Below, piece by piece: positions 1 through 64,000 of a DNA stretch of 64,000 nt. This DNA is from Asticcacaulis tiandongensis (GTDB taxonomy: Bacteria > Pseudomonadota > Alphaproteobacteria > Caulobacterales > Caulobacteraceae). Under the pieces are notes generated by a model, which was not told the origin of the DNA, ran no database searches, and saw only the letters and a program-made list of their open reading frames with translations. Numbering within the stretch: the first letter of the stretch is position 1; the number at the start of each line of letters is the position of its first letter. The DNA lies in assembly GCF_006475605.1 (NCBI RefSeq), contig NZ_ML636837.1, positions 562,584-626,583 of the forward strand. The letters are read 5' to 3'. The position numbers and the translations under genes are program-made.

Positions 1-117
1 TTCGTCAAGCTGTGCCCACAGGTCTGTGTGCTCTTCGCCGAGCGCCAGCATCACCACAGCGGCTTTTTCAGCCCCGCTCAGCTTCTTTGGATCATCAATG
101 ACATTCGCACGCGCCAT
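1..117 (-). CDS. fliG: Flagellar motor switch protein FliG (5' part only)
   Basis: Only the first 39 codons are in the window; the gene continues past the left edge. The reading begins MARANVIDDPKKLSGAEK and continues into a hydrophobic AAVVMLALGEE stretch, which is the usual FliG N-terminus. FliG sits on the cytoplasmic face of the MS ring, binds the FliF C-terminus and couples stator torque to the rotor. The ATG lies three bases after the fliF stop codon, so the two genes are very probably co-transcribed and perhaps translationally coupled. Identification rests on a short stretch plus the fliF neighbour. Confidence 0.85.
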   Translation of the reverse strand, partial: MARANVIDDPKKLSGAEKAAVVMLALGEEHTDLWAQLDE

Positions 118-120
118 GAT

Positions 121-1776
121 CTATCCTTGGGTTTCATGCAGCCATGACCGGAGAATCGAGATCGATTCTTCGGGGTGGCGGTCTACAAATTCGGATACCC
201 GTTTGACGGAGGATGCCTTAACCTGACCTTCGATGCGGGCAATATCGATGCGTGAATCCATCTCACTCGGCAGGTTGGCATCGCCATTATAGGCAATGGC
301 GGCATTGTCGCCTGTAGGGCCGGCAAGGGCTGCGCCACCGGCGATAGCTGGCCCGCCCAGCGCAGGGGTTCGCAGACCACCGCCATTGGCCGGATTGATA
401 TATTTCAGCATCGGACGGGCGACAAAGAAGATGATCAGCAGGGCGACGAGCGCCAGCACCAGCATCTCGACGGCACGCATGATGTCGTCCTTGGTAAAGT
501 CAAACATGCCCGCACTGGCGGAGGTACCGCCTGCGGCCACGGCGGCATCATGGCTGAAGCGTACGTTCAGTACCTCGACCGTGTCGCCGCGATCGGCACT
601 GAAGCCGACGGCAGCCTTAACCAGCTGATCAAGACGCTGCATGTCCTCGGCTGAGCGCGGGGCATAGGTGGGAGCGGCATTGGCGTCGGCGGCAGGGGTC
701 AGGACGCCATCGACGACCACGGCCACAGCCAGTTTTTTGACGCCGCCGGGCATGATGACTTCGGTGGTGCGAGTATTGGAAATCTCATAGTTGGTCAGTT
801 CGTCGGTCTGATCGCTTGAGGAGCCGTTCACACCGGCACCGGGCTGGGCATTGACGTCGCCGGGGATATTGGCCTCGGCGGTGACCAGACCATCGGGTGA
901 CGGCTCGGTTGAGGTATCGGTGGCCGAGGTGGTGCGGGTTGAACGGACAACCTGACCGTCAGGATCGAACTGGGTCTGCTCACGGGTGATGGAGTTCATA
1001 TCGAGTTCGGCGGTCACGGTGACGCGCGCGGCCCCTGTACCGACCACGCCTTCGACGATTTCTTTAACGCGACGACGCAGGTTTTCTTCGATTTCGGTGC
1101 GCTTTTCGGCACCAGCCGCCCCAAGAAGCGGGTCGTCCTCGCCACCGGCGGCCAGAAGACGGTTCTTGTCGTCCACCAAGGTCACATTGCTGGCTTTCAG
1201 GCCCGGCACGGCACCGGCCACCAGATTACGGATCGAGCGTACCTGTTCGCCGCTCAGGTCCTGACCGGAGAGGCCGACGACCACTGAGCCGGTAGGCTGG
1301 GCGGCTTCTTCCTGAAACAGTTCACGGCGCGGCATGACCAGATGCACGCGCGCAGAACTTATGCCCTTAAGGGAGGCGATGGTGCGGGCCAGTTCGCCTT
1401 CGAGGGCGCGTTTGTTATTAATGTTCTGGACAAATTCGGTCTGACCGAGGGCGGGGGCATTATCAAACACCTCATAACCCACCGATCCGGCGGTCGGCAG
1501 GCCCTTTGAGGCCAGCATAAGGCGGGTGGAGGCGACATTATCGCGGTCAACCATTACGGTCGAGCCGTCACCCTTGGCCTGATACTTGATGCCCGCCTGA
1601 TCAAGGGCGGCGGTGATTTCAGCGGCTTCTTTAAGATCGAGATTGGAATAGAGCAGGGATTGCGGCTTGCCGCCCATATTCAGCATGACGGCGGCCAGCA
1701 CGGCGACCACGCCTATTGCGACGCCCGCAATAGCCGCCAGACGGCCTATACCGAATTGTTTGATAAACGAATCCAC
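121..1776 (-). CDS. fliF: Flagellar MS-ring protein FliF
   Basis: 551 residues, a normal length for FliF. FliF builds the MS ring in the inner membrane, the base on which the export apparatus and rotor assemble. A first membrane segment lies at about residues 12-32 (IAGVAIGVVAVLAAVML). The YscJ/FliF periplasmic domain follows, with the typical RALEGELARTI and ARVHLVMPRRELF stretches. A Thr/Ser-rich linker lies near residues 280-330, and a second membrane segment (VLALVALLIIFFVARPML) near residue 440. The acidic C-terminal tail, ending in SWLHETQG, is the FliG-binding part. It is the first gene of a minus-strand unit that continues into fliG. Its promoter region carries a pair of TTAA half-sites, as expected for an early CtrA-controlled flagellar gene. 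Confidence 0.96.
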   Translation of the reverse strand: MDSFIKQFGIGRLAAIAGVAIGVVAVLAAVMLNMGGKPQSLLYSNLDLKEAAEITAALDQAGIKYQAKGDGSTVMVDRDNVASTRLMLASKGLPTAGSVGYEVFDNAPALGQTEFVQNINNKRALEGELARTIASLKGISSARVHLVMPRRELFQEEAAQPTGSVVVGLSGQDLSGEQVRSIRNLVAGAVPGLKASNVTLVDDKNRLLAAGGEDDPLLGAAGAEKRTEIEENLRRRVKEIVEGVVGTGAARVTVTAELDMNSITREQTQFDPDGQVVRSTRTTSATDTSTEPSPDGLVTAEANIPGDVNAQPGAGVNGSSSDQTDELTNYEISNTRTTEVIMPGGVKKLAVAVVVDGVLTPAADANAAPTYAPRSAEDMQRLDQLVKAAVGFSADRGDTVEVLNVRFSHDAAVAAGGTSASAGMFDFTKDDIMRAVEMLVLALVALLIIFFVARPMLKYINPANGGGLRTPALGGPAIAGGAALAGPTGDNAAIAYNGDANLPSEMDSRIDIARIEGQVKASSVKRVSEFVDRHPEESISILRSWLHETQG

Positions 1777-1874
1777 GTCCGCTTAGCCCCATAATCCACA
1801 TGCACGGGACACACATCCACCAGGCTGACGCGATCCACTAGGCAGTAATTTCCCAGTGAAGCGTAAACGAGGTG

Positions 1875-1888
1875 TTAACGGGCGTTAA
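1875..1888 (-). promoter_or_regulatory. Candidate CtrA-like site upstream of fliF
   Basis: Two TTAA half-sites separated by six bases lie about 100 bp upstream of the fliF start. The well-known CtrA box is TTAA-N7-TTAA, so the spacing is one base short. In Caulobacter fliF is an early, CtrA-activated gene, which makes the position plausible. The match is weak by itself. Confidence 0.35.
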
Positions 1889-1983
1889 TTTTTCGGATTA
1901 TTTGGAGACAAGACGGGGACTTAGGGCCTGGAACAAGGAACCTGTAAGTCCTGAGGTTTGCCTGAGGGTTCGCAGAAACAGAA

Positions 1984-2020
1984 ATGGCCCCGTTCTTCAC
2001 GCAGGAAGCGGCGGGGCCAT
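1984..2020 (-). terminator. Likely terminator downstream of sciP
   Basis: A 9-bp stem, ATGGCCCCG paired with CGGGGCCAT, has a loop of about 19 bases. On the minus strand it is followed by a pyrimidine-rich run (TTTCTGTTTCTG). It starts 28 bp after the sciP stop and would separate sciP from fliF. Confidence 0.55.
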
Positions 2021-2047
2021 CTGATTCGTTTACGCCTTTGAACCGTA

Positions 2048-2329
2048 TTAGCGGTACTGCTGGATACGGGTCGTGCGCAGACCGGCCATGCCATGGCTAT
2101 CAATAGCCTTTTGCCAGCCAATAAACTCTTCGGAAGTAATGCGGTAACGTTCGCATGCTTCCTCAAAGCTCAGCAGTCCGCCACGTACAGCGGCCACTAC
2201 TTCTGCCTTGCGGCGGATGACCCAGCGCTCCGTGCCCGGAGGCGGGAGGTCGGAGAGGGTCAGCTTTGCCCCGGTTGGTCCAATCACGTATGTATCGCCT
2301 TTGCTATCGCGGCGTTTTTCTTGCAGCAT
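2048..2329 (-). CDS. sciP: CtrA inhibitor SciP (DUF1153 family)
   Basis: 93 residues, the size of Caulobacter SciP. The family is a small helix-turn-helix protein of Alphaproteobacteria; in Caulobacter it binds CtrA and blocks transcription of CtrA-dependent genes in G1 swarmer cells. The core GPTGAKLTLSDLPPPGTERW, then RRKAEVVAAVRGG and the helical region FEEACERYRITSEEF, is characteristic. The Caulobacter gene sits between fliF and flgE, and that order is kept here. The upstream region has a GANTC site overlapping a TTAA-N7-TTAG CtrA-like box, which fits the known CtrA-dependent late expression. The start is the ATG giving MLQEKRRDSKGD. Confidence 0.93.
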   Translation of the reverse strand: MLQEKRRDSKGDTYVIGPTGAKLTLSDLPPPGTERWVIRRKAEVVAAVRGGLLSFEEACERYRITSEEFIGWQKAIDSHGMAGLRTTRIQQYR

Positions 2330-2381
2330 GACTTTTTCACGCCTTTCTTACCATCACCATTGATTAGCAAGTTAGCATGAG

Positions 2382-2400
2382 GAATCTAACATCCGCTTAA
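2382..2400 (-). promoter_or_regulatory. Overlapping GANTC site and CtrA-like box upstream of sciP
   Basis: GAATC at 2382-2386 is a CcrM methylation target (GANTC). It shares a base with TTAA-N7-TTAG read on the minus strand (2400 to 2386), one mismatch from the CtrA box TTAA-N7-TTAA. The pair lies 53-71 bp upstream of the sciP ATG. The combination is typical of cell-cycle promoters in Caulobacterales. No binding data are available. Confidence 0.5.
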
Positions 2401-2500
2401 CCGCCTTAGTAAATTAAGTCCTAATGACGGTATTTGCAGACGTTAATAAGTCATTTACTTTAAGTAACGCCTGTTATTCATTATTAATCCCTGTTAATAC

Positions 2501-3976
2501 TTATCGCTTGATGTTGAGTAGCTCCTGCAACATCTCATCAGCGGTTGTGATGATCTTTGATGAGGCCGAATAGGCGCGCTGGGTGGTGATCAGGCCGGTA
2601 AATTCCTGAGACAGGTCAACGGCTGAGGCTTCAAGGGTGGCGACGCTCAGGAGGCCCGAACCGCTATCGCCCGGAACCTTGAGGACATAGGGGCCGGAGG
2701 TGGTGGAGACGCGATAGGCGTTACCTGAGACCGGCACCAGACCGTCGGCATTGACAAAGGTCGCCAGAGCCACCTGAGCGATGTCGCGGGTCGAGCCATT
2801 GGTAAAGATGGCGGTAACCATGCCGGTTTCGGAAATGGTGATCTCATCGAGAATGCCAAACGCCGTACCGTTCGAGGTGACCTTATGGGTGACGGAGGAC
2901 GCATTATACTGCGTGAAGCCTGTGCCCAGCGAGTTGAAGTCAATATGGATGTCCTGACCGGCGACGCCTGTGTCAGAACCCCAGCGCACGCCGGCACCGG
3001 CATCCCAGGCACCGATAACCAGTTCGGCATTGCCAAAGGTCGCGCCGGTATAGGTCGTGCCGCCGACAATCATGGTGCTGTTGGCCGGGTCGAGCTTGGC
3101 GGTGTTTTCGTCGAACATCAGAATGCCGCTGGCGACCTGACCGTTACCGCTGGTAGTGTCCGAACCCCAGGCGGCACCGGCGGGTGTGCCTGAACCGTTT
3201 ACGATGTCCGGCGACCAGATTTCATAGGCCCACTGGTTGGCACCGATCTTGACCAGTGACATGGTCAGGTTGCGCTCACCGCCAAGGCTGTCGGCGACGG
3301 GGATGGTGATTTCCACGTCGGGTTTGGTGGTCGCCAGTGTATTGGGTGTGTTGATATTGTATTTCGACATGGGTAGCGGCGCGGTCGGCGGCGTAGCCGT
3401 CACAGCGGCGGCATAGGCTGCACCACCGGTGGAAACCGCCTGAGCGGCATTGAGGTTGGCGCTCAGGCGTGCCGCACTTGAGGCTTCGGCGGTGCCGCCG
3501 ATGTCGCTGATCTTAATGGGCGCCAGCTGATTGAAGTCGGACGACGAGGTGTTGACTGCGCCCAGTTCGTTTACCGGCCAACCCTGAAGGTAAAGACCGG
3601 CGGCGTTTTTCAGGAAACCGTTTTCGTCAGTCGTGAACGAGCCGTCACGCGTAAACAGGTGCAGGTCATTGGCCGTTGCCGTTGGCGACTGTGTGGTGAC
3701 AAAGAAGCCCTGACCGTCAATGCCCAGATCAAGATCGCTGTTGGTGCGCGACAGACCGGAGATATTCGAGATGACGTGACGTGTCGCGGCATTGACGCCA
3801 CCGGCATTGTAGCTGCGTTGCTGGGTCGCCGAAGTGACGATGGCCGAAAAGTCAGTGCGCACGCGCTTATAGGCGGTGGTATTGACGTTGGCGATATTGT
3901 TCGAAATCGCCGACAGGGCGGTGGCATTGGCGGCCAGACCCGATACACCGGCTTGCATGGAAGCATTCAGACTCAT
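2501..3976 (-). CDS. flgE: Flagellar hook protein FlgE
   Basis: 491 residues. FlgE polymerises into the hook, the universal joint between rod and filament; it is exported by the flagellar type III system and has no cleaved signal peptide. The N-terminus (MSLNASMQAGVSGLAANA, then AISNNIANVNTTAYKR) is the Flg_bb_rod motif. The middle carries the FlgE D2-type region, and the C-terminus (QEFTGLITTQRAYSASSK, then TTADEMLQELLNIKR) is the conserved coiled-coil tail. It follows flgD by 42 bp on the same strand and is probably the last gene of the fliK-flgD-flgE unit. A TTAA-N6-TTAA pair lies just beyond its stop at 2484-2497. Confidence 0.96.
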   Translation of the reverse strand: MSLNASMQAGVSGLAANATALSAISNNIANVNTTAYKRVRTDFSAIVTSATQQRSYNAGGVNAATRHVISNISGLSRTNSDLDLGIDGQGFFVTTQSPTATANDLHLFTRDGSFTTDENGFLKNAAGLYLQGWPVNELGAVNTSSSDFNQLAPIKISDIGGTAEASSAARLSANLNAAQAVSTGGAAYAAAVTATPPTAPLPMSKYNINTPNTLATTKPDVEITIPVADSLGGERNLTMSLVKIGANQWAYEIWSPDIVNGSGTPAGAAWGSDTTSGNGQVASGILMFDENTAKLDPANSTMIVGGTTYTGATFGNAELVIGAWDAGAGVRWGSDTGVAGQDIHIDFNSLGTGFTQYNASSVTHKVTSNGTAFGILDEITISETGMVTAIFTNGSTRDIAQVALATFVNADGLVPVSGNAYRVSTTSGPYVLKVPGDSGSGLLSVATLEASAVDLSQEFTGLITTQRAYSASSKIITTADEMLQELLNIKR

Positions 3977-4018
3977 GAGATTAACTCCTTCGCAGAGATA
4001 TTTCTTATTATGTTGAGG

Positions 4019-4681
4019 TTAGCTCGCCTTCGCCTGTTCGACGCCGGTGATATAGCTAAGGGGGATGAGGGACATGCCGACCCGCAGGACGGATTGCCCG
4101 TTAATGAATTCGGCGGCATCGACCGTGCCGCGCATATAGACCGCAGATTTGATGTCCGCGCCGCCTGCCGTTTTGGCTGTAACCTGTAAGGTATAGTCAC
4201 CGGCGCGCACCGTCTTGCCGGACGCGTCCTTGCCGTCCCAGACGAAGGTGTTTTCACCCACATCCTTGCCGTCGGCGGAACCGCTCCAGATGACGGTGCC
4301 GTCCTTGTTGGTGACCTTGAGGTCAACGGTCTCGGCGGCGGTGCCAAGCGCGTATTTCCATTCAAGGGGCTGATCCTTGAAGGTTTGCGCATCAATATCG
4401 GCGGTAACATTCTTGCCAATAAAGCCGACGACGGCGTTCAAGTTGCTGGCACCTTGCGCCACAAGTGTGGCCAGATGCTCGTTCTGCTTAAGTTGCTGCT
4501 CGACCGAGGTATATTGCACCAGCTGGTTCGTCCATTCGGTCGAATCCATTGGGCTTAGGGGGTCCTGATTACGGATCTGTGCCGTCAGGAGGCCTAAGAA
4601 TGTCTCATAGGTCGAGGCCAGACCGGTCATGCCACCAGTCATGGAGGGGGCGGCGGCATTATTACCAACAGCGGTAACCAT
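4019..4681 (-). CDS. flgD: Flagellar hook assembly protein FlgD
   Basis: 220 residues. FlgD is the hook scaffold: it caps the growing hook and guides addition of FlgE. The conserved N-terminal stretch is visible at about residues 25-55 (TYETFLGLLTAQIRNQDPL, then MDSTEWTNQLVQYTSVEQQ). A C-terminal FLgD Ig/tudor-like part follows, including DGTVIWSGSADGKDVG and TYTLQV-like strands. It lies 11 bp downstream of fliK and 42 bp upstream of flgE, so the three genes form one transcription unit of hook genes. Confidence 0.95.
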   Translation of the reverse strand: MVTAVGNNAAAPSMTGGMTGLASTYETFLGLLTAQIRNQDPLSPMDSTEWTNQLVQYTSVEQQLKQNEHLATLVAQGASNLNAVVGFIGKNVTADIDAQTFKDQPLEWKYALGTAAETVDLKVTNKDGTVIWSGSADGKDVGENTFVWDGKDASGKTVRAGDYTLQVTAKTAGGADIKSAVYMRGTVDAAEFINGQSVLRVGMSLIPLSYITGVEQAKAS

Positions 4682-4692
4682 AGGGGTGCTCC

Positions 4693-6687
4693 TTAGACCA
4701 GCATACTGAGGGACAGTTGCTGTCCGGATGAATAAAGACCGTCGACAGGCGCACCGGCATAGGGGCGATTGTGAACGGGAAGAGGGGCGGGGATATCATT
4801 ATCCGTGTCGTTAACAGGCAAGGCAGGGTGCTGCCCGTCACGTGAATGGCGCTCACGCGAGGAGAAGCTTAAAGACCCGTCCTCAAGCTGGAAACCGGCC
4901 TGCTCGAGCTGGCGGCGCAGTTCGTCCTGACGGCCGCGGAATTCGCTTTCGCTGATCGGACTGTCGAAGCTCAGGTGGGCCGACAGCTTACCATCGGCAT
5001 TGATTTCAAGGCGCACATCGACGCGGCCCTGATCGGCGGGCTTAAGCTGCATGTCGAACTGCGTGGTCTTACCGGCCAGTTTGCGCGTGATCTGGGCGCT
5101 TAAGGCGGCAATGTTTTCCACGGCATGGGACGACAGGTGTGACCCTTGCGGGGCTGGTGCCAGTGGTGGAGCGGCGGTCATAAGCGCAGGCTGTAGCGGC
5201 GCTCTGGGGGCTGACAGTTCAGCGGTGGGCGGGGTGGCCGGAAGCTGGGTCGGGCTTTGCGCCGGTGTGGTTTCAGGCGCAGCGGTATCGGGTTTGGCTA
5301 TGGCCGAGGCCGCATCAGGGGCAGGTTCAGCCTTAAGGGCGACCGTGGTCTGAGGGGTGGGCTCAGGACGGGCAGAACCCAACGGACTGTGCGGCGGTTT
5401 GGTGTCTGCGGGGGCCTGTGCCTCTGCGCGTGTGGCCGCAGGGACAGGGGTTTCGCCGTCCGTTGTATCGTCAGCCGTATCTATAGGGAGGGCCAAGGGT
5501 GCTGAGGTTAAAGGCGTCCGGGGGCGGGTCACAGGCGTCAGGGCAGCCTGCACGGCGGCGGGCACAGTTTCAGGCGCGGTTGCAGAAGCGGGTGCGGGCG
5601 TGACCGGTGCGCGATCAGGGGCGGCGTCCGTCAGGTCAGTGTCCAGCGAAGCCATGTTGGGTGCGGGTGCGGTTACTGACGGTCTGTCTCTGACCGGCAA
5701 GGTATCAGCCTGCACGGTTGCAGACTGTAGGCGCGGTGCGTCCGGTGACGGGGCCTGAAGCTCAGGGGCATCAGAGGGTGTTGCCCATGCGATGTCAGAC
5801 TGTGCCTGTGTATCCGGGATGGCTCTGCCCTGAACGGGGGCATTGTCAGACGCGTTAGGCTGAGGCGCGTTAGTCTGAGGTGTCTGAACGACGGGCGCAG
5901 CGGACGCAAGGGATTGAGACTGAACCGGTGGGGTCGCAGACATATTCACGGGGGTCTGCGGGGTTTGTGGCGTGAGCGTGTCGGCAAAGGGCAGCGACGG
6001 CGCGTTGACGGTTAGTTCCGGGGCGTCAGAGGCTGTGCTGGGTTGGGCCATGCTCTGGACCGTCGGGGTCTGAACAGAGGGGGTTTGGTCAGGCTTGTGT
6101 GTCGACGGTGTTACGGACAAGGGCGCTGCCTGAAGGGCGGTGTCTGCCGGTGCCGCTACGGATGCGCGGGGCGTTGCGAGGTCAGGCTTGGCCATAGCGG
6201 CCTGAGGCGTCTCGGTAACCGGCGTCTGGATCGCCTGCGCAAGCTGAGTTACCGGCTGGGCGAGCGTTTCAGGGCGGTTTATGGTGGGCTGACCCGCAGG
6301 CAGGGGCATCTCCGCCGGAGCGTCGATTGCCGAAGCCGGAGTCGATACTGATGGTGTCGATACTGATGGTGTCGATACCGATATTGCGGCATCTGAGGAC
6401 AGGGCCGCAGCGGGCTGTACCGGTGGCCAGATCAGGGTTTGGGTTTCACCTTCTGCGCCAGGCTCCGGAGCGGTGTGCGTATCCGGTGCGAGGGTGAGCG
6501 TGGCCGCTATGTAGGTAAAGGCAGGTAAATCCGGTTGGGTTTGTGCCTGCGTATCGGTGTCCGCCAATACCGTATCCAGAAGTCTGGCGAATGCGCCCGA
6601 CGTTTCACCCGACGCAGCTGTACCGCTCACCGTCAATGGGGCGGTGGGGCCTTTAAGTTCCGGCAGAGGCAGGAAGACGGACGTCAT
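4693..6687 (-). CDS. fliK: Flagellar hook-length control protein FliK
   Basis: From the chosen ATG the protein has 664 residues. Nearly all of the first 530 are Pro/Ala/Thr/Gln-rich low-complexity sequence, and the C-terminal 130 hold the Flg_hook domain (MQLKPADQGRVDVRLEI, then SEFRGRQDELRRQLEQAGF). FliK is a secreted ruler that measures hook length and switches export from hook to filament substrates. The reading frame extends to a TTG at 6768, but that codon lies almost at the predicted transcription start of the sigma-54 promoter at 6784-6798, so ATG 6687 is preferred. Residues encoded around 6341-6385 contain three tandem SVSTP units. FliK diverges quickly; the assignment rests on the C-terminal domain and the flgD/flgE neighbours. 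Confidence 0.88.
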   Translation of the reverse strand: MTSVFLPLPELKGPTAPLTVSGTAASGETSGAFARLLDTVLADTDTQAQTQPDLPAFTYIAATLTLAPDTHTAPEPGAEGETQTLIWPPVQPAAALSSDAAISVSTPSVSTPSVSTPASAIDAPAEMPLPAGQPTINRPETLAQPVTQLAQAIQTPVTETPQAAMAKPDLATPRASVAAPADTALQAAPLSVTPSTHKPDQTPSVQTPTVQSMAQPSTASDAPELTVNAPSLPFADTLTPQTPQTPVNMSATPPVQSQSLASAAPVVQTPQTNAPQPNASDNAPVQGRAIPDTQAQSDIAWATPSDAPELQAPSPDAPRLQSATVQADTLPVRDRPSVTAPAPNMASLDTDLTDAAPDRAPVTPAPASATAPETVPAAVQAALTPVTRPRTPLTSAPLALPIDTADDTTDGETPVPAATRAEAQAPADTKPPHSPLGSARPEPTPQTTVALKAEPAPDAASAIAKPDTAAPETTPAQSPTQLPATPPTAELSAPRAPLQPALMTAAPPLAPAPQGSHLSSHAVENIAALSAQITRKLAGKTTQFDMQLKPADQGRVDVRLEINADGKLSAHLSFDSPISESEFRGRQDELRRQLEQAGFQLEDGSLSFSSRERHSRDGQHPALPVNDTDNDIPAPLPVHNRPYAGAPVDGLYSSGQQLSLSMLV

Positions 6688-6783
6688 AAGGGTCAACTTC
6701 GCAGAATAAGACACAGCCCGACCGGATTGTTCCGGCTTCTGTATTCGGTGAACGCCTTTTGCGTCCAATCACCATCGGCCTAC

Positions 6784-6798
6784 GCAAGGCCTGTGCCA
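6784..6798 (-). promoter_or_regulatory. Sigma-54 promoter for fliK-flgD-flgE
   Basis: Read on the minus strand this is TGGCAC-AGGCC-TTGC, an exact match to the -24/-12 sigma-54 consensus TGGCAC-N5-TTGC. It lies about 97 bp upstream of the preferred fliK ATG and faces it. Class III hook genes of Caulobacter are sigma-54 dependent, so sequence and context agree. Confidence 0.85.
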
Positions 6799-6947
6799 TT
6801 TGTTAAGGCATTGAAATTTAATGATATAATTTTAGATAAGGCGCAAAGTGCCTAGGTAAAAAGCGCTTTCGCCGGATCAAATTTGCCGGGTAGGCCGCAG
6901 GCTGCCGCAGAGGGCCGTGGGCGATTTTTCGGCCTGAGGGGCGCGCG

Positions 6948-6962
6948 TGGCATCAGTCTTGA
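6948..6962 (+). promoter_or_regulatory. Weak sigma-54-like sequence upstream of flgK
   Basis: TGGCAT-CAGTC-TTGA faces flgK. The -24 part is good and the spacing correct, but the usually invariant GC of the -12 element is GA. It is about 165 bp from the flgK start. It may be a weak promoter or chance. Confidence 0.25.
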
Positions 6963-7087
6963 AACCCTGTGGACTGATATTCACTTTGTGCGCAGGCCGT
7001 TACAGGTAAGATTTTGAAATATAACAGAAAAATTTTATCGGCTAAAAAAACAACCGGGCAAAATCTGCCCTGTTGCAGGCAGGTCTT

Positions 7088-7111
7088 GCCTGAATCTCAT
7101 GCGCTCAGGCA
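7088..7111 (+). promoter_or_regulatory. Leader hairpin just before the flgK ribosome binding site
   Basis: TGCCTGA (7088-7094) pairs with TCAGGCA (7105-7111), leaving a 10-base loop. The AGGAG ribosome binding site (7111-7115) overlaps the foot of the stem, and a GAATC (GANTC) site at 7092-7096 lies in its left arm. The ATG follows 12 bases after AGGAG. A role in translational control is inference only. Confidence 0.4.
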
Positions 7112-7127
7112 GGAGCCGGTATAGAAT

Positions 7128-9245
7128 ATGTCGATCCAGTCGATCTTTAATATAGGCACGTCCGGCCTGATGAACGCGCAAAACCAGTTGCGCATCGTCT
7201 CGGACAATATCTCCAACGTCAATACACCGGGCTATATCCGCAAAGTCGGCAGTCAGCAGGCGCAGGTCTTTTCCGGACAGGGCGCGGGCGTCAACAGTGG
7301 TCAGGTGACGCTGGCGACCAACAAATATCTGCAAAGTGCCGCGCTCAAGGCCACCGCCGCCAGTTCGCAGGCGCAGGCCTTTTATCAACTGTTTGACCAG
7401 ATACAGTCGCAGTTCGGTGATCTGACGGATGATGCCAGCCTGTTTAATCTCGGCAGTACGGTTCTGGGGTCACTGACGCGGGCGACGGAAAATGCCTCAT
7501 CACCCGCCATGCGGCAGGAAATTTTAAGCGGTCTGCAAAGCTTTGTCAGTGAAGGGGCGCGTATCTCTGAGCACATTCAGTCGGTGCGCGATACCGCTGA
7601 GGGGGAGATTGCCTCGGTTGTCGATAAGATCAATTCTCTGGCCAAGAACATTGGCGACCTGAATGCGCCGATTGCCCGCGCCTTTGCCGGTGGTACGGAC
7701 GGGACAGGGGCGCAGAATTCACAGGCCAACTTCATTGATGAGCTGTCGAAGCTGATTGATATCAATGTCGTCAATAATTCGGACGGCAGTGTCACGGTAC
7801 GTACCCCTTCGGGGGCGGTGCTGGCGGGACCCGGGGCCGTGACCCTGAGCTATAATCCGACCCGACCTGTGGCCAGCGATACGGTTTTCAAGGCCATTGT
7901 TGCTACGGGGCCAAACGGTGAGGCGCGGGATTTCAGCGAGCACGTTGGTTCGGGACAGCTTAAAGGGCTTCTGGAGCTGCGCGACAGGGACTCGGTGGCT
8001 GTATCGGATCAGTTATCGGAATATATGTCGGCCTTTGCCGAAGAACTGAATGCCGCGCACAATGCCTCAAGTGCCGTGCCGCCGCCGGAAAGCCTTACGG
8101 GTAAGGCGATGAATCTGACGCTTGAGGAGGCTCTGGCGGGCTTTTCGGGCACCACCAATCTGGCGATCATCGATCAGAGCGGTAATCTGGTGCGGCAGGT
8201 GGAAATCAATTTCACCAGCGGCCAGTTGGAAGTTGACGGTGTGGCGGCGGGGCCTTTCACGCCGGCGAGTTTTGTCGCCGATATCAATGCGGCGCTGGGC
8301 GGCGCAGGCACGATCGGGTTTGCTGACGGCAAGCTGTCGTTCAGTGCCAGTGGCGGCAATGGGGTGGCGGTGGCTGAAGATCCGGCCAGCCCGTCGACCA
8401 AGACGGGTAAAGGTTTTTCCCATTATTTCGGCCTGAATGACCTGATCCGTGCGGATGTGCCTGTAAACTATGCGACGGGTTTGACGCCTGGCTCTGACCA
8501 CGGTTTTACGGCAGGCGATACGGTGCGCTTCAGCGTGAAGAACGCGCAAGGCAATGGTGTCGCGCTGGTGGATATTGCCATACCCGCTGGCGGTAGCATG
8601 ACCGATCTGGTCAATAGCCTGAACAATTCGACCAGTGGTCTGGGGCGGTATGGCACCTTCTCGTTGAATACGGATGGTGTCTTAAGCTTCAAGGGCTTTG
8701 GGTCACCGGCCTATCAACTGGGGGTGGCCGAGGATAATACCTCGCGGCTGGGTAACGGGGCTTCTTTGAGCGAATTTTTCGGTCTAGGCGGGAACGCTTC
8801 GGCGCGTGCCCAGCATTTGCAGATTGATCCGCATATTCTGGATAATTCCAACCATCTGGCGCTGGCGCAGGTTAAGTTGTCGGTGACCACGGGGCCGGTT
8901 CTGGTCGGGTCGGATGGCTCAGGCGCCGGTCTGATGGCGGCCATAGGTTCGAAAAACGTCAACTTCTCGAAAGCCGGTTATCATGGCGGCGGCCTGTCGA
9001 CCTTAAGCCAGTACGCCTCCAATCTGGCCGGTCAGGTCGGTACGGTGGCGGCCAATGCCGAAAACCGCATGACCGGTGCGCAAACGGTGGCCAATGAGGC
9101 GCGTAACCGTTTGTCAGCTTATCAGGGGGTAAACCTTGATGAGGAGGTCATCAAACTGACGACCTTCCAACAGGCTTATGGGGCGTCTTCGCGGCTGATA
9201 CAGGCGGCGAAGGATATGTACGATGTGTTGCTGGGTCTGGTATAG
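7128..9245 (+). CDS. flgK: Flagellar hook-associated protein 1 FlgK
   Basis: 705 residues. FlgK (HAP1) forms the first junction layer between hook and filament. The N-terminal rod-type motif is clear (SIFNIGTSGLMNAQNQLRIV, then SDNISNVNTPGYIRK), and the C-terminus (GVNLDEEVIKLTTFQQAYGA, then SSRLIQAAKDMYDVLLGLV) is the matching coiled-coil half. The middle, about residues 330-600, is a long variable region that explains the length above the roughly 550 residues of enteric FlgK. flgL begins 10 bp downstream, giving the usual flgKL pair. Export is by the flagellar type III system. Confidence 0.95.
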   Translation: MSIQSIFNIGTSGLMNAQNQLRIVSDNISNVNTPGYIRKVGSQQAQVFSGQGAGVNSGQVTLATNKYLQSAALKATAASSQAQAFYQLFDQIQSQFGDLTDDASLFNLGSTVLGSLTRATENASSPAMRQEILSGLQSFVSEGARISEHIQSVRDTAEGEIASVVDKINSLAKNIGDLNAPIARAFAGGTDGTGAQNSQANFIDELSKLIDINVVNNSDGSVTVRTPSGAVLAGPGAVTLSYNPTRPVASDTVFKAIVATGPNGEARDFSEHVGSGQLKGLLELRDRDSVAVSDQLSEYMSAFAEELNAAHNASSAVPPPESLTGKAMNLTLEEALAGFSGTTNLAIIDQSGNLVRQVEINFTSGQLEVDGVAAGPFTPASFVADINAALGGAGTIGFADGKLSFSASGGNGVAVAEDPASPSTKTGKGFSHYFGLNDLIRADVPVNYATGLTPGSDHGFTAGDTVRFSVKNAQGNGVALVDIAIPAGGSMTDLVNSLNNSTSGLGRYGTFSLNTDGVLSFKGFGSPAYQLGVAEDNTSRLGNGASLSEFFGLGGNASARAQHLQIDPHILDNSNHLALAQVKLSVTTGPVLVGSDGSGAGLMAAIGSKNVNFSKAGYHGGGLSTLSQYASNLAGQVGTVAANAENRMTGAQTVANEARNRLSAYQGVNLDEEVIKLTTFQQAYGASSRLIQAAKDMYDVLLGLV

Positions 9246-9255
9246 GAGATAGGCC

Positions 9256-10173
9256 ATGCGGGTATCAACCGGACAGATGTGGGACAGCGCCCTGTTTAAT
9301 CTTTTGCAGGCACAGTCTCGCCATGCGGACGTCAACAAGCAGATTGGCACGGAAAAGATCGCCACGGATATCGGTGGCTATGGCCGTCAGAGTGAGGTCA
9401 TCGCCAGTTATCAGTCGTCCGCTAAGTCTATCGACACCTATAAGGATCTGGCCAAGAGCGTCGGGGCGCGGCTTGATGTGCAGAATCTGGCGCTCGAGCA
9501 GAGCGGTGAGGCACTTCTGAGTGCGCGCGACAGCCTGATGGATGCGCTGGCGACGGATAATCTCGATAATCTGATGTCGACGCTTGAGAGCCACTATGCG
9601 GCCTTTGCCGGTGGGCTGAACACTCAGTATCAGGGCCAGTATCTGTTTGGTGGCGGGCAGGATCGGGACGCGCCACTGGCCTTTGGCTCGCTGTCGTCGC
9701 TTGAGACGCCTGCGGTCAGTGAGACGTTTGTTAATGGCACGGTCAAAAAGGTGTCGAAGATTGATCCATCCACCTCATTGCAGACCGGTATGCTGGCCAG
9801 TGAACTGGGCAGTGAAGGGGTGGAACTGTTTCGTGAACTTAAGGCCTTTGCCGATGCCCGTGGTGGCCTGTCCGGTCAGATGGATAGCGCGACACGTGAC
9901 TATATCCAGACCCTGACGACCAGCTTTACCAAGGCCTATGAAGGTATGGTGCAGAAGACGGCTTTGAATGGCTCCTATCAGGCGAAGGTCGATACGACGA
10001 TCACCGCGCTTGATAACCAGAGCCTGACGCTCAATGGTCTGATTTCTGACAAGACGGCGGTTAATATGGCCGAGGCCTATGTCAAGCTGGAGCAGGCCGA
10101 TCTGGCCATTCAGGCGTCTGCGCAGATTGTTGCCAATCTGAAATCGACGTCGTTGCTTGATCTGTTGCGCTAG
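9256..10173 (+). CDS. flgL: Flagellar hook-associated protein 3 FlgL
   Basis: 305 residues. FlgL (HAP3) is the second junction layer and is related to flagellin. The start MRVSTGQMWDSALFNLLQAQ and the helix DVNKQIGTEKIATDIGGYGR resemble a flagellin N-terminal domain. The C-terminus (NMAEAYVKLEQADLAIQASA, then LLDLLR) resembles the flagellin C-terminal helix. It follows flgK by 10 bp with GGAGATAGGCC before the ATG. A palindromic repeat and a candidate RNA gene come next, so transcription probably ends between 10201 and 10455. Confidence 0.92.
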   Translation: MRVSTGQMWDSALFNLLQAQSRHADVNKQIGTEKIATDIGGYGRQSEVIASYQSSAKSIDTYKDLAKSVGARLDVQNLALEQSGEALLSARDSLMDALATDNLDNLMSTLESHYAAFAGGLNTQYQGQYLFGGGQDRDAPLAFGSLSSLETPAVSETFVNGTVKKVSKIDPSTSLQTGMLASELGSEGVELFRELKAFADARGGLSGQMDSATRDYIQTLTTSFTKAYEGMVQKTALNGSYQAKVDTTITALDNQSLTLNGLISDKTAVNMAEAYVKLEQADLAIQASAQIVANLKSTSLLDLLR

Positions 10174-10200
10174 CTTTAGAGTCTTTGACCACCCGTCAGG

Positions 10201-10240
10201 CCCCCTCACCCTGACCCTCTCCCCGGAGAGGAGAGGGAAG
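10201..10240. repeat. Interspersed palindromic element (copy 1)
   Basis: The sequence CCCTCACCCTGACCCTCTCC, followed by a short spacer and GAGAGGAGAGGG, folds into a CCCTCTCC/GGAGAGG hairpin. A closely related element occurs at 33113-33152 after pgi. Both lie immediately 3' of a gene, as REP-type elements of Alphaproteobacteria often do. Confidence 0.6.
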
Positions 10241-10275
10241 CGGATACCGCTCACTGTTTTGTGAAAATGGGAAAC

Positions 10276-10304
10276 TTGTCCACAGGCTGTAACGGGCGTA
10301 TTAT
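10276..10304 (+). promoter_or_regulatory. Candidate sigma-70 promoter for a small RNA
   Basis: TTGTCC at 10276-10281 and TATTAT at 10299-10304 are exactly 17 bp apart (4/6 and 5/6 matches to the consensus). There is no open reading frame downstream on this strand, only the structured segment ending in a terminator at 10455. Confidence 0.45.
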
Positions 10305-10310
10305 GGGGTT

Positions 10311-10455
10311 GTGGAAATCGACAGATGAGCCACGTAAAAGACCCCGCGCGGGGCCATCGGAAAGCCGGATAGTAAGTCTATTTCCTGCGGGAAATCTTAC
10401 CGTCGTTTCGCGGTGAACAGAAAGAGACCTCGCCCTCAGTGGCGGGGTCTTTTTG
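10311..10455 (+). ncRNA. Candidate structured small RNA, about 145 nt
   Basis: The segment lies between flgL and the convergent EIIA gene, starts just after a sigma-70-like promoter and ends at a hairpin with a T-run. An internal hairpin at 10372-10400 has two stacked stems: GTAAG/CTTAC enclosing ATTTCC/GGAAAT around a TGCG loop. AAAAGACCCCGC (10336-10347) is an exact 12-bp complement of GCGGGGTCTTTT (10442-10453), which would close the molecule into one long structure. The same 3' strand also forms the local terminator stem with 10425-10434, so two folds compete. I could not match it to SRP, 6S, tmRNA or RNase P. It might instead be two overlapping terminators for the convergent genes. Confidence 0.4.
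10425..10455 (+). terminator. Rho-independent terminator
   Basis: AGACCTCGCC pairs with GGCGGGGTCT (one G-T wobble) around a CTCAGT loop and is followed by TTTTT. It faces the plus strand and would end flgL read-through or the candidate small RNA. The EIIA gene ends 24 bp beyond on the other strand, and the reverse orientation also has a short T-run, so it may act both ways. Confidence 0.75.
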
Positions 10456-10478
10456 TATTTCAGGTATATTTTTTTGGG

Positions 10479-10883
10479 TTAACTGGCGCCGGACAGGACG
10501 TAGGAGGCGACGGTGATATATTTGCGGCCCGCTTCCTGCGCATGGGCGACGCAAGCCGCCATAGGCTCAATCTTACGCAGCGAGGCCAGTTTAATGAGCA
10601 TCGGCAGGTTGATACCGGCGATGACTTCGGCGCGGGTCTGTTCCATGACGGAAATGGCCAGATTGGACGGGGTGCCGCCGAACATGTCGGTCAGCAGGAT
10701 CACGCCATCACCGCTGTCATTGGCAAAGGTGGCGTCGAGGATGTCCTGACGGCGTTTGGCGACATCGTCATCCGGGCCAATGCAGATGGCCGCGACTGCA
10801 TCCTGTGGGCCCACGACATGCTCCATGGCGGAAACAAATTCCTCAGCCAGTCTACCGTGGGTAACAATCACAAGACCAATCAT
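10479..10883 (-). CDS. PTS system mannose-type EIIA domain protein
   Basis: 134 residues from the ATG that gives MIGLVIVTHGRLAEEF; the frame extends eight codons further up without a better start. The family accepts phosphate from HPr on a histidine; here H9 in VTHGR is that residue, and DMFGGTPSNLA is the conserved second motif. In Alphaproteobacteria this stand-alone EIIA belongs to an incomplete, regulatory PTS without a sugar permease and is linked to hprK and the ChvG/ChvI system, as seen here. The usual following ptsH (HPr) is missing: the next gene downstream is the convergent flgL. HPr must be encoded elsewhere if the pathway works. Confidence 0.9.
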   Translation of the reverse strand: MIGLVIVTHGRLAEEFVSAMEHVVGPQDAVAAICIGPDDDVAKRRQDILDATFANDSGDGVILLTDMFGGTPSNLAISVMEQTRAEVIAGINLPMLIKLASLRKIEPMAACVAHAQEAGRKYITVASYVLSGAS

Positions 10884-11039
10884 ATATAGTCCACTATCCT
10901 CAAACATCCGCCCTTAAGAGACGGCGACTTCAGGCACATAAACGGCAATTATAGCGCAAACGCACTGCACTGCAAAAAGAGATTTCAAGGTTTAAGGCGA
11001 AAACATGTGCCTGCCAAGTCCGCAAGTGTCGGGCTGTGT

Positions 11040-11489
11040 TTACTGCCCAAGGGCCACACGCAACTTTGAAACGGTGGAAGTTTCAAGCGGATTCAACCGC
11101 AAGGCGGGTATGGACTTTCCAAGGAAGACTGTCTCCATAGGTTCCGGCAGGCGCTCAGGTGCCGTGTTTTGACAGTGGACACAAAGGCTTATGCGGCTCA
11201 AAGGGCGGAAGGGGCGGGGTAAAATACCTATGCCGCGCACTTCGATCCGTCCGGCAATGGTGTCCGGTGCGCGCGCATAAAGGTGATGACCCGAAAGCCA
11301 CAGGTGGGAATAATCATCACTGACCAACTGAAATCCGTCATCAAGTGCCCTGAGTGCCAGATCACTCTTGCCAATGCCGGAAGGGCCCATGATCAGTACG
11401 CCTTGCCACTGTCCGCGCATAAAGGTGGCGATGGTGGTGGCATGAACGATGATTGTCTTTGGCGTCAGACTCATTTGCGGGGAGGTCAT
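11040..11489 (-). CDS. hprK: HPr kinase/phosphorylase, short alphaproteobacterial type
   Basis: 149 residues, matching the short form that keeps only the C-terminal catalytic domain. HprK phosphorylates HPr on serine and can reverse the reaction, thereby gating the regulatory PTS. The Walker A motif is GPSGIGKS at residues 35-42, followed by the VSDD segment at about 57-60. RIEVRGIGIL is the family signature. Its start overlaps the chvG stop by 4 bp (ATGA), so it is translationally coupled to the sensor kinase. The EIIA gene follows 156 bp downstream. Confidence 0.93.
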   Translation of the reverse strand: MTSPQMSLTPKTIIVHATTIATFMRGQWQGVLIMGPSGIGKSDLALRALDDGFQLVSDDYSHLWLSGHHLYARAPDTIAGRIEVRGIGILPRPFRPLSRISLCVHCQNTAPERLPEPMETVFLGKSIPALRLNPLETSTVSKLRVALGQ

Positions 11490-13090
11490 TTGCGCGTTGG
11501 GCCGCCCAGCAAGGGCAGGCAGATGACAAAGCGCGCGCCGGTAATCTCTCCGGTATCATCCAGACGGTTTTCTGCCCAGATGCGGCCATTGTGGGCTTCG
11601 ACGATCTGACGGGAAATAGACAGGCCGAGACCTGAATTGCGTCCGAAAGACGTGCCCTTGGGACGTGAGGTATAGAAGCGCTGGAAGACGGTTTCGAGAT
11701 TGTCCGGCGGAATGCCCGGACCGTCATCTTCAACGGAAATCAGCAGGGCAGGCTTTTGGGCCATATCGCTGTGGGACAGGTTTATGCGCACAGAGCCGTC
11801 TTCGGGGCTGAAGGAGCGGGCATTGTCAATCAGGTTGCGGAACACCTGCCCGAGCGGGCCTTCGCGGCCATTGACACGCACGCCGTCCTTAAGGGCGGTG
11901 CGATTAAAGATGACCGGTGCGCCGGATTCGGCCGGCATGTGCTGATAGAGCGAGATAATGTCCTCAAGCAGGGCAGGGACGTCCACCGGTTTCGGAGCAT
12001 CACGTGACAGTTCAGCATCGAGACGCGAGGCATTGGAAATGTCGGTGATCAGGCGGTCGAGACGATGCACGTCCTGTTTGACCACATTAAGCAGCCGCAG
12101 CTTGGATTTGTCGTCCTTGACCAGATCAAGGGTTTCAAGGGCGCTGCGGATAGAGGTCAGGGGGTTTTTGATCTCATGGCTGACATCGGCGGCGAAACGG
12201 TCGATTTCGTCCATCCGACGTGACAGGGTGTCGGTCATGGATTCAAGTGAGCGGGCCAGTGTGCCGATCTCGTCCTTGCGCGCCTCAAGATCCGGCAGGG
12301 AGATGGCGCGGGATTTCTGCATACGCACATGGTCGGCGGCGGCAGACAGGCGGTGGATCGGGCGGCTGACCAGCCAGTGCAGCACCAGCGATGAGAAGAT
12401 GCTCGTGCCTACGGCCACGAGAATGAAGGGCAGCATGGCCCAGCGTTGTGCGGCGACGATCTTGTCGACATCACCGGCCTCGATGGTCAGAACACCCAGC
12501 ACGGCCTTGACGCGCTTCAGGGGCACCGAGACCGACACCACCCGTTCGCCACGCTCATTATATCGGACGGTGGCGACTTCGCGTCCGGTTAGGGCCTGCT
12601 CGACCTCAAGGCTGAGGGCCTCACGGGCGCGCTCAAAATGCTTGTCATGGGCGAGCCTGTTGTCGCCGTCTTCCGGTATCGGCGGCAGGTCGCGCACATC
12701 GACGCCTTCGGACACCGTGTAGGAATCGCTGACCAGATGACCTTCGGCGTCAAACAACCGTGCGCGTTGTTCGCGCGGAATAAAACGCGACAGGACAAAG
12801 ATGGCGCTGCCGACATCAAGCTGTGGCACCGGAACGCCATCAGTGGCGGCATAGGCGATGACCTCACCCATCAGTTCGGCCTGAGAGGTCAGGGCTTCTT
12901 TCTGGGTGTCGATCAGGCCCTGACGAAATTCGTTGAGCACCAGTGAGCCGATGGTCAGAACCAGAAGACCCACGGCATTAAGAAACAGGATCAGCCGCCC
13001 CAGACGCGAATTGCGTAAGGGTAGCGCGAGGCGTGGCCCGCGTTTTTCAGCGCGGGGCCTCTCACTTTGGGGCGGCTGAGTTTGGGACAT
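11486..13090 (-). CDS. chvG: Sensor histidine kinase ChvG/ExoS type
   Basis: 534 residues. This membrane sensor works with ChvI in envelope-stress, acid and exopolysaccharide control in Alphaproteobacteria. A first membrane helix lies at about residues 31-52, a periplasmic sensor domain follows, and a second helix lies at about 219-240. HAMP comes next, then the HisKA box FAADVSHEIKNP with phospho-acceptor H305, and the ATPase domain with NLIDNA and EDDGPGIP motifs. The start overlaps the last base of the chvI stop, and the end overlaps hprK by 4 bp, so chvI-chvG-hprK is a tightly packed operon. Confidence 0.95.
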   Translation of the reverse strand: MSQTQPPQSERPRAEKRGPRLALPLRNSRLGRLILFLNAVGLLVLTIGSLVLNEFRQGLIDTQKEALTSQAELMGEVIAYAATDGVPVPQLDVGSAIFVLSRFIPREQRARLFDAEGHLVSDSYTVSEGVDVRDLPPIPEDGDNRLAHDKHFERAREALSLEVEQALTGREVATVRYNERGERVVSVSVPLKRVKAVLGVLTIEAGDVDKIVAAQRWAMLPFILVAVGTSIFSSLVLHWLVSRPIHRLSAAADHVRMQKSRAISLPDLEARKDEIGTLARSLESMTDTLSRRMDEIDRFAADVSHEIKNPLTSIRSALETLDLVKDDKSKLRLLNVVKQDVHRLDRLITDISNASRLDAELSRDAPKPVDVPALLEDIISLYQHMPAESGAPVIFNRTALKDGVRVNGREGPLGQVFRNLIDNARSFSPEDGSVRINLSHSDMAQKPALLISVEDDGPGIPPDNLETVFQRFYTSRPKGTSFGRNSGLGLSISRQIVEAHNGRIWAENRLDDTGEITGARFVICLPLLGGPTRK

Positions 13091-13800
13091 CAGACTTCGC
13101 GGTAACGATAGCCCACGCCATAGAGCGTTTCGATGGAGTCAAATTCGGGGTCAACGACACGGAATTTCTTGCGCATGCGCTTGACGTGGCTGTCGATGGT
13201 GCGGTCATCGACATATACCTGATCGTCATAGGCTGCATCCATCAGGTTGTCGCGGCTTTTGACAAAGCCCGGACGCTGGGCCAAGGCATGCAGCAGCAGA
13301 AACTCGGTGACCGTCAGACGTACCGGCTTGCCGTCCCAGGTGCATTCGTGACGGGCGGCGTCCAGCACCAGCTTGCCGCGCTTGAGCGACTTGGCATTAA
13401 GGGCTTCGGTGACTTCGGGGGCTTCACCCTGATCGACAATACCGGCGCGACGCAAAACAGCCTTGACGCGTTCCAGCAGCAGGCGTTGCGAAAAAGGCTT
13501 ATGCATATAGTCGTCGGCCCCGAGATTGAAGCCCAGAACCTCGTCGATCTCATCGTCCTTGGAGGTCAGGATGATGACCGGCAGGTTGGAATTCATGCGC
13601 AGGCGGCGCAGAACTTCCATGCCGTCCATGCGTGGCATCTTAACGTCAAGTATGGCCAGATCGGGCGGATTTTTCTCAAGCGCCGCCAGACCGGACGCGC
13701 CGTCATAATAGGCTTCGATGGTATGGCCACCGCTTTCAAGCGCCAGGGATACGCTGGTGACTATGTTCTCGTCGTCATCGACCAAGGTAATGCGCGCCAT
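13090..13800 (-). CDS. chvI: Response regulator ChvI, OmpR family
   Basis: 236 residues. The receiver domain shows the acidic pocket VDDDEN, phospho-acceptor D52 in [13 protein letters not shown] in ILTSKDDE and K in the HKPF motif. The C-terminal winged helix has the OmpR-type pattern ([17 protein letters not shown], then [18 protein letters not shown]). ChvI is the DNA-binding partner of ChvG, encoded directly after it. It is the first gene of the minus-strand operon; about 170 bp separates it from the divergent gene at 13968, so the operon promoter lies there. Confidence 0.96.
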
Positions 13801-13967
13801 GAAATCTCCTGTAAATGACTGTTTAGCTTAACATACTATCTGCATGACGAAAACGCGGCGGTAAAGAGGCTGAAATCAGGCCCGAAAGCGCTTCAACGCT
13901 AATTTAACAGGATTCCGGTAAAAATCAGCGACATAAAGACGATCCTATCAGAAAAGCATACCCGCAG

Positions 13968-15674
13968 ATGTCGGCACAGATCCATTTCGAGGTCTTCTCA
14001 AGGAAAACCCCTCAGGCCAGCTGGGTGTTGCAACTGGCGACCGAAGACAAGGAAACGGCGCTGCATACGGCGGATACGCTGATCAATAGCCTGCATGCGG
14101 CCGCAGTGCGTGTCAGTCGTGAAGTCTTCAATGCCGGTACGGGCGAATTTCACAGCTATCAGGTCATGCAAAAGGGCACCATAGCCCCGGCGGGTAAGCC
14201 CGCGCGGCGGCCTGTGACCGAGCCGGTCTGTACGACGCCGCAGACCCTCTATACCTTGCCGGCGCGCGAAACTATCGGGCGTTTGATGGAGGACTGGCTC
14301 AGGCGCTGGCGGGTGACGCCGTTTGAGTTGCTGCATAGCCCAGTGCTGGCCGAAAAGCTTGAGGCGTCGGGGCATGAGTTGCAACACGCTATACAGAAAC
14401 TGTCGATCCCTGAGGCGCAGGAAACCGGCCAGCCGGTGCACGAGATCATTCGCCGCTGGACGGGCCTGATTGAGCGCGCGGTCGGGCGGGTGATCGAGGA
14501 CGGTCGCAAGCGGCGCTTTCCCGAGATTACGCCCGAAACCGTGGTGGCAGTGGTACAAAAAATTTCGGGGCAGTCTGATCGTGACTATCTGCTGGGTGGG
14601 GCGGTTACCGTTTGGCTTGAGACCGCAAAGGGGGCGGCGGCAAGGTTAGAGGCGTTGCTGGCCCTTGCCGGGCCACTGATCAAGGCGGGGTCATCCTGTG
14701 ATTGGGCCGTGCGTGTCGTGGAAATTCCGGTCTGTGAGATACTGGCGCAAAAAGGAGCGGTGGCTGATATAAGCGGCACGGGCGCAGAGCCTGGCATGGC
14801 TCTGGCGGCGCTGACGCGGTTGCTGGCGGGCAGTGAAATCAGCAAGGCGGCGGCATATGATCCGCAAATTGCCCGGGTTCTACCGCCGGTGAGCGGTGCG
14901 TTGCAGGCGTATGCCGTGTGGCTTGAGGTCGGACATTTTAGCGACGTGAAGCGCCAGTCGATCCGGCACATAATCAGTGAATTGCGCGGGCCGCGCCGAC
15001 TAAGGCCATCGGATGCCGTGTCGGAAATCGAGCTTTTGCGGGCCATGGCTGTGGTGCTGACCATGACCGGTGGCGATGAAGCGCAGCGCGAAGACCTGAC
15101 GAGTGCGTTTGTGGAACGGTCGCGTATGCTGGTGTCTTCGACCTTTATTGATGCCTTGCTCCAGGGGGCGGATGATGGGGCCGAGGAACTTGAGCGGCTG
15201 GTGTGGCTGTGTGAGAATGTCGTCGGCATCTCGAATAAACGCGAAGCCGCCCGCTGGATGCTCACGGCCCTGACGGGGGTGAAATTTGAACGGGTCATGC
15301 GCGAAAGCCACCGTCCCGTCGGGCAGAAGCTCAGGCAACTTGCGGGGCTGCAACAGCGGATATCCGGTGCCGGACTGAACGAGAAAGACAGTCAGGAAGC
15401 ACACGAGCGTCTCGGGCAGATGGGCGCGGTAATGGCGCAGGAGGCGCAGGTCATTAAACAGATTGCGCGCACGCCGCAACCGATGCAAAGAGTGGCGGCG
15501 CTCCTGGGCTTCGCCACGGGGCAGGCAGCCCCTGCTGGCCCCCTGAGTGATCAGGCCCGTGCCGAGGTCATGCGGCAATTAAAGGACCCTGATGTCCGTG
15601 CCGAATTGAGTAAAGACGGCACGGGCCTTATGGCGCTTAAGCCGCTGTTGCAGAAGATTGGCATCGGGGGGTAA
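13968..15674 (+). CDS. Uncharacterised 568-residue protein
   Basis: I do not recognise a family. The protein has no signal peptide and no convincing membrane segment, so it is probably cytoplasmic. The first 75 residues (IHFEVFSRKTPQASWVLQLA, then DKETALHTADTLI) look like a small alpha/beta domain. Residues from about 100 onward are predicted all-helical and Ala/Leu/Glu-rich, with segments such as RRWTGLIERAVGRVIEDGRK. It is divergent from chvI and stands alone. An imperfect copy of its last 49 bp (LMALKPLLQKIGIGG and stop) occurs 6.2 kb away at 21861-21909, beyond the autotransporter. Codon use is normal for the window, so it is likely a real chromosomal gene. Confidence 0.8.
   Translation: MSAQIHFEVFSRKTPQASWVLQLATEDKETALHTADTLINSLHAAAVRVSREVFNAGTGEFHSYQVMQKGTIAPAGKPARRPVTEPVCTTPQTLYTLPARETIGRLMEDWLRRWRVTPFELLHSPVLAEKLEASGHELQHAIQKLSIPEAQETGQPVHEIIRRWTGLIERAVGRVIEDGRKRRFPEITPETVVAVVQKISGQSDRDYLLGGAVTVWLETAKGAAARLEALLALAGPLIKAGSSCDWAVRVVEIPVCEILAQKGAVADISGTGAEPGMALAALTRLLAGSEISKAAAYDPQIARVLPPVSGALQAYAVWLEVGHFSDVKRQSIRHIISELRGPRRLRPSDAVSEIELLRAMAVVLTMTGGDEAQREDLTSAFVERSRMLVSSTFIDALLQGADDGAEELERLVWLCENVVGISNKREAARWMLTALTGVKFERVMRESHRPVGQKLRQLAGLQQRISGAGLNEKDSQEAHERLGQMGAVMAQEAQVIKQIARTPQPMQRVAALLGFATGQAAPAGPLSDQARAEVMRQLKDPDVRAELSKDGTGLMALKPLLQKIGIGG
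15625..15674 (+). repeat. Direct repeat, copy A (3' end of the 568-residue gene)
   Basis: These 50 bp, ending at the stop codon, match 21861-21909 with about five mismatches and one single-base gap. The first 20 bp are identical. The pair brackets the small ORF and the autotransporter gene. Confidence 0.8.
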
Positions 15675-16143
15675 ATTTCCGTTGTGTTTTATTCAGATGT
15701 AAAGGCAGGCTGATCGCACGAAAAACGGGGGCCGTGAGTCTTGGTTCGACGATGCGCTATCTTGCGCGAGGAGGCCGGTCATGAGTCATGATCTGTTTAG
15801 CGGCGCGCCCTCTGGATGTGCTAACAGGACACAGGGAGTGTCGGCGTTCGAAGCTGCGGTGACGCTCATATCCCAGTTGCCGAAGCTTGTGGCCTGAGTT
15901 TTCAATCATGCATACCGGATAATTTCTATCTGCGATCACAAAGAAGACATTTTCAAGAAAATTTTAACGAAGCTTAAAGCATGAAAATGCCACATTGGGC
16001 GACAGCACCTCACATGTAAGTGCCTCTGCACCCTGTGAATAAATACAGTCCCATTTCATGCCCTTTTCGGCATATCACATCGGCGTGGAGTGGTCTCAAG
16101 CCTCCGTGTCGCCCGTTCAAATTGCGTTAGTCTGAGGCTTCCT
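15675..16143. other. Intergenic region before the autotransporter
   Basis: About 470 bp. It contains one small open reading frame with a strong ribosome binding site (15781-15897, listed separately) and two GAGTC (GANTC) sites at 15736-15740 and 15783-15787. The rest, especially 15900-16080, is AT-richer than its surroundings and presumably carries the autotransporter promoter, which I could not pinpoint. Confidence 0.5.
15781..15897 (+). CDS. Possible small protein, 38 residues
   Basis: ATG is preceded six bases upstream by AGGAGG (15769-15774), the best Shine-Dalgarno sequence in this part of the window. The frame reads MSHDLFSGAPSGCANRTQG followed by a likely helix (AFEAAVTLISQLPKL) and ends at TGA. 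I know no homologue. It could be a real small protein, the remnant of a gene lost when the region was rearranged, or chance. The ribosome binding site is the main support. Confidence 0.35.
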   Translation: MSHDLFSGAPSGCANRTQGVSAFEAAVTLISQLPKLVA

Positions 16144-19100
16144 ATGACCCATCCTACCTTCTCACGTCGTACTGGCCGAAAAGCCGCGCTTTATCTGGGC
16201 AGTGCCCTGCTCACACTTGCGGCGCAGTCGCCTGTACTGGCTCAAACGGTTACCTGGCAGGGCGGCACAAGCTCAGACTGGCAGGACGGGAGCAACTGGA
16301 GCAATGGCCATGTGCCTGCAAACAACACCGTTGTCATCGCGCCTTCCGGAGGGGCGAGCAATCCGGTCGTCGATGGCGGAACGGCAGCGACAGGTACGAT
16401 TTGGCTCGGGTCTGTAGACGGCGCTAATCTTACCTTCCAGAATGGCGCACAGGCAGAGAGCGGAACGGTTACTATCGGCAACCGGACCAATAATGGTGCC
16501 GTAGCAGGTATCCATCAGGAAACCGGCATCGCCACGGCCACCGGAATCGGCACCGTCTGGAATACAGATTCGGTGACGGTGGGTTATTACGGGAAAGGCA
16601 CGCTCAATGTGAGCGGCGGCGCGGTGGTGAGCAGCGCCAACGGCCTGACCATTGCCAGTATGGCTCTTAATGCTGACGCAACCAATACAGGAACCGTGTC
16701 GGTTTCGGGTGCGGGCAGTAAACTTGTGACGACACAGGGCATGAGTGTTGGCGCGGATGGCAAGGGCGACCTGAACGTATCCGGCGGCGGACGGGTCGAA
16801 AGCCGTAGCGGCAGCATCGGCACCAACAGTGGATCAAATGGTACGGCAACGTTCACAGGCGATGACAGCTTTTGGAACATAGTCGGCAGCAATCTCACCG
16901 TTGGGCAATCCGGACAAGGGTCGCTGACCATTTCCGATGGTGCCGGTGTGCAAACCTCTCACCGTGTGAGTATTGGCAACAGCAATGGTTCAACCGGTAA
17001 GCTTACAGTCACGGGTGCTGGTTCGACCCTGACGTCTCTGGCCACCGGTTCAGGGGATTATATTGGTATTGGTATTAACGGCACCGGCGAACTAGAGGTG
17101 CTTGATGGCGCAGAAGCTACAGGTATCCGCACCATACTTGGTTATACTTCGGGACGGTCGGGCACCTTAAAGCTTGATGGCACAAACTCGCTTTTCCATC
17201 TCACCGACTACGCCATGATCGGGATGTCTGGTACCGGTAAGGCGACGGTATCCAATGGCGCCACCTTACGTGCAGACGGGGTTGGCGGCGTTCTTCTGGG
17301 GTACGGAGCAACGGGAAATGGCACCCTGAATATCGGCGCAGCCGCCGGTGATGCAGCTACCGGTGCGGGCACTATCACGGCTCCAAAGATCCAGTTTGGT
17401 GCCGGTACGGGCGAGCTAGTGCTCAACCATAATACGGCCAATTATGAACTGACAACCCCGCTTGTCGGCGCCGGCACGATCAGCGTTCTGGCCGGTGATA
17501 CGACCTTAAGCGGGGACAGCACCCTGTTTACAGGCACTACCACCATAGACGGCGGAATTATCCGCGTAACCGGTACGCTGGGCGGGGCTACAACCGTCAA
17601 CAATGCGGGCGCGCTGTATGTAGGCAATGGCACGAAAAGCGGCACGCTGACCGGTAATATCGTCAATAACGGGGCTGTGATTTTTAATCCATCAGGCGAC
17701 AGCAGCTATAGCGGCATGCTCAGCGGTACGGGGAGTCTGAGCCATATCGGCACCGGCACCACGAGACTGACGGGTAACAACAGCCTGTACACAGGCACGG
17801 CCTCTGTAACCGGTGGCACGCTTGAGCTGGCGCATCTTTTTGGCGGGGCGGTTACAACCGGCAACGGCGGTACGCTTAAGTTAAGCGATGGCAGCTTCTA
17901 TAATGGCAGCATCATCAATAACGGGGCCACGGTTTTCAACCGTACCAGCCACTATAACTATACCGGCAGCCTGAGTGGCTCTGGTGAGATTACAAAGCAA
18001 CAGAGCGGCATTCTTACCCTTACCGGCAATAGTTCCGCCTTTACCGGCACAACCACTGTGGCAGAAGGTGCGGTTTTGCTGACGGGGGCATTGGGTGGAT
18101 CGGTGGCGATCAATAGCGGCGCGATGTTCCAGGCCGGGAACAACTCGCATAGCATTGGTTTCAATGGCAATGTGCTCAACAATGGCGCATTTCTTCTGAA
18201 TAACAGCCACGGCAATTACCAACATAGTTTTGCGGGAAATATTTCCGGCAATGGTACCAATACCATCCATACCACCCTCGGCCGCACCCTTATCCTTTCG
18301 GGCAACTCAGGTGCCTTTACAGGCACCACCTATTTTACAGGCGGTGGCACCTACTTGACGGGTGCATTGGGTGGCGCTGTGGTGATTAACGCAGATGCCG
18401 GACTGGCTGTCGGGAACGGCACGGTAGGTGGTGAACTTCTGGCGACAGACGTGACCAATAATGGCCTGCTTTATTTCTGGCAGCCTGGCCAAACCACCTA
18501 TGCCGGAAGCCTGTCAGGCAACGGCACCATAGGACAGGCGGGAAATGGCAAAACCATTCTTGCCGGCAACAGCAGCGCCTTTACAGGCACCACAATGGTG
18601 CAGACCGGTTCGATTGAACTGACCGGAACATTGGGCGGGTCAGTGTTTGTTTCCAACGGCAGCAGCTTTATTTTCAATCACTCAGGCGACTATGTGCATC
18701 TGGGGGCGCTAACGGGTGCCGGGAACCTGTATAAGGAAGGTGATAACAAGCTGATCCTGTCGGCTGATAACAGCGGCTTTACGGGTCTCACGACCGTAGG
18801 CGCGGGCACACTGCAACTGATGAATGCGCTGGGTGGCCATATCGCCATAAACAGCGGTGGCGAATTGTCCCTGTTGCGTTCAGGTGATTATAGCTTGACC
18901 GGCGGCATCAGTGGTGCGGGCTCATTCCGCAAAGGTCAATCCGGCATTCTGACTCTGTCAGGCAGCACGAACTTCAGCGGCACAACCTATGTTGATGGCG
19001 GCATACTGCGTCTGGACAGCGGATTAAGTGGCAATGCCCTTATCTCATCCAAGGGCACGCTTGAACTGGCTAACGGCGCTTATGATGGCAATATCGTCAA

Positions 19101-21783
19101 TAACGGCATGCTGATCCTTAGCCGTGGCGATACCCTTTCAACGAGCCATTCCGGTCAGATATCAGGCGGCGGCGCAATTATTAAACGCACAGCGGGTAAT
19201 GTCGCCCTGACGGGTGATAATAATGGCTTCAATGGCAATATTACCGTAGAAGCGGGCGCACTGACCGTGGGCAATGTCCTGGGGGGCGCTGCGACCGTTC
19301 AAAGCGGCGCGACCTTCGGTATAAACAATAATGCTGTCTTCAATGGCAACATTCTGAACGATGGGACTGTCATTGTGTCCCGCACCACAGATTACGCTTA
19401 TGGCGGTGTCCTGTCGGGGTCAGGCGAACTTATAAAGCAGCGTGGCGGCACGCTGACCCTGAGCGGTGACAACAGCGGCTTTAGCGGTACAACCAGCGTG
19501 ACCGGCGGCACCTTGCTTCTGACCAATGCTCTGGGCGGGAATGCCTCGGTAAGCAATGGCGCGACCTTGCGCCTCGGCAGCCAGTTTGGCGGGAATATCG
19601 TCAATAACGGTACCCTGAGCTTCGAACAGAGCGGTGACAACACCTATGCAGGCAAGCTGTCCGGCACAGGCGTGATCACCAAGGCGACGACCGGACTCCT
19701 GACCTATGCAGGTAACGGCAGCGGCTTTACCGGCACGACCCATCTTGATGCGGGCACCCTGCTTCTGACGGGATCGCTTGCCGGAACCGTACATATCAAC
19801 GCCAATGGGGCATTGCGTGTGGGTAACGGGACAACGGACGGCGAACTTTTGGCCAATGCCGTCAACAATGGTGTTCTGATCTTTGATCAGACCGGCGATT
19901 ATGACTATACCGGCGCACTTTCGGGCAATGGCGGGCTGGTCAAGCGGGGGAACGGAACTCTGCTGCTGTCCGGCAACTATAGCTACACCGGCACCACACA
20001 GGTTGAAGGCGGGCTGGTCAGGCTTACGTCGCAACTGGATACAGAAACCGACCTCAAAATTGACAACGGGACTTTCGATCTCAGTAACCGGACGCAGGAG
20101 GTTTCTGGTCTGAGCGGCAATAGCGGCACACTGGCGCTCGGCAGCACCGGAAATCTGGTGGTCCAGCAGAACGAGAACAGCACCTTCGGCGGCAGCCTGA
20201 GCGGCGGCGGCACCTTTACCAAGGCCGGTGAAGGTAATCTCAATCTGACTGGCAACAGCACCTTTACAGGTGAAGTGAACGTCAATGAAGGACGCCTTGC
20301 CCTGAACGGCACCCTGCCTGGGCAGGTCAATGTCAATTCCGGTGGCGCACTTGGTGGTACAGGTACAGCCGGACAGGTGACGGTCCGCAGCGGCGGCACC
20401 CTGGCACCGGGCAATTCCATTGGTACCTTGCGGGTTAATGGCAGCGTACTGTTTGAGGCCGGTTCTGTCTATTCGGTGGAGGTTGATGCCGCCGGTCAGT
20501 CCGACCGCATCGACGCCACGGGTCAGGCCAGACTTCAGGGGGGTATGGTGGAGGTATTGGCCGAAGAAGGCAATTACCGTCCGCAAACAGACTATACCAT
20601 TCTTACGGCTGTTGCGGGTGTACAGGGCACCTTTACGGATGTTTCGAGCAACTTCGCCTATCTGACGCCGCGCCTCATCTATTCAGCTGATCGGGTTGTG
20701 CTCTCTTTGTCCCGCAATGATGTGGAACTGGGCGATATCGCCCGCACGCCGAACCAGATAGCCACTGCCGGTGCTGTAACCAGCGCTTTCTCAGGCATCA
20801 GCGATCTCTATATCAACATGGTCGGTCTGTCGGAAGACGGGGCCCGCACGGCGTTTGACAACCTGTCGGGTGAAGTGCATCCGTCCTCTCTGAGCGCGGC
20901 GGCAAACCACAGCGAAAGCCTGCGTCGCGCCCTCACGGATCGTCTGGACGTATCGGTTGAAGATGGCGCGCTGATGTGGATCGAGGCGATCGGTGAGCGC
21001 GGCGAACTTGAGGCCACGTCTAATACCGCCCGTGTAAGCGGACATAATGCTGGCGGCGTACGTCTTGGGATTGATACGCAACGCGAAGGTGTACGTTTCG
21101 GTGTAGCGGCGGGCTTTACGGACTCCAGCCTGAATGTGCATAATCGCAGCAGCTACGCCGATGTGAAAACTGCCCATATTGCTGCCTATGCCGGTGCGCG
21201 TGCCGGTGCGGTTAATCTGCGCGGTGGTATCAGCTATAGTGATCTTGACTTCAAAACCCGCCGTCATGTGCGGATCGGCGACCTGTCCCAGCAATTGACG
21301 GCGTCCTATGGTGGCAAGGCGACCCAGTTGTTCGGTGAGGCCGGTTACGACCTTAACCTCGGTGGCACGACGGTCGAACCTTTTATCGGCCTCAATGCCC
21401 TGTGGCTCAATAATGACGGCTTCAGCGAAAACGGCGGTGATCTGGCCTTGACGGCCCGTGAACAAACCCGTGAGCGCACGTGGTCCACACTTGGGGTCAA
21501 AACCCAATACAGCTTCGGTGAGGTGTCGCCGGTGACCGTCAATCTGAAAGCCGGATGGCAACATGCCCTTGGCAAGCAGTCAGTGGCATCCGATCTGGCG
21601 TTTGCCAATGGTCAGAACTTTGCGGTTCAGGGTGCCCCATTGGCAAAGGATTCAGCCCTTATCGACATCAGCCTTAACTGGACATTGTCACCATCGGCCA
21701 ATCTGGGGGTCGGTTATACCGGCACCTTCGCCGATCAGGGCGAGTCTCAGGCGTTGAAAATCGTCGTCGGTGCCCGCTTCTAG
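16144..21783 (+). CDS. Giant autotransporter with PATR-type repeats
   Basis: 1879 residues from ATG 16144, which has GAGG six bases upstream; a GTG 54 bp earlier is in frame but less likely. Residues 1-35 are a signal peptide (basic start, then YLGSALLTLAAQSPVLAQ). The passenger, about 36-1600, is Gly/Asn/Thr/Ser-rich with many autotransporter-associated beta-strand repeats such as LTLSGDNSGFSGTTSVTGG, predicted to form a long right-handed beta helix on the cell surface. The last 270 residues or so are the autotransporter beta-barrel, ending in the outer-membrane phenylalanine (VVGARF). Such proteins are usually type V-secreted adhesins or biofilm factors; the actual ligand is unknown. It is monocistronic, ended by a strong terminator, and flanked by a direct repeat of the neighbouring gene. 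Confidence 0.9.
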   Translation: MTHPTFSRRTGRKAALYLGSALLTLAAQSPVLAQTVTWQGGTSSDWQDGSNWSNGHVPANNTVVIAPSGGASNPVVDGGTAATGTIWLGSVDGANLTFQNGAQAESGTVTIGNRTNNGAVAGIHQETGIATATGIGTVWNTDSVTVGYYGKGTLNVSGGAVVSSANGLTIASMALNADATNTGTVSVSGAGSKLVTTQGMSVGADGKGDLNVSGGGRVESRSGSIGTNSGSNGTATFTGDDSFWNIVGSNLTVGQSGQGSLTISDGAGVQTSHRVSIGNSNGSTGKLTVTGAGSTLTSLATGSGDYIGIGINGTGELEVLDGAEATGIRTILGYTSGRSGTLKLDGTNSLFHLTDYAMIGMSGTGKATVSNGATLRADGVGGVLLGYGATGNGTLNIGAAAGDAATGAGTITAPKIQFGAGTGELVLNHNTANYELTTPLVGAGTISVLAGDTTLSGDSTLFTGTTTIDGGIIRVTGTLGGATTVNNAGALYVGNGTKSGTLTGNIVNNGAVIFNPSGDSSYSGMLSGTGSLSHIGTGTTRLTGNNSLYTGTASVTGGTLELAHLFGGAVTTGNGGTLKLSDGSFYNGSIINNGATVFNRTSHYNYTGSLSGSGEITKQQSGILTLTGNSSAFTGTTTVAEGAVLLTGALGGSVAINSGAMFQAGNNSHSIGFNGNVLNNGAFLLNNSHGNYQHSFAGNISGNGTNTIHTTLGRTLILSGNSGAFTGTTYFTGGGTYLTGALGGAVVINADAGLAVGNGTVGGELLATDVTNNGLLYFWQPGQTTYAGSLSGNGTIGQAGNGKTILAGNSSAFTGTTMVQTGSIELTGTLGGSVFVSNGSSFIFNHSGDYVHLGALTGAGNLYKEGDNKLILSADNSGFTGLTTVGAGTLQLMNALGGHIAINSGGELSLLRSGDYSLTGGISGAGSFRKGQSGILTLSGSTNFSGTTYVDGGILRLDSGLSGNALISSKGTLELANGAYDGNIVNNGMLILSRGDTLSTSHSGQISGGGAIIKRTAGNVALTGDNNGFNGNITVEAGALTVGNVLGGAATVQSGATFGINNNAVFNGNILNDGTVIVSRTTDYAYGGVLSGSGELIKQRGGTLTLSGDNSGFSGTTSVTGGTLLLTNALGGNASVSNGATLRLGSQFGGNIVNNGTLSFEQSGDNTYAGKLSGTGVITKATTGLLTYAGNGSGFTGTTHLDAGTLLLTGSLAGTVHINANGALRVGNGTTDGELLANAVNNGVLIFDQTGDYDYTGALSGNGGLVKRGNGTLLLSGNYSYTGTTQVEGGLVRLTSQLDTETDLKIDNGTFDLSNRTQEVSGLSGNSGTLALGSTGNLVVQQNENSTFGGSLSGGGTFTKAGEGNLNLTGNSTFTGEVNVNEGRLALNGTLPGQVNVNSGGALGGTGTAGQVTVRSGGTLAPGNSIGTLRVNGSVLFEAGSVYSVEVDAAGQSDRIDATGQARLQGGMVEVLAEEGNYRPQTDYTILTAVAGVQGTFTDVSSNFAYLTPRLIYSADRVVLSLSRNDVELGDIARTPNQIATAGAVTSAFSGISDLYINMVGLSEDGARTAFDNLSGEVHPSSLSAAANHSESLRRALTDRLDVSVEDGALMWIEAIGERGELEATSNTARVSGHNAGGVRLGIDTQREGVRFGVAAGFTDSSLNVHNRSSYADVKTAHIAAYAGARAGAVNLRGGISYSDLDFKTRRHVRIGDLSQQLTASYGGKATQLFGEAGYDLNLGGTTVEPFIGLNALWLNNDGFSENGGDLALTAREQTRERTWSTLGVKTQYSFGEVSPVTVNLKAGWQHALGKQSVASDLAFANGQNFAVQGAPLAKDSALIDISLNWTLSPSANLGVGYTGTFADQGESQALKIVVGARF

Positions 21784-21815
21784 AGTATCGTCTGGCCATC
21801 CCAGCTGAATCCAAG

Positions 21816-21851
21816 AATAATGCCGGCCTGAAATATCAGGCCGGCATTATT
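21816..21851 (+). terminator. Strong bidirectional terminator after the autotransporter
   Basis: A perfect 16-bp inverted repeat (AATAATGCCGGCCTGA and its complement) surrounds an AATA loop. The A-rich 5' side and T-rich 3' side make it usable in both directions, for the autotransporter and for the convergent methylase gene. Confidence 0.85.
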
Positions 21852-21860
21852 GCCTTAGCC

Positions 21861-21909
21861 GCCTTATGGCGCTTAAGCCGTTATTGCAGAAGATGAGGAT
21901 CGGGGGTAG
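21861..21909 (+). repeat. Direct repeat, copy B (displaced 3' gene end)
   Basis: An imperfect copy of 15625-15674. In the same frame it still encodes LMALKPLLQK followed by MRIGG, but it is attached to no gene. It lies directly beside the stop codon of the methylase gene at 21912. Confidence 0.8.
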
Positions 21910-21911
21910 AT

Positions 21912-24900
21912 TCAGCTTGTGGCTTGTTCAGGCGTGGGCAGGGACAGGCTGATCGTTTGCATGATGCGGTCTGTTTCCGACAGAATTTTGATGATGTTCT
22001 GATAGTGTTTAACGTCTTCAAAGCTGAGTTCGCGGCCCTTGCGATCCTTAAGCCATTTCTGGGCTGGTTGATAACCGCCGATATAAAAGCCCCATGAAAT
22101 ATCCGGCACATTATCGAAATACTGGGTGGCATTGATAAACACCTGATTGCCTTCGAAGCGGACCGTTTCCACCCTGCTGTCACCTTCGCCCTTAAAGGGA
22201 TAGGGGGCCGGGCCGATGGCGGCGGGTTCCATAAGGTGCAGGCGACGAAGTTGCCCGCCCTTGTCCGAGACATCCCAGAATTCCGCCGGTGAGGTCGGCC
22301 AGGGAATGCGCGGGAAGTCGATTTTAAGGAACTCGGCATAGGTGCTGCGATAGGCCGGACAATGCAGCACGCCATAGATGTAGTCAAACACCGCCACTTC
22401 ATCAGGCGTGCCTCGCACATCGTCCGTGGCCAGCTTTTGCAGTTTTTTGTAAAGCTTGGGATCGAAATTGACGCGGCGCGCTTGGTCGAGTTCCCCATCT
22501 TCGGGGTAAAGGTATAGGGGAAAAATATAGGCACCGCCGCGCCTAAAAAGGTTAAGGTCTGATGCGTGCCTCGAACTAAATACGGCATCAAAATTCGGTG
22601 ATCCTATGGCGCCGGAATTTTTGGTAATTATTAAGGAAATATTTTCTTTGTTAATAAAATGCTTAGAGACTCTATGGCGAATATGAACTAATATATTTTT
22701 ATTGAAAATGCTCCATCTATTATCTAGTGGTCTATATGATACTACGTTTGCTAACGATTCTATGTCTTTAACTTTTATTTCTTGAATCGCCCTAAAATAA
22801 TTCCACTGCTTTTGAGCGCAAAGACTGAACATTTGTCTCGCATTTTCTTCAGATGTAGACGATAAAAATTTTTCAACTTTGCTTAATGCTTCGACTTTCG
22901 AAGATGATATTGCAAATTCATCATGTTGGGTTGCAAATCCTGGGCTTGGGCTGCCATTTCCTGAAAATAGGCCTACAATTGAAATTCCATCCTGATAAGT
23001 CGCATCCAGAATTTTATTTACTGACTTGAAGCGCCAAGGCGCGACTTCAGGACTGACATCCTCTGAAGCAAGTTCTGTAACTGTGCCCTTCCATAGCGCC
23101 TGATACTTTATTGCGCGGTCACCCCATAAATCACCGTGCAATATTTTGGCAGCTTTTTTTGATGGATTATCATTGCGACGTTTCACCGCAACAATTATAG
23201 CCACTCCCTGCATAATATCGAATACATTTTTATCAGGAGTGCCATCTGGGCTGACCTCCTTCTTCTTCGCATTACCATGAAGATCGAGTATATAAATGCG
23301 GTCAAAGGTTTGTCGCAAATGATTCCGCATATCAACGAAAGTCGGATTGTCTAGGTAGCCATGATTAGTAATGAAGCCCAGAACGCCTTCACCATTCTTT
23401 CCAATCATATGCTCGGCAAAGCGAATAAACTTCACATAGTCGTCTGATAACCATTTAGCTTGTGCTGGCCGTTTTAATTCCGGGCTAACCTTATAATCAG
23501 ACATAAGGTTTTCAATCCACTCACCTTTATTCGATGAATGACCAGAATAGGGCGGGTTGCCGATGACGCACATGATCGGCATGTCGCGTTTGATGGCATT
23601 GGCCTGTTTGACCTCGTTGGACAGCCATTGCGCGAAGGGCAGGGTCTGGTTGGCGGGATCGCCTTCTTCGAGTGAGTTGGTCAGGTAAACGCTCAGGCGC
23701 GGTGGCGTGCCCGTCGGCCTATAGCCCATCTCGGTCAGGATCATATCCAGCTTCATGTGGCACATGGCATAGGAGGCCATCAGAAGCTCAAAGCCATGCA
23801 GGCGCGGGATCAGGTCGCGTTCGATATAGGATGACCACATGCCTTCGGCGACGCCCTTGATTTTGGGCGCGATCTGCTTGATCGCCTCGGCCAGAAAGGT
23901 GCCTGTGCCGGTGGCCGGATCAAGTATCTGAACGCGGTGAACCTCTTTTTTGGTTTTAAGCGGCCTGCCTTTGTTGTCGGTCTGACCGGTGTCCCAGTCG
24001 ATAGTGACTTTTGACGTGTCTGCCAGACCATCGGGCAGACCGAATTCGGTGATCAGCACCTCATCTACGGCGCGCACGATGAAATTGACCACGGCTTCGG
24101 GGGTGTACCAGACGCCGCGCGCTTTTCGCTTCGCCGGATTGTAGGCGGCCAGAAAGGTCTCATAGAAATGGATAAAGGGGTCGCTGCGACCGGTAAGCTC
24201 ACCGAAGCCGGTCATGATCTTCTGCACATTGGCAGCCTGAAACACATTGGCCAGATCATCGATAATCCACCGAATGCGTTCGTCCAGATCGGGACCGGCA
24301 ATATAGCCAAACAGGCTGCGCAGGAACGGATTAGATTTCGGCAGCAAATCCAGCGCCTCATGACGCGTAAAGGTATCGAGAGTCGTATCGTGCAGGCGAG
24401 CGGCGAACATGCCGTAAGCAATGGTTTCGGCGTAGATGTCGGCAAAGTCTTCGGGCGTGATGTCGTGAATCAGATGCTCACGGAAGGCCTGAAACTGACT
24501 GGATAATTCTGTGCGGGCGTCACGGTCCTCTTTGAGTGTATTGTTGAGGATGTCCTTAATCAATGCCGCCTTGCCGGCCATTTTTTCAGCCAGAACCTTA
24601 GGCGAGGTGATCGTCTGGGGGCGTTGCGCAATAAAGTCACGCAACAGATTCTCCAGAACTTCAAACTGATCGGGCTTCGGCTGTATGCCTATCAGGAAAT
24701 CGCCAATGGAAACCGAGGCAATCAACACGCCATTGCGGTAAAAATCCCAGTCCAGACAATTGGTATAGACAAGGTTGGGGAGCGCCTTGAGGTAGCGCTG
24801 CTGCTGTGCCTTATTGGCATCTTTCAGCGCGCGCAGGCCGATAGGCAGGTCTTTGGCTTCAATATGGCCGATGCCGATTTGGCCGCGTTGCAGGATAAAG

Positions 24901-25055
24901 TCAGGCGCCCCAACCGCTTCGCGTTTGGGTTCGTTGATGGCGCAAACGGCACTGTCAAAGCTGTTTATAAGCTTTTGAAGGGCCGGTCTGTAGGAATGTT
25001 CAGTGGCTCTGCCCGTCTGGAAATAACTTCATGCAAAAAGACTGTGACAGCTCAT
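21912..25055 (-). pseudogene. Type IIG-like restriction/DNA methylase, interrupted near its start
   Basis: The uninterrupted part (21912-25028) encodes an N6-adenine DNA methyltransferase with SAM motif I ILDPATGTGTF and catalytic NPPY. A GTG at 24728 would give 938 residues, but family-like coding continues 100 codons further up: ATEHSYRPALQKLI, then GAPDFIL and GHIEAKD. The last two form a PD-(D/E)xK nuclease motif, so 24728 is not the true start. Upstream, ATG 25055 with a GGGG ribosome binding site is in frame, but codon 9 is TGA (25031-25029). No ATG, GTG or TTG lies between that stop and 24728. The gene is thus probably broken by a nonsense mutation or nearby frameshift, or starts at an unusual codon. 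The segment 22540-23560, covering the likely target recognition domain, is clearly AT-richer. No separate specificity subunit or other defence gene is adjacent. Confidence 0.75.
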
Positions 25056-25216
25056 AGTTCCCCGGCCCGTTAATCTCGTAGCCAGTGGTATGACGGACTA
25101 CAAACGACTTTACTCAACCACTATGCAGAGGTGTGCAGCGAAGGCAAGCTATCGGAAAGATTGTTATGGGGAAATTCAGGGGTTGGAGCGTGGTTGCTTT
25201 GCAACTGGCTAGCCTA

Positions 25217-25303
<87 letters not shown>

Positions 25304-25532
25304 AATAGTTAGGCTGCGGGCCGATCGCTTGCGACCGGAGGCGGGTGAAATAGCGATAAAGGCTCATGAGGTCAATGGCCTTTTTCAATAGTTTCGAGAT
25401 TTCCACAGTCCTGTGCCGATAAAAAGTCCGGACGGGGTCGGCCGAGGGATTGCGCCCCTCAGGGGCATGGGGTAATTGACGATCCATATAGCGCCTGAGC
25501 GGTGCAAATGGTTTTAGTATAAAGGTCTTGCC

Positions 25533-26507
25533 ATGACGGGTCTGGTCACGGTTTTCGGGGGTTCCGGTTTTGTAGGTAAGCCGGTTGTGCGGGCGCTGGC
25601 GCAAAAGGGCTGGCGCGTGCGGGTGGCCGTGCGTAAGGCCGCCGAAGCCTATGACCTTAAGCCATTAGGCGATGTCGGGCAGATTCAGGTGGTGCGCTGC
25701 GATGTGCGTTCCGAAGAGGATGTGGCCAGAGCGCTTGAGGGCGCATCGGCTGTCGTCAATCTGGTGGGGATTCTCTATGAAACCCTGTCGCTCAAGTTCG
25801 AAGCCCTGCATCATCAGGCCAGTGCGACCATTGCCCGTCTCGCGGCAGAGCGCGGCATTTCGGCCTTTGTTCAGGTATCGGCTATTGGCGCAAATCCGAA
25901 GGCGGCTTCAAAATATCAGGCAACCAAGGGGCTTGGGGAAGAAGCGGTGCGCCGCTTTGTGCCTGACGCGGTTATCGTACGCCCAAGCGTCATTTTCGGG
26001 CCGCAGGACGGGTTTCTGACCGGTCTGGCCAATCAGGCGAAACTGTTTCCGCTTCTGCCGTCGATTGGTGGCGGAGAGACCAGGTTTCAGCCGGTATATG
26101 TTGGTGATGTGGCGCGCGCTATTGCCGAGGTTCTGGGCAATGCCGAGCATGCCGGAGAGACCTTTGAACTTGGCGGGCCGGGTGTGTTCAGCTTCAATGA
26201 GCTGGTGCGCTATGTCGGTGAAGAAACCCATACGCAGCGGCCACTGGTGTGGATGCCGTTTGCTGCTGCCGGATTTATTGGCTTTATCGGCGATATTCAT
26301 GCCGGTCTGCACGGTATGATTCCGGCTATTCCGGCGCCATTGCTCACTTCGGATCAGGTGAAGCTGCTGAAGAGCGACAATGTCGCCTCAGAGCAGGCCA
26401 AGGGGCTGAGGGATTTGGGGATTGCCGGCACGGCTGTGGCGTCGATTGCCCCGTCATATCTGTGGCGTTTCCGCAAGAACGGTCAGTTCGCTGAGGTTGT
26501 CGGATAA
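25533..26507 (+). CDS. Complex I NDUFA9-subunit-like NAD(P)-binding protein
   Basis: 324 residues, an atypical short-chain dehydrogenase/epimerase fold. The N-terminal dinucleotide-binding motif is VFGGSGFVGKPVV. VVNLVGIL, QVSAIGAN and VIVRPSVIFGPQDGF are the signatures shared with the NDUFA9-like group. The usual Tyr-x-x-x-Lys catalytic pair is replaced by YQATK (K retained), as is common in this structural or assembly-type subfamily. In mitochondria NDUFA9 is an accessory subunit of NADH dehydrogenase; bacterial homologues are less well defined. The gene is monocistronic with a strong terminator 20 bp downstream. Confidence 0.8.
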   Translation: MTGLVTVFGGSGFVGKPVVRALAQKGWRVRVAVRKAAEAYDLKPLGDVGQIQVVRCDVRSEEDVARALEGASAVVNLVGILYETLSLKFEALHHQASATIARLAAERGISAFVQVSAIGANPKAASKYQATKGLGEEAVRRFVPDAVIVRPSVIFGPQDGFLTGLANQAKLFPLLPSIGGGETRFQPVYVGDVARAIAEVLGNAEHAGETFELGGPGVFSFNELVRYVGEETHTQRPLVWMPFAAAGFIGFIGDIHAGLHGMIPAIPAPLLTSDQVKLLKSDNVASEQAKGLRDLGIAGTAVASIAPSYLWRFRKNGQFAEVVG

Positions 26508-26527
26508 TCAGGCATAATAAATGAAAA

Positions 26528-26552
26528 AGCGGGCAAGATGCCCGCTTTTTTT
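26528..26552 (+). terminator. Rho-independent terminator
   Basis: AGCGGGC pairs with GCCCGCT around AAGAT and is followed by seven T. It ends the NDUFA9-like gene; uppP converges on it from the other side. Confidence 0.9.
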
Positions 26553-26574
26553 GTGTCCGCTTTCCGGGGCCTAT

Positions 26575-27372
26575 TTACAGGCCGATGCTGAGCAGGGTCA
26601 GGCCGATAATGCCAACGCCGATACGCCACAGGGCGAAAACGCCATAGCCATTCTTGCTGACGTAATCAAGGACGGCGCGCACGACCAGAAGTGCTGTGAC
26701 AAAGGCGGCGAGGAAGCCCACCACAATCAGTCCGGCATCATTGAAGTCCATCTGGTCATGCGTCTTGTAGACATCATAGGCAAAGGCACCGGCCATGGTT
26801 GGCATGGCGAGGAAGAACGAGAACTCGGCGGCGGCTTTTTTGCCGACCTTCATCAGCATGGCACCGATCAGGGTTGAGCCGGAGCGCGACATGCCGGGGA
26901 TCATGGCCAGACACTGGAACAGGCCGATGATCAGGGCGGTTTTCCACGTCAGTTTCATGGGGTCTTCATGTTCGGGTGTCGGGGCGTAGCGATCGACCAG
27001 CCATAACAATATACCGCCGACAATCAGGCTGACGCAGATCAGGCGCGGGCTTTCGAACAGAACGGTTTTGATGAAATCATGCGCCATGACGCCAATAACG
27101 ACGGCGGGCAGGAAGGCGACCAGAACCGATATGACGAAACCGCGTGATTCCGGTGAGGTGGGCAGGGTGACCAGCACCTTCCATAGACGATGAAAGTAAA
27201 GGCTGAGGAGGGCGAGAACGGCCCCAAGTTGTATCAGAACCTCAAAAGCGCGGCCCGTAGACTCAAAACCGAGAAAATGCGCCAGAAGTAACAGGTGGGC
27301 GGTCGAGGATACCGGAATAAATTCGGTCAGCCCTTCGATGAAGCCGAGAAAGGCTGCGATAAGATAGTCCAT
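26575..27372 (-). CDS. uppP: Undecaprenyl-diphosphatase UppP (BacA)
   Basis: 265 residues with about eight predicted membrane segments. The enzyme removes a phosphate from undecaprenyl pyrophosphate to recycle the lipid carrier for peptidoglycan and other surface polymers, and overexpression confers bacitracin resistance. Both family motifs are present: EGLTEFIPVSSTAHL at residues 13-27 and PGMSRSGSTLIGAM in the second half. The citrate synthase-like gene lies 59 bp upstream on the same strand, but a functional link is not evident. Confidence 0.96.
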   Translation of the reverse strand: MDYLIAAFLGFIEGLTEFIPVSSTAHLLLLAHFLGFESTGRAFEVLIQLGAVLALLSLYFHRLWKVLVTLPTSPESRGFVISVLVAFLPAVVIGVMAHDFIKTVLFESPRLICVSLIVGGILLWLVDRYAPTPEHEDPMKLTWKTALIIGLFQCLAMIPGMSRSGSTLIGAMLMKVGKKAAAEFSFFLAMPTMAGAFAYDVYKTHDQMDFNDAGLIVVGFLAAFVTALLVVRAVLDYVSKNGYGVFALWRIGVGIIGLTLLSIGL

Positions 27373-27431
27373 TTAATCCCCTTGCCGGTTTAGTTGGGCC
27401 GGTTTAGCCCGCTTAAGCTGTCGCGGCAGAC

Positions 27432-28634
27432 TTACCCTACGGGGTCGGGTGAGACAAGCGGGGGTTCGCCAATATATCTGAGGCGGACATGGGGGCTTGA
27501 TCTGGCTTCCATCTGTTCAATGGCATGGGCCAGCCAGCCCGCCGTGCGACCTATGGCATAGAGGGTGAAGGGGGCTTCGCGGGGGAGGTCAAGGTGACGG
27601 CCGACCAGCGCCAGAGCCAGCGTAAAGCCTACGGGGCGACCGGTGATATCCTCACCGGCCTGCCATATGGCTTTCAGGTCATCGCCCATATGGGCGGCGG
27701 CGGCCATCAGGCTTTCGGCGCGCAAGGCGTCGGATTCTGACTGGTTCGCTTCGAAGCCGGGAAGCTCCTGACCTTGTTTTAATACAGTTTCGGCGGCCAG
27801 ATGGGCATTGCCCTGACGGCGCGCCTGAGTGACATAGCTTTCGGCGCGCATAATGCGCCCTCCAAGCCCTGCGCCGGTAACCGTGGCGCAGGCGGCGATG
27901 ACCGAGGCCGCTAACGGGCCGTGCGCAGCAGCGGCAACGCGGGCCGCCAGTGTCGCCTCATCCAGTCCATTATCGGCAGACAGGATCAGGGCACGGCGCA
28001 GGAGGTCAACGTCCTGAAGGTTATAGACCTTCCAGGCGCGGGCCAGTCTCTGATGCAGGAACAGGCGCGGGCCGCCATTGGTGACGCCATCGACCATCTC
28101 ATTGAGGATGCTGGCGGCTTCAGACGGCAGGTTGCGCGGTGCGTGGCGATCCTGAATGGCGTCCTCTTCGAGGCGGCGACTGAGGACGCCCCACAGGCGT
28201 GTGCGCGGACTGCCGGGGAAGTTTACGTCCGGACGCGGCTTGATGGCGGCAAAGGGCGTCGGGTTTTCGTCACGCCACAACAAGGTAGCGACGGTTTCAA
28301 AATTCTCGCGTTCGCTCAAAGAAAGGGCGTCGTGACGGCGATAATGCGGGCGACCGTTGAAGGTAACGGAAATTTCGGTGTCGAGCACCGCTTCGCCTCT
28401 GCCGACGGGCCCGCCGGAGAGGACGCGCGGTGGAGCCGACAGGGCCGGATTGCCACGACCCGGCGTGCGCTGTGACAGGCGCTCTATGTCATCAAGCGCA
28501 TAGAGGCTTTTGCGGGGGTGTTCAGGGTCAGCACGTGCGGCAACCCTTTGACGACTGACATAGGCATAGAGGGTCTGTGGTTTGACATCGAGGCGTTCAA
28601 GCGCCTCGGCGCGGCTAATCCATACACGTGACAT
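27432..28634 (-). CDS. Citrate synthase-like protein with N-terminal DNA-binding helices; probable pseudoenzyme
   Basis: 400 residues from the chosen ATG; a GTG 39 bp upstream is also in frame. Residues 1-55 look like a MerR/excisionase-type helix-turn-helix (WISRAEALERLDVKPQTLYA). The rest aligns by eye with citrate synthase, including the C-terminal AIGRTAGWLAHAIEQ. All three catalytic positions are changed: the first His (ADHG in active enzymes) is Asn in SADNG at about residue 222, the HGG His is Leu in AGLGG at about 257, and the Asp before F-Y (VDFY) is Gly in PVGFT. The GFGHR motif is also lost. It therefore probably does not make citrate and may instead be a regulator that senses an acyl-CoA or oxoacid; that is inference. 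Similar HTH-citrate synthase proteins occur in other Alphaproteobacteria. Confidence 0.75.
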   Translation of the reverse strand: MSRVWISRAEALERLDVKPQTLYAYVSRQRVAARADPEHPRKSLYALDDIERLSQRTPGRGNPALSAPPRVLSGGPVGRGEAVLDTEISVTFNGRPHYRRHDALSLSERENFETVATLLWRDENPTPFAAIKPRPDVNFPGSPRTRLWGVLSRRLEEDAIQDRHAPRNLPSEAASILNEMVDGVTNGGPRLFLHQRLARAWKVYNLQDVDLLRRALILSADNGLDEATLAARVAAAAHGPLAASVIAACATVTGAGLGGRIMRAESYVTQARRQGNAHLAAETVLKQGQELPGFEANQSESDALRAESLMAAAAHMGDDLKAIWQAGEDITGRPVGFTLALALVGRHLDLPREAPFTLYAIGRTAGWLAHAIEQMEARSSPHVRLRYIGEPPLVSPDPVG

Positions 28635-28852
28635 AGACAACTCTGATAAAAATTGCCCCTGTAACCGTTCCACCTTCTTAAGGTTTCGGTAACCACAGGG
28701 ATCAAGATTGATTATTCAGCAGCGAAGTGTGGACGAGATCATATTCCGGATAAGAAATCCATCATGGATTATTTATGCCCTTAAGGTTTTATAGGGAGTT
28801 AATGGCGTAAAACCTTCACAAATAGTTTACCATACGGAAGTCTGGCAGCCAC

Positions 28853-29788
28853 ATGTCCCTGATTGAGCGATTTTCGTTTAAAAATCTGACACCTGATGAG
28901 ATGGTTCTGCGGGTATCGGGTCTGTCTCTCTTGACGGCGTTTGTGCTTATTTGCCTGAAAACCGTGGCGGTGATGGCGTCGGGGTCGATGGCGCTTCTGG
29001 CGTCTCTGACCGATTCCGGCCTCGATCTGGTGGCCTCCCTTATTACTTTTTTAGCCATCCGCTTCGCCCGCAGGCCACCGGATACCAATCATCCGTTCGG
29101 CCATGGCAAAGCGGAAGCCTTCAGCGCCCTGTTTCAGGCGGGGCTGGTGTTTTTCTCGGCGGCCCTGATTTTGCGCGAGGGGGTGGTGCGTCTGTCTGAT
29201 CCGCCGCCGCTAACCGCCGGTAGTCTGGCGATCGGGGTGATGATTATCTCCATCCTGTTGACGGGGGCATTGGTGACGGTGCAGGGTATGGCGGCAAAGG
29301 CGTCGGGTTCGGTGGCCATCAAGGCCGATCGGGCGCATTACATGGTCGATCTTCTGAGCAATGGCGTCGCCTTGCTGGGCATTGCGGCGGCGGTATCGGG
29401 ATATCCGGTGGTCGATGCTCTGGCCGGTATTGTGATTGGACTGTGGCTGGTCTGGGGGGCAATCGGGGTGCTGCGGGAAGCGTCCGATCACCTGATGGAT
29501 CATGCCATGGAAGAGGCGGACGTCGATCGTATCCGTATGCTGGTTCTGGCGGATCCGGATATCTTCGATGTGCATCGTCTGCGCACGCGCATATCCGGCC
29601 CCTATATACTTATTCAGATGCATATTGTTCTGGGGGCGGATCATAGCCTTGTCAGTGCGCATCAAATCATCCTAAGCGCTGAGAACCGGTTGTTGGCGGC
29701 TTACCCGAATGCCGATATACTGATACATCCCGATCCGGAAGGGGCTTCTGAGCCTCACGGCGGCGTCTTCCGGCACAATCCGAACTAG
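28853..29788 (+). CDS. Cation diffusion facilitator family efflux protein
   Basis: 311 residues with six predicted membrane helices and a C-terminal cytoplasmic domain, the FieF/YiiP layout. These antiporters export divalent metals (Zn, Fe, Cd, Mn) in exchange for protons. The membrane metal site is D54/D58 in SLTDSGLD, and the following NHPFGHGKAEA carries the conserved histidines. The C-terminal domain has HRLRTR and HIVLGAD, matching the second metal-binding region. The metal cannot be told from sequence. It appears to start a plus-strand series with the GST, glycosyltransferase and pgi genes. Confidence 0.93.
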   Translation: MSLIERFSFKNLTPDEMVLRVSGLSLLTAFVLICLKTVAVMASGSMALLASLTDSGLDLVASLITFLAIRFARRPPDTNHPFGHGKAEAFSALFQAGLVFFSAALILREGVVRLSDPPPLTAGSLAIGVMIISILLTGALVTVQGMAAKASGSVAIKADRAHYMVDLLSNGVALLGIAAAVSGYPVVDALAGIVIGLWLVWGAIGVLREASDHLMDHAMEEADVDRIRMLVLADPDIFDVHRLRTRISGPYILIQMHIVLGADHSLVSAHQIILSAENRLLAAYPNADILIHPDPEGASEPHGGVFRHNPN

Positions 29789-29800
29789 GTCCTGAGTTTT

Positions 29801-30496
29801 ATGAGCCTCCCCCCCCAGCGTTTGCTGCATCATTTTGCCTTTGATCCCCATTCCCGAATGGTCAGGCTGGCGCTTGGCGAAAAGCGCATGGCGTTTGAGG
29901 AGTCGCACATCAAATACTGGGAGCCGTCTGACGCCCTGATCCGGCTCAATCCGTCGGGACTGTTGCCGGTTCTGTCAGAGACCTATGCCAATGGGGTGAG
30001 CCTGAATATTTGTGAGACACGCGCGATTGTCGAGCATCTGGAGGAGGCCGAGCAGAATATCCGCCTGTGGCCGCTTGATCCACAGGAGCGGGCCGAGGCG
30101 CGGCGTCTGACAGGCTGGTTTGAGCGCAAGTTCGACTATGAGGTCAATGCGCTGTTGCTGCACGAAAAGATGGAAAAGCGCCTGATGGGGCTGGGGGCGC
30201 CCAATCTGGCCAATCTCAGGGCCGGACGTGAGGCCCTCAGAGATCACTTAAGCTATTTCGAAAGTCTGCTTGAAGCGCGTAACTGGCTGTCGGGGCGACA
30301 TATCTCCTATGCCGATTTTGCGCTGGCCTCGCACCTTAGTGTCATCGACTATTTTGATGAGATGAACTGGGAGCGTTATAAGCACCTCAAGACCTGGTAC
30401 ATGGTCGTCAAGTCACGTCCGGCGTTCCGGCCATTGCTGGCGGATATATTACCCGGTGTGGCGGCTTCAGCCCATTATACGGAACTGGATTTTTAA
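29801..30496 (+). CDS. Glutathione S-transferase family protein
   Basis: 231 residues. The N-terminal thioredoxin-like domain has the cis-proline region NPSGLLPVL and the glutathione-contact E-T-R-A segment (CETRAIVEHLEE). An all-helical C-terminal domain follows, with SYADFALASHLSV as the N-capping/hydrophobic staple motif. The substrate cannot be inferred. It begins 12 bp after the cation efflux gene and ends 6 bp before the glycosyltransferase, so all are probably co-transcribed. Confidence 0.88.
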   Translation: MSLPPQRLLHHFAFDPHSRMVRLALGEKRMAFEESHIKYWEPSDALIRLNPSGLLPVLSETYANGVSLNICETRAIVEHLEEAEQNIRLWPLDPQERAEARRLTGWFERKFDYEVNALLLHEKMEKRLMGLGAPNLANLRAGREALRDHLSYFESLLEARNWLSGRHISYADFALASHLSVIDYFDEMNWERYKHLKTWYMVVKSRPAFRPLLADILPGVAASAHYTELDF

Positions 30497-30502
30497 GGGA
30501 CA

Positions 30503-31498
30503 ATGGAAGGGGCCGTGCCGACCTTTTCGTTTATTGTCCTGTCCTATCAGAGCGGACATTATCTGCGGGGGTGTCTTGAGAGCCTGTTTGCGCTGGAGGG
30601 GTCTGATTATGAGGTCATTCTGGCCGATAATGGCTCAAGTGACGGCGCACCTCAGGCGGCGGTCAGGGACTTTCCTGATCTGAGGTTTGTCGATAATGGC
30701 GCAAATCTTGGCTATGCGGGCGGTAATAATGCGGCGGCAAAAACCGCACGCGGGCAGTGGCTGTGTTTCATAAATCCAGATGTTTTGGTGCATGGGCATT
30801 GGCTTGATGCCATGCGGGCCGCGATCTCTGCGTTTCCTGACACGCACATCTTTACGTCATTGCAGATTGATCCTGCGGATCCCTCACGGCTCGATGGGGC
30901 CGGTGACGGGATGACGGTGTTCGGCTTTCCCTTCCGTATGGGCTATGGCCAGCCGCGCCCGCGTGATCTTATGGTGAGTGAAGTGTTTTCACCCTGTGGG
31001 GCGGCCTTTGTTATTGAACGCCGGTTGTTCGAGGCCCTGAACGGCTTTGATGAGCGGTTTTTCCTTTATTGCGAGGATGCCGATCTGGGCTATCGCGCAC
31101 GATTGACGGGAGAGCGCACGCTGCTCATCCCTGAGGCGGTGGTTGAGCATATTGGTTCGGCGACGCTTGGGGCGCGGTCGGATGTGGCGCTTTATCATGG
31201 CTATCGCAATCGTATCTGGCTTTATGTGAAAAATACGCCTTCGGCAGTGATAGCCTTAACAATCGTGCCACATATCGTCTTTAGCTTGTCTATGGCGCTA
31301 AAGGATGTATGGAAAGGACGTGGTTCCGTTGTTGTGCGTGCCCTGAGGGATGCCTTTGAAGGTATGGGCGCGGTGATGCGGGATCGCCAATATGTGCAGA
31401 CAACGCGCACCTTAAGCGCGGGCGCCTTATTACGACAACTGACCTGGAACCCGCGCGTGATCTTACGGCGCGGGCTTGATCTTCGGAGACCGAAATGA
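30503..31498 (+). CDS. Family 2 glycosyltransferase
   Basis: 331 residues, GT-A fold. The nucleotide-sugar binding start FSFIVLSYQSG, the ADNGSSDG segment and the metal-binding FINPDV (DxD-like) lie in the first 110 residues. GGFDERFFLYCEDADLGYR-type acceptor sequence (here NGFDERFFLYCEDADLGY) resembles rhamnosyltransferases of the WbbL group. The C-terminus is hydrophobic in places and may be membrane associated. It probably works on a cell-surface polysaccharide; the sugar is unknown. Its stop overlaps the pgi start by 4 bp. Confidence 0.87.
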   Translation: MEGAVPTFSFIVLSYQSGHYLRGCLESLFALEGSDYEVILADNGSSDGAPQAAVRDFPDLRFVDNGANLGYAGGNNAAAKTARGQWLCFINPDVLVHGHWLDAMRAAISAFPDTHIFTSLQIDPADPSRLDGAGDGMTVFGFPFRMGYGQPRPRDLMVSEVFSPCGAAFVIERRLFEALNGFDERFFLYCEDADLGYRARLTGERTLLIPEAVVEHIGSATLGARSDVALYHGYRNRIWLYVKNTPSAVIALTIVPHIVFSLSMALKDVWKGRGSVVVRALRDAFEGMGAVMRDRQYVQTTRTLSAGALLRQLTWNPRVILRRGLDLRRPK

Positions 31499-33108
31499 CC
31501 CTCGCTGCGGCTATTGCCACTCTCAAATCCCGCGCTGATGCTGAACGTGATCTGCGCATTGTCGATCAGTTTGCGGCTGATCCGGCGCGCCTTAAGTCCC
31601 AGACCCTTAAGGTCGCGGGGCTTTATGTCGATGTTTCTAAGCAATCATGGTCGCAAGCCGGTTTTGCCGACGCGCTGAAGCTGTTTGAAGCGGCGGGCCT
31701 TGAGGCCGCACGTGAGAAGATGTGGACGGGGCAGGCGATCAATGTCTCGGAAAACCGCGCCGTGCTTCATGTGGCCTTACGTGACAGTGATGCGGAAAAC
31801 AAGCGCCTGCGGGGTGATGAGATTACCGAAGATGTGAAGGCGGCGCGTGAGGCCATGAAGGCCTATGCTGACGGTATCCGTTTGGGGACGATTGTGGGTG
31901 CGACGGGCAAACGGTTTAAAACCATTGTCCATATTGGTATCGGTGGGTCTGATCTTGGGCCACGTCTGGTGTGGCAGGCGCTTTCGCCGCTGAAGCCTTT
32001 GGTTGACATCCGTTTTGTCGCCAATGTCGATGGGTCTGAGCTGGCGATTGCCACGGCGGATATCGATCCGGCGGAGACGCTGGTGATTGCGGTCTCCAAG
32101 ACCTTTACAACTCAGGAAACACTGGCAAATTTTCTGGCCGCTCGTGAGTGGCTGGTGACGGGTCTGGGTGAGGCGGCAGCCTCAAAGCATCTGGCGGCGG
32201 TGTCGGCGGCACCGGCCAAGACGTCGGCCTATGGCATTCCGTCCGATCGCGTATTTGGTTTCAAGGACTGGGTCGGGGGGCGTTATTCGCTGTGGTCGGC
32301 GGTGTCCTTAAGCGTGATTATCGCGGCGGGTTATGAGGTCTATGAGCGCTTGCTCAACGGGGCCTATAAGATGGATCAGCATTTCCTGACGGCACCGGCG
32401 GAAAAGAATGCGCCGCTTCTGCTGGCGGCGGCACAGCTTTATAATCGTATCGGGCTGGATCGGCCTTCGCGCGCCGTGATCCCCTATGCGCACCGTCTGC
32501 GCCGTCTGGCAGCGTTTTTACAGCAGCTTGAGATGGAATCGAACGGCAAGCGCACGGATGGCTATGGCAAGCTCTTGCCGACCAAGACCTGTCCGGTGGT
32601 GTTCGGTGATGAGGGCACCAATGCCCAGCACGCCTTCTTCCAGATGTTGCACCAGTCCGAAGACATCGTGCCGCTTGAGTTTATTGCGGTGAAGACCAAT
32701 GCCGAGGCGTCTGTTGATATGCAGCAAAAACTGCTGTCGAATGTCATTGCGCAGGGTGAAGCCTTTGCGGTGGGCAAAAGTCTTGAGACATCCGAAGCCG
32801 AATGCAAGGCACTTGGGTTCGATGCCGAGAAGACTGCGATCATTGCCCCGCAAAAGGTATGCCCCGGCAATAAGCCTTCGACGCTGGTGCTGCTTGAGGC
32901 GCTGACGCCGGAAACTCTGGGGGCGCTGCTGGCGCTTTATGAGCACAAGACCTTTGCCGAGGGCATTGTCATGGGCCTGAACTCGTTTGACCAGTGGGGC
33001 GTTGAGCTGGGCAAGACTTTGGCCAATGCAGTGCTTGAGGATATTACCGGTGCCGATATCAAGGCGCATGATCCGTCAACAACGGCGGCGATCAGAGCGG
33101 TGAAGTAA
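31495..33108 (+). CDS. pgi: Glucose-6-phosphate isomerase
   Basis: 537 residues, the usual length. It interconverts glucose-6-phosphate and fructose-6-phosphate in the cytoplasm. Visible signatures are HIGIGGSDLGP near residue 145, VSKTFTTQET for the sugar phosphate, DWVGGRYSLWSA, the family pattern ESNGKR, and KGFDQWGVELGK-like NSFDQWGVELGK near the end. The ATG overlaps the preceding glycosyltransferase stop (ATGA). A palindromic repeat region follows. Confidence 0.97.
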   Translation: MTLAAAIATLKSRADAERDLRIVDQFAADPARLKSQTLKVAGLYVDVSKQSWSQAGFADALKLFEAAGLEAAREKMWTGQAINVSENRAVLHVALRDSDAENKRLRGDEITEDVKAAREAMKAYADGIRLGTIVGATGKRFKTIVHIGIGGSDLGPRLVWQALSPLKPLVDIRFVANVDGSELAIATADIDPAETLVIAVSKTFTTQETLANFLAAREWLVTGLGEAAASKHLAAVSAAPAKTSAYGIPSDRVFGFKDWVGGRYSLWSAVSLSVIIAAGYEVYERLLNGAYKMDQHFLTAPAEKNAPLLLAAAQLYNRIGLDRPSRAVIPYAHRLRRLAAFLQQLEMESNGKRTDGYGKLLPTKTCPVVFGDEGTNAQHAFFQMLHQSEDIVPLEFIAVKTNAEASVDMQQKLLSNVIAQGEAFAVGKSLETSEAECKALGFDAEKTAIIAPQKVCPGNKPSTLVLLEALTPETLGALLALYEHKTFAEGIVMGLNSFDQWGVELGKTLANAVLEDITGADIKAHDPSTTAAIRAVK

Positions 33109-33112
33109 GACG

Positions 33113-33207
33113 GGCCCCTCACCCCGACCCTCTCCCCAAAAGGGAGAGGGGGAATGCCCCCTCCGCCTCGACTTCGCTCGGCACCTCCCCCGCTCCGCAG
33201 GGGAGGA
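33113..33207. repeat. Interspersed palindromic elements (copies 2 and 3)
   Basis: 33113-33152 is a close relative of 10201-10240: CCCCTCACCCCGACCCTCTC, a spacer and GGGAGAGGGG form a hairpin. It is followed at 33184-33207 by a second palindrome, CCTCCCC then GCTCCGCAG then GGGAGG. Both lie in the gap between pgi and the convergent Yip1 gene and may also serve as transcription end points. Confidence 0.6.
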
Positions 33208-33268
33208 TGTAAGGGAAAGGGCCATCTGCCTCGGGGCAAGCGGGTGCAGGGCCTGAGGCCCTGCCTGC

Positions 33269-34447
33269 CTATTTGGTCAGAGCTTCGACCTTACTGGCAT
33301 CGACTGAATTGACGGCCTTTTTCAGGGTGTCCATTGGGACGCCGGAGCCATCGGCCTCGATGAGGACGCGGCTGCCGATCAGCACGGCGTAGCTGCCGCT
33401 CTGGGACGGATTGTCATAGGATTCGGTGATCATGCGGCCGTTTTGGGCGGAAACCTTGCGGTAGCCGTTTTCATCCTTTTCAGAAGATTCCATCTGAACC
33501 ATACCGGCGACGGCCCCCATGGCGCCGATGTCAGTGAGCTTTAGGGTCACGTGGCCGTCATTCAGGGTATATTCGGCTTCGGCAAGCGAGGTCATATAGC
33601 CACCGGCACCCCCCGATGAGGTGCGGGCATTGCTGGCGGCCACGCCATTAAAATTGGCGGGCAGAAGGGCCTCAAGCTGGTCGGCGGCTATGGCCTGATA
33701 GGTGCCGTCCTCGACGGCCTTGGCCGCGGCTTCCATCTTCTTTTGGGCTTCCTCAAGGTTGTTAAGGGTGACCTTGCCTTCAGAGGTATTGAGCGTGATG
33801 CTGTTGCCTGCCTGATTGGCCAAACCACCGGCCATGCCGGCCCCCATGAGGCCCACAGCGCTGACTGCACCGACAATAGCCCAGATAACCAGATGGACGA
33901 CAATGGCGATGATGACCACAACCGCTGTAAAGCCCATGCTCTTTTCCGGCGGGCTTTCCATCAGTTTGGGCAGGCCTTTATAGAGCAGATAGAGGCTGTA
34001 GAGGCCCAGAATACCAAGCACCGCCAGCATGGGAATGATGGCGAAGATACCGGCAAGCCAGGCGGCGGTTGAGGAATAGGCCGCGACCTTGAAGGCAGCC
34101 AGATCATCTTTCTTGCCGTCAAAACTGGGGGACAGGGCATTAATGATAAAGCCCAGAATAAAGACACCTGCGACCGACAGGACATAGGTGAGGATGGCCT
34201 GAATCAAGGCGGCAATAAGAGGTGTTTTGGTCGTAATGCCCAGAAGGCTTACGCCGATGAGCGACATGCCGATAAATCCGGCAATGGCCGGAATGGCCGC
34301 AAGGATCAGGACATAGCCGGTGGTAATACTGGCCTTTGAGGAAGGCTCAAGCCTGATGCGATCCCACTCAAGGCTGGGTTGCAGCAAGATACCTTTGACG
34401 CGGGAAACAAGATTGCCGGTGTCGATCCGGTCGTTTTCAACAGTCAT
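33269..34447 (-). CDS. Yip1-domain membrane protein
   Basis: 392 residues from the ATG giving MTVENDRIDTGNLV. An N-terminal amphipathic segment (VKGILLQPSLEWDRI) is followed by five hydrophobic helices between about 45 and 215, the YIP1 pattern. The C-terminal half is soluble and carries an Ala/Glu-rich helix (KVTLNNLEEAQKKMEAAA) and a beta-rich tail. The role is unknown; bacterial Yip1 proteins are poorly studied inner-membrane proteins. It appears monocistronic. Confidence 0.75.
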   Translation of the reverse strand: MTVENDRIDTGNLVSRVKGILLQPSLEWDRIRLEPSSKASITTGYVLILAAIPAIAGFIGMSLIGVSLLGITTKTPLIAALIQAILTYVLSVAGVFILGFIINALSPSFDGKKDDLAAFKVAAYSSTAAWLAGIFAIIPMLAVLGILGLYSLYLLYKGLPKLMESPPEKSMGFTAVVVIIAIVVHLVIWAIVGAVSAVGLMGAGMAGGLANQAGNSITLNTSEGKVTLNNLEEAQKKMEAAAKAVEDGTYQAIAADQLEALLPANFNGVAASNARTSSGGAGGYMTSLAEAEYTLNDGHVTLKLTDIGAMGAVAGMVQMESSEKDENGYRKVSAQNGRMITESYDNPSQSGSYAVLIGSRVLIEADGSGVPMDTLKKAVNSVDASKVEALTK

Positions 34448-34494
34448 GAACAGCCTCATTAGGTTTGAAATGCGTGTTGGCAAACACGGTTACG

Positions 34495-34537
34495 CGAAAA
34501 AAGAGGCCGGTTCACATCACGGATGTGTGAACCGGCC
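34495..34537 (-). terminator. Terminator of the MHS transporter gene
   Basis: GGCCGGTTCACA pairs with TGTGAACCGGCC around a 9-base loop. Read on the minus strand it is followed by CTCTTTTTT. It lies 28 bp after the transporter stop. Confidence 0.88.
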
Positions 34538-34564
34538 CCACTCTGATTTGGTCTGTTTAGCTGA

Positions 34565-36232
34565 TTACTGTGTCAGATCGTTATTCTTGCCTTCCTTGAC
34601 GAGGAAAATACCGATGACAAGGGTAATGGAGGCAATAATGACCGGATACCATAGCCCGTTATATATATTGCCGGTGGCCGCAACCACGGCAAACGAGATG
34701 GACGGCAGCAGTCCGCCAAACCAACCATTCCCGATGTGATAGGGCAGGGACATGGAGGTGTAACGGATACGCGTCGGGAACATTTCCACCAGTGCCGCCG
34801 CAATCGGTCCGTAAACCATCGTCACATAGACCACCAGCAAGACAAGAATGCCAAGCGTCAGCGGATAGTTGATCTTATTGGGGTCGGCTTCGGGGGGATA
34901 GCCGGCATCGCTCAGGGCCGCGCCCAGTGCAGTGGTAAAGCCTGCCTGTTGGGTTATCAGGGCGCTGGACGCCAGACCTTCGCCTTCGAAGGAGGAAACC
35001 GAACGGTCACCGATCTTCACCACCGCCACGGTTCCGGCAGGGGCAGCTTCGTTGGTGTAGGAGATGCCCGCCTTGGCCAGATAGGATTTGGCGATGTCAC
35101 AGGATTGCAGGAATTTTGTCTTACCCACCGGATCGAACTGCGCGGCGCAGGCCTTGGGGTCTGCGAAGACGGTGACCGGTGCGGTGGCCTGAGCCACGGC
35201 CAGATCAGGGTTGACGGCATAGGTCAGGCCCTTGAACAGCGGGAAATAGGTGAAGATCGCCAGAAGCAGACCCCCAAGGATGATCGGCTTGCGGCCGATC
35301 TTATCGGACAAGGCCCCGAAAAATACAAACAGAGGTGTGGCAATGGCGAGAGCCGCCGCGATCAGACCATAGGCATAGAGGCCATTCAGCTTAAGGGTTT
35401 TTTCAAGGAAGAACAGGGCATAGAACTGACCGGTGTACCAGATAACCCCCTGACCGGCGACCAGACCAAACAGGGCAATCAGGACGATTTTCAGGTTACT
35501 CCATTTACCGAAAGCGTCCTTAAGGGGGGCCTTGGAGGTCGTGCCTTCTTCTTTCATGGCCTTAAAGACCGGGCTTTCCTCAAGGCGCATGCGGATCCAT
35601 ACGGAAACCCCAAGCAGGACGATGGAACACAGGAACGGAATACGCCAGCCCCACTCACGGAAGGCTTCTTCGCCGACGGCAACGCGGGTGACGCCGATGA
35701 CCAGAAGGGCGAGGAACAGGCCGAGCGTGGCGGTCGTTTGAATCCATGAGGTGAGGAAGCCGCGTTTACCGGGCTTGGCATGTTCAGCGACATAGGTGGC
35801 CGCGCCACCATATTCACCGCCCATGGCCAGTCCCTGAAGCAGGCGCAGGATAACGAGAATAACAGGCGCGGCGATGCCAATCTGGGCATAGGTGGGCAGG
35901 AGACCTACGGCAAAAGTCGCCACACCCATGACGACCATGGTCACCAGAAACGTATATTTACGGCCGACAATATCACCCAGATGACCGAACACCAGCGCGC
36001 CGAACGGGCGGGCAATGAAACCGGCAGCAAAGGCCATGAGGGCAAAAATATAGGCGGTGGTGGAATTGATTCCTTCGGCTTCGAAGAAATGCACCCCCAT
36101 AATGGCCGCCAGTGTGCCGAAAATATAAAAATCGAACCACTCAAATACGGTGCCTAATGAGGAGGCGCCGACGACAAGGAACGTATTGTTGGATTTGCCC
36201 TTGGGCGCATCTGTGGCGTTGGGTGTGGCCAT
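34565..36232 (-). CDS. MFS transporter, metabolite:H+ symporter (MHS) type
   Basis: 555 residues from the ATG giving MATPNATDAPKGKSNN. The start SSLGTVFEWFDFYIFG, the FIARPFGALVFGHLGDIVGRK loop (shown here in part) and RLLQGLAMGGEYGGAAT are MHS signatures shared by ProP, KgtP and ShiA. Twelve membrane helices are expected. An unusual hydrophilic insertion of about 100 residues, with two Cys (DPKACAAQF, LQSCDIA), lies between later helices and would face the periplasm. The substrate is unknown, probably an organic acid or compatible solute. The PP2C-kinase gene lies upstream on the same strand. Confidence 0.88.
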   Translation of the reverse strand: MATPNATDAPKGKSNNTFLVVGASSLGTVFEWFDFYIFGTLAAIMGVHFFEAEGINSTTAYIFALMAFAAGFIARPFGALVFGHLGDIVGRKYTFLVTMVVMGVATFAVGLLPTYAQIGIAAPVILVILRLLQGLAMGGEYGGAATYVAEHAKPGKRGFLTSWIQTTATLGLFLALLVIGVTRVAVGEEAFREWGWRIPFLCSIVLLGVSVWIRMRLEESPVFKAMKEEGTTSKAPLKDAFGKWSNLKIVLIALFGLVAGQGVIWYTGQFYALFFLEKTLKLNGLYAYGLIAAALAIATPLFVFFGALSDKIGRKPIILGGLLLAIFTYFPLFKGLTYAVNPDLAVAQATAPVTVFADPKACAAQFDPVGKTKFLQSCDIAKSYLAKAGISYTNEAAPAGTVAVVKIGDRSVSSFEGEGLASSALITQQAGFTTALGAALSDAGYPPEADPNKINYPLTLGILVLLVVYVTMVYGPIAAALVEMFPTRIRYTSMSLPYHIGNGWFGGLLPSISFAVVAATGNIYNGLWYPVIIASITLVIGIFLVKEGKNNDLTQ

Positions 36233-36392
36233 GTACTGAAAACTCCTACCTGTGTCTCTCACGGCAGGTTGTTTTCTTGATGAAAATCTGTCCCCGTGCC
36301 GTGCAGATGAAAAACTACGCACAGTCGGTGCGACTTGACAAGCGGTTCATTCGCATAGGGGATTATAAGCGCCACACTTTTCGGAAAGCGTT

Positions 36393-38189
36393 TTAAAGCT
36401 CAGGGAAGCCGTGGTTGCGCAGTACCGTTTTAATGTCTTCAAGCGTCGTGTCGGGGATCAGGTCAAACTGCATGGCCAGCAGAATCACAACCAGCCCCCC
36501 CAGCACCGCGCTAAGCATTTGCCAGGGCCGTTCGGGATAACGCTCAAGGAAGGTGCGCCGTAGCGAGGCCGGTTTTGTCCCATAGGCACCGGTTTCAAGC
36601 TTGAAGGCCATTTCAAACCCGTCCTCAAACCGCTCGGTGGCGTCAGGGGCCAGGGCCTGAACGATCAGACTTTCGAGCCAACCCGGTGCGTCCTTGCGGA
36701 ATTTGGACAGGGATTCCGGGCGTTTCAGGTCGGGTTTGGTGAAGGGTTCGGCCTCACCATAGGGGTAGGCCCCGCCGGAAAACAGGCGGTAAATCGTGAC
36801 CCCCAACGCAAAGATGTCGGAGCGCTCATCGCCCCAGTTGCCATCAAACATTTCGGGCGCCATGTAATTATTGGTCCCCGGCGGCAGAATGCCTGAGCGT
36901 TCATCGAGCGCAGGTAAACGGGCAAAGCCCAGATCGATCAGCTTCAGGCCCCCGTCTTTCAACAGGATGATGTTTTCCGGCTTGATGTCGCGGTGAATAA
37001 CACCGACGCGATGCAGCGACCCCAGTGCCTTGGCCAGTTTGGTGGCAATATCAATGCCTTCGTCAATGGTCAGTTGCGGCGCGCGTGATAAACGCTTTTC
37101 GAGCGTCTCACCGACATAGAAGGGTTGCGCGACATAGAGGCACGACTGGCGTTTCGGCGGCAGCAGAAGCACCGAACCGATCCAGATATGCTGCACACGG
37201 CTGGCGACCCATGTTTCCCGCATGAAGGCGGCACGCGCCTGAGTCTCTGCCCCGAGGTTTTGCGGCTTGGGGAATTTCAGCAGGACAGTCGCCTGCGGGC
37301 CTGAATGGTCGTTGGCCTTAAGGTCGGTGGCGCGGAATACGCGACTATAGACCCCGTCGGCCAGCATGGCCTCAAGGCGGAAATCGTCTATGACCTCTTT
37401 GGTGGATGGCGGCTCACGCATCGGCAGACGCGCCATGGCGGCGTCAAGATCCTGAACCGTTGCGGGCGGCAGTTCAAACACATCGACCACAAGGGCGGTC
37501 GTATTGTCATCCGCGCCATGTTCAATAGCCATATCCACAAGCTTTTGCGCGGTCACCTGCGGTGGAGCGCGGTCATTGAGAATGGTGCTGAACTGGGCTT
37601 CGGTCAGTATGCCGTGCAGACCGTCAGAACACAGAATAAGCCGGTCATGGGCAAAGACATCGTGGATGCGGTAATCGATGCGCACCACTTCTTCGAAGCC
37701 GATAGCACGGGTGATGAAGCTTGCCTCGTCTATGCCGTCGGGTTTGTGGTCGCGCGTCAGTTGCCCGAGGTAACCATCGCGCCAGCGGTACAGGCGCGTG
37801 TCGCCGACATGGAAGCTGTGCAGGCGGTTGCCCTTGATGACGATGCCGGTAAAGGCGCAGCTCATGCCCTTGACCTTTTCGTCCTTCTGACCCTGACGAT
37901 GTATCCAGTAATTGATGCTTTCCAGCGCCCGACCGGCGGTTTTTTGCGGCGACAGGGCTTCGGTCTGGCTCAGGTAATCGTCAATAAAGGCCCGCACACT
38001 GAGTTCGGCGGCGACACGCCCGCCCTTGCGGCCCCCGACCCCATCGGCGACGGCGGCTACCAGACCATGATGGGAATGTGCATCTGCCAGACAGGCGGCG
38101 GCAAAATCCTGATTGTCATCGCGCCGCCCGATATGAGAGGCGAAACCAATATCAGCTTTAAGGCGGGTGGGGGCAGCGGCGACGGCCAT
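36393..38189 (-). CDS. Bifunctional PP2C phosphatase and Ser/Thr protein kinase
   Basis: 598 residues from the ATG giving MAVAAAPTRLKAD, with an AT-rich upstream region; the frame extends further up but into the divergent promoter area. The N-terminal 250 residues are a PP2C phosphatase with metal-binding RRDDNQD, VADGVGG, CSDGLHG and GADDNTT. The C-terminal half is a kinase with HRDIKPENI and APE-type MAPEMF; DFG is DLG, and the glycine-rich loop is poor (LADGVYSRVF), yet the catalytic Asp is kept. A single membrane helix (LGGLVVILLAMQ) near the end anchors it to the inner membrane. It lies 160 bp upstream of the MHS transporter on the same strand. Kinase and phosphatase in one chain suggest a self-contained reversible signal switch. 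Confidence 0.9.
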   Translation of the reverse strand: MAVAAAPTRLKADIGFASHIGRRDDNQDFAAACLADAHSHHGLVAAVADGVGGRKGGRVAAELSVRAFIDDYLSQTEALSPQKTAGRALESINYWIHRQGQKDEKVKGMSCAFTGIVIKGNRLHSFHVGDTRLYRWRDGYLGQLTRDHKPDGIDEASFITRAIGFEEVVRIDYRIHDVFAHDRLILCSDGLHGILTEAQFSTILNDRAPPQVTAQKLVDMAIEHGADDNTTALVVDVFELPPATVQDLDAAMARLPMREPPSTKEVIDDFRLEAMLADGVYSRVFRATDLKANDHSGPQATVLLKFPKPQNLGAETQARAAFMRETWVASRVQHIWIGSVLLLPPKRQSCLYVAQPFYVGETLEKRLSRAPQLTIDEGIDIATKLAKALGSLHRVGVIHRDIKPENIILLKDGGLKLIDLGFARLPALDERSGILPPGTNNYMAPEMFDGNWGDERSDIFALGVTIYRLFSGGAYPYGEAEPFTKPDLKRPESLSKFRKDAPGWLESLIVQALAPDATERFEDGFEMAFKLETGAYGTKPASLRRTFLERYPERPWQMLSAVLGGLVVILLAMQFDLIPDTTLEDIKTVLRNHGFPEL

Positions 38190-38337
38190 ATGGTCTCTTT
38201 TGATACGGTTTCCTGTGAAATTTAAATCTGAAAAAAGACGATCTGACAAACCCCTTATGTGCAAAACTGTAACTTTACTTTCATAGTGGCAAATCGCACA
38301 CTCAGGGGCATAAACATAAAGATCAGGAAATGCCCTC

Positions 38338-39936
38338 ATGAACCGTCGCCAGACCCTCGCCGGCCTTAGTGCCCTTGGTGTTTCGATCTCGACATCACAC
38401 GCCGGTGCGGCAGGTAAACGCCCGAAGGTCATCACGACGCTCGGCCCCGTAGAGGGGCAGGTAAAATCCGGTGTCAGCGTCTTTTTGGGGCTAAGGTACG
38501 GGCAGGATACGGGGCCGGCCCGTTTTCAACCGCCGCGCAGGCCTGAGGTTTGGCGCGATGTCGCAAAGGCGGATCGCTATGGCCCCGCCTGTCCGCAGCA
38601 AAGCACGCCCGACGCCTATGGCAAGAGCGAAGACTGCCTGTTCCTCAATGTCTGGACGCCGGAAGCGCAGGCCCGGGTCAAGCGGCCGGTGATGATCTAT
38701 CTGCATGGCGGGGCCTATAATAATGGCTCAGGCAGCGATCCTTTGTATGACGGGACAAATCTGGCCCTGAGAGGCGATGTCGTGGTGGTGACGATCAACC
38801 ACCGGCTTAATGCCTTTGGCTATCTGTATCTCAGCCGGATCGAGCGCTTGCTGACCGGTCAGGCGTGGCCGTTGCGCTATTCGGGCAATACCGGTCAGAT
38901 GGATATCCTTCTGGCGCTGGAATGGATCAGGGACAATATTGCGGCCTTTGGTGGCGATCCGGCCAATATCATGCTGTTCGGGCAATCGGGCGGGGGGGCG
39001 AAGATCGCTACCCTGATGGCCACACCCTCGGCAGCGGGTCTGTTCCATAAGGCAGCCACCATGAGCGGTCAGCAGGTGACGGCGTCGGGGCCGGGTAATG
39101 CGACGCTCAGGGCCACGGCCTATCTGGCGGCTTTGGGCCTTAAGGCGGATGCGGACAGTTTGGCGAAGGTGCAGGTCCTGCCGATGGAAGCCCTGATGGA
39201 AGCGCTCAAGGCCCCTGATCCGGTGATCGGCTCAGGGTCCATGTATTTCGGGCCGGTGGTCGATGAAACCCATCTGATGCGGCACCCCTTCTATCCCGAT
39301 GCCGCGCCGCAATCGCTGCACATACCAATGATGATTGGTAATACGCGTGATGAGACGCGGGCCTTTCTGGGGGGCAATGCGGCTAATCACAGTCTGACGT
39401 GGGACGATTTGCCGACAAAGCTGCCGCCGCAATACCGGGTGGATATTGATCCCTGGCTGGTGATCGATACCTATCGCAGGCTTTATCCGGACATGACGCC
39501 GTCGCAGGTGTTTTTTGCCGCAACTGCCGCAGGGCGGTCATGGCGCGGGGCGATTATCGAGGCCGAAGAACGCGCCAAGGCAGGGGCACCGGCCTATGTC
39601 TTCCAGACCGACTGGCAAAGCCCGAAGGATGGCGGCAAGTGGGGCGCACCGCACGGAATAGAAATCCCGCTGATTTTCCGCACGACCCATGAGGCGTCAT
39701 CGGTGACGACAAATTCCGCCGAGGCGCGTCAGATGGCCGATCTGTTTTCGGATGCGTTCGTTGCCTTTGCCCGCACCGGTTCGCCGCAGACACAGGCTCT
39801 GCCGCAATGGGTGCCTTACAGGATGGAAAAGCGTGAGACGATGCTGATGGATTTGCCGCCAGCGCTGGCCCCTGACCCGCGCGGCGAAGAACGCAAGCTG
39901 TTTGAGAAGGTGCCGTTTATTCAGCAGGGGACGTAA
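38338..39936 (+). CDS. Type B carboxylesterase
   Basis: 532 residues. The N-terminus (MNRRQTLAGLSALGVSIS, then TSHAGA) looks like a Tat-type or Sec signal peptide, so the enzyme is probably periplasmic or secreted. The oxyanion-hole segment YLHGGAYNNG, the EDCLFLNVWTP motif and nucleophile Ser in FGQSGGGAK identify the family; the His is likely in GAPHGIEIPLIF. It hydrolyses an ester of unknown type. Its closeness to the pectin locus allows, but does not show, a role in removing ester groups from plant polymers. None of the pectin operator copies lies in front of it. Confidence 0.88.
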   Translation: MNRRQTLAGLSALGVSISTSHAGAAGKRPKVITTLGPVEGQVKSGVSVFLGLRYGQDTGPARFQPPRRPEVWRDVAKADRYGPACPQQSTPDAYGKSEDCLFLNVWTPEAQARVKRPVMIYLHGGAYNNGSGSDPLYDGTNLALRGDVVVVTINHRLNAFGYLYLSRIERLLTGQAWPLRYSGNTGQMDILLALEWIRDNIAAFGGDPANIMLFGQSGGGAKIATLMATPSAAGLFHKAATMSGQQVTASGPGNATLRATAYLAALGLKADADSLAKVQVLPMEALMEALKAPDPVIGSGSMYFGPVVDETHLMRHPFYPDAAPQSLHIPMMIGNTRDETRAFLGGNAANHSLTWDDLPTKLPPQYRVDIDPWLVIDTYRRLYPDMTPSQVFFAATAAGRSWRGAIIEAEERAKAGAPAYVFQTDWQSPKDGGKWGAPHGIEIPLIFRTTHEASSVTTNSAEARQMADLFSDAFVAFARTGSPQTQALPQWVPYRMEKRETMLMDLPPALAPDPRGEERKLFEKVPFIQQGT

Positions 39937-40009
39937 TACAGGGTGACTGTGTAATTTTCGGGTCTGCAAAGTAAGAGACCCCATTACCCCCCGGCAAAGC
40001 CAGGCATGA

Positions 40010-40053
40010 ATGAAAAGAAAACGGGAAGGCGTGTCCCCCGAAACGCCTTCCCG
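40010..40053 (-). terminator. Terminator of the uxaA operon
   Basis: CGGGAAGGCGT pairs with ACGCCTTCCCG around a 10-base loop. On the minus strand it is followed by TTTTCTTTTC. It marks the end of the four-gene uxaA-to-esterase operon, 14 bp after the last stop. Confidence 0.85.
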
Positions 40054-40066
40054 CCCTGACGCCCCC

Positions 40067-40912
40067 TCAGGCGTTGCTGCTCAGCACGCGCCCGATCCAG
40101 CGCTCAGCCAGATACGGCCAGATATCATGTGTCCCCTCCAGTTCGCGCAGGGCAAAGCCATGCGGGGCCTGCGGGAAGATGTGTGCCTCGACATCACCGC
40201 CTGTAGACTGCATCGTTTTGAGCAGGTTCAGAGCGTGATCCAGTGGCACAGCCTGATCATGCAAGGCATATGCCAGAAACACCGGAATCGGCGGAATGCC
40301 ATGCGGGTCAGCGGCAATGCCGATTGGCCAGTCATTATAGAAGGCCTGCTTTTCTGCGGGGGGGAAGTCGGGCTTACCGGCAGGCGCCTTATAATCCTTA
40401 TGGTTGGCATTGATCGGGGCATAGGCAATGATCACGCCTGAGGCCTTAAGGTCATGCGGCTGACAGGCCATGACGCCCGCCAGATGACCACCGGATGACA
40501 GACCGATATGAAGGAGCGGCAGGGATGACTGGCAACTCAGGAAATCGAGCGCCTTAAGGCCATCGGTCAGGGCGATGTCCTTGGGGAAGACGCCGCCTGC
40601 GCCATTATCTGTGCCGGGCAGACGATGCACCAGCACATAGGCATCAAAACCCAGCGCATTGAGCCACAGGGCGACTTCGATGCCTTCCTTGTCGTGTACC
40701 AGATTGAGATAGCCGCCGCCCGCATAGACCAGGGCACGGGCGCGGGCCTTGGATCTGGTTTTATATTCATGCAACTCAAGCCGGTTGATCGTGTAGAAAC
40801 GCCGGTCGGGCCAGCTATCCCCGGCGACGTTTTCCGCCCCTTCGGTCAGGACGATGACGCGATCAGGTTCAGCAGGGGTGGCGGGTAGAACGGGCAGGGG
40901 TGTCGCGGGCAT
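40067..40912 (-). CDS. Alpha/beta hydrolase, esterase/acetyl esterase type
   Basis: 281 residues. The fold is indicated by the oxyanion region VYAGGGYLNL, the nucleophile elbow GLSSGGHLAG, the Asp-containing YALHDQAVPLDHA and His in QAPHGFALRE. No signal peptide is evident, so it probably acts inside the cell. It begins 9 bp after the pectate lyase gene and is the last gene of the operon. In this setting it may remove acetyl or other esters from imported pectin fragments; that is inference from position. Confidence 0.82.
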   Translation of the reverse strand: MPATPLPVLPATPAEPDRVIVLTEGAENVAGDSWPDRRFYTINRLELHEYKTRSKARARALVYAGGGYLNLVHDKEGIEVALWLNALGFDAYVLVHRLPGTDNGAGGVFPKDIALTDGLKALDFLSCQSSLPLLHIGLSSGGHLAGVMACQPHDLKASGVIIAYAPINANHKDYKAPAGKPDFPPAEKQAFYNDWPIGIAADPHGIPPIPVFLAYALHDQAVPLDHALNLLKTMQSTGGDVEAHIFPQAPHGFALRELEGTHDIWPYLAERWIGRVLSSNA

Positions 40913-40921
40913 TGGTCTTCC

Positions 40922-42286
40922 TTATCTGGCCTTATAGCTATTGACGAACAGGCTGTCCCAACCGGCTTTAGGCGACATATCCTCAAGATTCCAGTCATCA
41001 GGGTTAAAAGAGCGCTGGGTTGGCTTGTAATTCGGATATCCGGTGGATTGACCCTCATGATCGACGATCAGGCCACGGCTCTCGACGACATCGGACAATA
41101 GCTTGAAATCCAGCGGATCGCGTTTCCACGGGCGCATGCCTGCAGTAAGTGGGATGACATGCTCAAGGCGCTCTGCCGCCAGCGGTGTGACGCCTTCGGG
41201 CAGAAAGGGCGTCTGAGTATAAAGGATACGCGCCTGCGAGGTCGTGTAACGACCGGTATGCGCTACGGGCGACCCTTGCGTATCAACGGCAATATTGTTC
41301 TTGAGATGCAGTTCGATGTCACCGACGCCCCCAAGCGTGAACAGGGGCGTATGGGGTACGGTATCCGGCCCCTGACGGTAGACATTGCCAACAAGCGTCA
41401 GCCAGCCGGTCTGGAACTCACGACCGCCCCATTCATGGGCCACCAGATTATAATGCACGGCCCTGAGGCCCGGATTATAGATCAGGTTATTGACCATGGC
41501 CGCGCGTGAGCCGCCTTTGAACAGGGCGTTGCGCTCATAGTTTGAGGCAAAGACATTGCCATAGACAAAGATCTGATCGGTATTGTCGTGGATCAGCATG
41601 CCCTTGGAATGTTCGCCCTTGGGGTGGGTTGATTCCTTCAGACCCTCATAGATCAGGTTGTGGCTGAAGGTAACCTTATAGGCCGCGCCCCGACGCCATT
41701 CATCACCAGTCTCACCTTGAAAGCGTTGGCCGGAGGCCGAGAGGTTTTCATCTACCGCCCATGAGAAGCTTGAATGGTCGATGATGATATTATGCACGCC
41801 ACGCGCCGAGATGCCATCCGGCGACCAGCTGCCGCGTTCGGTTTCACCGGCCTGACCTGGGCGCACGGCGATATGCTGAATGATCACGTCATGGGTCGAA
41901 AGATTGAACTCGCCCCGAATGAAAGTGATGCCCGGATCGGGTGCGGTCTGACCCGCAATAGTCAGATAAGGGTTTTTGATGGAGATCGAGGATTTCTCAA
42001 GATCGATGACACCACCGACCTCGAAGACGATGATGCGCGGGCCTTCGGCTTCGACGGCTTCACGGAAGGAGCCGTGGCCTGAGGCATTGAGGTTGGTGAC
42101 CTTAAGGATACGACCACCGGCCCCGCCTTTTGTGTCAGCCCAGCCCTTATGGCCGAAAGTCGCACGGTTAAGGCCTGAGGCATCGCTGGGTGCCTTATCG
42201 GGGTTGGTAGTCTGGGCCGTCGCCCCAAAGGGTAAGCCCAGACAAGCCAGTGCAGTGAGGACTCTCAGTCCCTTATTAAGTGTCAT
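40922..42286 (-). CDS. Pectate lyase, polysaccharide lyase family 1
   Basis: 454 residues with a clear signal peptide (LRVLTALACLGLPFGATAQ). The right-handed beta-helix lyase core shows the Pec-lyase features: GFGxxT-like start, IIVFEVGGVIDL, YLTIAGQTAPDPGITF, IIIDHSSFSWAVDENLS with Ca-binding acids, and an asparagine-rich ladder. The enzyme cuts polygalacturonate by beta-elimination outside the cytoplasm, yielding unsaturated oligogalacturonides for the transport genes of this locus. It lies 51 bp downstream of the reductase gene in the same operon and 9 bp upstream of the esterase. Confidence 0.9.
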   Translation of the reverse strand: MTLNKGLRVLTALACLGLPFGATAQTTNPDKAPSDASGLNRATFGHKGWADTKGGAGGRILKVTNLNASGHGSFREAVEAEGPRIIVFEVGGVIDLEKSSISIKNPYLTIAGQTAPDPGITFIRGEFNLSTHDVIIQHIAVRPGQAGETERGSWSPDGISARGVHNIIIDHSSFSWAVDENLSASGQRFQGETGDEWRRGAAYKVTFSHNLIYEGLKESTHPKGEHSKGMLIHDNTDQIFVYGNVFASNYERNALFKGGSRAAMVNNLIYNPGLRAVHYNLVAHEWGGREFQTGWLTLVGNVYRQGPDTVPHTPLFTLGGVGDIELHLKNNIAVDTQGSPVAHTGRYTTSQARILYTQTPFLPEGVTPLAAERLEHVIPLTAGMRPWKRDPLDFKLLSDVVESRGLIVDHEGQSTGYPNYKPTQRSFNPDDWNLEDMSPKAGWDSLFVNSYKAR

Positions 42287-42337
42287 CGATACGCTCCCTG
42301 TACAGTTTTTATAGTTTATTAGACGTAAGACGCCGGA

Positions 42338-43774
42338 TTAACCGACGGCTTCACGCGACAGAAGATTTTTATAGGCCGTTTCGAGCGCCGAAATAACGGC
42401 GGGGTTTTCCGCCAGAGCCTGAGGGAAGACGCTGCGGAGGTTCAGGAAGGCGGTGACATCGCTCACATCGTCCTTAAGGGTTTTGCCGAGCGCGATCAGA
42501 TCATTCGCCAGCGGATCGGTGAGGGTGTCACCGGAAACGGCCTTTTGGCGGATAAAGCGGAACCATGCCGCCAGAGGCACGCCGAAGCGGCTGACGTCCT
42601 GACCTTTTTCCAGCGCTTCGGACAGCGATGACAGAAGGCGGATCGGCAGTTTCTGCGAGCCGTCCCACGCAATTTGCGACAGGAGGTGGCGGATGGCCGG
42701 ATTGCGGAAACGCGCCAGAATAGCCTCGCTATAGGCCACCAGATCAAGGCCTTTGGGGGCCTCAAGCAAGGGCACCACATCTTTGATCATGAGATCGCGC
42801 GCAAGGCTCTCAAGTTCCGGATCGCCAATGGCTTCGGACACGCTTTCATAGCCCTTGTGCAGACCGGCATAGGCGATGGTCGAGTGCGGGCCGTTAAGCA
42901 GACGCAGCTTGGCGCGTTCATAGGCAGGTACATTATCGGTCAGGATAACGCCAACGCTTTGCCAGTCAGGGCCGTTGTCGTGGGTGTGTTCCTCGATCAC
43001 CCATTGAGTGAAGGCTTCGCGCTGGATCGGCCAGGCATCCTCAAGGCCAATGGCCTCCTTGACGCGAGCGCGCAGGGCGTCGTCGGTCGCCGGGGTGATG
43101 GAATCGACCATGGTGCAGGGCGAGGACAGATCGGCCTCGATTTTGGAGGCTAAGGCGGCGTCGGATTGGGCGACAAAGGCGACAACGGCGGCTTTGACCC
43201 GTTCACCGTTTTTCGGCAGGTTATCGCACGGGATCAGGACGAAGGGCGCAAGGCCTGCGGCGTAACGGCGCTTCAGGCCTTCGGCGACATAGCCAATAAA
43301 GGATTTTGGCGTGGCGGGGTTAGCCAGATCGTGCACAATGTCGGGGTGGTTGAGATCGAGTTCCCATTGCGGATTGAGGCAATAGCCTTTTTCGGTCACG
43401 GTCGAGGTGACGATCTGCACTTCGGGGCGGGTCAGGCGGGCAAACACCGCTTCGATGTCTTCGGGGCCAACCAGAACTTCGCGGATAGAGCCTAAGATCT
43501 GATACTTGATCTCGGCATCAAGGATGGCCAGCGTATATAGCCCGTCCTGAGGTTCAAGCGCGTCGCGCACGCCTTTGGAATGCAGCGATACGCCGCAGAT
43601 GCCCCAGCGCGGGTCATTGGCCACCAGCGCATCGAGAAACGCCGCCTGATGGGCGCGGTGAAACGCACCCGGCCCGAAATGCACAATACCGACCTTAAGG
43701 GCTGCGGGATCATAGGCCGGACGGATGACATCGATATTCAGGGCATTAAGGGTAGCAAAAGACAGGCGGCTCAA
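42338..43774 (-). CDS. Hexuronate reductase (UxuB-type, mannitol dehydrogenase family)
   Basis: 478 residues. The N-terminal NAD-binding region IVHFGPGAFHRAHQAAFLD and the middle TSTVTEKGYC, PKSFIGYV and IPCDNLPKNG segments closely resemble E. coli UxuB (fructuronate reductase), more than UxaB. The C-terminal domain has WVIEEHTHDNGPDW and KLRLLNGPHSTIAY. The gene overlaps uxaA by 4 bp. Because UxaA acts on altronate, the reductase most likely works as a tagaturonate reductase here, although its sequence type is that of fructuronate reductase. No uxuA (mannonate dehydratase) is in the window. Confidence 0.88.
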   Translation of the reverse strand: MSRLSFATLNALNIDVIRPAYDPAALKVGIVHFGPGAFHRAHQAAFLDALVANDPRWGICGVSLHSKGVRDALEPQDGLYTLAILDAEIKYQILGSIREVLVGPEDIEAVFARLTRPEVQIVTSTVTEKGYCLNPQWELDLNHPDIVHDLANPATPKSFIGYVAEGLKRRYAAGLAPFVLIPCDNLPKNGERVKAAVVAFVAQSDAALASKIEADLSSPCTMVDSITPATDDALRARVKEAIGLEDAWPIQREAFTQWVIEEHTHDNGPDWQSVGVILTDNVPAYERAKLRLLNGPHSTIAYAGLHKGYESVSEAIGDPELESLARDLMIKDVVPLLEAPKGLDLVAYSEAILARFRNPAIRHLLSQIAWDGSQKLPIRLLSSLSEALEKGQDVSRFGVPLAAWFRFIRQKAVSGDTLTDPLANDLIALGKTLKDDVSDVTAFLNLRSVFPQALAENPAVISALETAYKNLLSREAVG

Positions 43775-45321
43775 AGGGTTACTCCGTTTTTCCAGATCGC
43801 GATTTCGCGCTCTTCGTTTTTTTCGTTGTTAGATAGCTGGCCAGAAGCGGTCTTAAGGATCAGATCAAGCAGACCGTCGGCGGTTTCATCAAGTGTCTGA
43901 CCCTCAAGCGCCTGACCGGCATTGAAATCGATCCAGTGTGGCTTCTTTTCCGCCAGAGCGGTGTTGGAGGCAATTTTCAGGGTCGGGGCCGGAAAGCCCA
44001 GCGGTGTGCCGCGACCGGTGGTGAACAGGACAATCACGGCACCGGCGGCGGTGAGGGCCGTGGAAGACACCGCGTCATTGCCGGGGGCCTCAAGCAGGGA
44101 CAGGCCAGATTGCGTGGCGCGTTCGCCGTAGCGCAACACTTCGGTCAGCTGGCTGGTGCCTGCCTTTTGCACAGCGCCTAAGGATTTTTCCTCTAAGGTG
44201 GTAATGCCGCCCGCCTTATTGCCCGGTGACGGGTTCTCAAACACCGGCTGATTGTGGTCGAGGAAATATTGTTTGAAGTCGTTGACGATATCGACAATGC
44301 CTTCAAAAATCTGTGCGTCTTTGGCGCGGGCCATAAGCAGCCGTTCGGCACCGAAGACTTCGGGTATTTCGGTCATGATGACCTTGCCGCCGGCAAAGGC
44401 TACGTGGTCAGCGACCCGGCCCACAAGCGGATTGGCGGTCAGGCCGGAGAAGCCGTCCGAGCCACCGCATTTGACGCCAATCGCCAGATCAGACAGGGCG
44501 CAAGGCTCACGCCGGTCGTTTTCAGCAATGGCCACAAGCGATTCCAGTGCCTCAAGACCGGCCTCGTGTTCATCCTCAACCATCTGGGCGGCGAAATATT
44601 TGAGACGATCCGGTTCGCGGCCACTGATCTCAGCAATCAGTTGGGTAAGCTGGTTGTTTTCGCAACCCAGCCCCACAATCAGTACGCCACCGGCATTGGG
44701 ATGGGCTGCGAGCGAGGCGAGAAGTTTACGCGTGTGGCTGAGGTCGTCGCCAAGCTGTGAGCAGCCAAGCGGGTGGGTCAGGGCATGGACGCCATCGACG
44801 CGGCCTTTGAAGCGTTCATTGGCCACCTTGGCCAGACGCTCAGAGGTGCGGGCGACGCAGCCCACCGTGCAAATGATCCAGATTTCGTTGCGGATGCCGA
44901 CGCGGCCATCGGGACGGCGATACCCCATGAAGCTGTGCGTCGTGTCAGGGTGCGAACCCGGCCCTTCGGCAGGTTGCGGCAAATAACTGTAATCTTCAAC
45001 GCCGCTTAAGGTGGTTTCCATATTATGGCTGTGAATATGCTCACCCGCTGCCACCGGTGTCGTCAGACGTCCGATAACAAAACCAAGCTTTAAGATCGTC
45101 TGACCGGCAGGCAGATCATAAAGAGCGATCTTGTGGCCCTTGGGGATATCGGTTTTCAGGGGCACCAACAGGTTGCCTATATCAATGACCGTACCAGCGC
45201 TTAAGGCTTCGAGGGCAACCGCCACATGGTCTTTGGCATGAACGCGCATATAGGGTTTTACCCCGGACGGCGTTATATCGCGTGGGCCAGGTGTGGCGCA
45301 GATTGTGGGGTCCTGTGGCAT
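43771..45321 (-). CDS. uxaA: Altronate dehydratase UxaA
   Basis: 516 residues from the ATG giving MPQDPTICATPG; the frame runs further up but crosses the operator and promoter, so the long form is unlikely. The N-terminal SAF domain (about residues 27-110: VHAKDHVAVALEALSAGTVI) is followed by the UxaA lyase domain with RPDGRVGIRNE, HPLGCSQLGDD, GLGCENNQ and the Fe-binding GVKCGGSDGFSG. The enzyme dehydrates D-altronate to 2-keto-3-deoxygluconate. It is the first gene of the operon uxaA-reductase-pectate lyase-esterase, preceded by a promoter whose -10 element overlaps an operator. Confidence 0.95.
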   Translation of the reverse strand: MPQDPTICATPGPRDITPSGVKPYMRVHAKDHVAVALEALSAGTVIDIGNLLVPLKTDIPKGHKIALYDLPAGQTILKLGFVIGRLTTPVAAGEHIHSHNMETTLSGVEDYSYLPQPAEGPGSHPDTTHSFMGYRRPDGRVGIRNEIWIICTVGCVARTSERLAKVANERFKGRVDGVHALTHPLGCSQLGDDLSHTRKLLASLAAHPNAGGVLIVGLGCENNQLTQLIAEISGREPDRLKYFAAQMVEDEHEAGLEALESLVAIAENDRREPCALSDLAIGVKCGGSDGFSGLTANPLVGRVADHVAFAGGKVIMTEIPEVFGAERLLMARAKDAQIFEGIVDIVNDFKQYFLDHNQPVFENPSPGNKAGGITTLEEKSLGAVQKAGTSQLTEVLRYGERATQSGLSLLEAPGNDAVSSTALTAAGAVIVLFTTGRGTPLGFPAPTLKIASNTALAEKKPHWIDFNAGQALEGQTLDETADGLLDLILKTASGQLSNNEKNEEREIAIWKNGVTL

Positions 45322-45372
45322 TGGCTTCGGTGGGCTCCTGAAAAAGTTTCCAGTTAGATTATGTTTTGTTAT

Positions 45373-45386
45373 GGAAACCGGTGTCA
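45373..45386. promoter_or_regulatory. LacI-type operator upstream of uxaA
   Basis: Read toward uxaA this is TGACACCGGTTTCC, a variant of the palindrome TGACACCGGTGTCA. It overlaps the -10 element of the uxaA promoter, 52 bp upstream of the uxaA ATG, where a repressor would block transcription. Confidence 0.8.
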
Positions 45387-45412
45387 TAACGCAAAAAGAG
45401 GTGTATAAGCAA
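45384..45412 (-). promoter_or_regulatory. uxaA promoter
   Basis: On the minus strand TTGCTT (45412-45407) and TTATGA (45389-45384) are 17 bp apart. The -10 hexamer runs into the operator at 45373-45386. Confidence 0.55.
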
Positions 45413-45564
45413 GTCCGCTGTCTGATAAATCCGAACCCTTGTGAGCGGGTGTTTCCAGTGGGCGCAACCGCGTCACAGGTCACGGGCTATGGATTTACCT
45501 TTCGGTTTGTTTGTATATGGTGACGCGTTTCTTTATCCACAATCTATAATTATAAGCCGGGAAT

Positions 45565-46689
45565 ATGGCGTCTGTAAAAAACACACAGGGCACAAAAACG
45601 TCACAGGCAGTGGTGGATACGGCGGCAGATGCCGTTGAGGAATTCATCCGGCGCCGCAAAAAGGCGACCATCAATGACGTGGCGCGTCTGGCGCGGGTGT
45701 CGAAAAAGACCGTTTCGCGGGTCATTAACAACTCACCGAGTGTGCGTAATGAAACGCGCGAACAGGTCAACGACATCATTGCCCGCATAGGGTTTAGACC
45801 TGATCCTCAGGCACGTGGTCTGGCCTTCAGGCGGTCGTTCCTTTTTGGTCTGATCTATGACAATCCGAACGCGCAATATATCGTCAATATCCAGTCCGGT
45901 GCACTTGATCGCATGCGCGGCACGGGCTTTGAGCTTGTGGTGCACCCGTGTGACAAGGAAAGTGACGACTTTCTTGAGGAAATCAGGGAATTTGTTGAGT
46001 TGCAGCGTCTGGCCGGGGTGATCCTGCTGCCGCCGATTGCTGAAAATCGTGCGCTTCTGGCGGTGCTTGAGGATCTGGATGTGCCCTATGTGCGCGTCAC
46101 GGCCATGCACGGGGCGGAGAATGATCCGCCGATCCTGTCGCCGCAGGTGGTATCACGTGACCGGCATGGCTGTATGCTGGCGGCGGAGCATTTGCTCGCC
46201 CTGGGACATAAGCGGATCGGTTTTGTCACCGGGCCTGCGGGCTATGCGTCGGCCCGCGAACGGCGTCAGGGGTTTAATGAAGGTCTGAGCAAACAGGGCC
46301 TGTCTATTGATCCGGCACTTGAGGTTGAAGGGGCTTATTCGTTTGAATCGGGCCTTGAGGCGGGGCTTAAGCTGCTTGATCGGCCTGACCGGCCCACGGC
46401 GATCTTTGCCAGCAATGATGAAATGGCTATCGGCGTCTATCGCGCGGCGTTTCAGTTGGGCCTGCATATTCCCGATGATCTGAGCGTGATCGGTTTTGAC
46501 GATACGCCAGCCGCCGGACGGGTGCAGCCGCCTTTGACAACGGTGCGTCTGCCCATTCGGGATATGGGGCGTGCGGCGGCGGAAACGCTCATTGATCCTG
46601 AGGCGGAACGACGGGCATCGACCATTGTGAGCGCCAGCCTGACGGTACGCGATTCCACCGGCCCTGCGGAAACTATATTTAAACCCTGA
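45565..46689 (+). CDS. LacI-family regulator of the pectin/galacturonate genes
   Basis: 374 residues. An unusual 30-residue tail precedes the LacI helix-turn-helix (TINDVARLARVSKKTVSRVI, about 35-54) and hinge (FRPDPQARGLAFRRS). The effector-binding periplasmic-protein-like domain fills the rest, with IGFVTGPAG, AIFASNDEMAIGVY and DDLSVIGFDDTPAA. It lies between the divergent uxaA operon and uxaC. Five copies of a LacI-type palindrome in front of the pectin genes are its probable targets. The inducer is likely an intermediate such as galacturonate, tagaturonate or KDG, but the sequence does not show which. I withhold a gene symbol because several LacI and GntR regulators share the names kdgR and exuR. 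Confidence 0.9.
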   Translation: MASVKNTQGTKTSQAVVDTAADAVEEFIRRRKKATINDVARLARVSKKTVSRVINNSPSVRNETREQVNDIIARIGFRPDPQARGLAFRRSFLFGLIYDNPNAQYIVNIQSGALDRMRGTGFELVVHPCDKESDDFLEEIREFVELQRLAGVILLPPIAENRALLAVLEDLDVPYVRVTAMHGAENDPPILSPQVVSRDRHGCMLAAEHLLALGHKRIGFVTGPAGYASARERRQGFNEGLSKQGLSIDPALEVEGAYSFESGLEAGLKLLDRPDRPTAIFASNDEMAIGVYRAAFQLGLHIPDDLSVIGFDDTPAAGRVQPPLTTVRLPIRDMGRAAAETLIDPEAERRASTIVSASLTVRDSTGPAETIFKP

Positions 46690-46755
46690 GTTCGCTGGAT
46701 TGCCCTGAGTCTGCCAGATTGAAAGAGTTTCATAAAAACCTGTTGCCAAAATTCA

Positions 46756-46769
46756 TGACACCGGTTACC
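46756..46769. promoter_or_regulatory. LacI-type operator upstream of uxaC
   Basis: TGACACCGGTTACC, identical to the first TonB-receptor site. It lies 89 bp upstream of the uxaC ATG and just downstream of a TTGCCA -35-like hexamer at 46743-46748. Confidence 0.8.
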
Positions 46770-46858
46770 TAATGGGCGGGGAATGTAGCGGCAGGTTGAA
46801 AATAAAAACCCTCGATGGTTTGGCCTGTGCCAGAATTTTTAAATAACGGTTATAGATT

Positions 46859-48271
46859 ATGTCCAAGCCACTGAAACTGAACCCTGACCGTCTGTTTGCG
46901 GCTGATCCGGCGCAGCGCGCCGTGGCGCGTGAGCTTTATGATCTGGTCAAGGCCTATCCCATCCTGTCGCCCCACGGTCACACCGACCCGCAGTGGTTTG
47001 CCGACAATGAGAATTTTGGCAGCGCCACGGAACTGTTCCTCAGCCCCGACCATTATATTTACCGCATGCTCTATTCACAGGGTCATGACCTTGAGGATAT
47101 TGGAGTCGCGTCGAAGGCGGGGCCGTCAAAGGCGGATCACCGCAAGGCGTGGAAGCTGTTTGCCTCCAATCAGCACCTGTTCCGCGGCACGCCGACCGCC
47201 ATGTGGACCAGCCATGTTTTCGGCGAGATCATGGGCTTTGATGTGCAGTTGTCGGCCGAAACAGCCGATCATTATTTTGATCGCATCGGTGAGCTTCTGG
47301 CGTCCGACGCCTATAAGCCGCGCGCCCTGTTTGAGCGCTTCAACATCGATCTTCTGGCGACGACGGAATCGCCGACCGATACGCTTGAGCATCACGTCAA
47401 AATCCGTGACTCCGGTTGGCAGGGTCGTGTGGTCACTGCCTACCGCCCTGATCCGGTGATCGACGCTGAACACGAAGATTTCCGTGAAAAGATGCAGGTC
47501 TTTGCCGAATTGTCGGGCGAGGATGTCTATACGTGGAAGGGCTATCTTCAGGGGCACCGTGTGCGCCGCGCCTTCTTTAAATCATTGGGCTGCACCTCAT
47601 CTGACCATGGTCACCCGACCGCCCGCACGGCCAATCTGTCGTCGGCGGATTCCGAGGCTCTGTTCAACCGCATCATCAAGGGGGACTTTACGGCAGCAGA
47701 TGCCGAGTTGTTCCGCGCCCAGATGCTGACGGAAATGGCCCGCATGAGCCTTGATGACGGGTTCACGGTTCAGATTCACCCCGGCTCATACCGTAATCAC
47801 AACCAGAAAATCTTTGAGACCTATGGCCGTGACAAGGGCTGCGATATCCCGATGGCCACGGGTTATGTCAATGAACTGAAGCCGTTGCTTGATGCCTTTG
47901 GTAATGAAAAAGACCTGACGGTTATTCTGTTTACGCTCGATGAGACCTCTTATGCGCGTGAACTGGCGCCATTGGCGGGTCATTATCCGATCCTGAAGCT
48001 TGGCCCCTCATGGTGGTTCCACGATTCCCCCGAGGGCATGACGCGCTTCCGCGAGCAGGTCACGGAAACCGCTGGTTTTTACAATACGGTGGGGTTCAAT
48101 GATGATACCCGCGCCTTCCTGTCGATACCGGCCCGTCACGATGTGGCGCGTCGTATCGACGCCAATTTCCTGGCGCGACTGGTGGTTGAGCATCGTCTGG
48201 ATATTGATGATGCGGCCGAAACCATCAAGGATCTGACCTATAATCTGCCCAAGGCGGCCTATAAGCTTTAA
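46859..48271 (+). CDS. uxaC: Uronate isomerase UxaC
   Basis: 470 residues, the family's normal length. It isomerises D-galacturonate to D-tagaturonate (and glucuronate to fructuronate), the first cytoplasmic step of the pathway. The metal-site motif SPHGHTDPQWF near residue 38, LLATTESPTDTLEHH, VQIHPGSYRNHN and GFNDDTRAFLSIPARHD are characteristic of this amidohydrolase-superfamily enzyme. It has its own operator upstream and a strong terminator 29 bp downstream, so it forms a single-gene unit in the regulon. Confidence 0.97.
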   Translation: MSKPLKLNPDRLFAADPAQRAVARELYDLVKAYPILSPHGHTDPQWFADNENFGSATELFLSPDHYIYRMLYSQGHDLEDIGVASKAGPSKADHRKAWKLFASNQHLFRGTPTAMWTSHVFGEIMGFDVQLSAETADHYFDRIGELLASDAYKPRALFERFNIDLLATTESPTDTLEHHVKIRDSGWQGRVVTAYRPDPVIDAEHEDFREKMQVFAELSGEDVYTWKGYLQGHRVRRAFFKSLGCTSSDHGHPTARTANLSSADSEALFNRIIKGDFTAADAELFRAQMLTEMARMSLDDGFTVQIHPGSYRNHNQKIFETYGRDKGCDIPMATGYVNELKPLLDAFGNEKDLTVILFTLDETSYARELAPLAGHYPILKLGPSWWFHDSPEGMTRFREQVTETAGFYNTVGFNDDTRAFLSIPARHDVARRIDANFLARLVVEHRLDIDDAAETIKDLTYNLPKAAYKL

Positions 48272-48299
48272 GCTTTGCGGGTACCCAACCTGAACAAGG

Positions 48300-48330
48300 A
48301 AGTGCGAGGGAAAACTCTCGCACTTTTTTT
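48300..48330 (+). terminator. Terminator after uxaC
   Basis: GTGCGAG (48302-48308) pairs with CTCGCAC (48317-48323) and is followed by seven T. It separates uxaC from the transporter operon. Confidence 0.9.
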
Positions 48331-48411
48331 ATGATCAATCACGAAAATTACGGAAAATGTGATGATGTTCGTGGTTGAAAAAGAAGGTTTGCCTGTGAAG
48401 CTGGTTGAAAA

Positions 48412-48425
48412 TGACACCGGTTTCC
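48412..48425. promoter_or_regulatory. LacI-type operator upstream of the ABC transporter operon
   Basis: TGACACCGGTTTCC, the same 14-mer as the uxaA site read toward uxaA. It directly follows TTGAAA (48405-48410, -35-like) and precedes TATACA, so it lies between the promoter elements, 49 bp upstream of the GTG start. Confidence 0.8.
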
Positions 48426-48473
48426 TATACAGATCGATACAATACAAAAAACAAAAAAGCATAATGGGGAAAC

Positions 48474-49610
48474 GTGGTGACCAATAGTGTCAAACTCACC
48501 GACGTCAAAAAGTCCTTTAATGGCCATGAGGTCATCAAAGGTGTGTCCTTGGAAGTCAAAAAGGGCGAACTGGTTGTCTTTGTCGGGCCTTCGGGCTGCG
48601 GGAAATCGACGCTTCTGCGTTTGATCGCGGGCCTTGATACACCGACTTCGGGCGAAATTCATATCTCGAACAAGGACGTCACCTATGCTCATCCGTCCAA
48701 GCGCGGCGTGGCTATGGTCTTTCAGTCCTATGCGCTTTATCCGCATATGACGGTGGCGGATAATATCGCCTTTGCCCTGAAAATTCAGGGCCTTCCCCGT
48801 GCTGAGGTTGATGCCAAGGTGGCCGAGGTCGCGGAAATTCTGCAACTGACGCCGCTGTTGAAGCGTCGTCCCAAGGCGCTTTCGGGTGGCCAGCGCCAGC
48901 GGGTGGCCATTGGCCGCGCCATTGTGCGTCAGCCGGATGTCTTCCTGTTTGATGAGCCGCTGTCGAACCTTGATGCCTCGCTGCGTGGTCAGATGCGGGT
49001 CGAGATTGCGCGGCTTCATGCCAAGCTGGGGGCGACCTCGGTTTATGTGACTCACGATCAGGTTGAGGCCATGACTCTGGCCGATAAGATCGTCGTTTTG
49101 AACGCCGGTCATATTGAGCAGGTGGGTTCGCCCATGGAGCTTTATCGTCGTCCGGCCAATCTGTTTGTGGCGCGCTTTATCGGTTCGCCCAATATGAACA
49201 TCCTGTCGGTCAAGGTGGCGGGGGCTGCGGCGACCACGGTGACGCTTGAGACGCCTCAGGGGCTGCTTGAGATCCCGCGCACAGGCGTGGTTGCGACGAA
49301 TGGCGACACGGTCAGTCTTGGGCTGAGGCCGGAAAACCTGCATGTGGCTGCTGACGGTGAGGCTTCACACCTCAAGGGGCATGTGGTTCTGATTGAGCGT
49401 TTAGGCGGCGAGACCTTCGCCTATGTGGCGCTGAAGGATTTTGGCAATGATCCGGTGATTATCAAGCTGTCGGGTGAGGCTGACCTGCACAACCATCAGG
49501 AAGTTGGTCTCAGGGTCGATCTTGATCGGGCGCACCTGTTTGATGCGCAGGGACTGGCGTTAGGGCAGCCTTTGGGCGCAGCGCCGGATGTGGGGGCGGG
49601 GCATGTATAA
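48474..49610 (+). CDS. Sugar ABC transporter ATPase (UgpC/MsmX type)
   Basis: 378 residues from GTG, preceded by GGGG. The ABC core has Walker A GPSGCGKST near residue 38, the signature LSGGQRQRVAIGRA, Walker B VFLFDEPLSNLDA and the H-loop VTHDQ. The C-terminal regulatory TOBE domain (residues 240-370) is that of carbohydrate importers. It energises the two permeases that follow and overlaps the first by 8 bp. It is the first gene of a six-gene plus-strand operon running to 56247, apparently for oligogalacturonides. Confidence 0.95.
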   Translation: MVTNSVKLTDVKKSFNGHEVIKGVSLEVKKGELVVFVGPSGCGKSTLLRLIAGLDTPTSGEIHISNKDVTYAHPSKRGVAMVFQSYALYPHMTVADNIAFALKIQGLPRAEVDAKVAEVAEILQLTPLLKRRPKALSGGQRQRVAIGRAIVRQPDVFLFDEPLSNLDASLRGQMRVEIARLHAKLGATSVYVTHDQVEAMTLADKIVVLNAGHIEQVGSPMELYRRPANLFVARFIGSPNMNILSVKVAGAAATTVTLETPQGLLEIPRTGVVATNGDTVSLGLRPENLHVAADGEASHLKGHVVLIERLGGETFAYVALKDFGNDPVIIKLSGEADLHNHQEVGLRVDLDRAHLFDAQGLALGQPLGAAPDVGAGHV

Positions 49611-50505
49611 CAACAAGCTGATAGGGTCGATGTATGTCACGCCCTTTATTATCGGTTTCCTGCTGTTCACTGCCTTTCCGTTTATCGCCTCCTTTGTGCT
49701 CAGTCTGACGGATGCCCGCTTGCAGGATCAGCTGGGGGCGGCGAACTTTACGGGTTTGGCCAACTATGGCGAGATGGCTGGTGATGCGACCTTCCAGAAA
49801 TCGCTGGGGGTGACGTTTTTCTATGTGTTCGTCACGGTGCCGCTGAAACTGGCCTTTGCCTTGCTGATCGCCGTGATTTTGAACTTCAAGCTCAGGGGGA
49901 TCGGTTTTTTCCGTACCGCCTTTTATCTGCCATCCATTCTGGGGGGGTCGGTAGCCATTGCGGTGGTCTGGCGCTTTGTTTTCGCCGGTGACGGCCTGAT
50001 CAATCAGGCGTTTGGCGTGCTGGGGTTCGGCGGTATCAACTGGCTGGGTGAGCCGGATACGGCCATGTTCTCGATTGTGCTGCTGCGTTTGTGGCAGTTC
50101 GGCTCGGCCATGGTGGTGTTTCTGGCCGGTCTTAAGGCCATTCCTGAAGACCTTTATGAAGCCGCCGATATTGACGGCGCCTCACGCTTTAAGCAGTTCT
50201 GGATGATCACCCTGCCGCTTCTGACGCCGGTGTTGTTCTTTAACTTCATCATGCAGATTGTTCAGGCATTTCAGGAGTTTAACGGGCCATACATCATTAC
50301 CGCCGGTGGGCCGCTCAAGTCGTCCTATCTCCTGCCGCTGATGATCTATGAGGAGGCGTTCAAATACTTCAATCTGGGCTATTCCTCGGCCCTGTCCTGG
50401 GTATTGTTCGTCATTATCGCCATATTTACCGCCGTCGCCTTCTGGTCGCAGAAACACTGGGTGTTCTATGCGCAGGAACGGGACGACAATAAGGGAGGGC
50501 ATTAA
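49603..50505 (+). CDS. Sugar ABC transporter permease 1 (MalF/UgpA type)
   Basis: 300 residues from the ATG giving MYNNKLIGSMYVTPF, which overlaps the ATPase stop by 8 bp; an ATG 15 bp earlier is possible. Six membrane segments are expected, and the EAA loop is EAADIDGASRFKQFWMITLPLL. It forms the inner-membrane channel with the next gene product. The EAA motif contacts the ATPase encoded just upstream. Confidence 0.93.
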   Translation: MYNNKLIGSMYVTPFIIGFLLFTAFPFIASFVLSLTDARLQDQLGAANFTGLANYGEMAGDATFQKSLGVTFFYVFVTVPLKLAFALLIAVILNFKLRGIGFFRTAFYLPSILGGSVAIAVVWRFVFAGDGLINQAFGVLGFGGINWLGEPDTAMFSIVLLRLWQFGSAMVVFLAGLKAIPEDLYEAADIDGASRFKQFWMITLPLLTPVLFFNFIMQIVQAFQEFNGPYIITAGGPLKSSYLLPLMIYEEAFKYFNLGYSSALSWVLFVIIAIFTAVAFWSQKHWVFYAQERDDNKGGH

Positions 50506-50507
50506 TC

Positions 50508-51389
50508 ATGGCCTCAACGACATCTCATGCCCCCGATGCGGGGTGGCGCAAACATCTGCCGGTGCTTAATGCGCTGCTGCGTTATGGTATTCTGATAATT
50601 ATCGGTTTCCTGATGCTCTATCCGCTGTTCTGGATGATCGGCGGATCGTTCAAGAACAACCATGAAATCTTTTCGAGCATTGGCTTTATCCCTAAGGAGC
50701 CGACGCTTGACGGGGTGATCAATGGCTGGAAAACTTCGACGGAATATACCTTCGCCACCTATCTGATTAACACCTTCAAGATCGTGATCCCTAAGGTCAT
50801 TGTGACGGTGATTTCTTCGGTGATCGTCGCCTATGGCTTTGCCCGCTTTGCCATTCCGGGCCGCAAATATCTGTTTGCGCTGCTTATGGCTACGGTACTT
50901 CTGCCGAAGTCGGTGCTGCTCATCCCGCAGTATCTGATGTTCCGTGAGTTCGGCTGGCTTGATACCTATCTGCCGCTCTATATTCCGCAGGCTTTTGCGG
51001 TTGAGGGCTTCTTTGTCTTCATGATCATCCAGTTCATGCGCTCGCTACCGCTTGAGATGGAAGAGGCGGCGGTGATGGATGGCTGTAACTCGTTTCAGGT
51101 GCTGACGCTTATTGTGGCACCGGTGATCCTGCCGGCGATTATTGCCGTGGCCCTGTTCCAGTTTATGTGGAGCATGAACGACTTCCTTCAGCCGCTGATC
51201 TATCTCTCAAGCGTTGAGAAATATCCGGTGGCGCTGGCGCTCAAGATGTCGATTGATGTCACCGAAGCGACCTCATGGAACGAGATTCTGGCCATGTCTA
51301 CGATTGCCATTGCGCCTTCGCTGATCCTGTTCTTTGCCGCGCAAAAATATTTTGTCGATGGCATCACCTCCGGCGCGGTGAAGGGGTAA
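50508..51389 (+). CDS. Sugar ABC transporter permease 2 (MalG/UgpE type)
   Basis: 293 residues with six predicted membrane helices. The EAA loop EMEEAAVMDGCNSFQVLTLI lies around residue 185. The gene starts 2 bp after permease 1 with GGAGGG before the ATG. It is the second half of the translocation channel and is followed 4 bp later by the binding protein gene. Confidence 0.93.
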   Translation: MASTTSHAPDAGWRKHLPVLNALLRYGILIIIGFLMLYPLFWMIGGSFKNNHEIFSSIGFIPKEPTLDGVINGWKTSTEYTFATYLINTFKIVIPKVIVTVISSVIVAYGFARFAIPGRKYLFALLMATVLLPKSVLLIPQYLMFREFGWLDTYLPLYIPQAFAVEGFFVFMIIQFMRSLPLEMEEAAVMDGCNSFQVLTLIVAPVILPAIIAVALFQFMWSMNDFLQPLIYLSSVEKYPVALALKMSIDVTEATSWNEILAMSTIAIAPSLILFFAAQKYFVDGITSGAVKG

Positions 51390-51393
51390 GGCT

Positions 51394-52701
51394 ATGGGAC
51401 ATATGCTTAATCGCCGTCATCTTCTGGCCGGAACTGTGGCGGCGGGGGCTGCGACAGCCCTTGCGGGGTGCAGCCCGAAACAGGGCGCTTCGGACAGTGA
51501 ATTGCGCATCAGCTGGTGGGGCGGGTCATCGAACCACCGCGCCACGCTTGAGGCTCTGCGCCTGTTTGAGGAAGCCAATCCCGGTGTGCGTGTCAAGGGC
51601 GAATATACCGGCTTTTCCGGTCACCTTGAACGCCTGACGACGCAGCTGGCGGGGGATACGGCACCCGATGTCATGCAGATCAACTGGTACTGGCAGACCC
51701 TGTTCTCTCGTGACGGCAAGGGGTTCTTTGATCTGAACGGATTACGTGACATTATCGACCTGAGCCAGTTCGATGCGCGCACCCTTCAGATGGGGACGAC
51801 CAATGGGCATCTGAACGCACTGGCGGTAACCAATGCCGCCCGTCTGTTCTATTTCAATGCCACGACCTTTGATAAGGCGGGCGTGGCCTTGCCTGCGACC
51901 TGGGATGAACTGAAGGCTACAGGCCCGCAGATGCACAAGGCGCTTGGGGATGCCTATTATCCGATCGATGGCACCTTTCAGGATTTTGCCGCTCTGGCGC
52001 GGTCCTATGTGGTGCAGAAGACCGGCAAGCCGCTCGTTGATACGGCCACCAAGAGCCTGAACTGCTCGCCTGAGGATATGCGCGAGGTGGCGCAGCTCTA
52101 TACCGATCTGACACAGGGTCATACCTGGCCTGCGGCACGAGTGCGGGCCTCTTACGGCAATGTGCCGCAACAGGAAATGCGTCCGTGGATCAATGGCGAA
52201 TATGCCGGTACCTATCAGTGGAATAGCGCCATTGATAAATATACCGACACGCTCAGTCCCGGTCAGACGGTAAAGCTGGCGCCCTATCCCATGCGTGACG
52301 GCGCGACCGATGCGGGGCTTCTGTATCGACCGGCCATGCTGTTTGTGATTAACCGCAACTGCAAGCAACCGGAAGCGGCGGCGCGGCTGATCAACTTCCT
52401 GCTCAATGATCCGGTGGGTGTACGGGCCATGGGGCTGATGCGCGGGGTGCCGGTGTCGGCTATTGCGCAAAAGACGCTGAAGGATGACGGACTGCTGGAT
52501 GGCCTCAAGCTTGAGAGCGAAGCCCAGATTGCCGACCTGCCCAAGACCGTACTGGAAAGTCCCTATTTTGAGCATCCGCGCGTGCGGGATGGCTTTCAGG
52601 ATATCCTTGAGGGGCTGGGTTATGGTCGCGTGTCACAAAAGGAGGCCGGTGAGCGTCTCTATACCGACATCAATGCCATATTGCATCGGGTTGTACGCTA
52701 A
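51394..52701 (+). CDS. Extracellular sugar-binding lipoprotein of the ABC transporter
   Basis: 435 residues, family 1 solute-binding protein. The N-terminus combines a twin-arginine-like NRRHLLAGTVAAGAATA with a lipobox LAGC (Cys at about residue 26), so the mature protein is probably a lipoprotein in the periplasm. ISWWGGSSNHRATLEALRLF and DVMQINWYWQTLF are typical of the family. It should bind the oligogalacturonides delivered through the outer membrane by the TonB receptor downstream. The ligand is inferred from the neighbouring GH28 and GH105 genes. Confidence 0.92.
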   Translation: MGHMLNRRHLLAGTVAAGAATALAGCSPKQGASDSELRISWWGGSSNHRATLEALRLFEEANPGVRVKGEYTGFSGHLERLTTQLAGDTAPDVMQINWYWQTLFSRDGKGFFDLNGLRDIIDLSQFDARTLQMGTTNGHLNALAVTNAARLFYFNATTFDKAGVALPATWDELKATGPQMHKALGDAYYPIDGTFQDFAALARSYVVQKTGKPLVDTATKSLNCSPEDMREVAQLYTDLTQGHTWPAARVRASYGNVPQQEMRPWINGEYAGTYQWNSAIDKYTDTLSPGQTVKLAPYPMRDGATDAGLLYRPAMLFVINRNCKQPEAAARLINFLLNDPVGVRAMGLMRGVPVSAIAQKTLKDDGLLDGLKLESEAQIADLPKTVLESPYFEHPRVRDGFQDILEGLGYGRVSQKEAGERLYTDINAILHRVVR

Positions 52702-52703
52702 TC

Positions 52704-54263
52704 ATGTCTGACCAGACTAAGCCTGAGTTGCGCCTTATTGCGGATTTGCCTACGGCCCTGACCTTTGAGGTGTGTGACGGCAGTGTGTATCAGGCAGGCG
52801 GCCCGCGGCAGGTCTGGGTCAATGATCAGCCGGTTCTGGAGACGGCACTGAATGTCTTTACCCTAAGGGAGCTAAGCCCGGATACGGTCTATCGCGTACG
52901 GGTCGACGGACTTGAGGTGGTGGTGCGCACCGAAACCCTTAAGGCGATTGTCGATCCGAAGCGCTTCGGGGCTAAGGGTGATGGTGTTACGGATGATACC
53001 CATGCGCTTCAAGCGGCGATTTCGGCCTGTCCGATCAACGGGCTGGTGCGTCTTGAAGCGGGTCAGTATCTGACGGGGCCGTTGTTCCTCAAAAGCTGTA
53101 TGGCACTTGAGATTACAAAGGATGCCCGTTTGCTGGGGCAGCGCGATATCAGCCGCTGGCCTATATTGCCCGCCATATTGTCCGATGCCAGTGGCGCAGA
53201 CGGGGCTTATCTGGGGACATGGGAAGGCGAGGCTTTTGATTGCCATGCCGGACTGATCAATATCCTGTCGGCCCATAATGTCAGTATTTATGGTGAGGGT
53301 GTGATTGACGCGCAGGCCGGTTTTGACAACTGGTGGAGCCGTCCGAAAACGCCGTTTGAACAGGGGGAACTGACCGCCTGGCGTCCGCGCCTGTTTTTTG
53401 CGGTCGATTGCGAGCACATCACCGTCGAAGGTATCACTGTGCAGAACAGTCCGTCATGGACGGTGCATCCGGTCAATTCGCGCTGGCTGACCTTTGCCAA
53501 TATGAAAATCAAAGCCCCGGCCGATAGTCCGAACACGGACGGGCTCAATCCCGAAAGCTGCACCGATGTCACCATTGCCGGTGTACATTTTACGGTCGGC
53601 GATGACTGTATCGCGCTTAAGTCCGGTAAGATCAGCATGGCCAAAAAACGCCTGCGTCCGACGCGGCGTGTGACGATCTCAAACTGCTGGATGCAGGATG
53701 GTCACGGGGCAGTGGTGATCGGTTCAGAGATGGCTTGCGGCGTTTATGATGTAAGCGTGAAGAACTGCCTGTTTACCGGCACGGATCGCGGCCTGCGCCT
53801 TAAGACACGTCGTGGACGCGGGAGTGAGGCGGTGGGGCGTAATATCCGCTTTGAAAACATCCTGATGAAGGGCGTGGGGACGGCCTTTGTTATCAACAGT
53901 TTCTACTGGTGCGATCCGGACGGCAAGACCGACTATGTCGCCGACCGCAAGGCGCGGCCTTTGGATGAGGGGACGCCGTCTCTGGGCGGGGTGTCTTTGA
54001 AGAATGTGCGTTGCGAAGGGGTGCGCCACGCCGCCATCTATCTGCTGGGACTGCCGGAACAGCCGATAGATGGGGTTGAGGTAGACGGGTTTTACGTCCG
54101 CTATGACCCTGAGGCCGAAGCCGGGGAACCCGACATGGCCGCCACTATTCCGCCCGTGCGCCATGTCGGCGTTTATATTTCTGCGGCAAAAAACATCCGC
54201 CTGAATGGCCTCGATATCGAGGGGCAGGACGGTGAAAAAATTATACTGGAAGATGTGACATGA
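52704..54263 (+). CDS. Polygalacturonase, glycoside hydrolase family 28, without signal peptide
   Basis: 519 residues. Residues 1-80 form a small beta-rich, fibronectin-III-like domain, and the beta-helix GH28 domain starts at FGAKGDGVTDDTHAL. The catalytic set is complete: NTDG (277-280), GDDC (299-302), GHG (333-335) and the RxK-type RLKTRRG. This two-domain layout resembles exo-polygalacturonases. There is no signal peptide, so it probably works in the cytoplasm on imported oligogalacturonides, releasing galacturonate or digalacturonate for UxaC. It lies 2 bp after the binding protein gene and overlaps the GH105 gene by 4 bp. Confidence 0.93.
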   Translation: MSDQTKPELRLIADLPTALTFEVCDGSVYQAGGPRQVWVNDQPVLETALNVFTLRELSPDTVYRVRVDGLEVVVRTETLKAIVDPKRFGAKGDGVTDDTHALQAAISACPINGLVRLEAGQYLTGPLFLKSCMALEITKDARLLGQRDISRWPILPAILSDASGADGAYLGTWEGEAFDCHAGLINILSAHNVSIYGEGVIDAQAGFDNWWSRPKTPFEQGELTAWRPRLFFAVDCEHITVEGITVQNSPSWTVHPVNSRWLTFANMKIKAPADSPNTDGLNPESCTDVTIAGVHFTVGDDCIALKSGKISMAKKRLRPTRRVTISNCWMQDGHGAVVIGSEMACGVYDVSVKNCLFTGTDRGLRLKTRRGRGSEAVGRNIRFENILMKGVGTAFVINSFYWCDPDGKTDYVADRKARPLDEGTPSLGGVSLKNVRCEGVRHAAIYLLGLPEQPIDGVEVDGFYVRYDPEAEAGEPDMAATIPPVRHVGVYISAAKNIRLNGLDIEGQDGEKIILEDVT

Positions 54264-55438
54264 CGGCAAAACTGGATTTAACCCATACAATTCCTGAGGA
54301 TGTGGCCAACGCAGCGGTGCAGCGCGATCTGACCCTGAGCGCCGAAACGGCGTCGGCCCTGTCGGCATTTGGGGCGCAGGTGCCGGTGTTTCTGCAAAAC
54401 TATCTGCGCACATGGTCGCCTTATCGTCCCTGGTGGAACTATGAGGACGGACTGATCTGGAAGGGGGCGCTTGATCTCTATGGCGTGACCCGTGATCAGG
54501 CCTTGCTGGACTATGTGCTGGCGGAAATGGAGACGCGGGTTCTGCCTGATGGGTCAATGCCGACCTTCCTGCCCAAGGAATATAATATCGACCATGTAAA
54601 CGGCGGCAAGATTCTGTTTCCGCTATACGCGTTTACGGGCGAAGAGCGTTTCCGCAAGGCAATGGATGTCCAGTTTGCCCAGCTTAAAGAACATCCCCGC
54701 ACGCAGTCAGGCAATTACTGGCACAAGCAGATCTATCCGAATCAGGTCTGGCTGGATGGCCTGTTTATGGCGCAGCCTTATCAGGTCGCCTATGCAAAGA
54801 TTACAGGCGATGAGGCCTTGTTTGCCGATAGCGTGCAACAGTTTCTGAACGTCGAGTGCCTGCTGAAAAAGACAGAAAACGGGCTTTACTTCCACGGTTG
54901 GGACGAAAGCCGGGCCGAGCGCTGGTCTGATCCGGATACCGGTTTGTCACCCAATGTCTGGGGACGGGCGATGGGCTGGTGGATAGGCGCATTGGTCGAG
55001 GTCTATGAGGCTTCGGAGGGGCTGGATCTGAATTTGCGTGGCGAAATCGCCCGCATTACCCGCGATACCTTAGGGGCGCTGATGACGTACCGCTCTGAAA
55101 ATGGCCTGTGGTATCAGGTCGTCGATCAGGGCGCGCGCGAAGGCAATTACGAAGAAGCCTCGGCTTCGGCCATGATCGCCTATGGCTTGCTTAAGGCCGC
55201 GCGCTTTAAGGTGGTCGGGCCGGAACTGGGGCGGGCGGGTCTTGAGTCGCTGAAGGCGGTTACGGCACGTTTTGTGACCCCTTCGGCGCTGAACGGTATC
55301 TGTGGGGTGGCGGGGCTCGGCAATACGCCCTATCGTGACGGTTCATACGAATATTATCTGTCTGAAAAAATCACACCCAATGACCCGAAGGGGGTCGGGG
55401 CGTTGATGTGGGCACTTACTGAAGGTTTAAAAGCGTGA
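54260..55438 (+). CDS. Unsaturated galacturonyl/rhamnogalacturonyl hydrolase, GH105
   Basis: 392 residues, an alpha/alpha-barrel enzyme of the YteR/RhiN group. It removes the unsaturated uronic acid left at the non-reducing end by a lyase. SPYRPWWNYEDGLIWKGAL, HKQIYPNQVWLDGLFMAQP-type (Asp as catalytic residue), and SPNVWGRAMGWWIGALVEV are conserved. No signal peptide is visible, consistent with cytoplasmic action. It overlaps the GH28 gene by 4 bp and the hydratase gene by 4 bp, so it is tightly coupled to both. Confidence 0.92.
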   Translation: MTAKLDLTHTIPEDVANAAVQRDLTLSAETASALSAFGAQVPVFLQNYLRTWSPYRPWWNYEDGLIWKGALDLYGVTRDQALLDYVLAEMETRVLPDGSMPTFLPKEYNIDHVNGGKILFPLYAFTGEERFRKAMDVQFAQLKEHPRTQSGNYWHKQIYPNQVWLDGLFMAQPYQVAYAKITGDEALFADSVQQFLNVECLLKKTENGLYFHGWDESRAERWSDPDTGLSPNVWGRAMGWWIGALVEVYEASEGLDLNLRGEIARITRDTLGALMTYRSENGLWYQVVDQGAREGNYEEASASAMIAYGLLKAARFKVVGPELGRAGLESLKAVTARFVTPSALNGICGVAGLGNTPYRDGSYEYYLSEKITPNDPKGVGALMWALTEGLKA

Positions 55439-56247
55439 ATATTGATAAGATTGCCTCGTCGTTCGTAACGGCCCGCCGCGAAGCCCGCGCCCTTGATGGC
55501 TATCCGGGCGACGTGCCCGCACATTTATCGACTTCCTATGCCATTCAGGAAGAGGCGATAGGCCTGTGGAACCGTCCTGTCATTGGCTGGAAGATCGGGC
55601 GTCTGGCACCGGATTATCAGCCGGTGCATCAGACGGAGCGACTGGCTGGGCCGATTTTTGACACGATGTTCAAGCCATCAGCAGGTGAGGTTGAGGTGCC
55701 GGTATTTGATGGTGGGTTTGCTGCTGTCGAGGCCGAATATATCTTTCGTGTCGGCCATGACGCCGATCCGGCAAAAACGGACTATAGCGAATCCGAGGCG
55801 CATCAGCTGATTGATGCGCTGTTTGCCGGTATTGAAATGGCTGGCTCGCCTCTGGCGACAATCAATAAGCTGGGGCCGACCGTGGTGGTTTCGGATTTCG
55901 GCAATAATTTCGGGCTGATATTGGGGCCGGAACTGCCTTTCGATCCGGCCAAAGTGTCGGACATGCGGGCGGAAACGGTCATTGACGGCCAAAGCGTCGG
56001 TACAGGTGGATTACACGCCATGCCGGGCGGGCCGCTGGCGGCGATTGGCTGGCTGGCCGGGCATCTGGCGCGTCGCGGCAGGCCACTGCGCAAGGGGCAA
56101 TTGATTTCATCGGGGGCCACGACCGGTATTCATGACATAGTTGCGGGTCAGGCCTCTGTTGTTACTTTTGAAGGGCCGGATCATGCGCCGGTCGAAATCA
56201 GACTTAAGGCGGTGCCGTTAACCGCATCGGCTGCGGAACTGGCCTGA
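55435..56247 (+). CDS. MhpD-like 2-keto-4-pentenoate hydratase family protein
   Basis: 270 residues from a GTG that overlaps the GH105 stop (GTGA). The protein resembles the MhpD/HpaH hydratases of aromatic meta-cleavage pathways: GWKIGRLAPDYQ, VEAEYIFRVG with acidic metal ligands, AGIEMAGSP, and GLHAMPGGPLAAIGWLAGHL. No aromatic pathway gene is nearby; it is the last gene of the oligogalacturonide operon. It may act on an unsaturated 2-oxo or 5-keto acid derived from the GH105 product, in place of the missing kduI/kduD, but this is only an inference from position. Confidence 0.8.
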   Translation: MNIDKIASSFVTARREARALDGYPGDVPAHLSTSYAIQEEAIGLWNRPVIGWKIGRLAPDYQPVHQTERLAGPIFDTMFKPSAGEVEVPVFDGGFAAVEAEYIFRVGHDADPAKTDYSESEAHQLIDALFAGIEMAGSPLATINKLGPTVVVSDFGNNFGLILGPELPFDPAKVSDMRAETVIDGQSVGTGGLHAMPGGPLAAIGWLAGHLARRGRPLRKGQLISSGATTGIHDIVAGQASVVTFEGPDHAPVEIRLKAVPLTASAAELA

Positions 56248-56343
56248 TACATAAGCTGAAATATGGCAGATATGTCACTTTTGGCATCTTGTTGATATTT
56301 CAGCCTTGTCATCACGCCGGAATTATGGCTAGCTAGCCTCAAT

Positions 56344-56357
56344 TGACACCGGTTACC
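56344..56357. promoter_or_regulatory. LacI-type operator 1 upstream of the TonB receptor
   Basis: TGACACCGGTTACC, identical to the uxaC site. TTGACA at 56343-56348 overlaps it and could be a -35 element. Confidence 0.8.
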
Positions 56358-56369
56358 TATGCTCAGCGG

Positions 56370-56383
56370 TGACACCGGTGTCA
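56370..56383. promoter_or_regulatory. LacI-type operator 2 upstream of the TonB receptor
   Basis: TGACACCGGTGTCA, a perfect 14-bp palindrome and the best copy in the window. Its centre is 26 bp from that of operator 1, so two dimers could bind nearly in phase. Confidence 0.85.
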
Positions 56384-56483
56384 ATAATGGATCATTAGGA
56401 AAGCCCATCAACGGGCATCACAATGTCTGTACGACATTTGCCACAATAAGGCGAAGCGGGCAGGCATATACGGGGAGTTATCT

Positions 56484-59321
56484 ATGACTAAACCAATTCA
56501 CACCAGACGTGTGTCTGCCTTTATTCGTTATGGTGCCTCACTGGCGGCCATGATGTCCGTCTGCGCCGCCGGTCAGGCCTTTGCGCAGGCGCAACCGGTC
56601 GAAGAAGATATCGAAACCGTCGTGGTAACCGGTTTCCGTGGCTCATTGCAGTCATCAATTGCAGCCAAAAAACGTGAAAACGCTATTGTTGACGTTATTA
56701 CTGCCGAAGATATTGCGGATTTTCCGGACAACAATCTGGCTGAATCCTTGCAGCGTATTCCCGGTATCGCTATTGACCGCGATGGCGGTGAAGGTCGCTC
56801 GATCACCGTGCGTGGTCTGGGACCGCAGTTTACACGTGTGCGTATCAACGGTCTGGAAGCTTTGGCGACGACCGGTGGTAAGGATACAACCGGTGCCAAC
56901 CTGGATCGCGGCTTCGACTTTAACGTTTTCGCCTCAGAATTGTTCCGCTCGTTGACTGTACGTAAGTCGCAGTCGGCGATTGTCGACGAGGGATCGCTGG
57001 GGGCAACGGTTGATCTTCAGACATCGCGTCCTTTTGACTATAAGGGCTTCGTCATGGCTGCCGGTGTTCAGGCCGCCTATAATGACCGCTCCAAGGATAC
57101 TTCACCCCGCACCACCTTCCTCATCTCGAACCGCTGGGCGGATGGCAAGATCGGGGCTTTGCTGTCGGTAGCCTATTCCGAGCGTAATATCTTCGAAGAA
57201 GGCCCTTCGACGGTGCGCTGGGAAAATGCCTATAACCAGTCTAATGGCCTGCGCTTCCAGAACTATTCGACGGATGGCGGCGCAACATTTACAGCCATAC
57301 CGACCAGTGGCACCCTTACCGGCGAAGCGCTTCGCATTTCTCAGGCCCTGCACCCGCGTATTCCACGTTATGGCCGTATGAGCTATGACCAGTCACGTCT
57401 GGGTGTAACTTCGGCAATTCAGTTCCGTCCTTCTGAGGCGACGCTTGTTACCCTTGAAGGGCTTTATTCAAAGTTCCGTGCTGACCGTACGGAGCATTAT
57501 CTTCAGGCGCTGTCGTTTAGCCGTGGTGGTGCAGGTAATCCGATCACCGATATTTATGATTACACCATTTCTGATACGGGTGTAATCACTAAGGCCAGCT
57601 TCAATGATGTGGATGTACGCTCCGAGACCCGCTTCGATGATCAGTCTTCGACCTTTGGCCAGTTGAGCCTGACGATTGATCACCGTTTCACAGACAAGTT
57701 ATCGGCCTCATTGCGCGTCGGTTCATCTAAATCGGTACAGAATAATCCACGCCAAACCACTATTACGCTCGATGCCTATGATATTGATGGCTACAGCTAT
57801 GATTTCACAAACCGTGAAAAGCCAGTGTTTAATTACGCCACGAATAATGGTGTAGGGGTTGATAATCTGGCCTATTGGACCTTTTCAGGGTCAGCGGCTC
57901 TGGGTGATGCATCGATTATCCGTATTCGCCCAAATAAAACGAATAACCGCTTTGATAACCTTGCACTTGATTTCACGTATGATCTGAATGACAGCCTGAC
58001 CCTCAAGTTCGGGGCATCGCAGAAGAAATTTGATTATGATACGTCGCAACAGCGCCGTAGTTCCGAAGCTATTCCAGCGGCCGATGTTGCCATTCTCAAT
58101 GCAGATATCGCACGCTACACCCATACTGTTTCGGGTTTTGGCAACACATGGTTTGTGCCTGATCTGGATGCTATACAGGACGCCATCAATTACGAGGGCG
58201 GCCAGGGTGCTTATGCTACAGGTGGGGCGTCCGTGGGCGGCGCTCGTGGTCTGAATCGCGATGCCAAGGAAAAAGATACGGGTTATTATGTGCAGCTTGA
58301 CTTCCGCACCGTGCTGGGCAGCATTCCGGTTCGGGGTGACATCGGTGTGCGTCAGGTCAAAACCGAACAGACTACGCGTGGATGGACATCGGCGACCAAT
58401 TTTATCACGGCGCAACGTGAATATGACGATACCTTACCGTCTTTGAACGTAGCCATTGAACCGCTGGACAACTTCTTTGTTCGTTTTGCGGCGGCAAAAA
58501 CCATGGCCCGTCCTTTGCTGGGCAACCTGACGCCGGGTGGGACGCTTAATACCAATACACGTGTCTATACCGGCGGCAACCCTGCGCTTGATCCGATCCG
58601 GTCAACCAACTACGATCTGAACTTCGAATATTATGCGAGCTCAGAAGCTCTGTATTCTATCGGCTTCTTCCAGAAGGACATCGATTCCTACATTCAGGTT
58701 CGTCGTTATTCCGCACCGTTCAGCAGCATAGGTCTTGATCCAAGCGAACTGGCGGGTACAGGCCAGAGCCCTAGCGATCTTTATGATATCCAGAACCCCA
58801 TCTCGACACCGGGTGGTACTCTGAAAGGCTTTGAAGTCAATATTCAGCAACCATTTACGTTCTTGCCGGGCATTTTGCGTAATACAGGTGGTATCTTCAA
58901 CTATACTCAGGTCGAGTCCAAGATTGAATACTATACCTCCCCGACGATCGCGACTACGCGGACAGAGAACCTTCTCGGCCTGTCGCCGAAATCCTGGAAC
59001 GCTACACTGTACTATGAAGATTCCAAGTTCTCAGGGCGTGTATCGGCGGCCTATCGTGACAAGTATCTGGTCAGTCTGCTGCCGGGTTCAGGGGCTGACT
59101 TCTACGGCAAGAATGAGACCCTCAACTTTGATGCGGCGGCAAGCTACAAGATTTCAAACCGCGTAACCCTTACGTTTGAGGGCATCAACCTGACCGATGA
59201 AGCCGACGATCGTTATGTGTCCTACGCACAAACGGCGACAGGTAACACGGAACAGAACGCCTTGCTGGAATACAGCCAGTCAGGTCGTCAGTTCATCTTT
59301 GGTCTGCGTTACAAATACTAG
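56484..59321 (+). CDS. TonB-dependent receptor, probably for oligogalacturonides
   Basis: 945 residues. The signal peptide (YGASLAAMMSVCAAGQAFAQ) is followed by a TonB box-like ETVVVTG and the plug domain (PDNNLAESLQRIPGIAIDR, then GEGRSITVRGLGPQFTRV). The 22-strand barrel makes up the rest and ends in aromatic GLRYKY, as outer-membrane proteins do. The plug is of the Caulobacter-type subfamily common for carbohydrate uptake. Two operator copies upstream tie it to the pectin regulon. It would pass oligogalacturonides to the periplasmic binding protein of the adjacent ABC system. Confidence 0.93.
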   Translation: MTKPIHTRRVSAFIRYGASLAAMMSVCAAGQAFAQAQPVEEDIETVVVTGFRGSLQSSIAAKKRENAIVDVITAEDIADFPDNNLAESLQRIPGIAIDRDGGEGRSITVRGLGPQFTRVRINGLEALATTGGKDTTGANLDRGFDFNVFASELFRSLTVRKSQSAIVDEGSLGATVDLQTSRPFDYKGFVMAAGVQAAYNDRSKDTSPRTTFLISNRWADGKIGALLSVAYSERNIFEEGPSTVRWENAYNQSNGLRFQNYSTDGGATFTAIPTSGTLTGEALRISQALHPRIPRYGRMSYDQSRLGVTSAIQFRPSEATLVTLEGLYSKFRADRTEHYLQALSFSRGGAGNPITDIYDYTISDTGVITKASFNDVDVRSETRFDDQSSTFGQLSLTIDHRFTDKLSASLRVGSSKSVQNNPRQTTITLDAYDIDGYSYDFTNREKPVFNYATNNGVGVDNLAYWTFSGSAALGDASIIRIRPNKTNNRFDNLALDFTYDLNDSLTLKFGASQKKFDYDTSQQRRSSEAIPAADVAILNADIARYTHTVSGFGNTWFVPDLDAIQDAINYEGGQGAYATGGASVGGARGLNRDAKEKDTGYYVQLDFRTVLGSIPVRGDIGVRQVKTEQTTRGWTSATNFITAQREYDDTLPSLNVAIEPLDNFFVRFAAAKTMARPLLGNLTPGGTLNTNTRVYTGGNPALDPIRSTNYDLNFEYYASSEALYSIGFFQKDIDSYIQVRRYSAPFSSIGLDPSELAGTGQSPSDLYDIQNPISTPGGTLKGFEVNIQQPFTFLPGILRNTGGIFNYTQVESKIEYYTSPTIATTRTENLLGLSPKSWNATLYYEDSKFSGRVSAAYRDKYLVSLLPGSGADFYGKNETLNFDAAASYKISNRVTLTFEGINLTDEADDRYVSYAQTATGNTEQNALLEYSQSGRQFIFGLRYKY

Positions 59322-59400
59322 GGCCTCAGAGATGGCCCGTCTTTTCGGAGGCGGGCCTCTAGTAAGCGTTTTCCTTTTCTTTTTCCAAACTATACCTCTG

Positions 59401-59427
59401 GCGCCGGAGCAATCCGGCGCTTTTTTT
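59401..59427 (+). terminator. Terminator after the TonB receptor gene
   Basis: GCGCCGGA pairs with TCCGGCGC around GCAA and is followed by seven T. A second, weaker hairpin (GGCCCG/CGGGCC) lies at 59335-59358. Together they separate the receptor gene from kdgK. Confidence 0.92.
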
Positions 59428-59501
59428 ATGGAATATGTCTCGACCGGACGGACCAAAGGTTCTAAATCCAGATCATCTCATAAATACGGAATGCCGCTGA
59501 T

Positions 59502-60524
59502 ATGTCTGACGCCTTTACCTGCTTTGGCGAACTCCTGATCCGTCTGACGACGGCGGGACGTGATCCGCTCTATAGCCTGCCTGAATTGACGCCCTATGTC
59601 GGCGGGGCGGAGGCCAATGTCGGCGTCGGTCTGACGCGACTGGGCCACGATGTGCGCATGATCAGCGTGGTGCCTGACAATGATCTGGGGCAGGCGGCTT
59701 TGGGCAACCTGCGCTATTGGGGCGTGGACACAAGTCGCGTGAAGGTTTTACCGGAAGGCCGCATGGGCCTGTACTTCCTGACGACCGGCGGCATTCATCG
59801 TCCGTCGGATATTCTTTATGATCGTGCCGGTTCGGCCTTTGCTGAGGCGGATTTTGCCGCTTTTGACTGGGCGCAGTTGCTGGAGGGCTCAGGCTGGCTG
59901 CATGTGTCAGGCATCACGGCGGCGCTGGGGCAGAATGCGTTTGAAGGCGCGCTTAAGGCTATGAAGATGGCGCGGACACTGGGCGTTAAGGTGTCGTTTG
60001 ACTGTAATTATCGTCCGAAGCTGTGGGAAGCCTGGGGCGGGGATGCGCCGACGCTGATTAAGCAACTGATGGCGCAGTCCGATCTGATCTTTGGTGGCTA
60101 TCGTGACATTGAACTGGTGTTTGGTGTTGTCTTTACCGGTGAGGCCGGAAGCCATGAGCGTAACCGCGCCGCAGCCGATCATGCCTTTGCCGCCTTCCCT
60201 GATCTCAAGCGTCTGATCTCAACGCGCCGTGAGCAGGTCAATGTCGATCACAACCGTCTGGCGGGGCTGATGTTCACGCGTGAGGCGTCGCTTGAGACAA
60301 AGACCTATGATATCGCGCGTATCATTGACCGGATCGGTGGTGGTGACGCCTTTGCCGCCGGGGTGCTGCACGGTATTCTGTCGGGTAAAACCGATCAGGA
60401 AGCGCTCGATCTGGGGATTGCGGGTGGCTGTCTGAAGCACGCCATGCCGGGGGATTTCGCGCTGGCGACGCCCGCCGAGCTTGAGGCGTTTCTCAGCGAA
60501 GACGGGTTTGACGTGAAGCGTTAA
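59502..60524 (+). CDS. kdgK: 2-dehydro-3-deoxygluconokinase KdgK (PfkB family)
   Basis: 340 residues. It phosphorylates 2-keto-3-deoxygluconate to KDPG, the last step before the Entner-Doudoroff aldolase. GGAEANVGVGLTRLG near residue 34 is the N-terminal PfkB motif, and RIGGGDAFAAGVLHG carries the catalytic Asp. FDCNYRPKLWEA is typical of KDG kinases. It lies after a strong terminator and I see no operator copy in front, so it may be expressed independently. Its 3' end overlaps the convergent hydrolase gene by 4 bp. Confidence 0.93.
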   Translation: MSDAFTCFGELLIRLTTAGRDPLYSLPELTPYVGGAEANVGVGLTRLGHDVRMISVVPDNDLGQAALGNLRYWGVDTSRVKVLPEGRMGLYFLTTGGIHRPSDILYDRAGSAFAEADFAAFDWAQLLEGSGWLHVSGITAALGQNAFEGALKAMKMARTLGVKVSFDCNYRPKLWEAWGGDAPTLIKQLMAQSDLIFGGYRDIELVFGVVFTGEAGSHERNRAAADHAFAAFPDLKRLISTRREQVNVDHNRLAGLMFTREASLETKTYDIARIIDRIGGGDAFAAGVLHGILSGKTDQEALDLGIAGGCLKHAMPGDFALATPAELEAFLSEDGFDVKR

Positions 60525-61270
60525 AGCACGCCCCTGACGGTGGTGACCAGCAGGTTGAGATCCTGAGGTCGCGACAGGCGGTGATCGCCGTCTTTTATCA
60601 GCGTCATCCGCACGTCATCCGAGGTGAGGTTTTCCATCAGGCGCACGCCATGCGTCCACGGCACCACATCGTCCTTCATGCCGTGCAGAATGCGTACCGG
60701 CCCGTCAAACCGGATAGGGGTGGTCAACACGCGATGATCGGCAGCCTCATCGAAAAAGGCCTGTGACATCAGCACATCGTCTTCATAGCCGGTGAGGTTA
60801 AAGGCCCCTGCGGTATTAAGCGCGTGGCGGTCTTCGGGCGACAGGTTCGGCAGCATCAGTTCGGTGGCGAAATCGGGCGCAGGGGCAATGAAGACGGCCG
60901 CCTTTACCCGCTCGGGCCGGTCTTTGATCAGCAAGCTGGCCATCCAGCCGCCCATGCTTGAGCCGACAAGGATCAACGGGCCGTCGGTCAACCGATCCAC
61001 GACCTCAAGCACGTCCTGACGCCATGTGCCGATGCGGGCATCTTCCCAGCGGCCCTTGCTTTCGCCGTGTGCCGAATAGTCAAAACGCAGATAGCTCCAG
61101 CCCTCAGAGCGCGCGGTGTCGGCCAGAACCTGCGCCTTTGAGCCGGTCATGTCCGATTTAAAACCACCGAGCCACAGGACGGTCGGGCCATGGCCCTCAA
61201 TGCGGCGATAGGCAACGCGGTCGTTCAGGAATTGCGTTTGGTCTTGATTTGCGGGGGCGGGCATGGTCAT
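60521..61270 (-). CDS. Alpha/beta hydrolase (ABHD10-like)
   Basis: 249 residues. The nucleophile elbow is VGSSMGGWMA, the acid likely Asp in GMKDDVVPW, and the His in KDGDHRLSRP. VLWLGGFKSDMTGSKA and FDYSAHGESKG are typical of the ABHD10/thioesterase-like subgroup. The substrate is unknown; the mitochondrial relative cleaves acyl-thioester and glucuronide bonds. It is convergent with kdgK and divergent from the following glycosyltransferase gene, 42 bp away. Confidence 0.85.
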   Translation of the reverse strand: MTMPAPANQDQTQFLNDRVAYRRIEGHGPTVLWLGGFKSDMTGSKAQVLADTARSEGWSYLRFDYSAHGESKGRWEDARIGTWRQDVLEVVDRLTDGPLILVGSSMGGWMASLLIKDRPERVKAAVFIAPAPDFATELMLPNLSPEDRHALNTAGAFNLTGYEDDVLMSQAFFDEAADHRVLTTPIRFDGPVRILHGMKDDVVPWTHGVRLMENLTSDDVRMTLIKDGDHRLSRPQDLNLLVTTVRGVL

Positions 61271-61312
61271 AAGCCCTGAATAGCCCTGTGTCTTCTGCCG
61301 GACAAGTCCTTC

Positions 61313-62467
61313 ATGTCATCTGCCTTTCCCTATACGGTTTTACAGGTCGTGCCGAACCTTGATACGGGCGGCGTGGAGCAGACTGTGCTCGATATGGCCA
61401 AGGCCATTACCGAGGCGGGCGGGCGGGCTATTGTTGCCTCACAGGGCGGGCGTCTGGAGGCGGCCTTGGCAGAGACGGGTGCAGTGTTTCACCGGATGCC
61501 GGTACATTCCAAAAACCCCTATGTGCAGTTCAAGAACTACTATGCGCTTCAGGCCCTGATCCGTCAGGAAAAGGTCGATATTGTCCATGTGCGGTCGCGC
61601 GCGCCAGCCTTGGCGGCGATTGGCGCGGCACGGGCGTCGGCCATAAGGTCGGTGACCACCTATCACGGTATCTATAAGGCTAAGGGCAAGCTCAAGCACT
61701 GGTATAATGGTCTGATGACGCGGGCAGATATCACGATTGCCAATTCTGACTATACGCGGACACATATCCTTGAGACCTATCCGGTTGAGGCGGCGCGTGT
61801 GGTGTCGATACCGCGTGGGGTTGACCTGAAACGCTTTGATCCAGCGCAGGTGTCCGATGAGCGCAAGACGGCGCTGGCGGCGGCGTGGGGCCTAGATCCG
61901 GCGGATGAACGTCCGCTGTTTGTGCTGGCCGGACGGCTGACGCGCTGGAAGGGGCAGGTGCTGATCCTTGAGGCCTTTGCGCGGCTGAAAGACCTGCCGT
62001 GGCGGCTGGTACTGGCCGGTGACGATCAGGGGCGGCGTGATTATCGCGCCGAACTGGAAAATTTGATTGCCCAAAACGGGTTTTCAGATCGGGTCTATCT
62101 GACGGGGCATTGTGCGGACATGCCTGCCGCCTATGGTTTGAGTGATTTTGCGCTGGCCCCTTCGCTTGAGCCGGAAGCCTTTGGCCGCACGGCGGTTGAG
62201 CCTCAGGCCATGGGGAGGCCCGTTTTGGCGGCGGCGCACGGGGCCACGACAGAGACGGTGGAGGACGGTGTGACCGGCTGGCTGGTGACGCCTGCGGAGG
62301 TTGCGGCATGGGCCGGGGCGCTTGAGCGCGCGCTGGCGACGCCCGAAACCCTAAGAGCCGAAATGGGTGCGCTGGGCCGTCAGCGCACCGAAGCGCGTTT
62401 CAGCCTTGAGGTCATGTGCGCCCGCACCCTTGAGGTCTATCGCACACTGATGACACCGGCGGCATAA
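61313..62467 (+). CDS. Family 4 glycosyltransferase
   Basis: 384 residues, GT-B fold. The N-terminal VVPNLDTGGVEQTVLDMA holds the glycine-rich loop common in this family. The C-terminal half has GRLTRWKGQVLILEAFA, LAGDDQGRRDYRAEL and the ExxxE segment LEPEAFGRTAVEPQAMG for the nucleotide sugar. Acceptor and sugar are unknown; lipopolysaccharide or other envelope glycan is likely. It stands alone, 166 bp upstream of infC. Confidence 0.88.
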   Translation: MSSAFPYTVLQVVPNLDTGGVEQTVLDMAKAITEAGGRAIVASQGGRLEAALAETGAVFHRMPVHSKNPYVQFKNYYALQALIRQEKVDIVHVRSRAPALAAIGAARASAIRSVTTYHGIYKAKGKLKHWYNGLMTRADITIANSDYTRTHILETYPVEAARVVSIPRGVDLKRFDPAQVSDERKTALAAAWGLDPADERPLFVLAGRLTRWKGQVLILEAFARLKDLPWRLVLAGDDQGRRDYRAELENLIAQNGFSDRVYLTGHCADMPAAYGLSDFALAPSLEPEAFGRTAVEPQAMGRPVLAAAHGATTETVEDGVTGWLVTPAEVAAWAGALERALATPETLRAEMGALGRQRTEARFSLEVMCARTLEVYRTLMTPAA

Positions 62468-62469
62468 TT

Positions 62470-62509
62470 CCGGTATTCTGATTTACGGTATTCTGATTTT
62501 ACGGTAATT
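62470..62509 (+). repeat. Short tandem repeat before infC
   Basis: About two and a half copies of a 15-16 bp unit beginning CGGTATTCTGATTT follow one another. It lies between the glycosyltransferase stop and the infC promoter region; no function is apparent. Confidence 0.6.
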
Positions 62510-62517
62510 CGGGGGGA

Positions 62518-62546
62518 TTGCGGGAATTAACGCCATTGGGCATAAT
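62518..62546 (+). promoter_or_regulatory. Candidate infC promoter
   Basis: TTGCGG and CATAAT are 17 bp apart, about 90 bp upstream of the infC start. The -35 match is only moderate. Confidence 0.35.
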
Positions 62547-62633
62547 TGGGGCCTATGCTTTGGCTGCGTTTCGCGCTATGTGAACGTGGCTTTAAAATTA
62601 GCCCTTTCCTATAACTGCTATGGAGACTGACCT

Positions 62634-63167
62634 ATTCGTCGCCCTATCCAAACTCCGCCGACCAAAGACGGCCCCCGTATCAATCAGGACATCAAGGTTC
62701 CCCGCGTTCTTCTGATCGATCACAATGGCGAAAAACAAGGCATCATGCCGACTTCTGCGGCCCTTGAGGCCGCTGAGGAAGCCGGTCTTGATCTGGTAGA
62801 GGTCTCTCCCACCGCTGACCCGCCTGTCTGCAAAATCCTTGATTACGGCAAGTACCGTTTCCAGGAGCAGAAGAAAAAGGCCGAGGCGCGTAAGAAGCAG
62901 AAGGTCGTCGAAATCAAGGAAATCAAGCTGCGTCCGAATATCGACAAGCATGATTACGAGGTCAAGGCCAAGGCTATGCATCGCTTCTTTGACGAAGGCG
63001 ACAAGGTTAAGGTTACCTTGCGTTTCCGTGGCCGTGAAATGGCGCACCCTGAACTGGGCATGAAACTGCTCAATCAGGTGAAGGCCGATTTCGAGGAAAC
63101 CACGCGCGTTGAATATGAGCCGCGCATGGAAGGCCGCCAGATGATTATGATTCTGGCCCCGAAGTAG
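62634..63167 (+). CDS. infC: Translation initiation factor IF-3, AUU start
   Basis: 177 residues when started at ATT 62634, preceded by GGAG eight bases upstream. The first ATG in frame (62745) would remove 37 residues of the conserved N-domain, including the segment [19 protein letters not shown] and [18 protein letters not shown]-3 binds the 30S subunit and checks the start codon. E. coli infC also starts with AUU, which lets IF-3 repress its own translation, so the same autoregulation is likely here. The rest ([20 protein letters not shown] and [11 protein letters not shown]) is fully conserved. A strong terminator follows. Confidence 0.95.
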
Positions 63168-63192
63168 GTTTTGCCAAGATTGCGTTATGAAA

Positions 63193-63215
63193 GGGGCCGT
63201 TTGCGGCCCCTTTTT
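63193..63215 (+). terminator. Terminator after infC
   Basis: GGGGCC pairs with GGCCCC, with GTTTGC in the loop, and is followed by five T. rpmI and rplT, the usual partners of infC, do not follow; the next gene is convergent. Confidence 0.88.
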
Positions 63216-63222
63216 GCTGCCA

Positions 63223-63729
63223 TTAGTCCAGCGCCCCGATATAGGGCAGGCCGCGCCATTTACCGCCGTCATCAAGGCCATAGCCGACCAGATAGCGTTT
63301 AGGCGCTTCCCAGGCGACAAAATCGGCCTCAATGGCACGTGCGACGGGTTTGGCGGCCATAACCGCCGTCAGAACCTCAGTGGCACCGGCGCGCAGCAGG
63401 TGGTCGCGGGCAAATTTCAGGGATGCGCCGGTATCAAGCACATCATCCATGATCAGTACCTGACGACCGGAGACCGGGCGTTGCAGATCAGCACGCAGGA
63501 TCATTTCGCCGCTTTCATGTCCGTCGCCATAGGAGGACAGCCACAGGGAATCAAACGCCAGCCCCAGCCCCAGACGGGCCAGTGCGCGGGTCAGGTCGGC
63601 GGAAAACCAGATGCCGCCGGTCAGAAGGCATACGGCGATCGCATCGCCCGACAGGCGTGGTGCCATCTGTGCCGCAAGGACTTCTATGCGGGCGGCAATC
63701 TCGGTCTCACTGAGCAGAATATCAGGCAT
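63223..63729 (-). CDS. hpt: Hypoxanthine phosphoribosyltransferase
   Basis: 168 residues. The enzyme salvages hypoxanthine and guanine using PRPP. The PRPP motif VLIMDDVLDTGASL lies near residue 90, and the C-terminal VGYGLDDGGKWRGLPYIG matches the base-binding loop of the family. The N-terminal ILLSETEIAARIEVLAAQM is also conserved. The small gene at 63735 ends 5 bp upstream on the same strand, suggesting co-transcription. The family also has xanthine-preferring members, so exact base preference is not certain. Confidence 0.92.
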   Translation of the reverse strand: MPDILLSETEIAARIEVLAAQMAPRLSGDAIAVCLLTGGIWFSADLTRALARLGLGLAFDSLWLSSYGDGHESGEMILRADLQRPVSGRQVLIMDDVLDTGASLKFARDHLLRAGATEVLTAVMAAKPVARAIEADFVAWEAPKRYLVGYGLDDGGKWRGLPYIGALD

Positions 63730-63734
63730 GATGA

Positions 63735-63980
63735 TTAATTATGCAGATCGGCGCTCGTCAGGGCCGGACGCAGGGCCAGATTAGAATGGCTGGCCACGGG
63801 TTCTGGCTGATGCGCCGGTTCGTGGGCGGGGGCTTCTTCAACTAGAGGGGCGGCGTGTGTTTCTGTGACGGGCGTCTGTCTGACGACCGGCGCAGGCTGG
63901 GCCGAAAGTTGTGACGGGCGATACTGCGCCAGTTGTTTTAGCGCCTGAAGGTCAAAACTGAGATCAAGGCTTGAGGCCAT
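63735..63980 (-). CDS. Small proline-rich protein of unknown function
   Basis: 81 residues, with GGAAAC before the ATG. The first 25 residues could form a helix (SLDLSFDLQALKQLAQYRP); the remainder is Pro/Ala/Glu/His-rich (VEEAPAHEPAHQPEPVA) and probably disordered. There is no signal peptide or membrane segment. I know no family. It lies 5 bp upstream of hpt, and its promoter is probably just beyond or at the right edge of the window. Confidence 0.55.
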   Translation of the reverse strand: MASSLDLSFDLQALKQLAQYRPSQLSAQPAPVVRQTPVTETHAAPLVEEAPAHEPAHQPEPVASHSNLALRPALTSADLHN

Positions 63981-64000
63981 GTTTCCGGCGTCGGCGACAT

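Follow-up and report, generated by a model that had tools for sequence, protein, structure and literature searches.

A conserved LacI-family pectin regulon with unusual operator asymmetry, predicted from Asticcacaulis and its relatives

The 64,000-nucleotide stretch of Asticcacaulis tiandongensis DNA analyzed here (the window) carries pectin-use genes next to a LacI-family gene, which raises the question of whether one regulator serves the uptake, depolymerization, and catabolism of pectin, and through what kind of operator. On the minus strand lie genes for an uxaA-like dehydratase (43771..45321; TIGR03248, E = 3.2e-84, below cut-off; open frame to 45483), an uxaB/uxuB-like hexuronate reductase (42338..43774; NF011611, E = 2.6e-105, and NF002969, 9.5e-45, both below cut-offs), a PelZ-like pectate lyase (40922..42286; NF041900, E = 1.4e-99, below cut-off), and an esterase with a distant likeness to pectin acetylesterase PaeX (40067..40912; NF041902, E = 1.5e-18, far below cut-off). 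The plus strand begins with uxaC, encoding uronate isomerase (46859..48271; NF002794, 565 bits, above the cut-off of 387), and a sugar ABC transporter (48474..52701) with an ATPase above the NF008653 cut-off, two permeases below profile cut-offs, and a probable binding protein named from a weak match and its position. There follow a GH28 polygalacturonase-like gene (52704..54263; PF00295; NF051860, E = 2.7e-141, below cut-off), a GH88/GH105-type unsaturated-uronyl hydrolase-like gene (54260..55438; PF07470) that was named GH105 in a preliminary description of this DNA, the open frame orf270 (55435..56247), and a TonB-dependent receptor of the Xanthomonas-Caulobacter type (56484..59321; TIGR01782, 650 bits, above the cut-off of 310).

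The candidate regulator (45565..46689, plus strand, 374 aa) has the N-terminal helix-turn-helix (PF00356, 5.7e-17) and the periplasmic-binding-protein-like domain (PF13377, 1.9e-41) of the LacI/GalR family, with the recognition helix SKKTVSRV, and its best matches among solved structures include CcpA, a ribose repressor, LacI, and PurR. The preliminary description recognized this gene correctly but placed it in the middle of the operator span; it lies near one end, between uxaA and uxaC.

Five copies of the palindrome TGACACCGGTGTCA had been proposed as the operators. Our window scan confirms the places of all five sites, and each has an ACCGGT core (5/5), in keeping with the even, CG-centered operators of the LacI/GalR family; the core is a prerequisite of most of our scans and hence not an independent count. 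However, only the site at 56370 matches the 14-mer exactly (0 mismatches), and those at 45373, 46756, 48412, and 56344 have 2, 3, 2, and 3 mismatches, so that we reject the five-copy palindrome reading. These four sites have in common TGACACCGGT followed by TWCC, and we call them polar. Specifically, TGACACCGGTTTCC is found both before the uxaA-uxaB-pelZ-esterase gene row (45373..45386, minus strand) and before the ABC transporter/GH28/GH105/orf270 operon (48412..48425, plus strand), while TGACACCGGTTACC is shared by the uxaC operator (46756..46769, plus strand) and the distal operator of the TonB receptor (56344..56357, plus strand). The proximal receptor operator (56370..56383, plus strand) is the exact palindrome; the two receptor sites are 26 bp apart, as claimed, and this promoter combines one site of each shape.

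At up to 3 mismatches, 2.37 matches to TGACACCGGTGTCA are expected in the window and 15 are present, a count that none of 100 shuffles attained. Ten of these are additional to the five sites, and two of the ten have only 2 mismatches and fall within frames, at 45049 (in uxaA) and 62451 (in the 61313-62467 frame). The claim that no copy lies inside genes thus fails for the palindrome, but it holds for TGACACCGGT, which the window contains exactly five times, never within a gene if uxaA starts at 45321. Between 36000 and 64000, the intergenic share is 7.6% by a gene list entered by hand. In 300 simulated sequences TGACACCGGT has a mean of 0.12 and a maximum of 2, compared with 6 in the window, where the palindromic place counts twice. 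The longest uxaA frame (to 45483) contains the 45373 site, which is intergenic only with a start at ATG 45321 or later; because the operator falls within this frame extension, such a start is likely, with ATG 45321 itself the probable one.

We searched the whole genome by patterns rather than by a matrix. TGACACCGGT occurs at 25 distinct places in 3.2 Mb, compared with 9 for a reversed-pattern control. Eleven of these have C at position 13, with 8 intergenic and 3 intragenic, while only 1 of the 14 places lacking this C is intergenic (8/11 vs. 1/14, P = 0.001; 3/6 vs. 1/14, P = 0.06, without the window's five sites). Seven of the 8 intergenic places precede pectin or sugar genes and one precedes pntA. 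These counts address the grounds that had been named for abandoning the regulon, many equally good matches at unrelated places. Three intergenic sites lie outside the window, before a second TonB receptor with its pectin operon, an importer operon, and pntAB, so the regulon is not local, as had been supposed. We drew no counts from a 2-mismatch genome scan of the palindrome (46 places; reversed control, 9), since its matches include sites such as TGACAGCGCTGTCA and TGACATCGATGTCA, which look like paralog operators.

Could a generic LacI-type word have produced these sites by chance? The ten extra window matches and the 16 of 25 genomic TGACACCGGT places within open frames speak for this, but conservation and co-occurrence make this reading of the operators hardly credible. 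Among 80 fetched ortholog loci from alpha- and gammaproteobacteria, sites adjoin lacI in 65 (5' side 54, 3' side 58, both 47), spanning Asticcacaulis, Hyphomonadaceae, Nitrospirillum, Sphingomonadales, and Lysobacterales-type records. Fifteen loci have no site adjoining lacI; two of these are without most of the 3' flank, and six (L074-L078 and L080, Nitrospirillum-type paralogs) have the same recognition helix yet are siteless throughout their loci in a scan that required the ACCGGT core. In the same 80 loci, an upstream site is found for 28 of 30 uxaC homologs, for all 4 ABC ATPase homologs (all TTCC), and for 39 of 39 TonB receptor homologs, here no more than 350 bp from where the gene is estimated to start. 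No upstream site of their own was found for mfs (0/22) or paeX (0/7) in these loci, and kdgK has one in 3 of 41.

Within the genus, orthologs of the regulator are present in 24/24 other genomes searched (best-match identity 63-75%). Counted from the lacI flanks, since the uxaA query over-extended, the uxaA-side site is present in 24 of 25 genomes including the discovery genome, and the remaining genome has a contig end at this place. A uxaC site with the letters TGACACCGGTTACC adjoins lacI in 22 of 25, again including the discovery genome, and in G006 (=L042) a uxaC site is found at a greater distance. Sites also occur at 20/26 places before the second TonB receptor, at 20/30 before the MFS importer (MFS matches outnumbered loci, and the count covers the 30 matches with loci), and before pntA in 9/25 genomes, the pntA site being missing in the other 16. 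In a class sample of 142 genomes, at least two copies of TGACACCGGTWWCC are found in 4/6 genomes with the LacI and in 0/136 without it; leaving out the discovery genome gives 3/5 vs. 0/136 (P = 2e-5; P values here are too strong because related genomes are not independent). TGACACCGGTWWCC is absent from two genomes with a LacI match (G044 and G052), and eight LacI-less genomes carry one copy each, compared with four for the reversed control. The proposal of one LacI-family regulator for uptake, depolymerization, and catabolism, as predicted from sequence, is thus well supported by conservation and co-occurrence.

The shape of the operators differs among targets. In the genus, the polar form (TGACACCGGTWWCC) accounts for 41/46 sites at uxaA and uxaC, compared with 2/49 at the second-receptor, importer, and pntA promoters, where 47/49 are not polar; these 49 are the sites with a perfect TGACACC half, siteless places being excluded. 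The palindrome is the wrong operator form for most catabolic-gene sites. Like inverted halves, which are usual in the LacI family and not a condition of membership, characterize most sites of the second receptor, the importer, and pntA, but not most of those of uxaA and uxaC. Among 140 ACCGGT cores in lacI flanks, counted without the perfect-half requirement, 90 run strong then weak, 6 are reversed, none is strong/strong or weak/weak, and 44 are mixed. Within Asticcacaulis, shape and gene role correspond sharply, and outside the genus only in part: among the 39 receptor homologs of the 80 loci, 34 have a non-polar site and 21 a polar one (5 polar only, 16 both shapes). The ABC importer operon is itself polar, against a clean split by role.

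The sharp division by gene within the genus would also be expected if two LacI proteins were at work, with the window LacI reading the polar uxaA/uxaC sites and a paralog the near-palindromic ones at the second receptor, the importer, and pntA. There are six LacI genes in the genome, and the loci of two of them, with helix residues TA and PK, yielded no TG-type operator. However, the five other than the window LacI differ from it at two recognition-helix positions, three of the five have AGCGCT- or ATCGAT-type palindromes nearby, TGACACCGGT is absent from the 14-16 kb around all five (0/5), and both shapes stand 26 bp apart at the window receptor promoter and together at 16 of 39 receptor homologs. 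In L044 and L045, moreover, the lacI-flanking sites and one receptor site are TGACACCGGTGTCT and another receptor site is TGACACCGGTGGCG, and 19/24 genus uxaA sites are polar while 5/24 are TGACACCGGTATCA. Given TGACACCGGTGTCT in these loci and TGACACCGGTATCA at uxaA, one LacI plausibly reads both shapes, and we regard a division between two proteins as improbable.

A second alternative is that the asymmetry is a by-product of promoters, with the GGTWWCC half constrained as a -10 or -35 element and not by the protein. In the flank alignment, operator columns 1-10 are invariant by selection (perfect half plus core), and columns 11-14 and the flanks are informative. On the side downstream of lacI (45 sites, near-copies removed), apart from the operator-adjoining base, no flank column exceeds 0.5 bit except the TT at -13 and -12, which would be the start of a -35 element with a 17-bp spacer and TWCC at -10, and the uxaC site has a single fixed direction in 28/28 cases in the 80 loci. 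By contrast, no such -35 columns exist on the uxaA side (34 sites, near-copies removed), and in several sphingomonad loci, judged by eye, the operator's TTGACA looks like a -35 in a different register, the TACC half being unchanged. The genome-wide enrichment of C13 at intergenic places, given above, also argues against this explanation, which we consider unlikely while giving it more weight than the two-protein one. At uxaA, the best promoter-like match is ATGACA-18-CATAAT (45387-45358), with the operator over the -35 and spacer, so the earlier suggestion that the operator overlaps the -10 is doubtful; in the same scan promoter-like sites are no commoner than chance (13 vs. 10.5, SD 4.1). Any promoter overlap of the operators rests on a weak consensus.

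We regard the conserved LacI pectin regulon and its unusual operator asymmetry, as predicted here, as real. From the sites, their conservation and polarity, gene linkage, and co-occurrence, we infer that the window LacI represses pectin use as a dimer that would bind TGACACCGGT-type operators and be released by a sugar-acid intermediate of pectin breakdown (probability about 0.83); our guess for the effector is KDG (2-keto-3-deoxygluconate), followed by galacturonate or tagaturonate. Predicted targets are the uronate-catabolic genes, the ABC/GH28/GH105 operon, two TonB receptors along with their operons for pectin degradation, and an MFS importer operon of sugar-acid type; in this species and some of its relatives, the pntAB transhydrogenase genes would be added. 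Operators of uxaA, uxaC, orf270, or the ABC genes are mostly polar, with a strong TGACACC half and a distinct GGTWWCC half towards the gene, and those of the second receptor, MFS importer, and pntA mostly near-palindromic, the window receptor having one of each. Polar sites may bind more weakly, which would leave a basal level of the inducer-making enzymes.

More tentatively, the one repressor may use two operator designs, with shape setting the order of induction and pntAB adding NADPH supply, a possibility that we rate as rather doubtful. Enzymes that make the inducer would have the polar design, conserved between alpha- and gammaproteobacteria, whereas the outer-membrane receptors, the MFS importer, and the transhydrogenase that makes NADPH would have the near-palindromic or paired one. 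Uronate catabolism bypasses glucose-6-phosphate dehydrogenase, so NADPH is not supplied that way.

One repressor for pectin genes is an ordinary idea; two operator shapes that partly follow gene role are the new point. In Dickeya, KdgR, of the IclR family, is a single repressor of pectin depolymerization, uptake, and KDG formation that is released by KDG; its protein family and operator are unrelated to those described here. Closer in family are the LacI-type uronate regulators ExuR, KdgR, UxaR, and UxuR, for glucuronate and galacturonate use, from comparative genomics (Ravcheev et al. 2014; PMC4052901), whose UxaR/UxuR/KdgR branch of Bacteroides is monophyletic. According to the available part of that paper, LacI motifs are palindromes of highly conserved inverted repeats, mostly even with a central CG, and most lie 30-140 bp upstream of start codons; compared by description, most catabolic-gene operators here differ in being polar. 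The same source gives Caulobacter GluR as a LacI-family regulator with a 20-bp palindrome, thus alike in family and within Caulobacterales, but with predicted control of central carbohydrate genes and not pectin. UxuR2 of Algoriphagus, likewise of the LacI family, controls genes for galacturonate and glucuronate together with a transporter, but differs in organism and in that the transporter is of the TRAP type, and the available portion of the source names no TonB receptor (PMC5507952). In Xanthomonas, multipartite carbohydrate-utilization (CUT) systems have been proposed, and the polygalacturonate-induced TonB receptor XCC0120 adjoins pectin methylesterase and pectate lyase genes, as the receptor here adjoins pectin genes; the part of that account available to us gives no regulator or operator (PMC1790865). 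Among the matches listed in our literature search, with regulon databases and subscription journals outside its scope, this operator or regulon is not described. The predicted regulon offers a testable map of pectin-use control in a group of TonB-receptor-rich bacteria. Its operators, polar and palindromic and seemingly read by one LacI-type protein, form a natural series for studying the role of symmetry in vivo. The map also widens pectin-use control to redox supply (pntAB) and to orf270, an uncharacterized hydratase-like gene.

The proposed exemption of kdgK stands in this genome, where the gene has no site and a terminator-like hairpin (59400-59421) separates it from the TonB receptor, but not throughout the genus, where 6/24 kdgK genes have one: 5 at 902-930 bp upstream and 1 of its own at -95. 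The distant sites probably stand in front of an operon's preceding gene, as in L037.

The product of orf270 is distantly 2-keto-4-pentenoate-hydratase-like (NF008461, E = 2.4e-8, far below cut-off), with structure matches to 1sv6/2wqt (E = 3.9e-7) and no match in a Pfam search. A role as replacement for KduI was set aside as unneeded, KduI-type matches occurring twice in the genome. The gene is a recurrent regulon member, with 51 homologs in the 80 lacI loci, 42 of them with an upstream site, and in several of these loci mfs lies downstream of orf270 on the same strand.

On the evidence of sequence, the LacI pectin regulon is real, of a known kind, and wider than first claimed. The regulator gene (45565–46689, plus strand) lies between uxaA and uxaC, and its nearest named relatives are Asticcacaulis records. 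Leftwards from 45373, the row holds genes resembling uxaA, uxaB, and PelZ, in that order, and ends with an esterase; rightwards, lacI and uxaC are followed by an ABC transporter and GH28, then by a GH88/105-type hydrolase and orf270, and finally by a TonB receptor and a KDG-kinase-like gene. Several of these assignments come from matches that fall short of the curated cut-offs, while uxaC, the ABC ATPase, and the TonB receptor exceed theirs. The longest open frame of uxaA includes its own operator, and the gene probably starts at 45321. The orf270 product (55435–56247) is a distant 2-keto-4-pentenoate-hydratase-like protein. A terminator-like hairpin (59400–59421; 9 pairs, 7 G-C, T run) separates the TonB receptor from kdgK.

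The preliminary description listed five copies of one palindrome and noticed none within genes or ahead of unrelated ones. Five sites with an ACCGGT core are present, but only 56370–56383 is the exact 14-mer; the other four have two or three mismatches, with TGACACCGGTTTCC at 45373 (minus strand) and 48412, and TGACACCGGTTACC at 46756 and 56344. As written, the palindrome is not confined to these sites, with ten further window matches at up to three mismatches. The window has five places with their common word, TGACACCGGT (simulated sequence averages 0.12).

The proposed check for many equal matches elsewhere was run across the 3.2-Mb genome (22 contigs, with the window at C15:562584–626583). 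We find TGACACCGGTNNC at 11 distinct places, of which three are intragenic, all in the pectin region of contig C16 (in a pectinesterase, a GDSL esterase, and a TonB receptor), and eight are intergenic, five of them supplied by the window. The regulon is not local as supposed, since intergenic sites also lie at C16:266439, upstream of a second TonB receptor (1143 aa), behind which come GH95, pectate-lyase-type, GH43, and pectinesterase genes; at C10:1294098, between an MFS-DUF2264 pair and a divergent ABC row, one gene of which is arabinofuranosidase-like; and, as an exact palindrome, at C10:88147 (L020:10148-10161), 184 bp upstream of pntA. Without C at position 13, TGACACCGGT has 14 further genome places, 1 intergenic and one, scored coding, in a small 116-aa frame; its reversed control pattern has 9, against 25 in all for the word itself.

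In a class sample of 142 genomes (LacI scored present at E at most 1e-85), at least two TGACACCGGTWWCC sites occur in 4/6 genomes with the LacI vs 0/136 without. In G103, G054, and G139 both sites lie <5 kb from lacI, and none was found in G044 and G052, although LacI is present. Eight genomes without LacI have one match; the reversed control gave four single matches. Within Asticcacaulis, LacI is present in all 24 other genomes searched, and the uxaA- and uxaC-side sites in 24 and 22 of 25 genomes, this one included. Sites also occur 80–313 bp upstream of second-receptor homologs (20/26 places), at the MFS importer (20/30 places), and at pntA (9/25 genomes), where the letters are retained across lineages with differing flanks. 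Among 80 loci with lacI orthologs (alpha- and gammaproteobacteria), a site adjoins lacI in 65, and 42 of the 51 orf270 homologs have one upstream. As a natural control, 1.5 kb was read ahead of each of 24 kdgK genes, giving in all 1 perfect-half site at -95, 5 about 900 bp off, and 2 weaker 10-of-14 matches; in one locus of the -900 layout (L037), the site precedes an orf270 homolog, which precedes kdgK.

Two recognition-helix positions are equivalent to LacI Y17 and Q18. These are KK in 80/80 orthologs, and PM, IK, AK, TA, and PK in the genome's other five LacI proteins. TGACACCGGT is absent from 14–16 kb around each of those five genes, three of which have AGCGCT- or ATCGAT-type palindromes nearby. 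Palindromes TGACAGCGCTGTCA and TGACATCGATGTCA (C10:1306316, 1310372, 764760, and 107869; C15:243571) are probably operators of paralogous LacI proteins. A simple helix code is counted against by six loci of a Nitrospirillum-type paralog group (L074-L078, L080), which have no TGACACCGGT site despite their KK helix.

The sites take two shapes: polar, with a strong half TGACACC and a distinct half GGTWWCC towards the gene, and non-polar near-palindromes. Among 140 ACCGGT cores flanking the 80 lacI genes, read with neither half required, 90 have TGAC..TWCC towards the gene, 6 are reversed, and 44 are mixed or unrelated; two TGAC or two GGWA halves occur in 0/140. In the genus, 41/46 uxaA/uxaC sites are polar vs 2/49 for second-receptor, importer, and pntA sites together (Fisher P = 8e-19, kinship uncorrected). 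Across the 80 loci, homologs with sites are polar-only in 25/28 cases for uxaC, 39/42 for orf270, and 4/4 for ABC, placing the ABC importer operon on the polar side; of 39 receptor homologs, 18 are non-polar only, 16 have both shapes, and 5 are polar only, though some of those sites may serve the divergent pelZ gene. Gene role therefore separates the shapes sharply within the genus but incompletely beyond it. PMC4052901, which counts 1303 LacI-type regulators, presents LacI-type motifs as palindromes of strongly conserved inverted repeats. The polar half may in part reflect promoter overlap, as TT stands at -13/-12 relative to the operator on the lacI-downstream side; we think that protein and promoter alike constrain it. 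This conserved asymmetry of the catabolic operators merits a binding test.

The predicted repressor would occlude promoters until a pectin-derived sugar acid lifts repression. KDG is our first guess, because both pectin branches converge on it and because an Erythrobacter locus (L083) retains lacI, pectate-lyase, kdgK, orf270, and receptor homologs, with no uxaA, uxaB, or uxaC match in its fetched 21 kb, though these may lie elsewhere in that genome. When carbon joins metabolism below glucose-6-phosphate dehydrogenase, pntAB would be a source of NADPH.

Elsewhere, the window encodes a 938-aa protein (21912–24728) that has an N6 methylase domain and a Type ISP C-terminal specificity domain, and one of 680 aa (36393–38435) in which a PP2C-type phosphatase domain is combined with a protein kinase domain.
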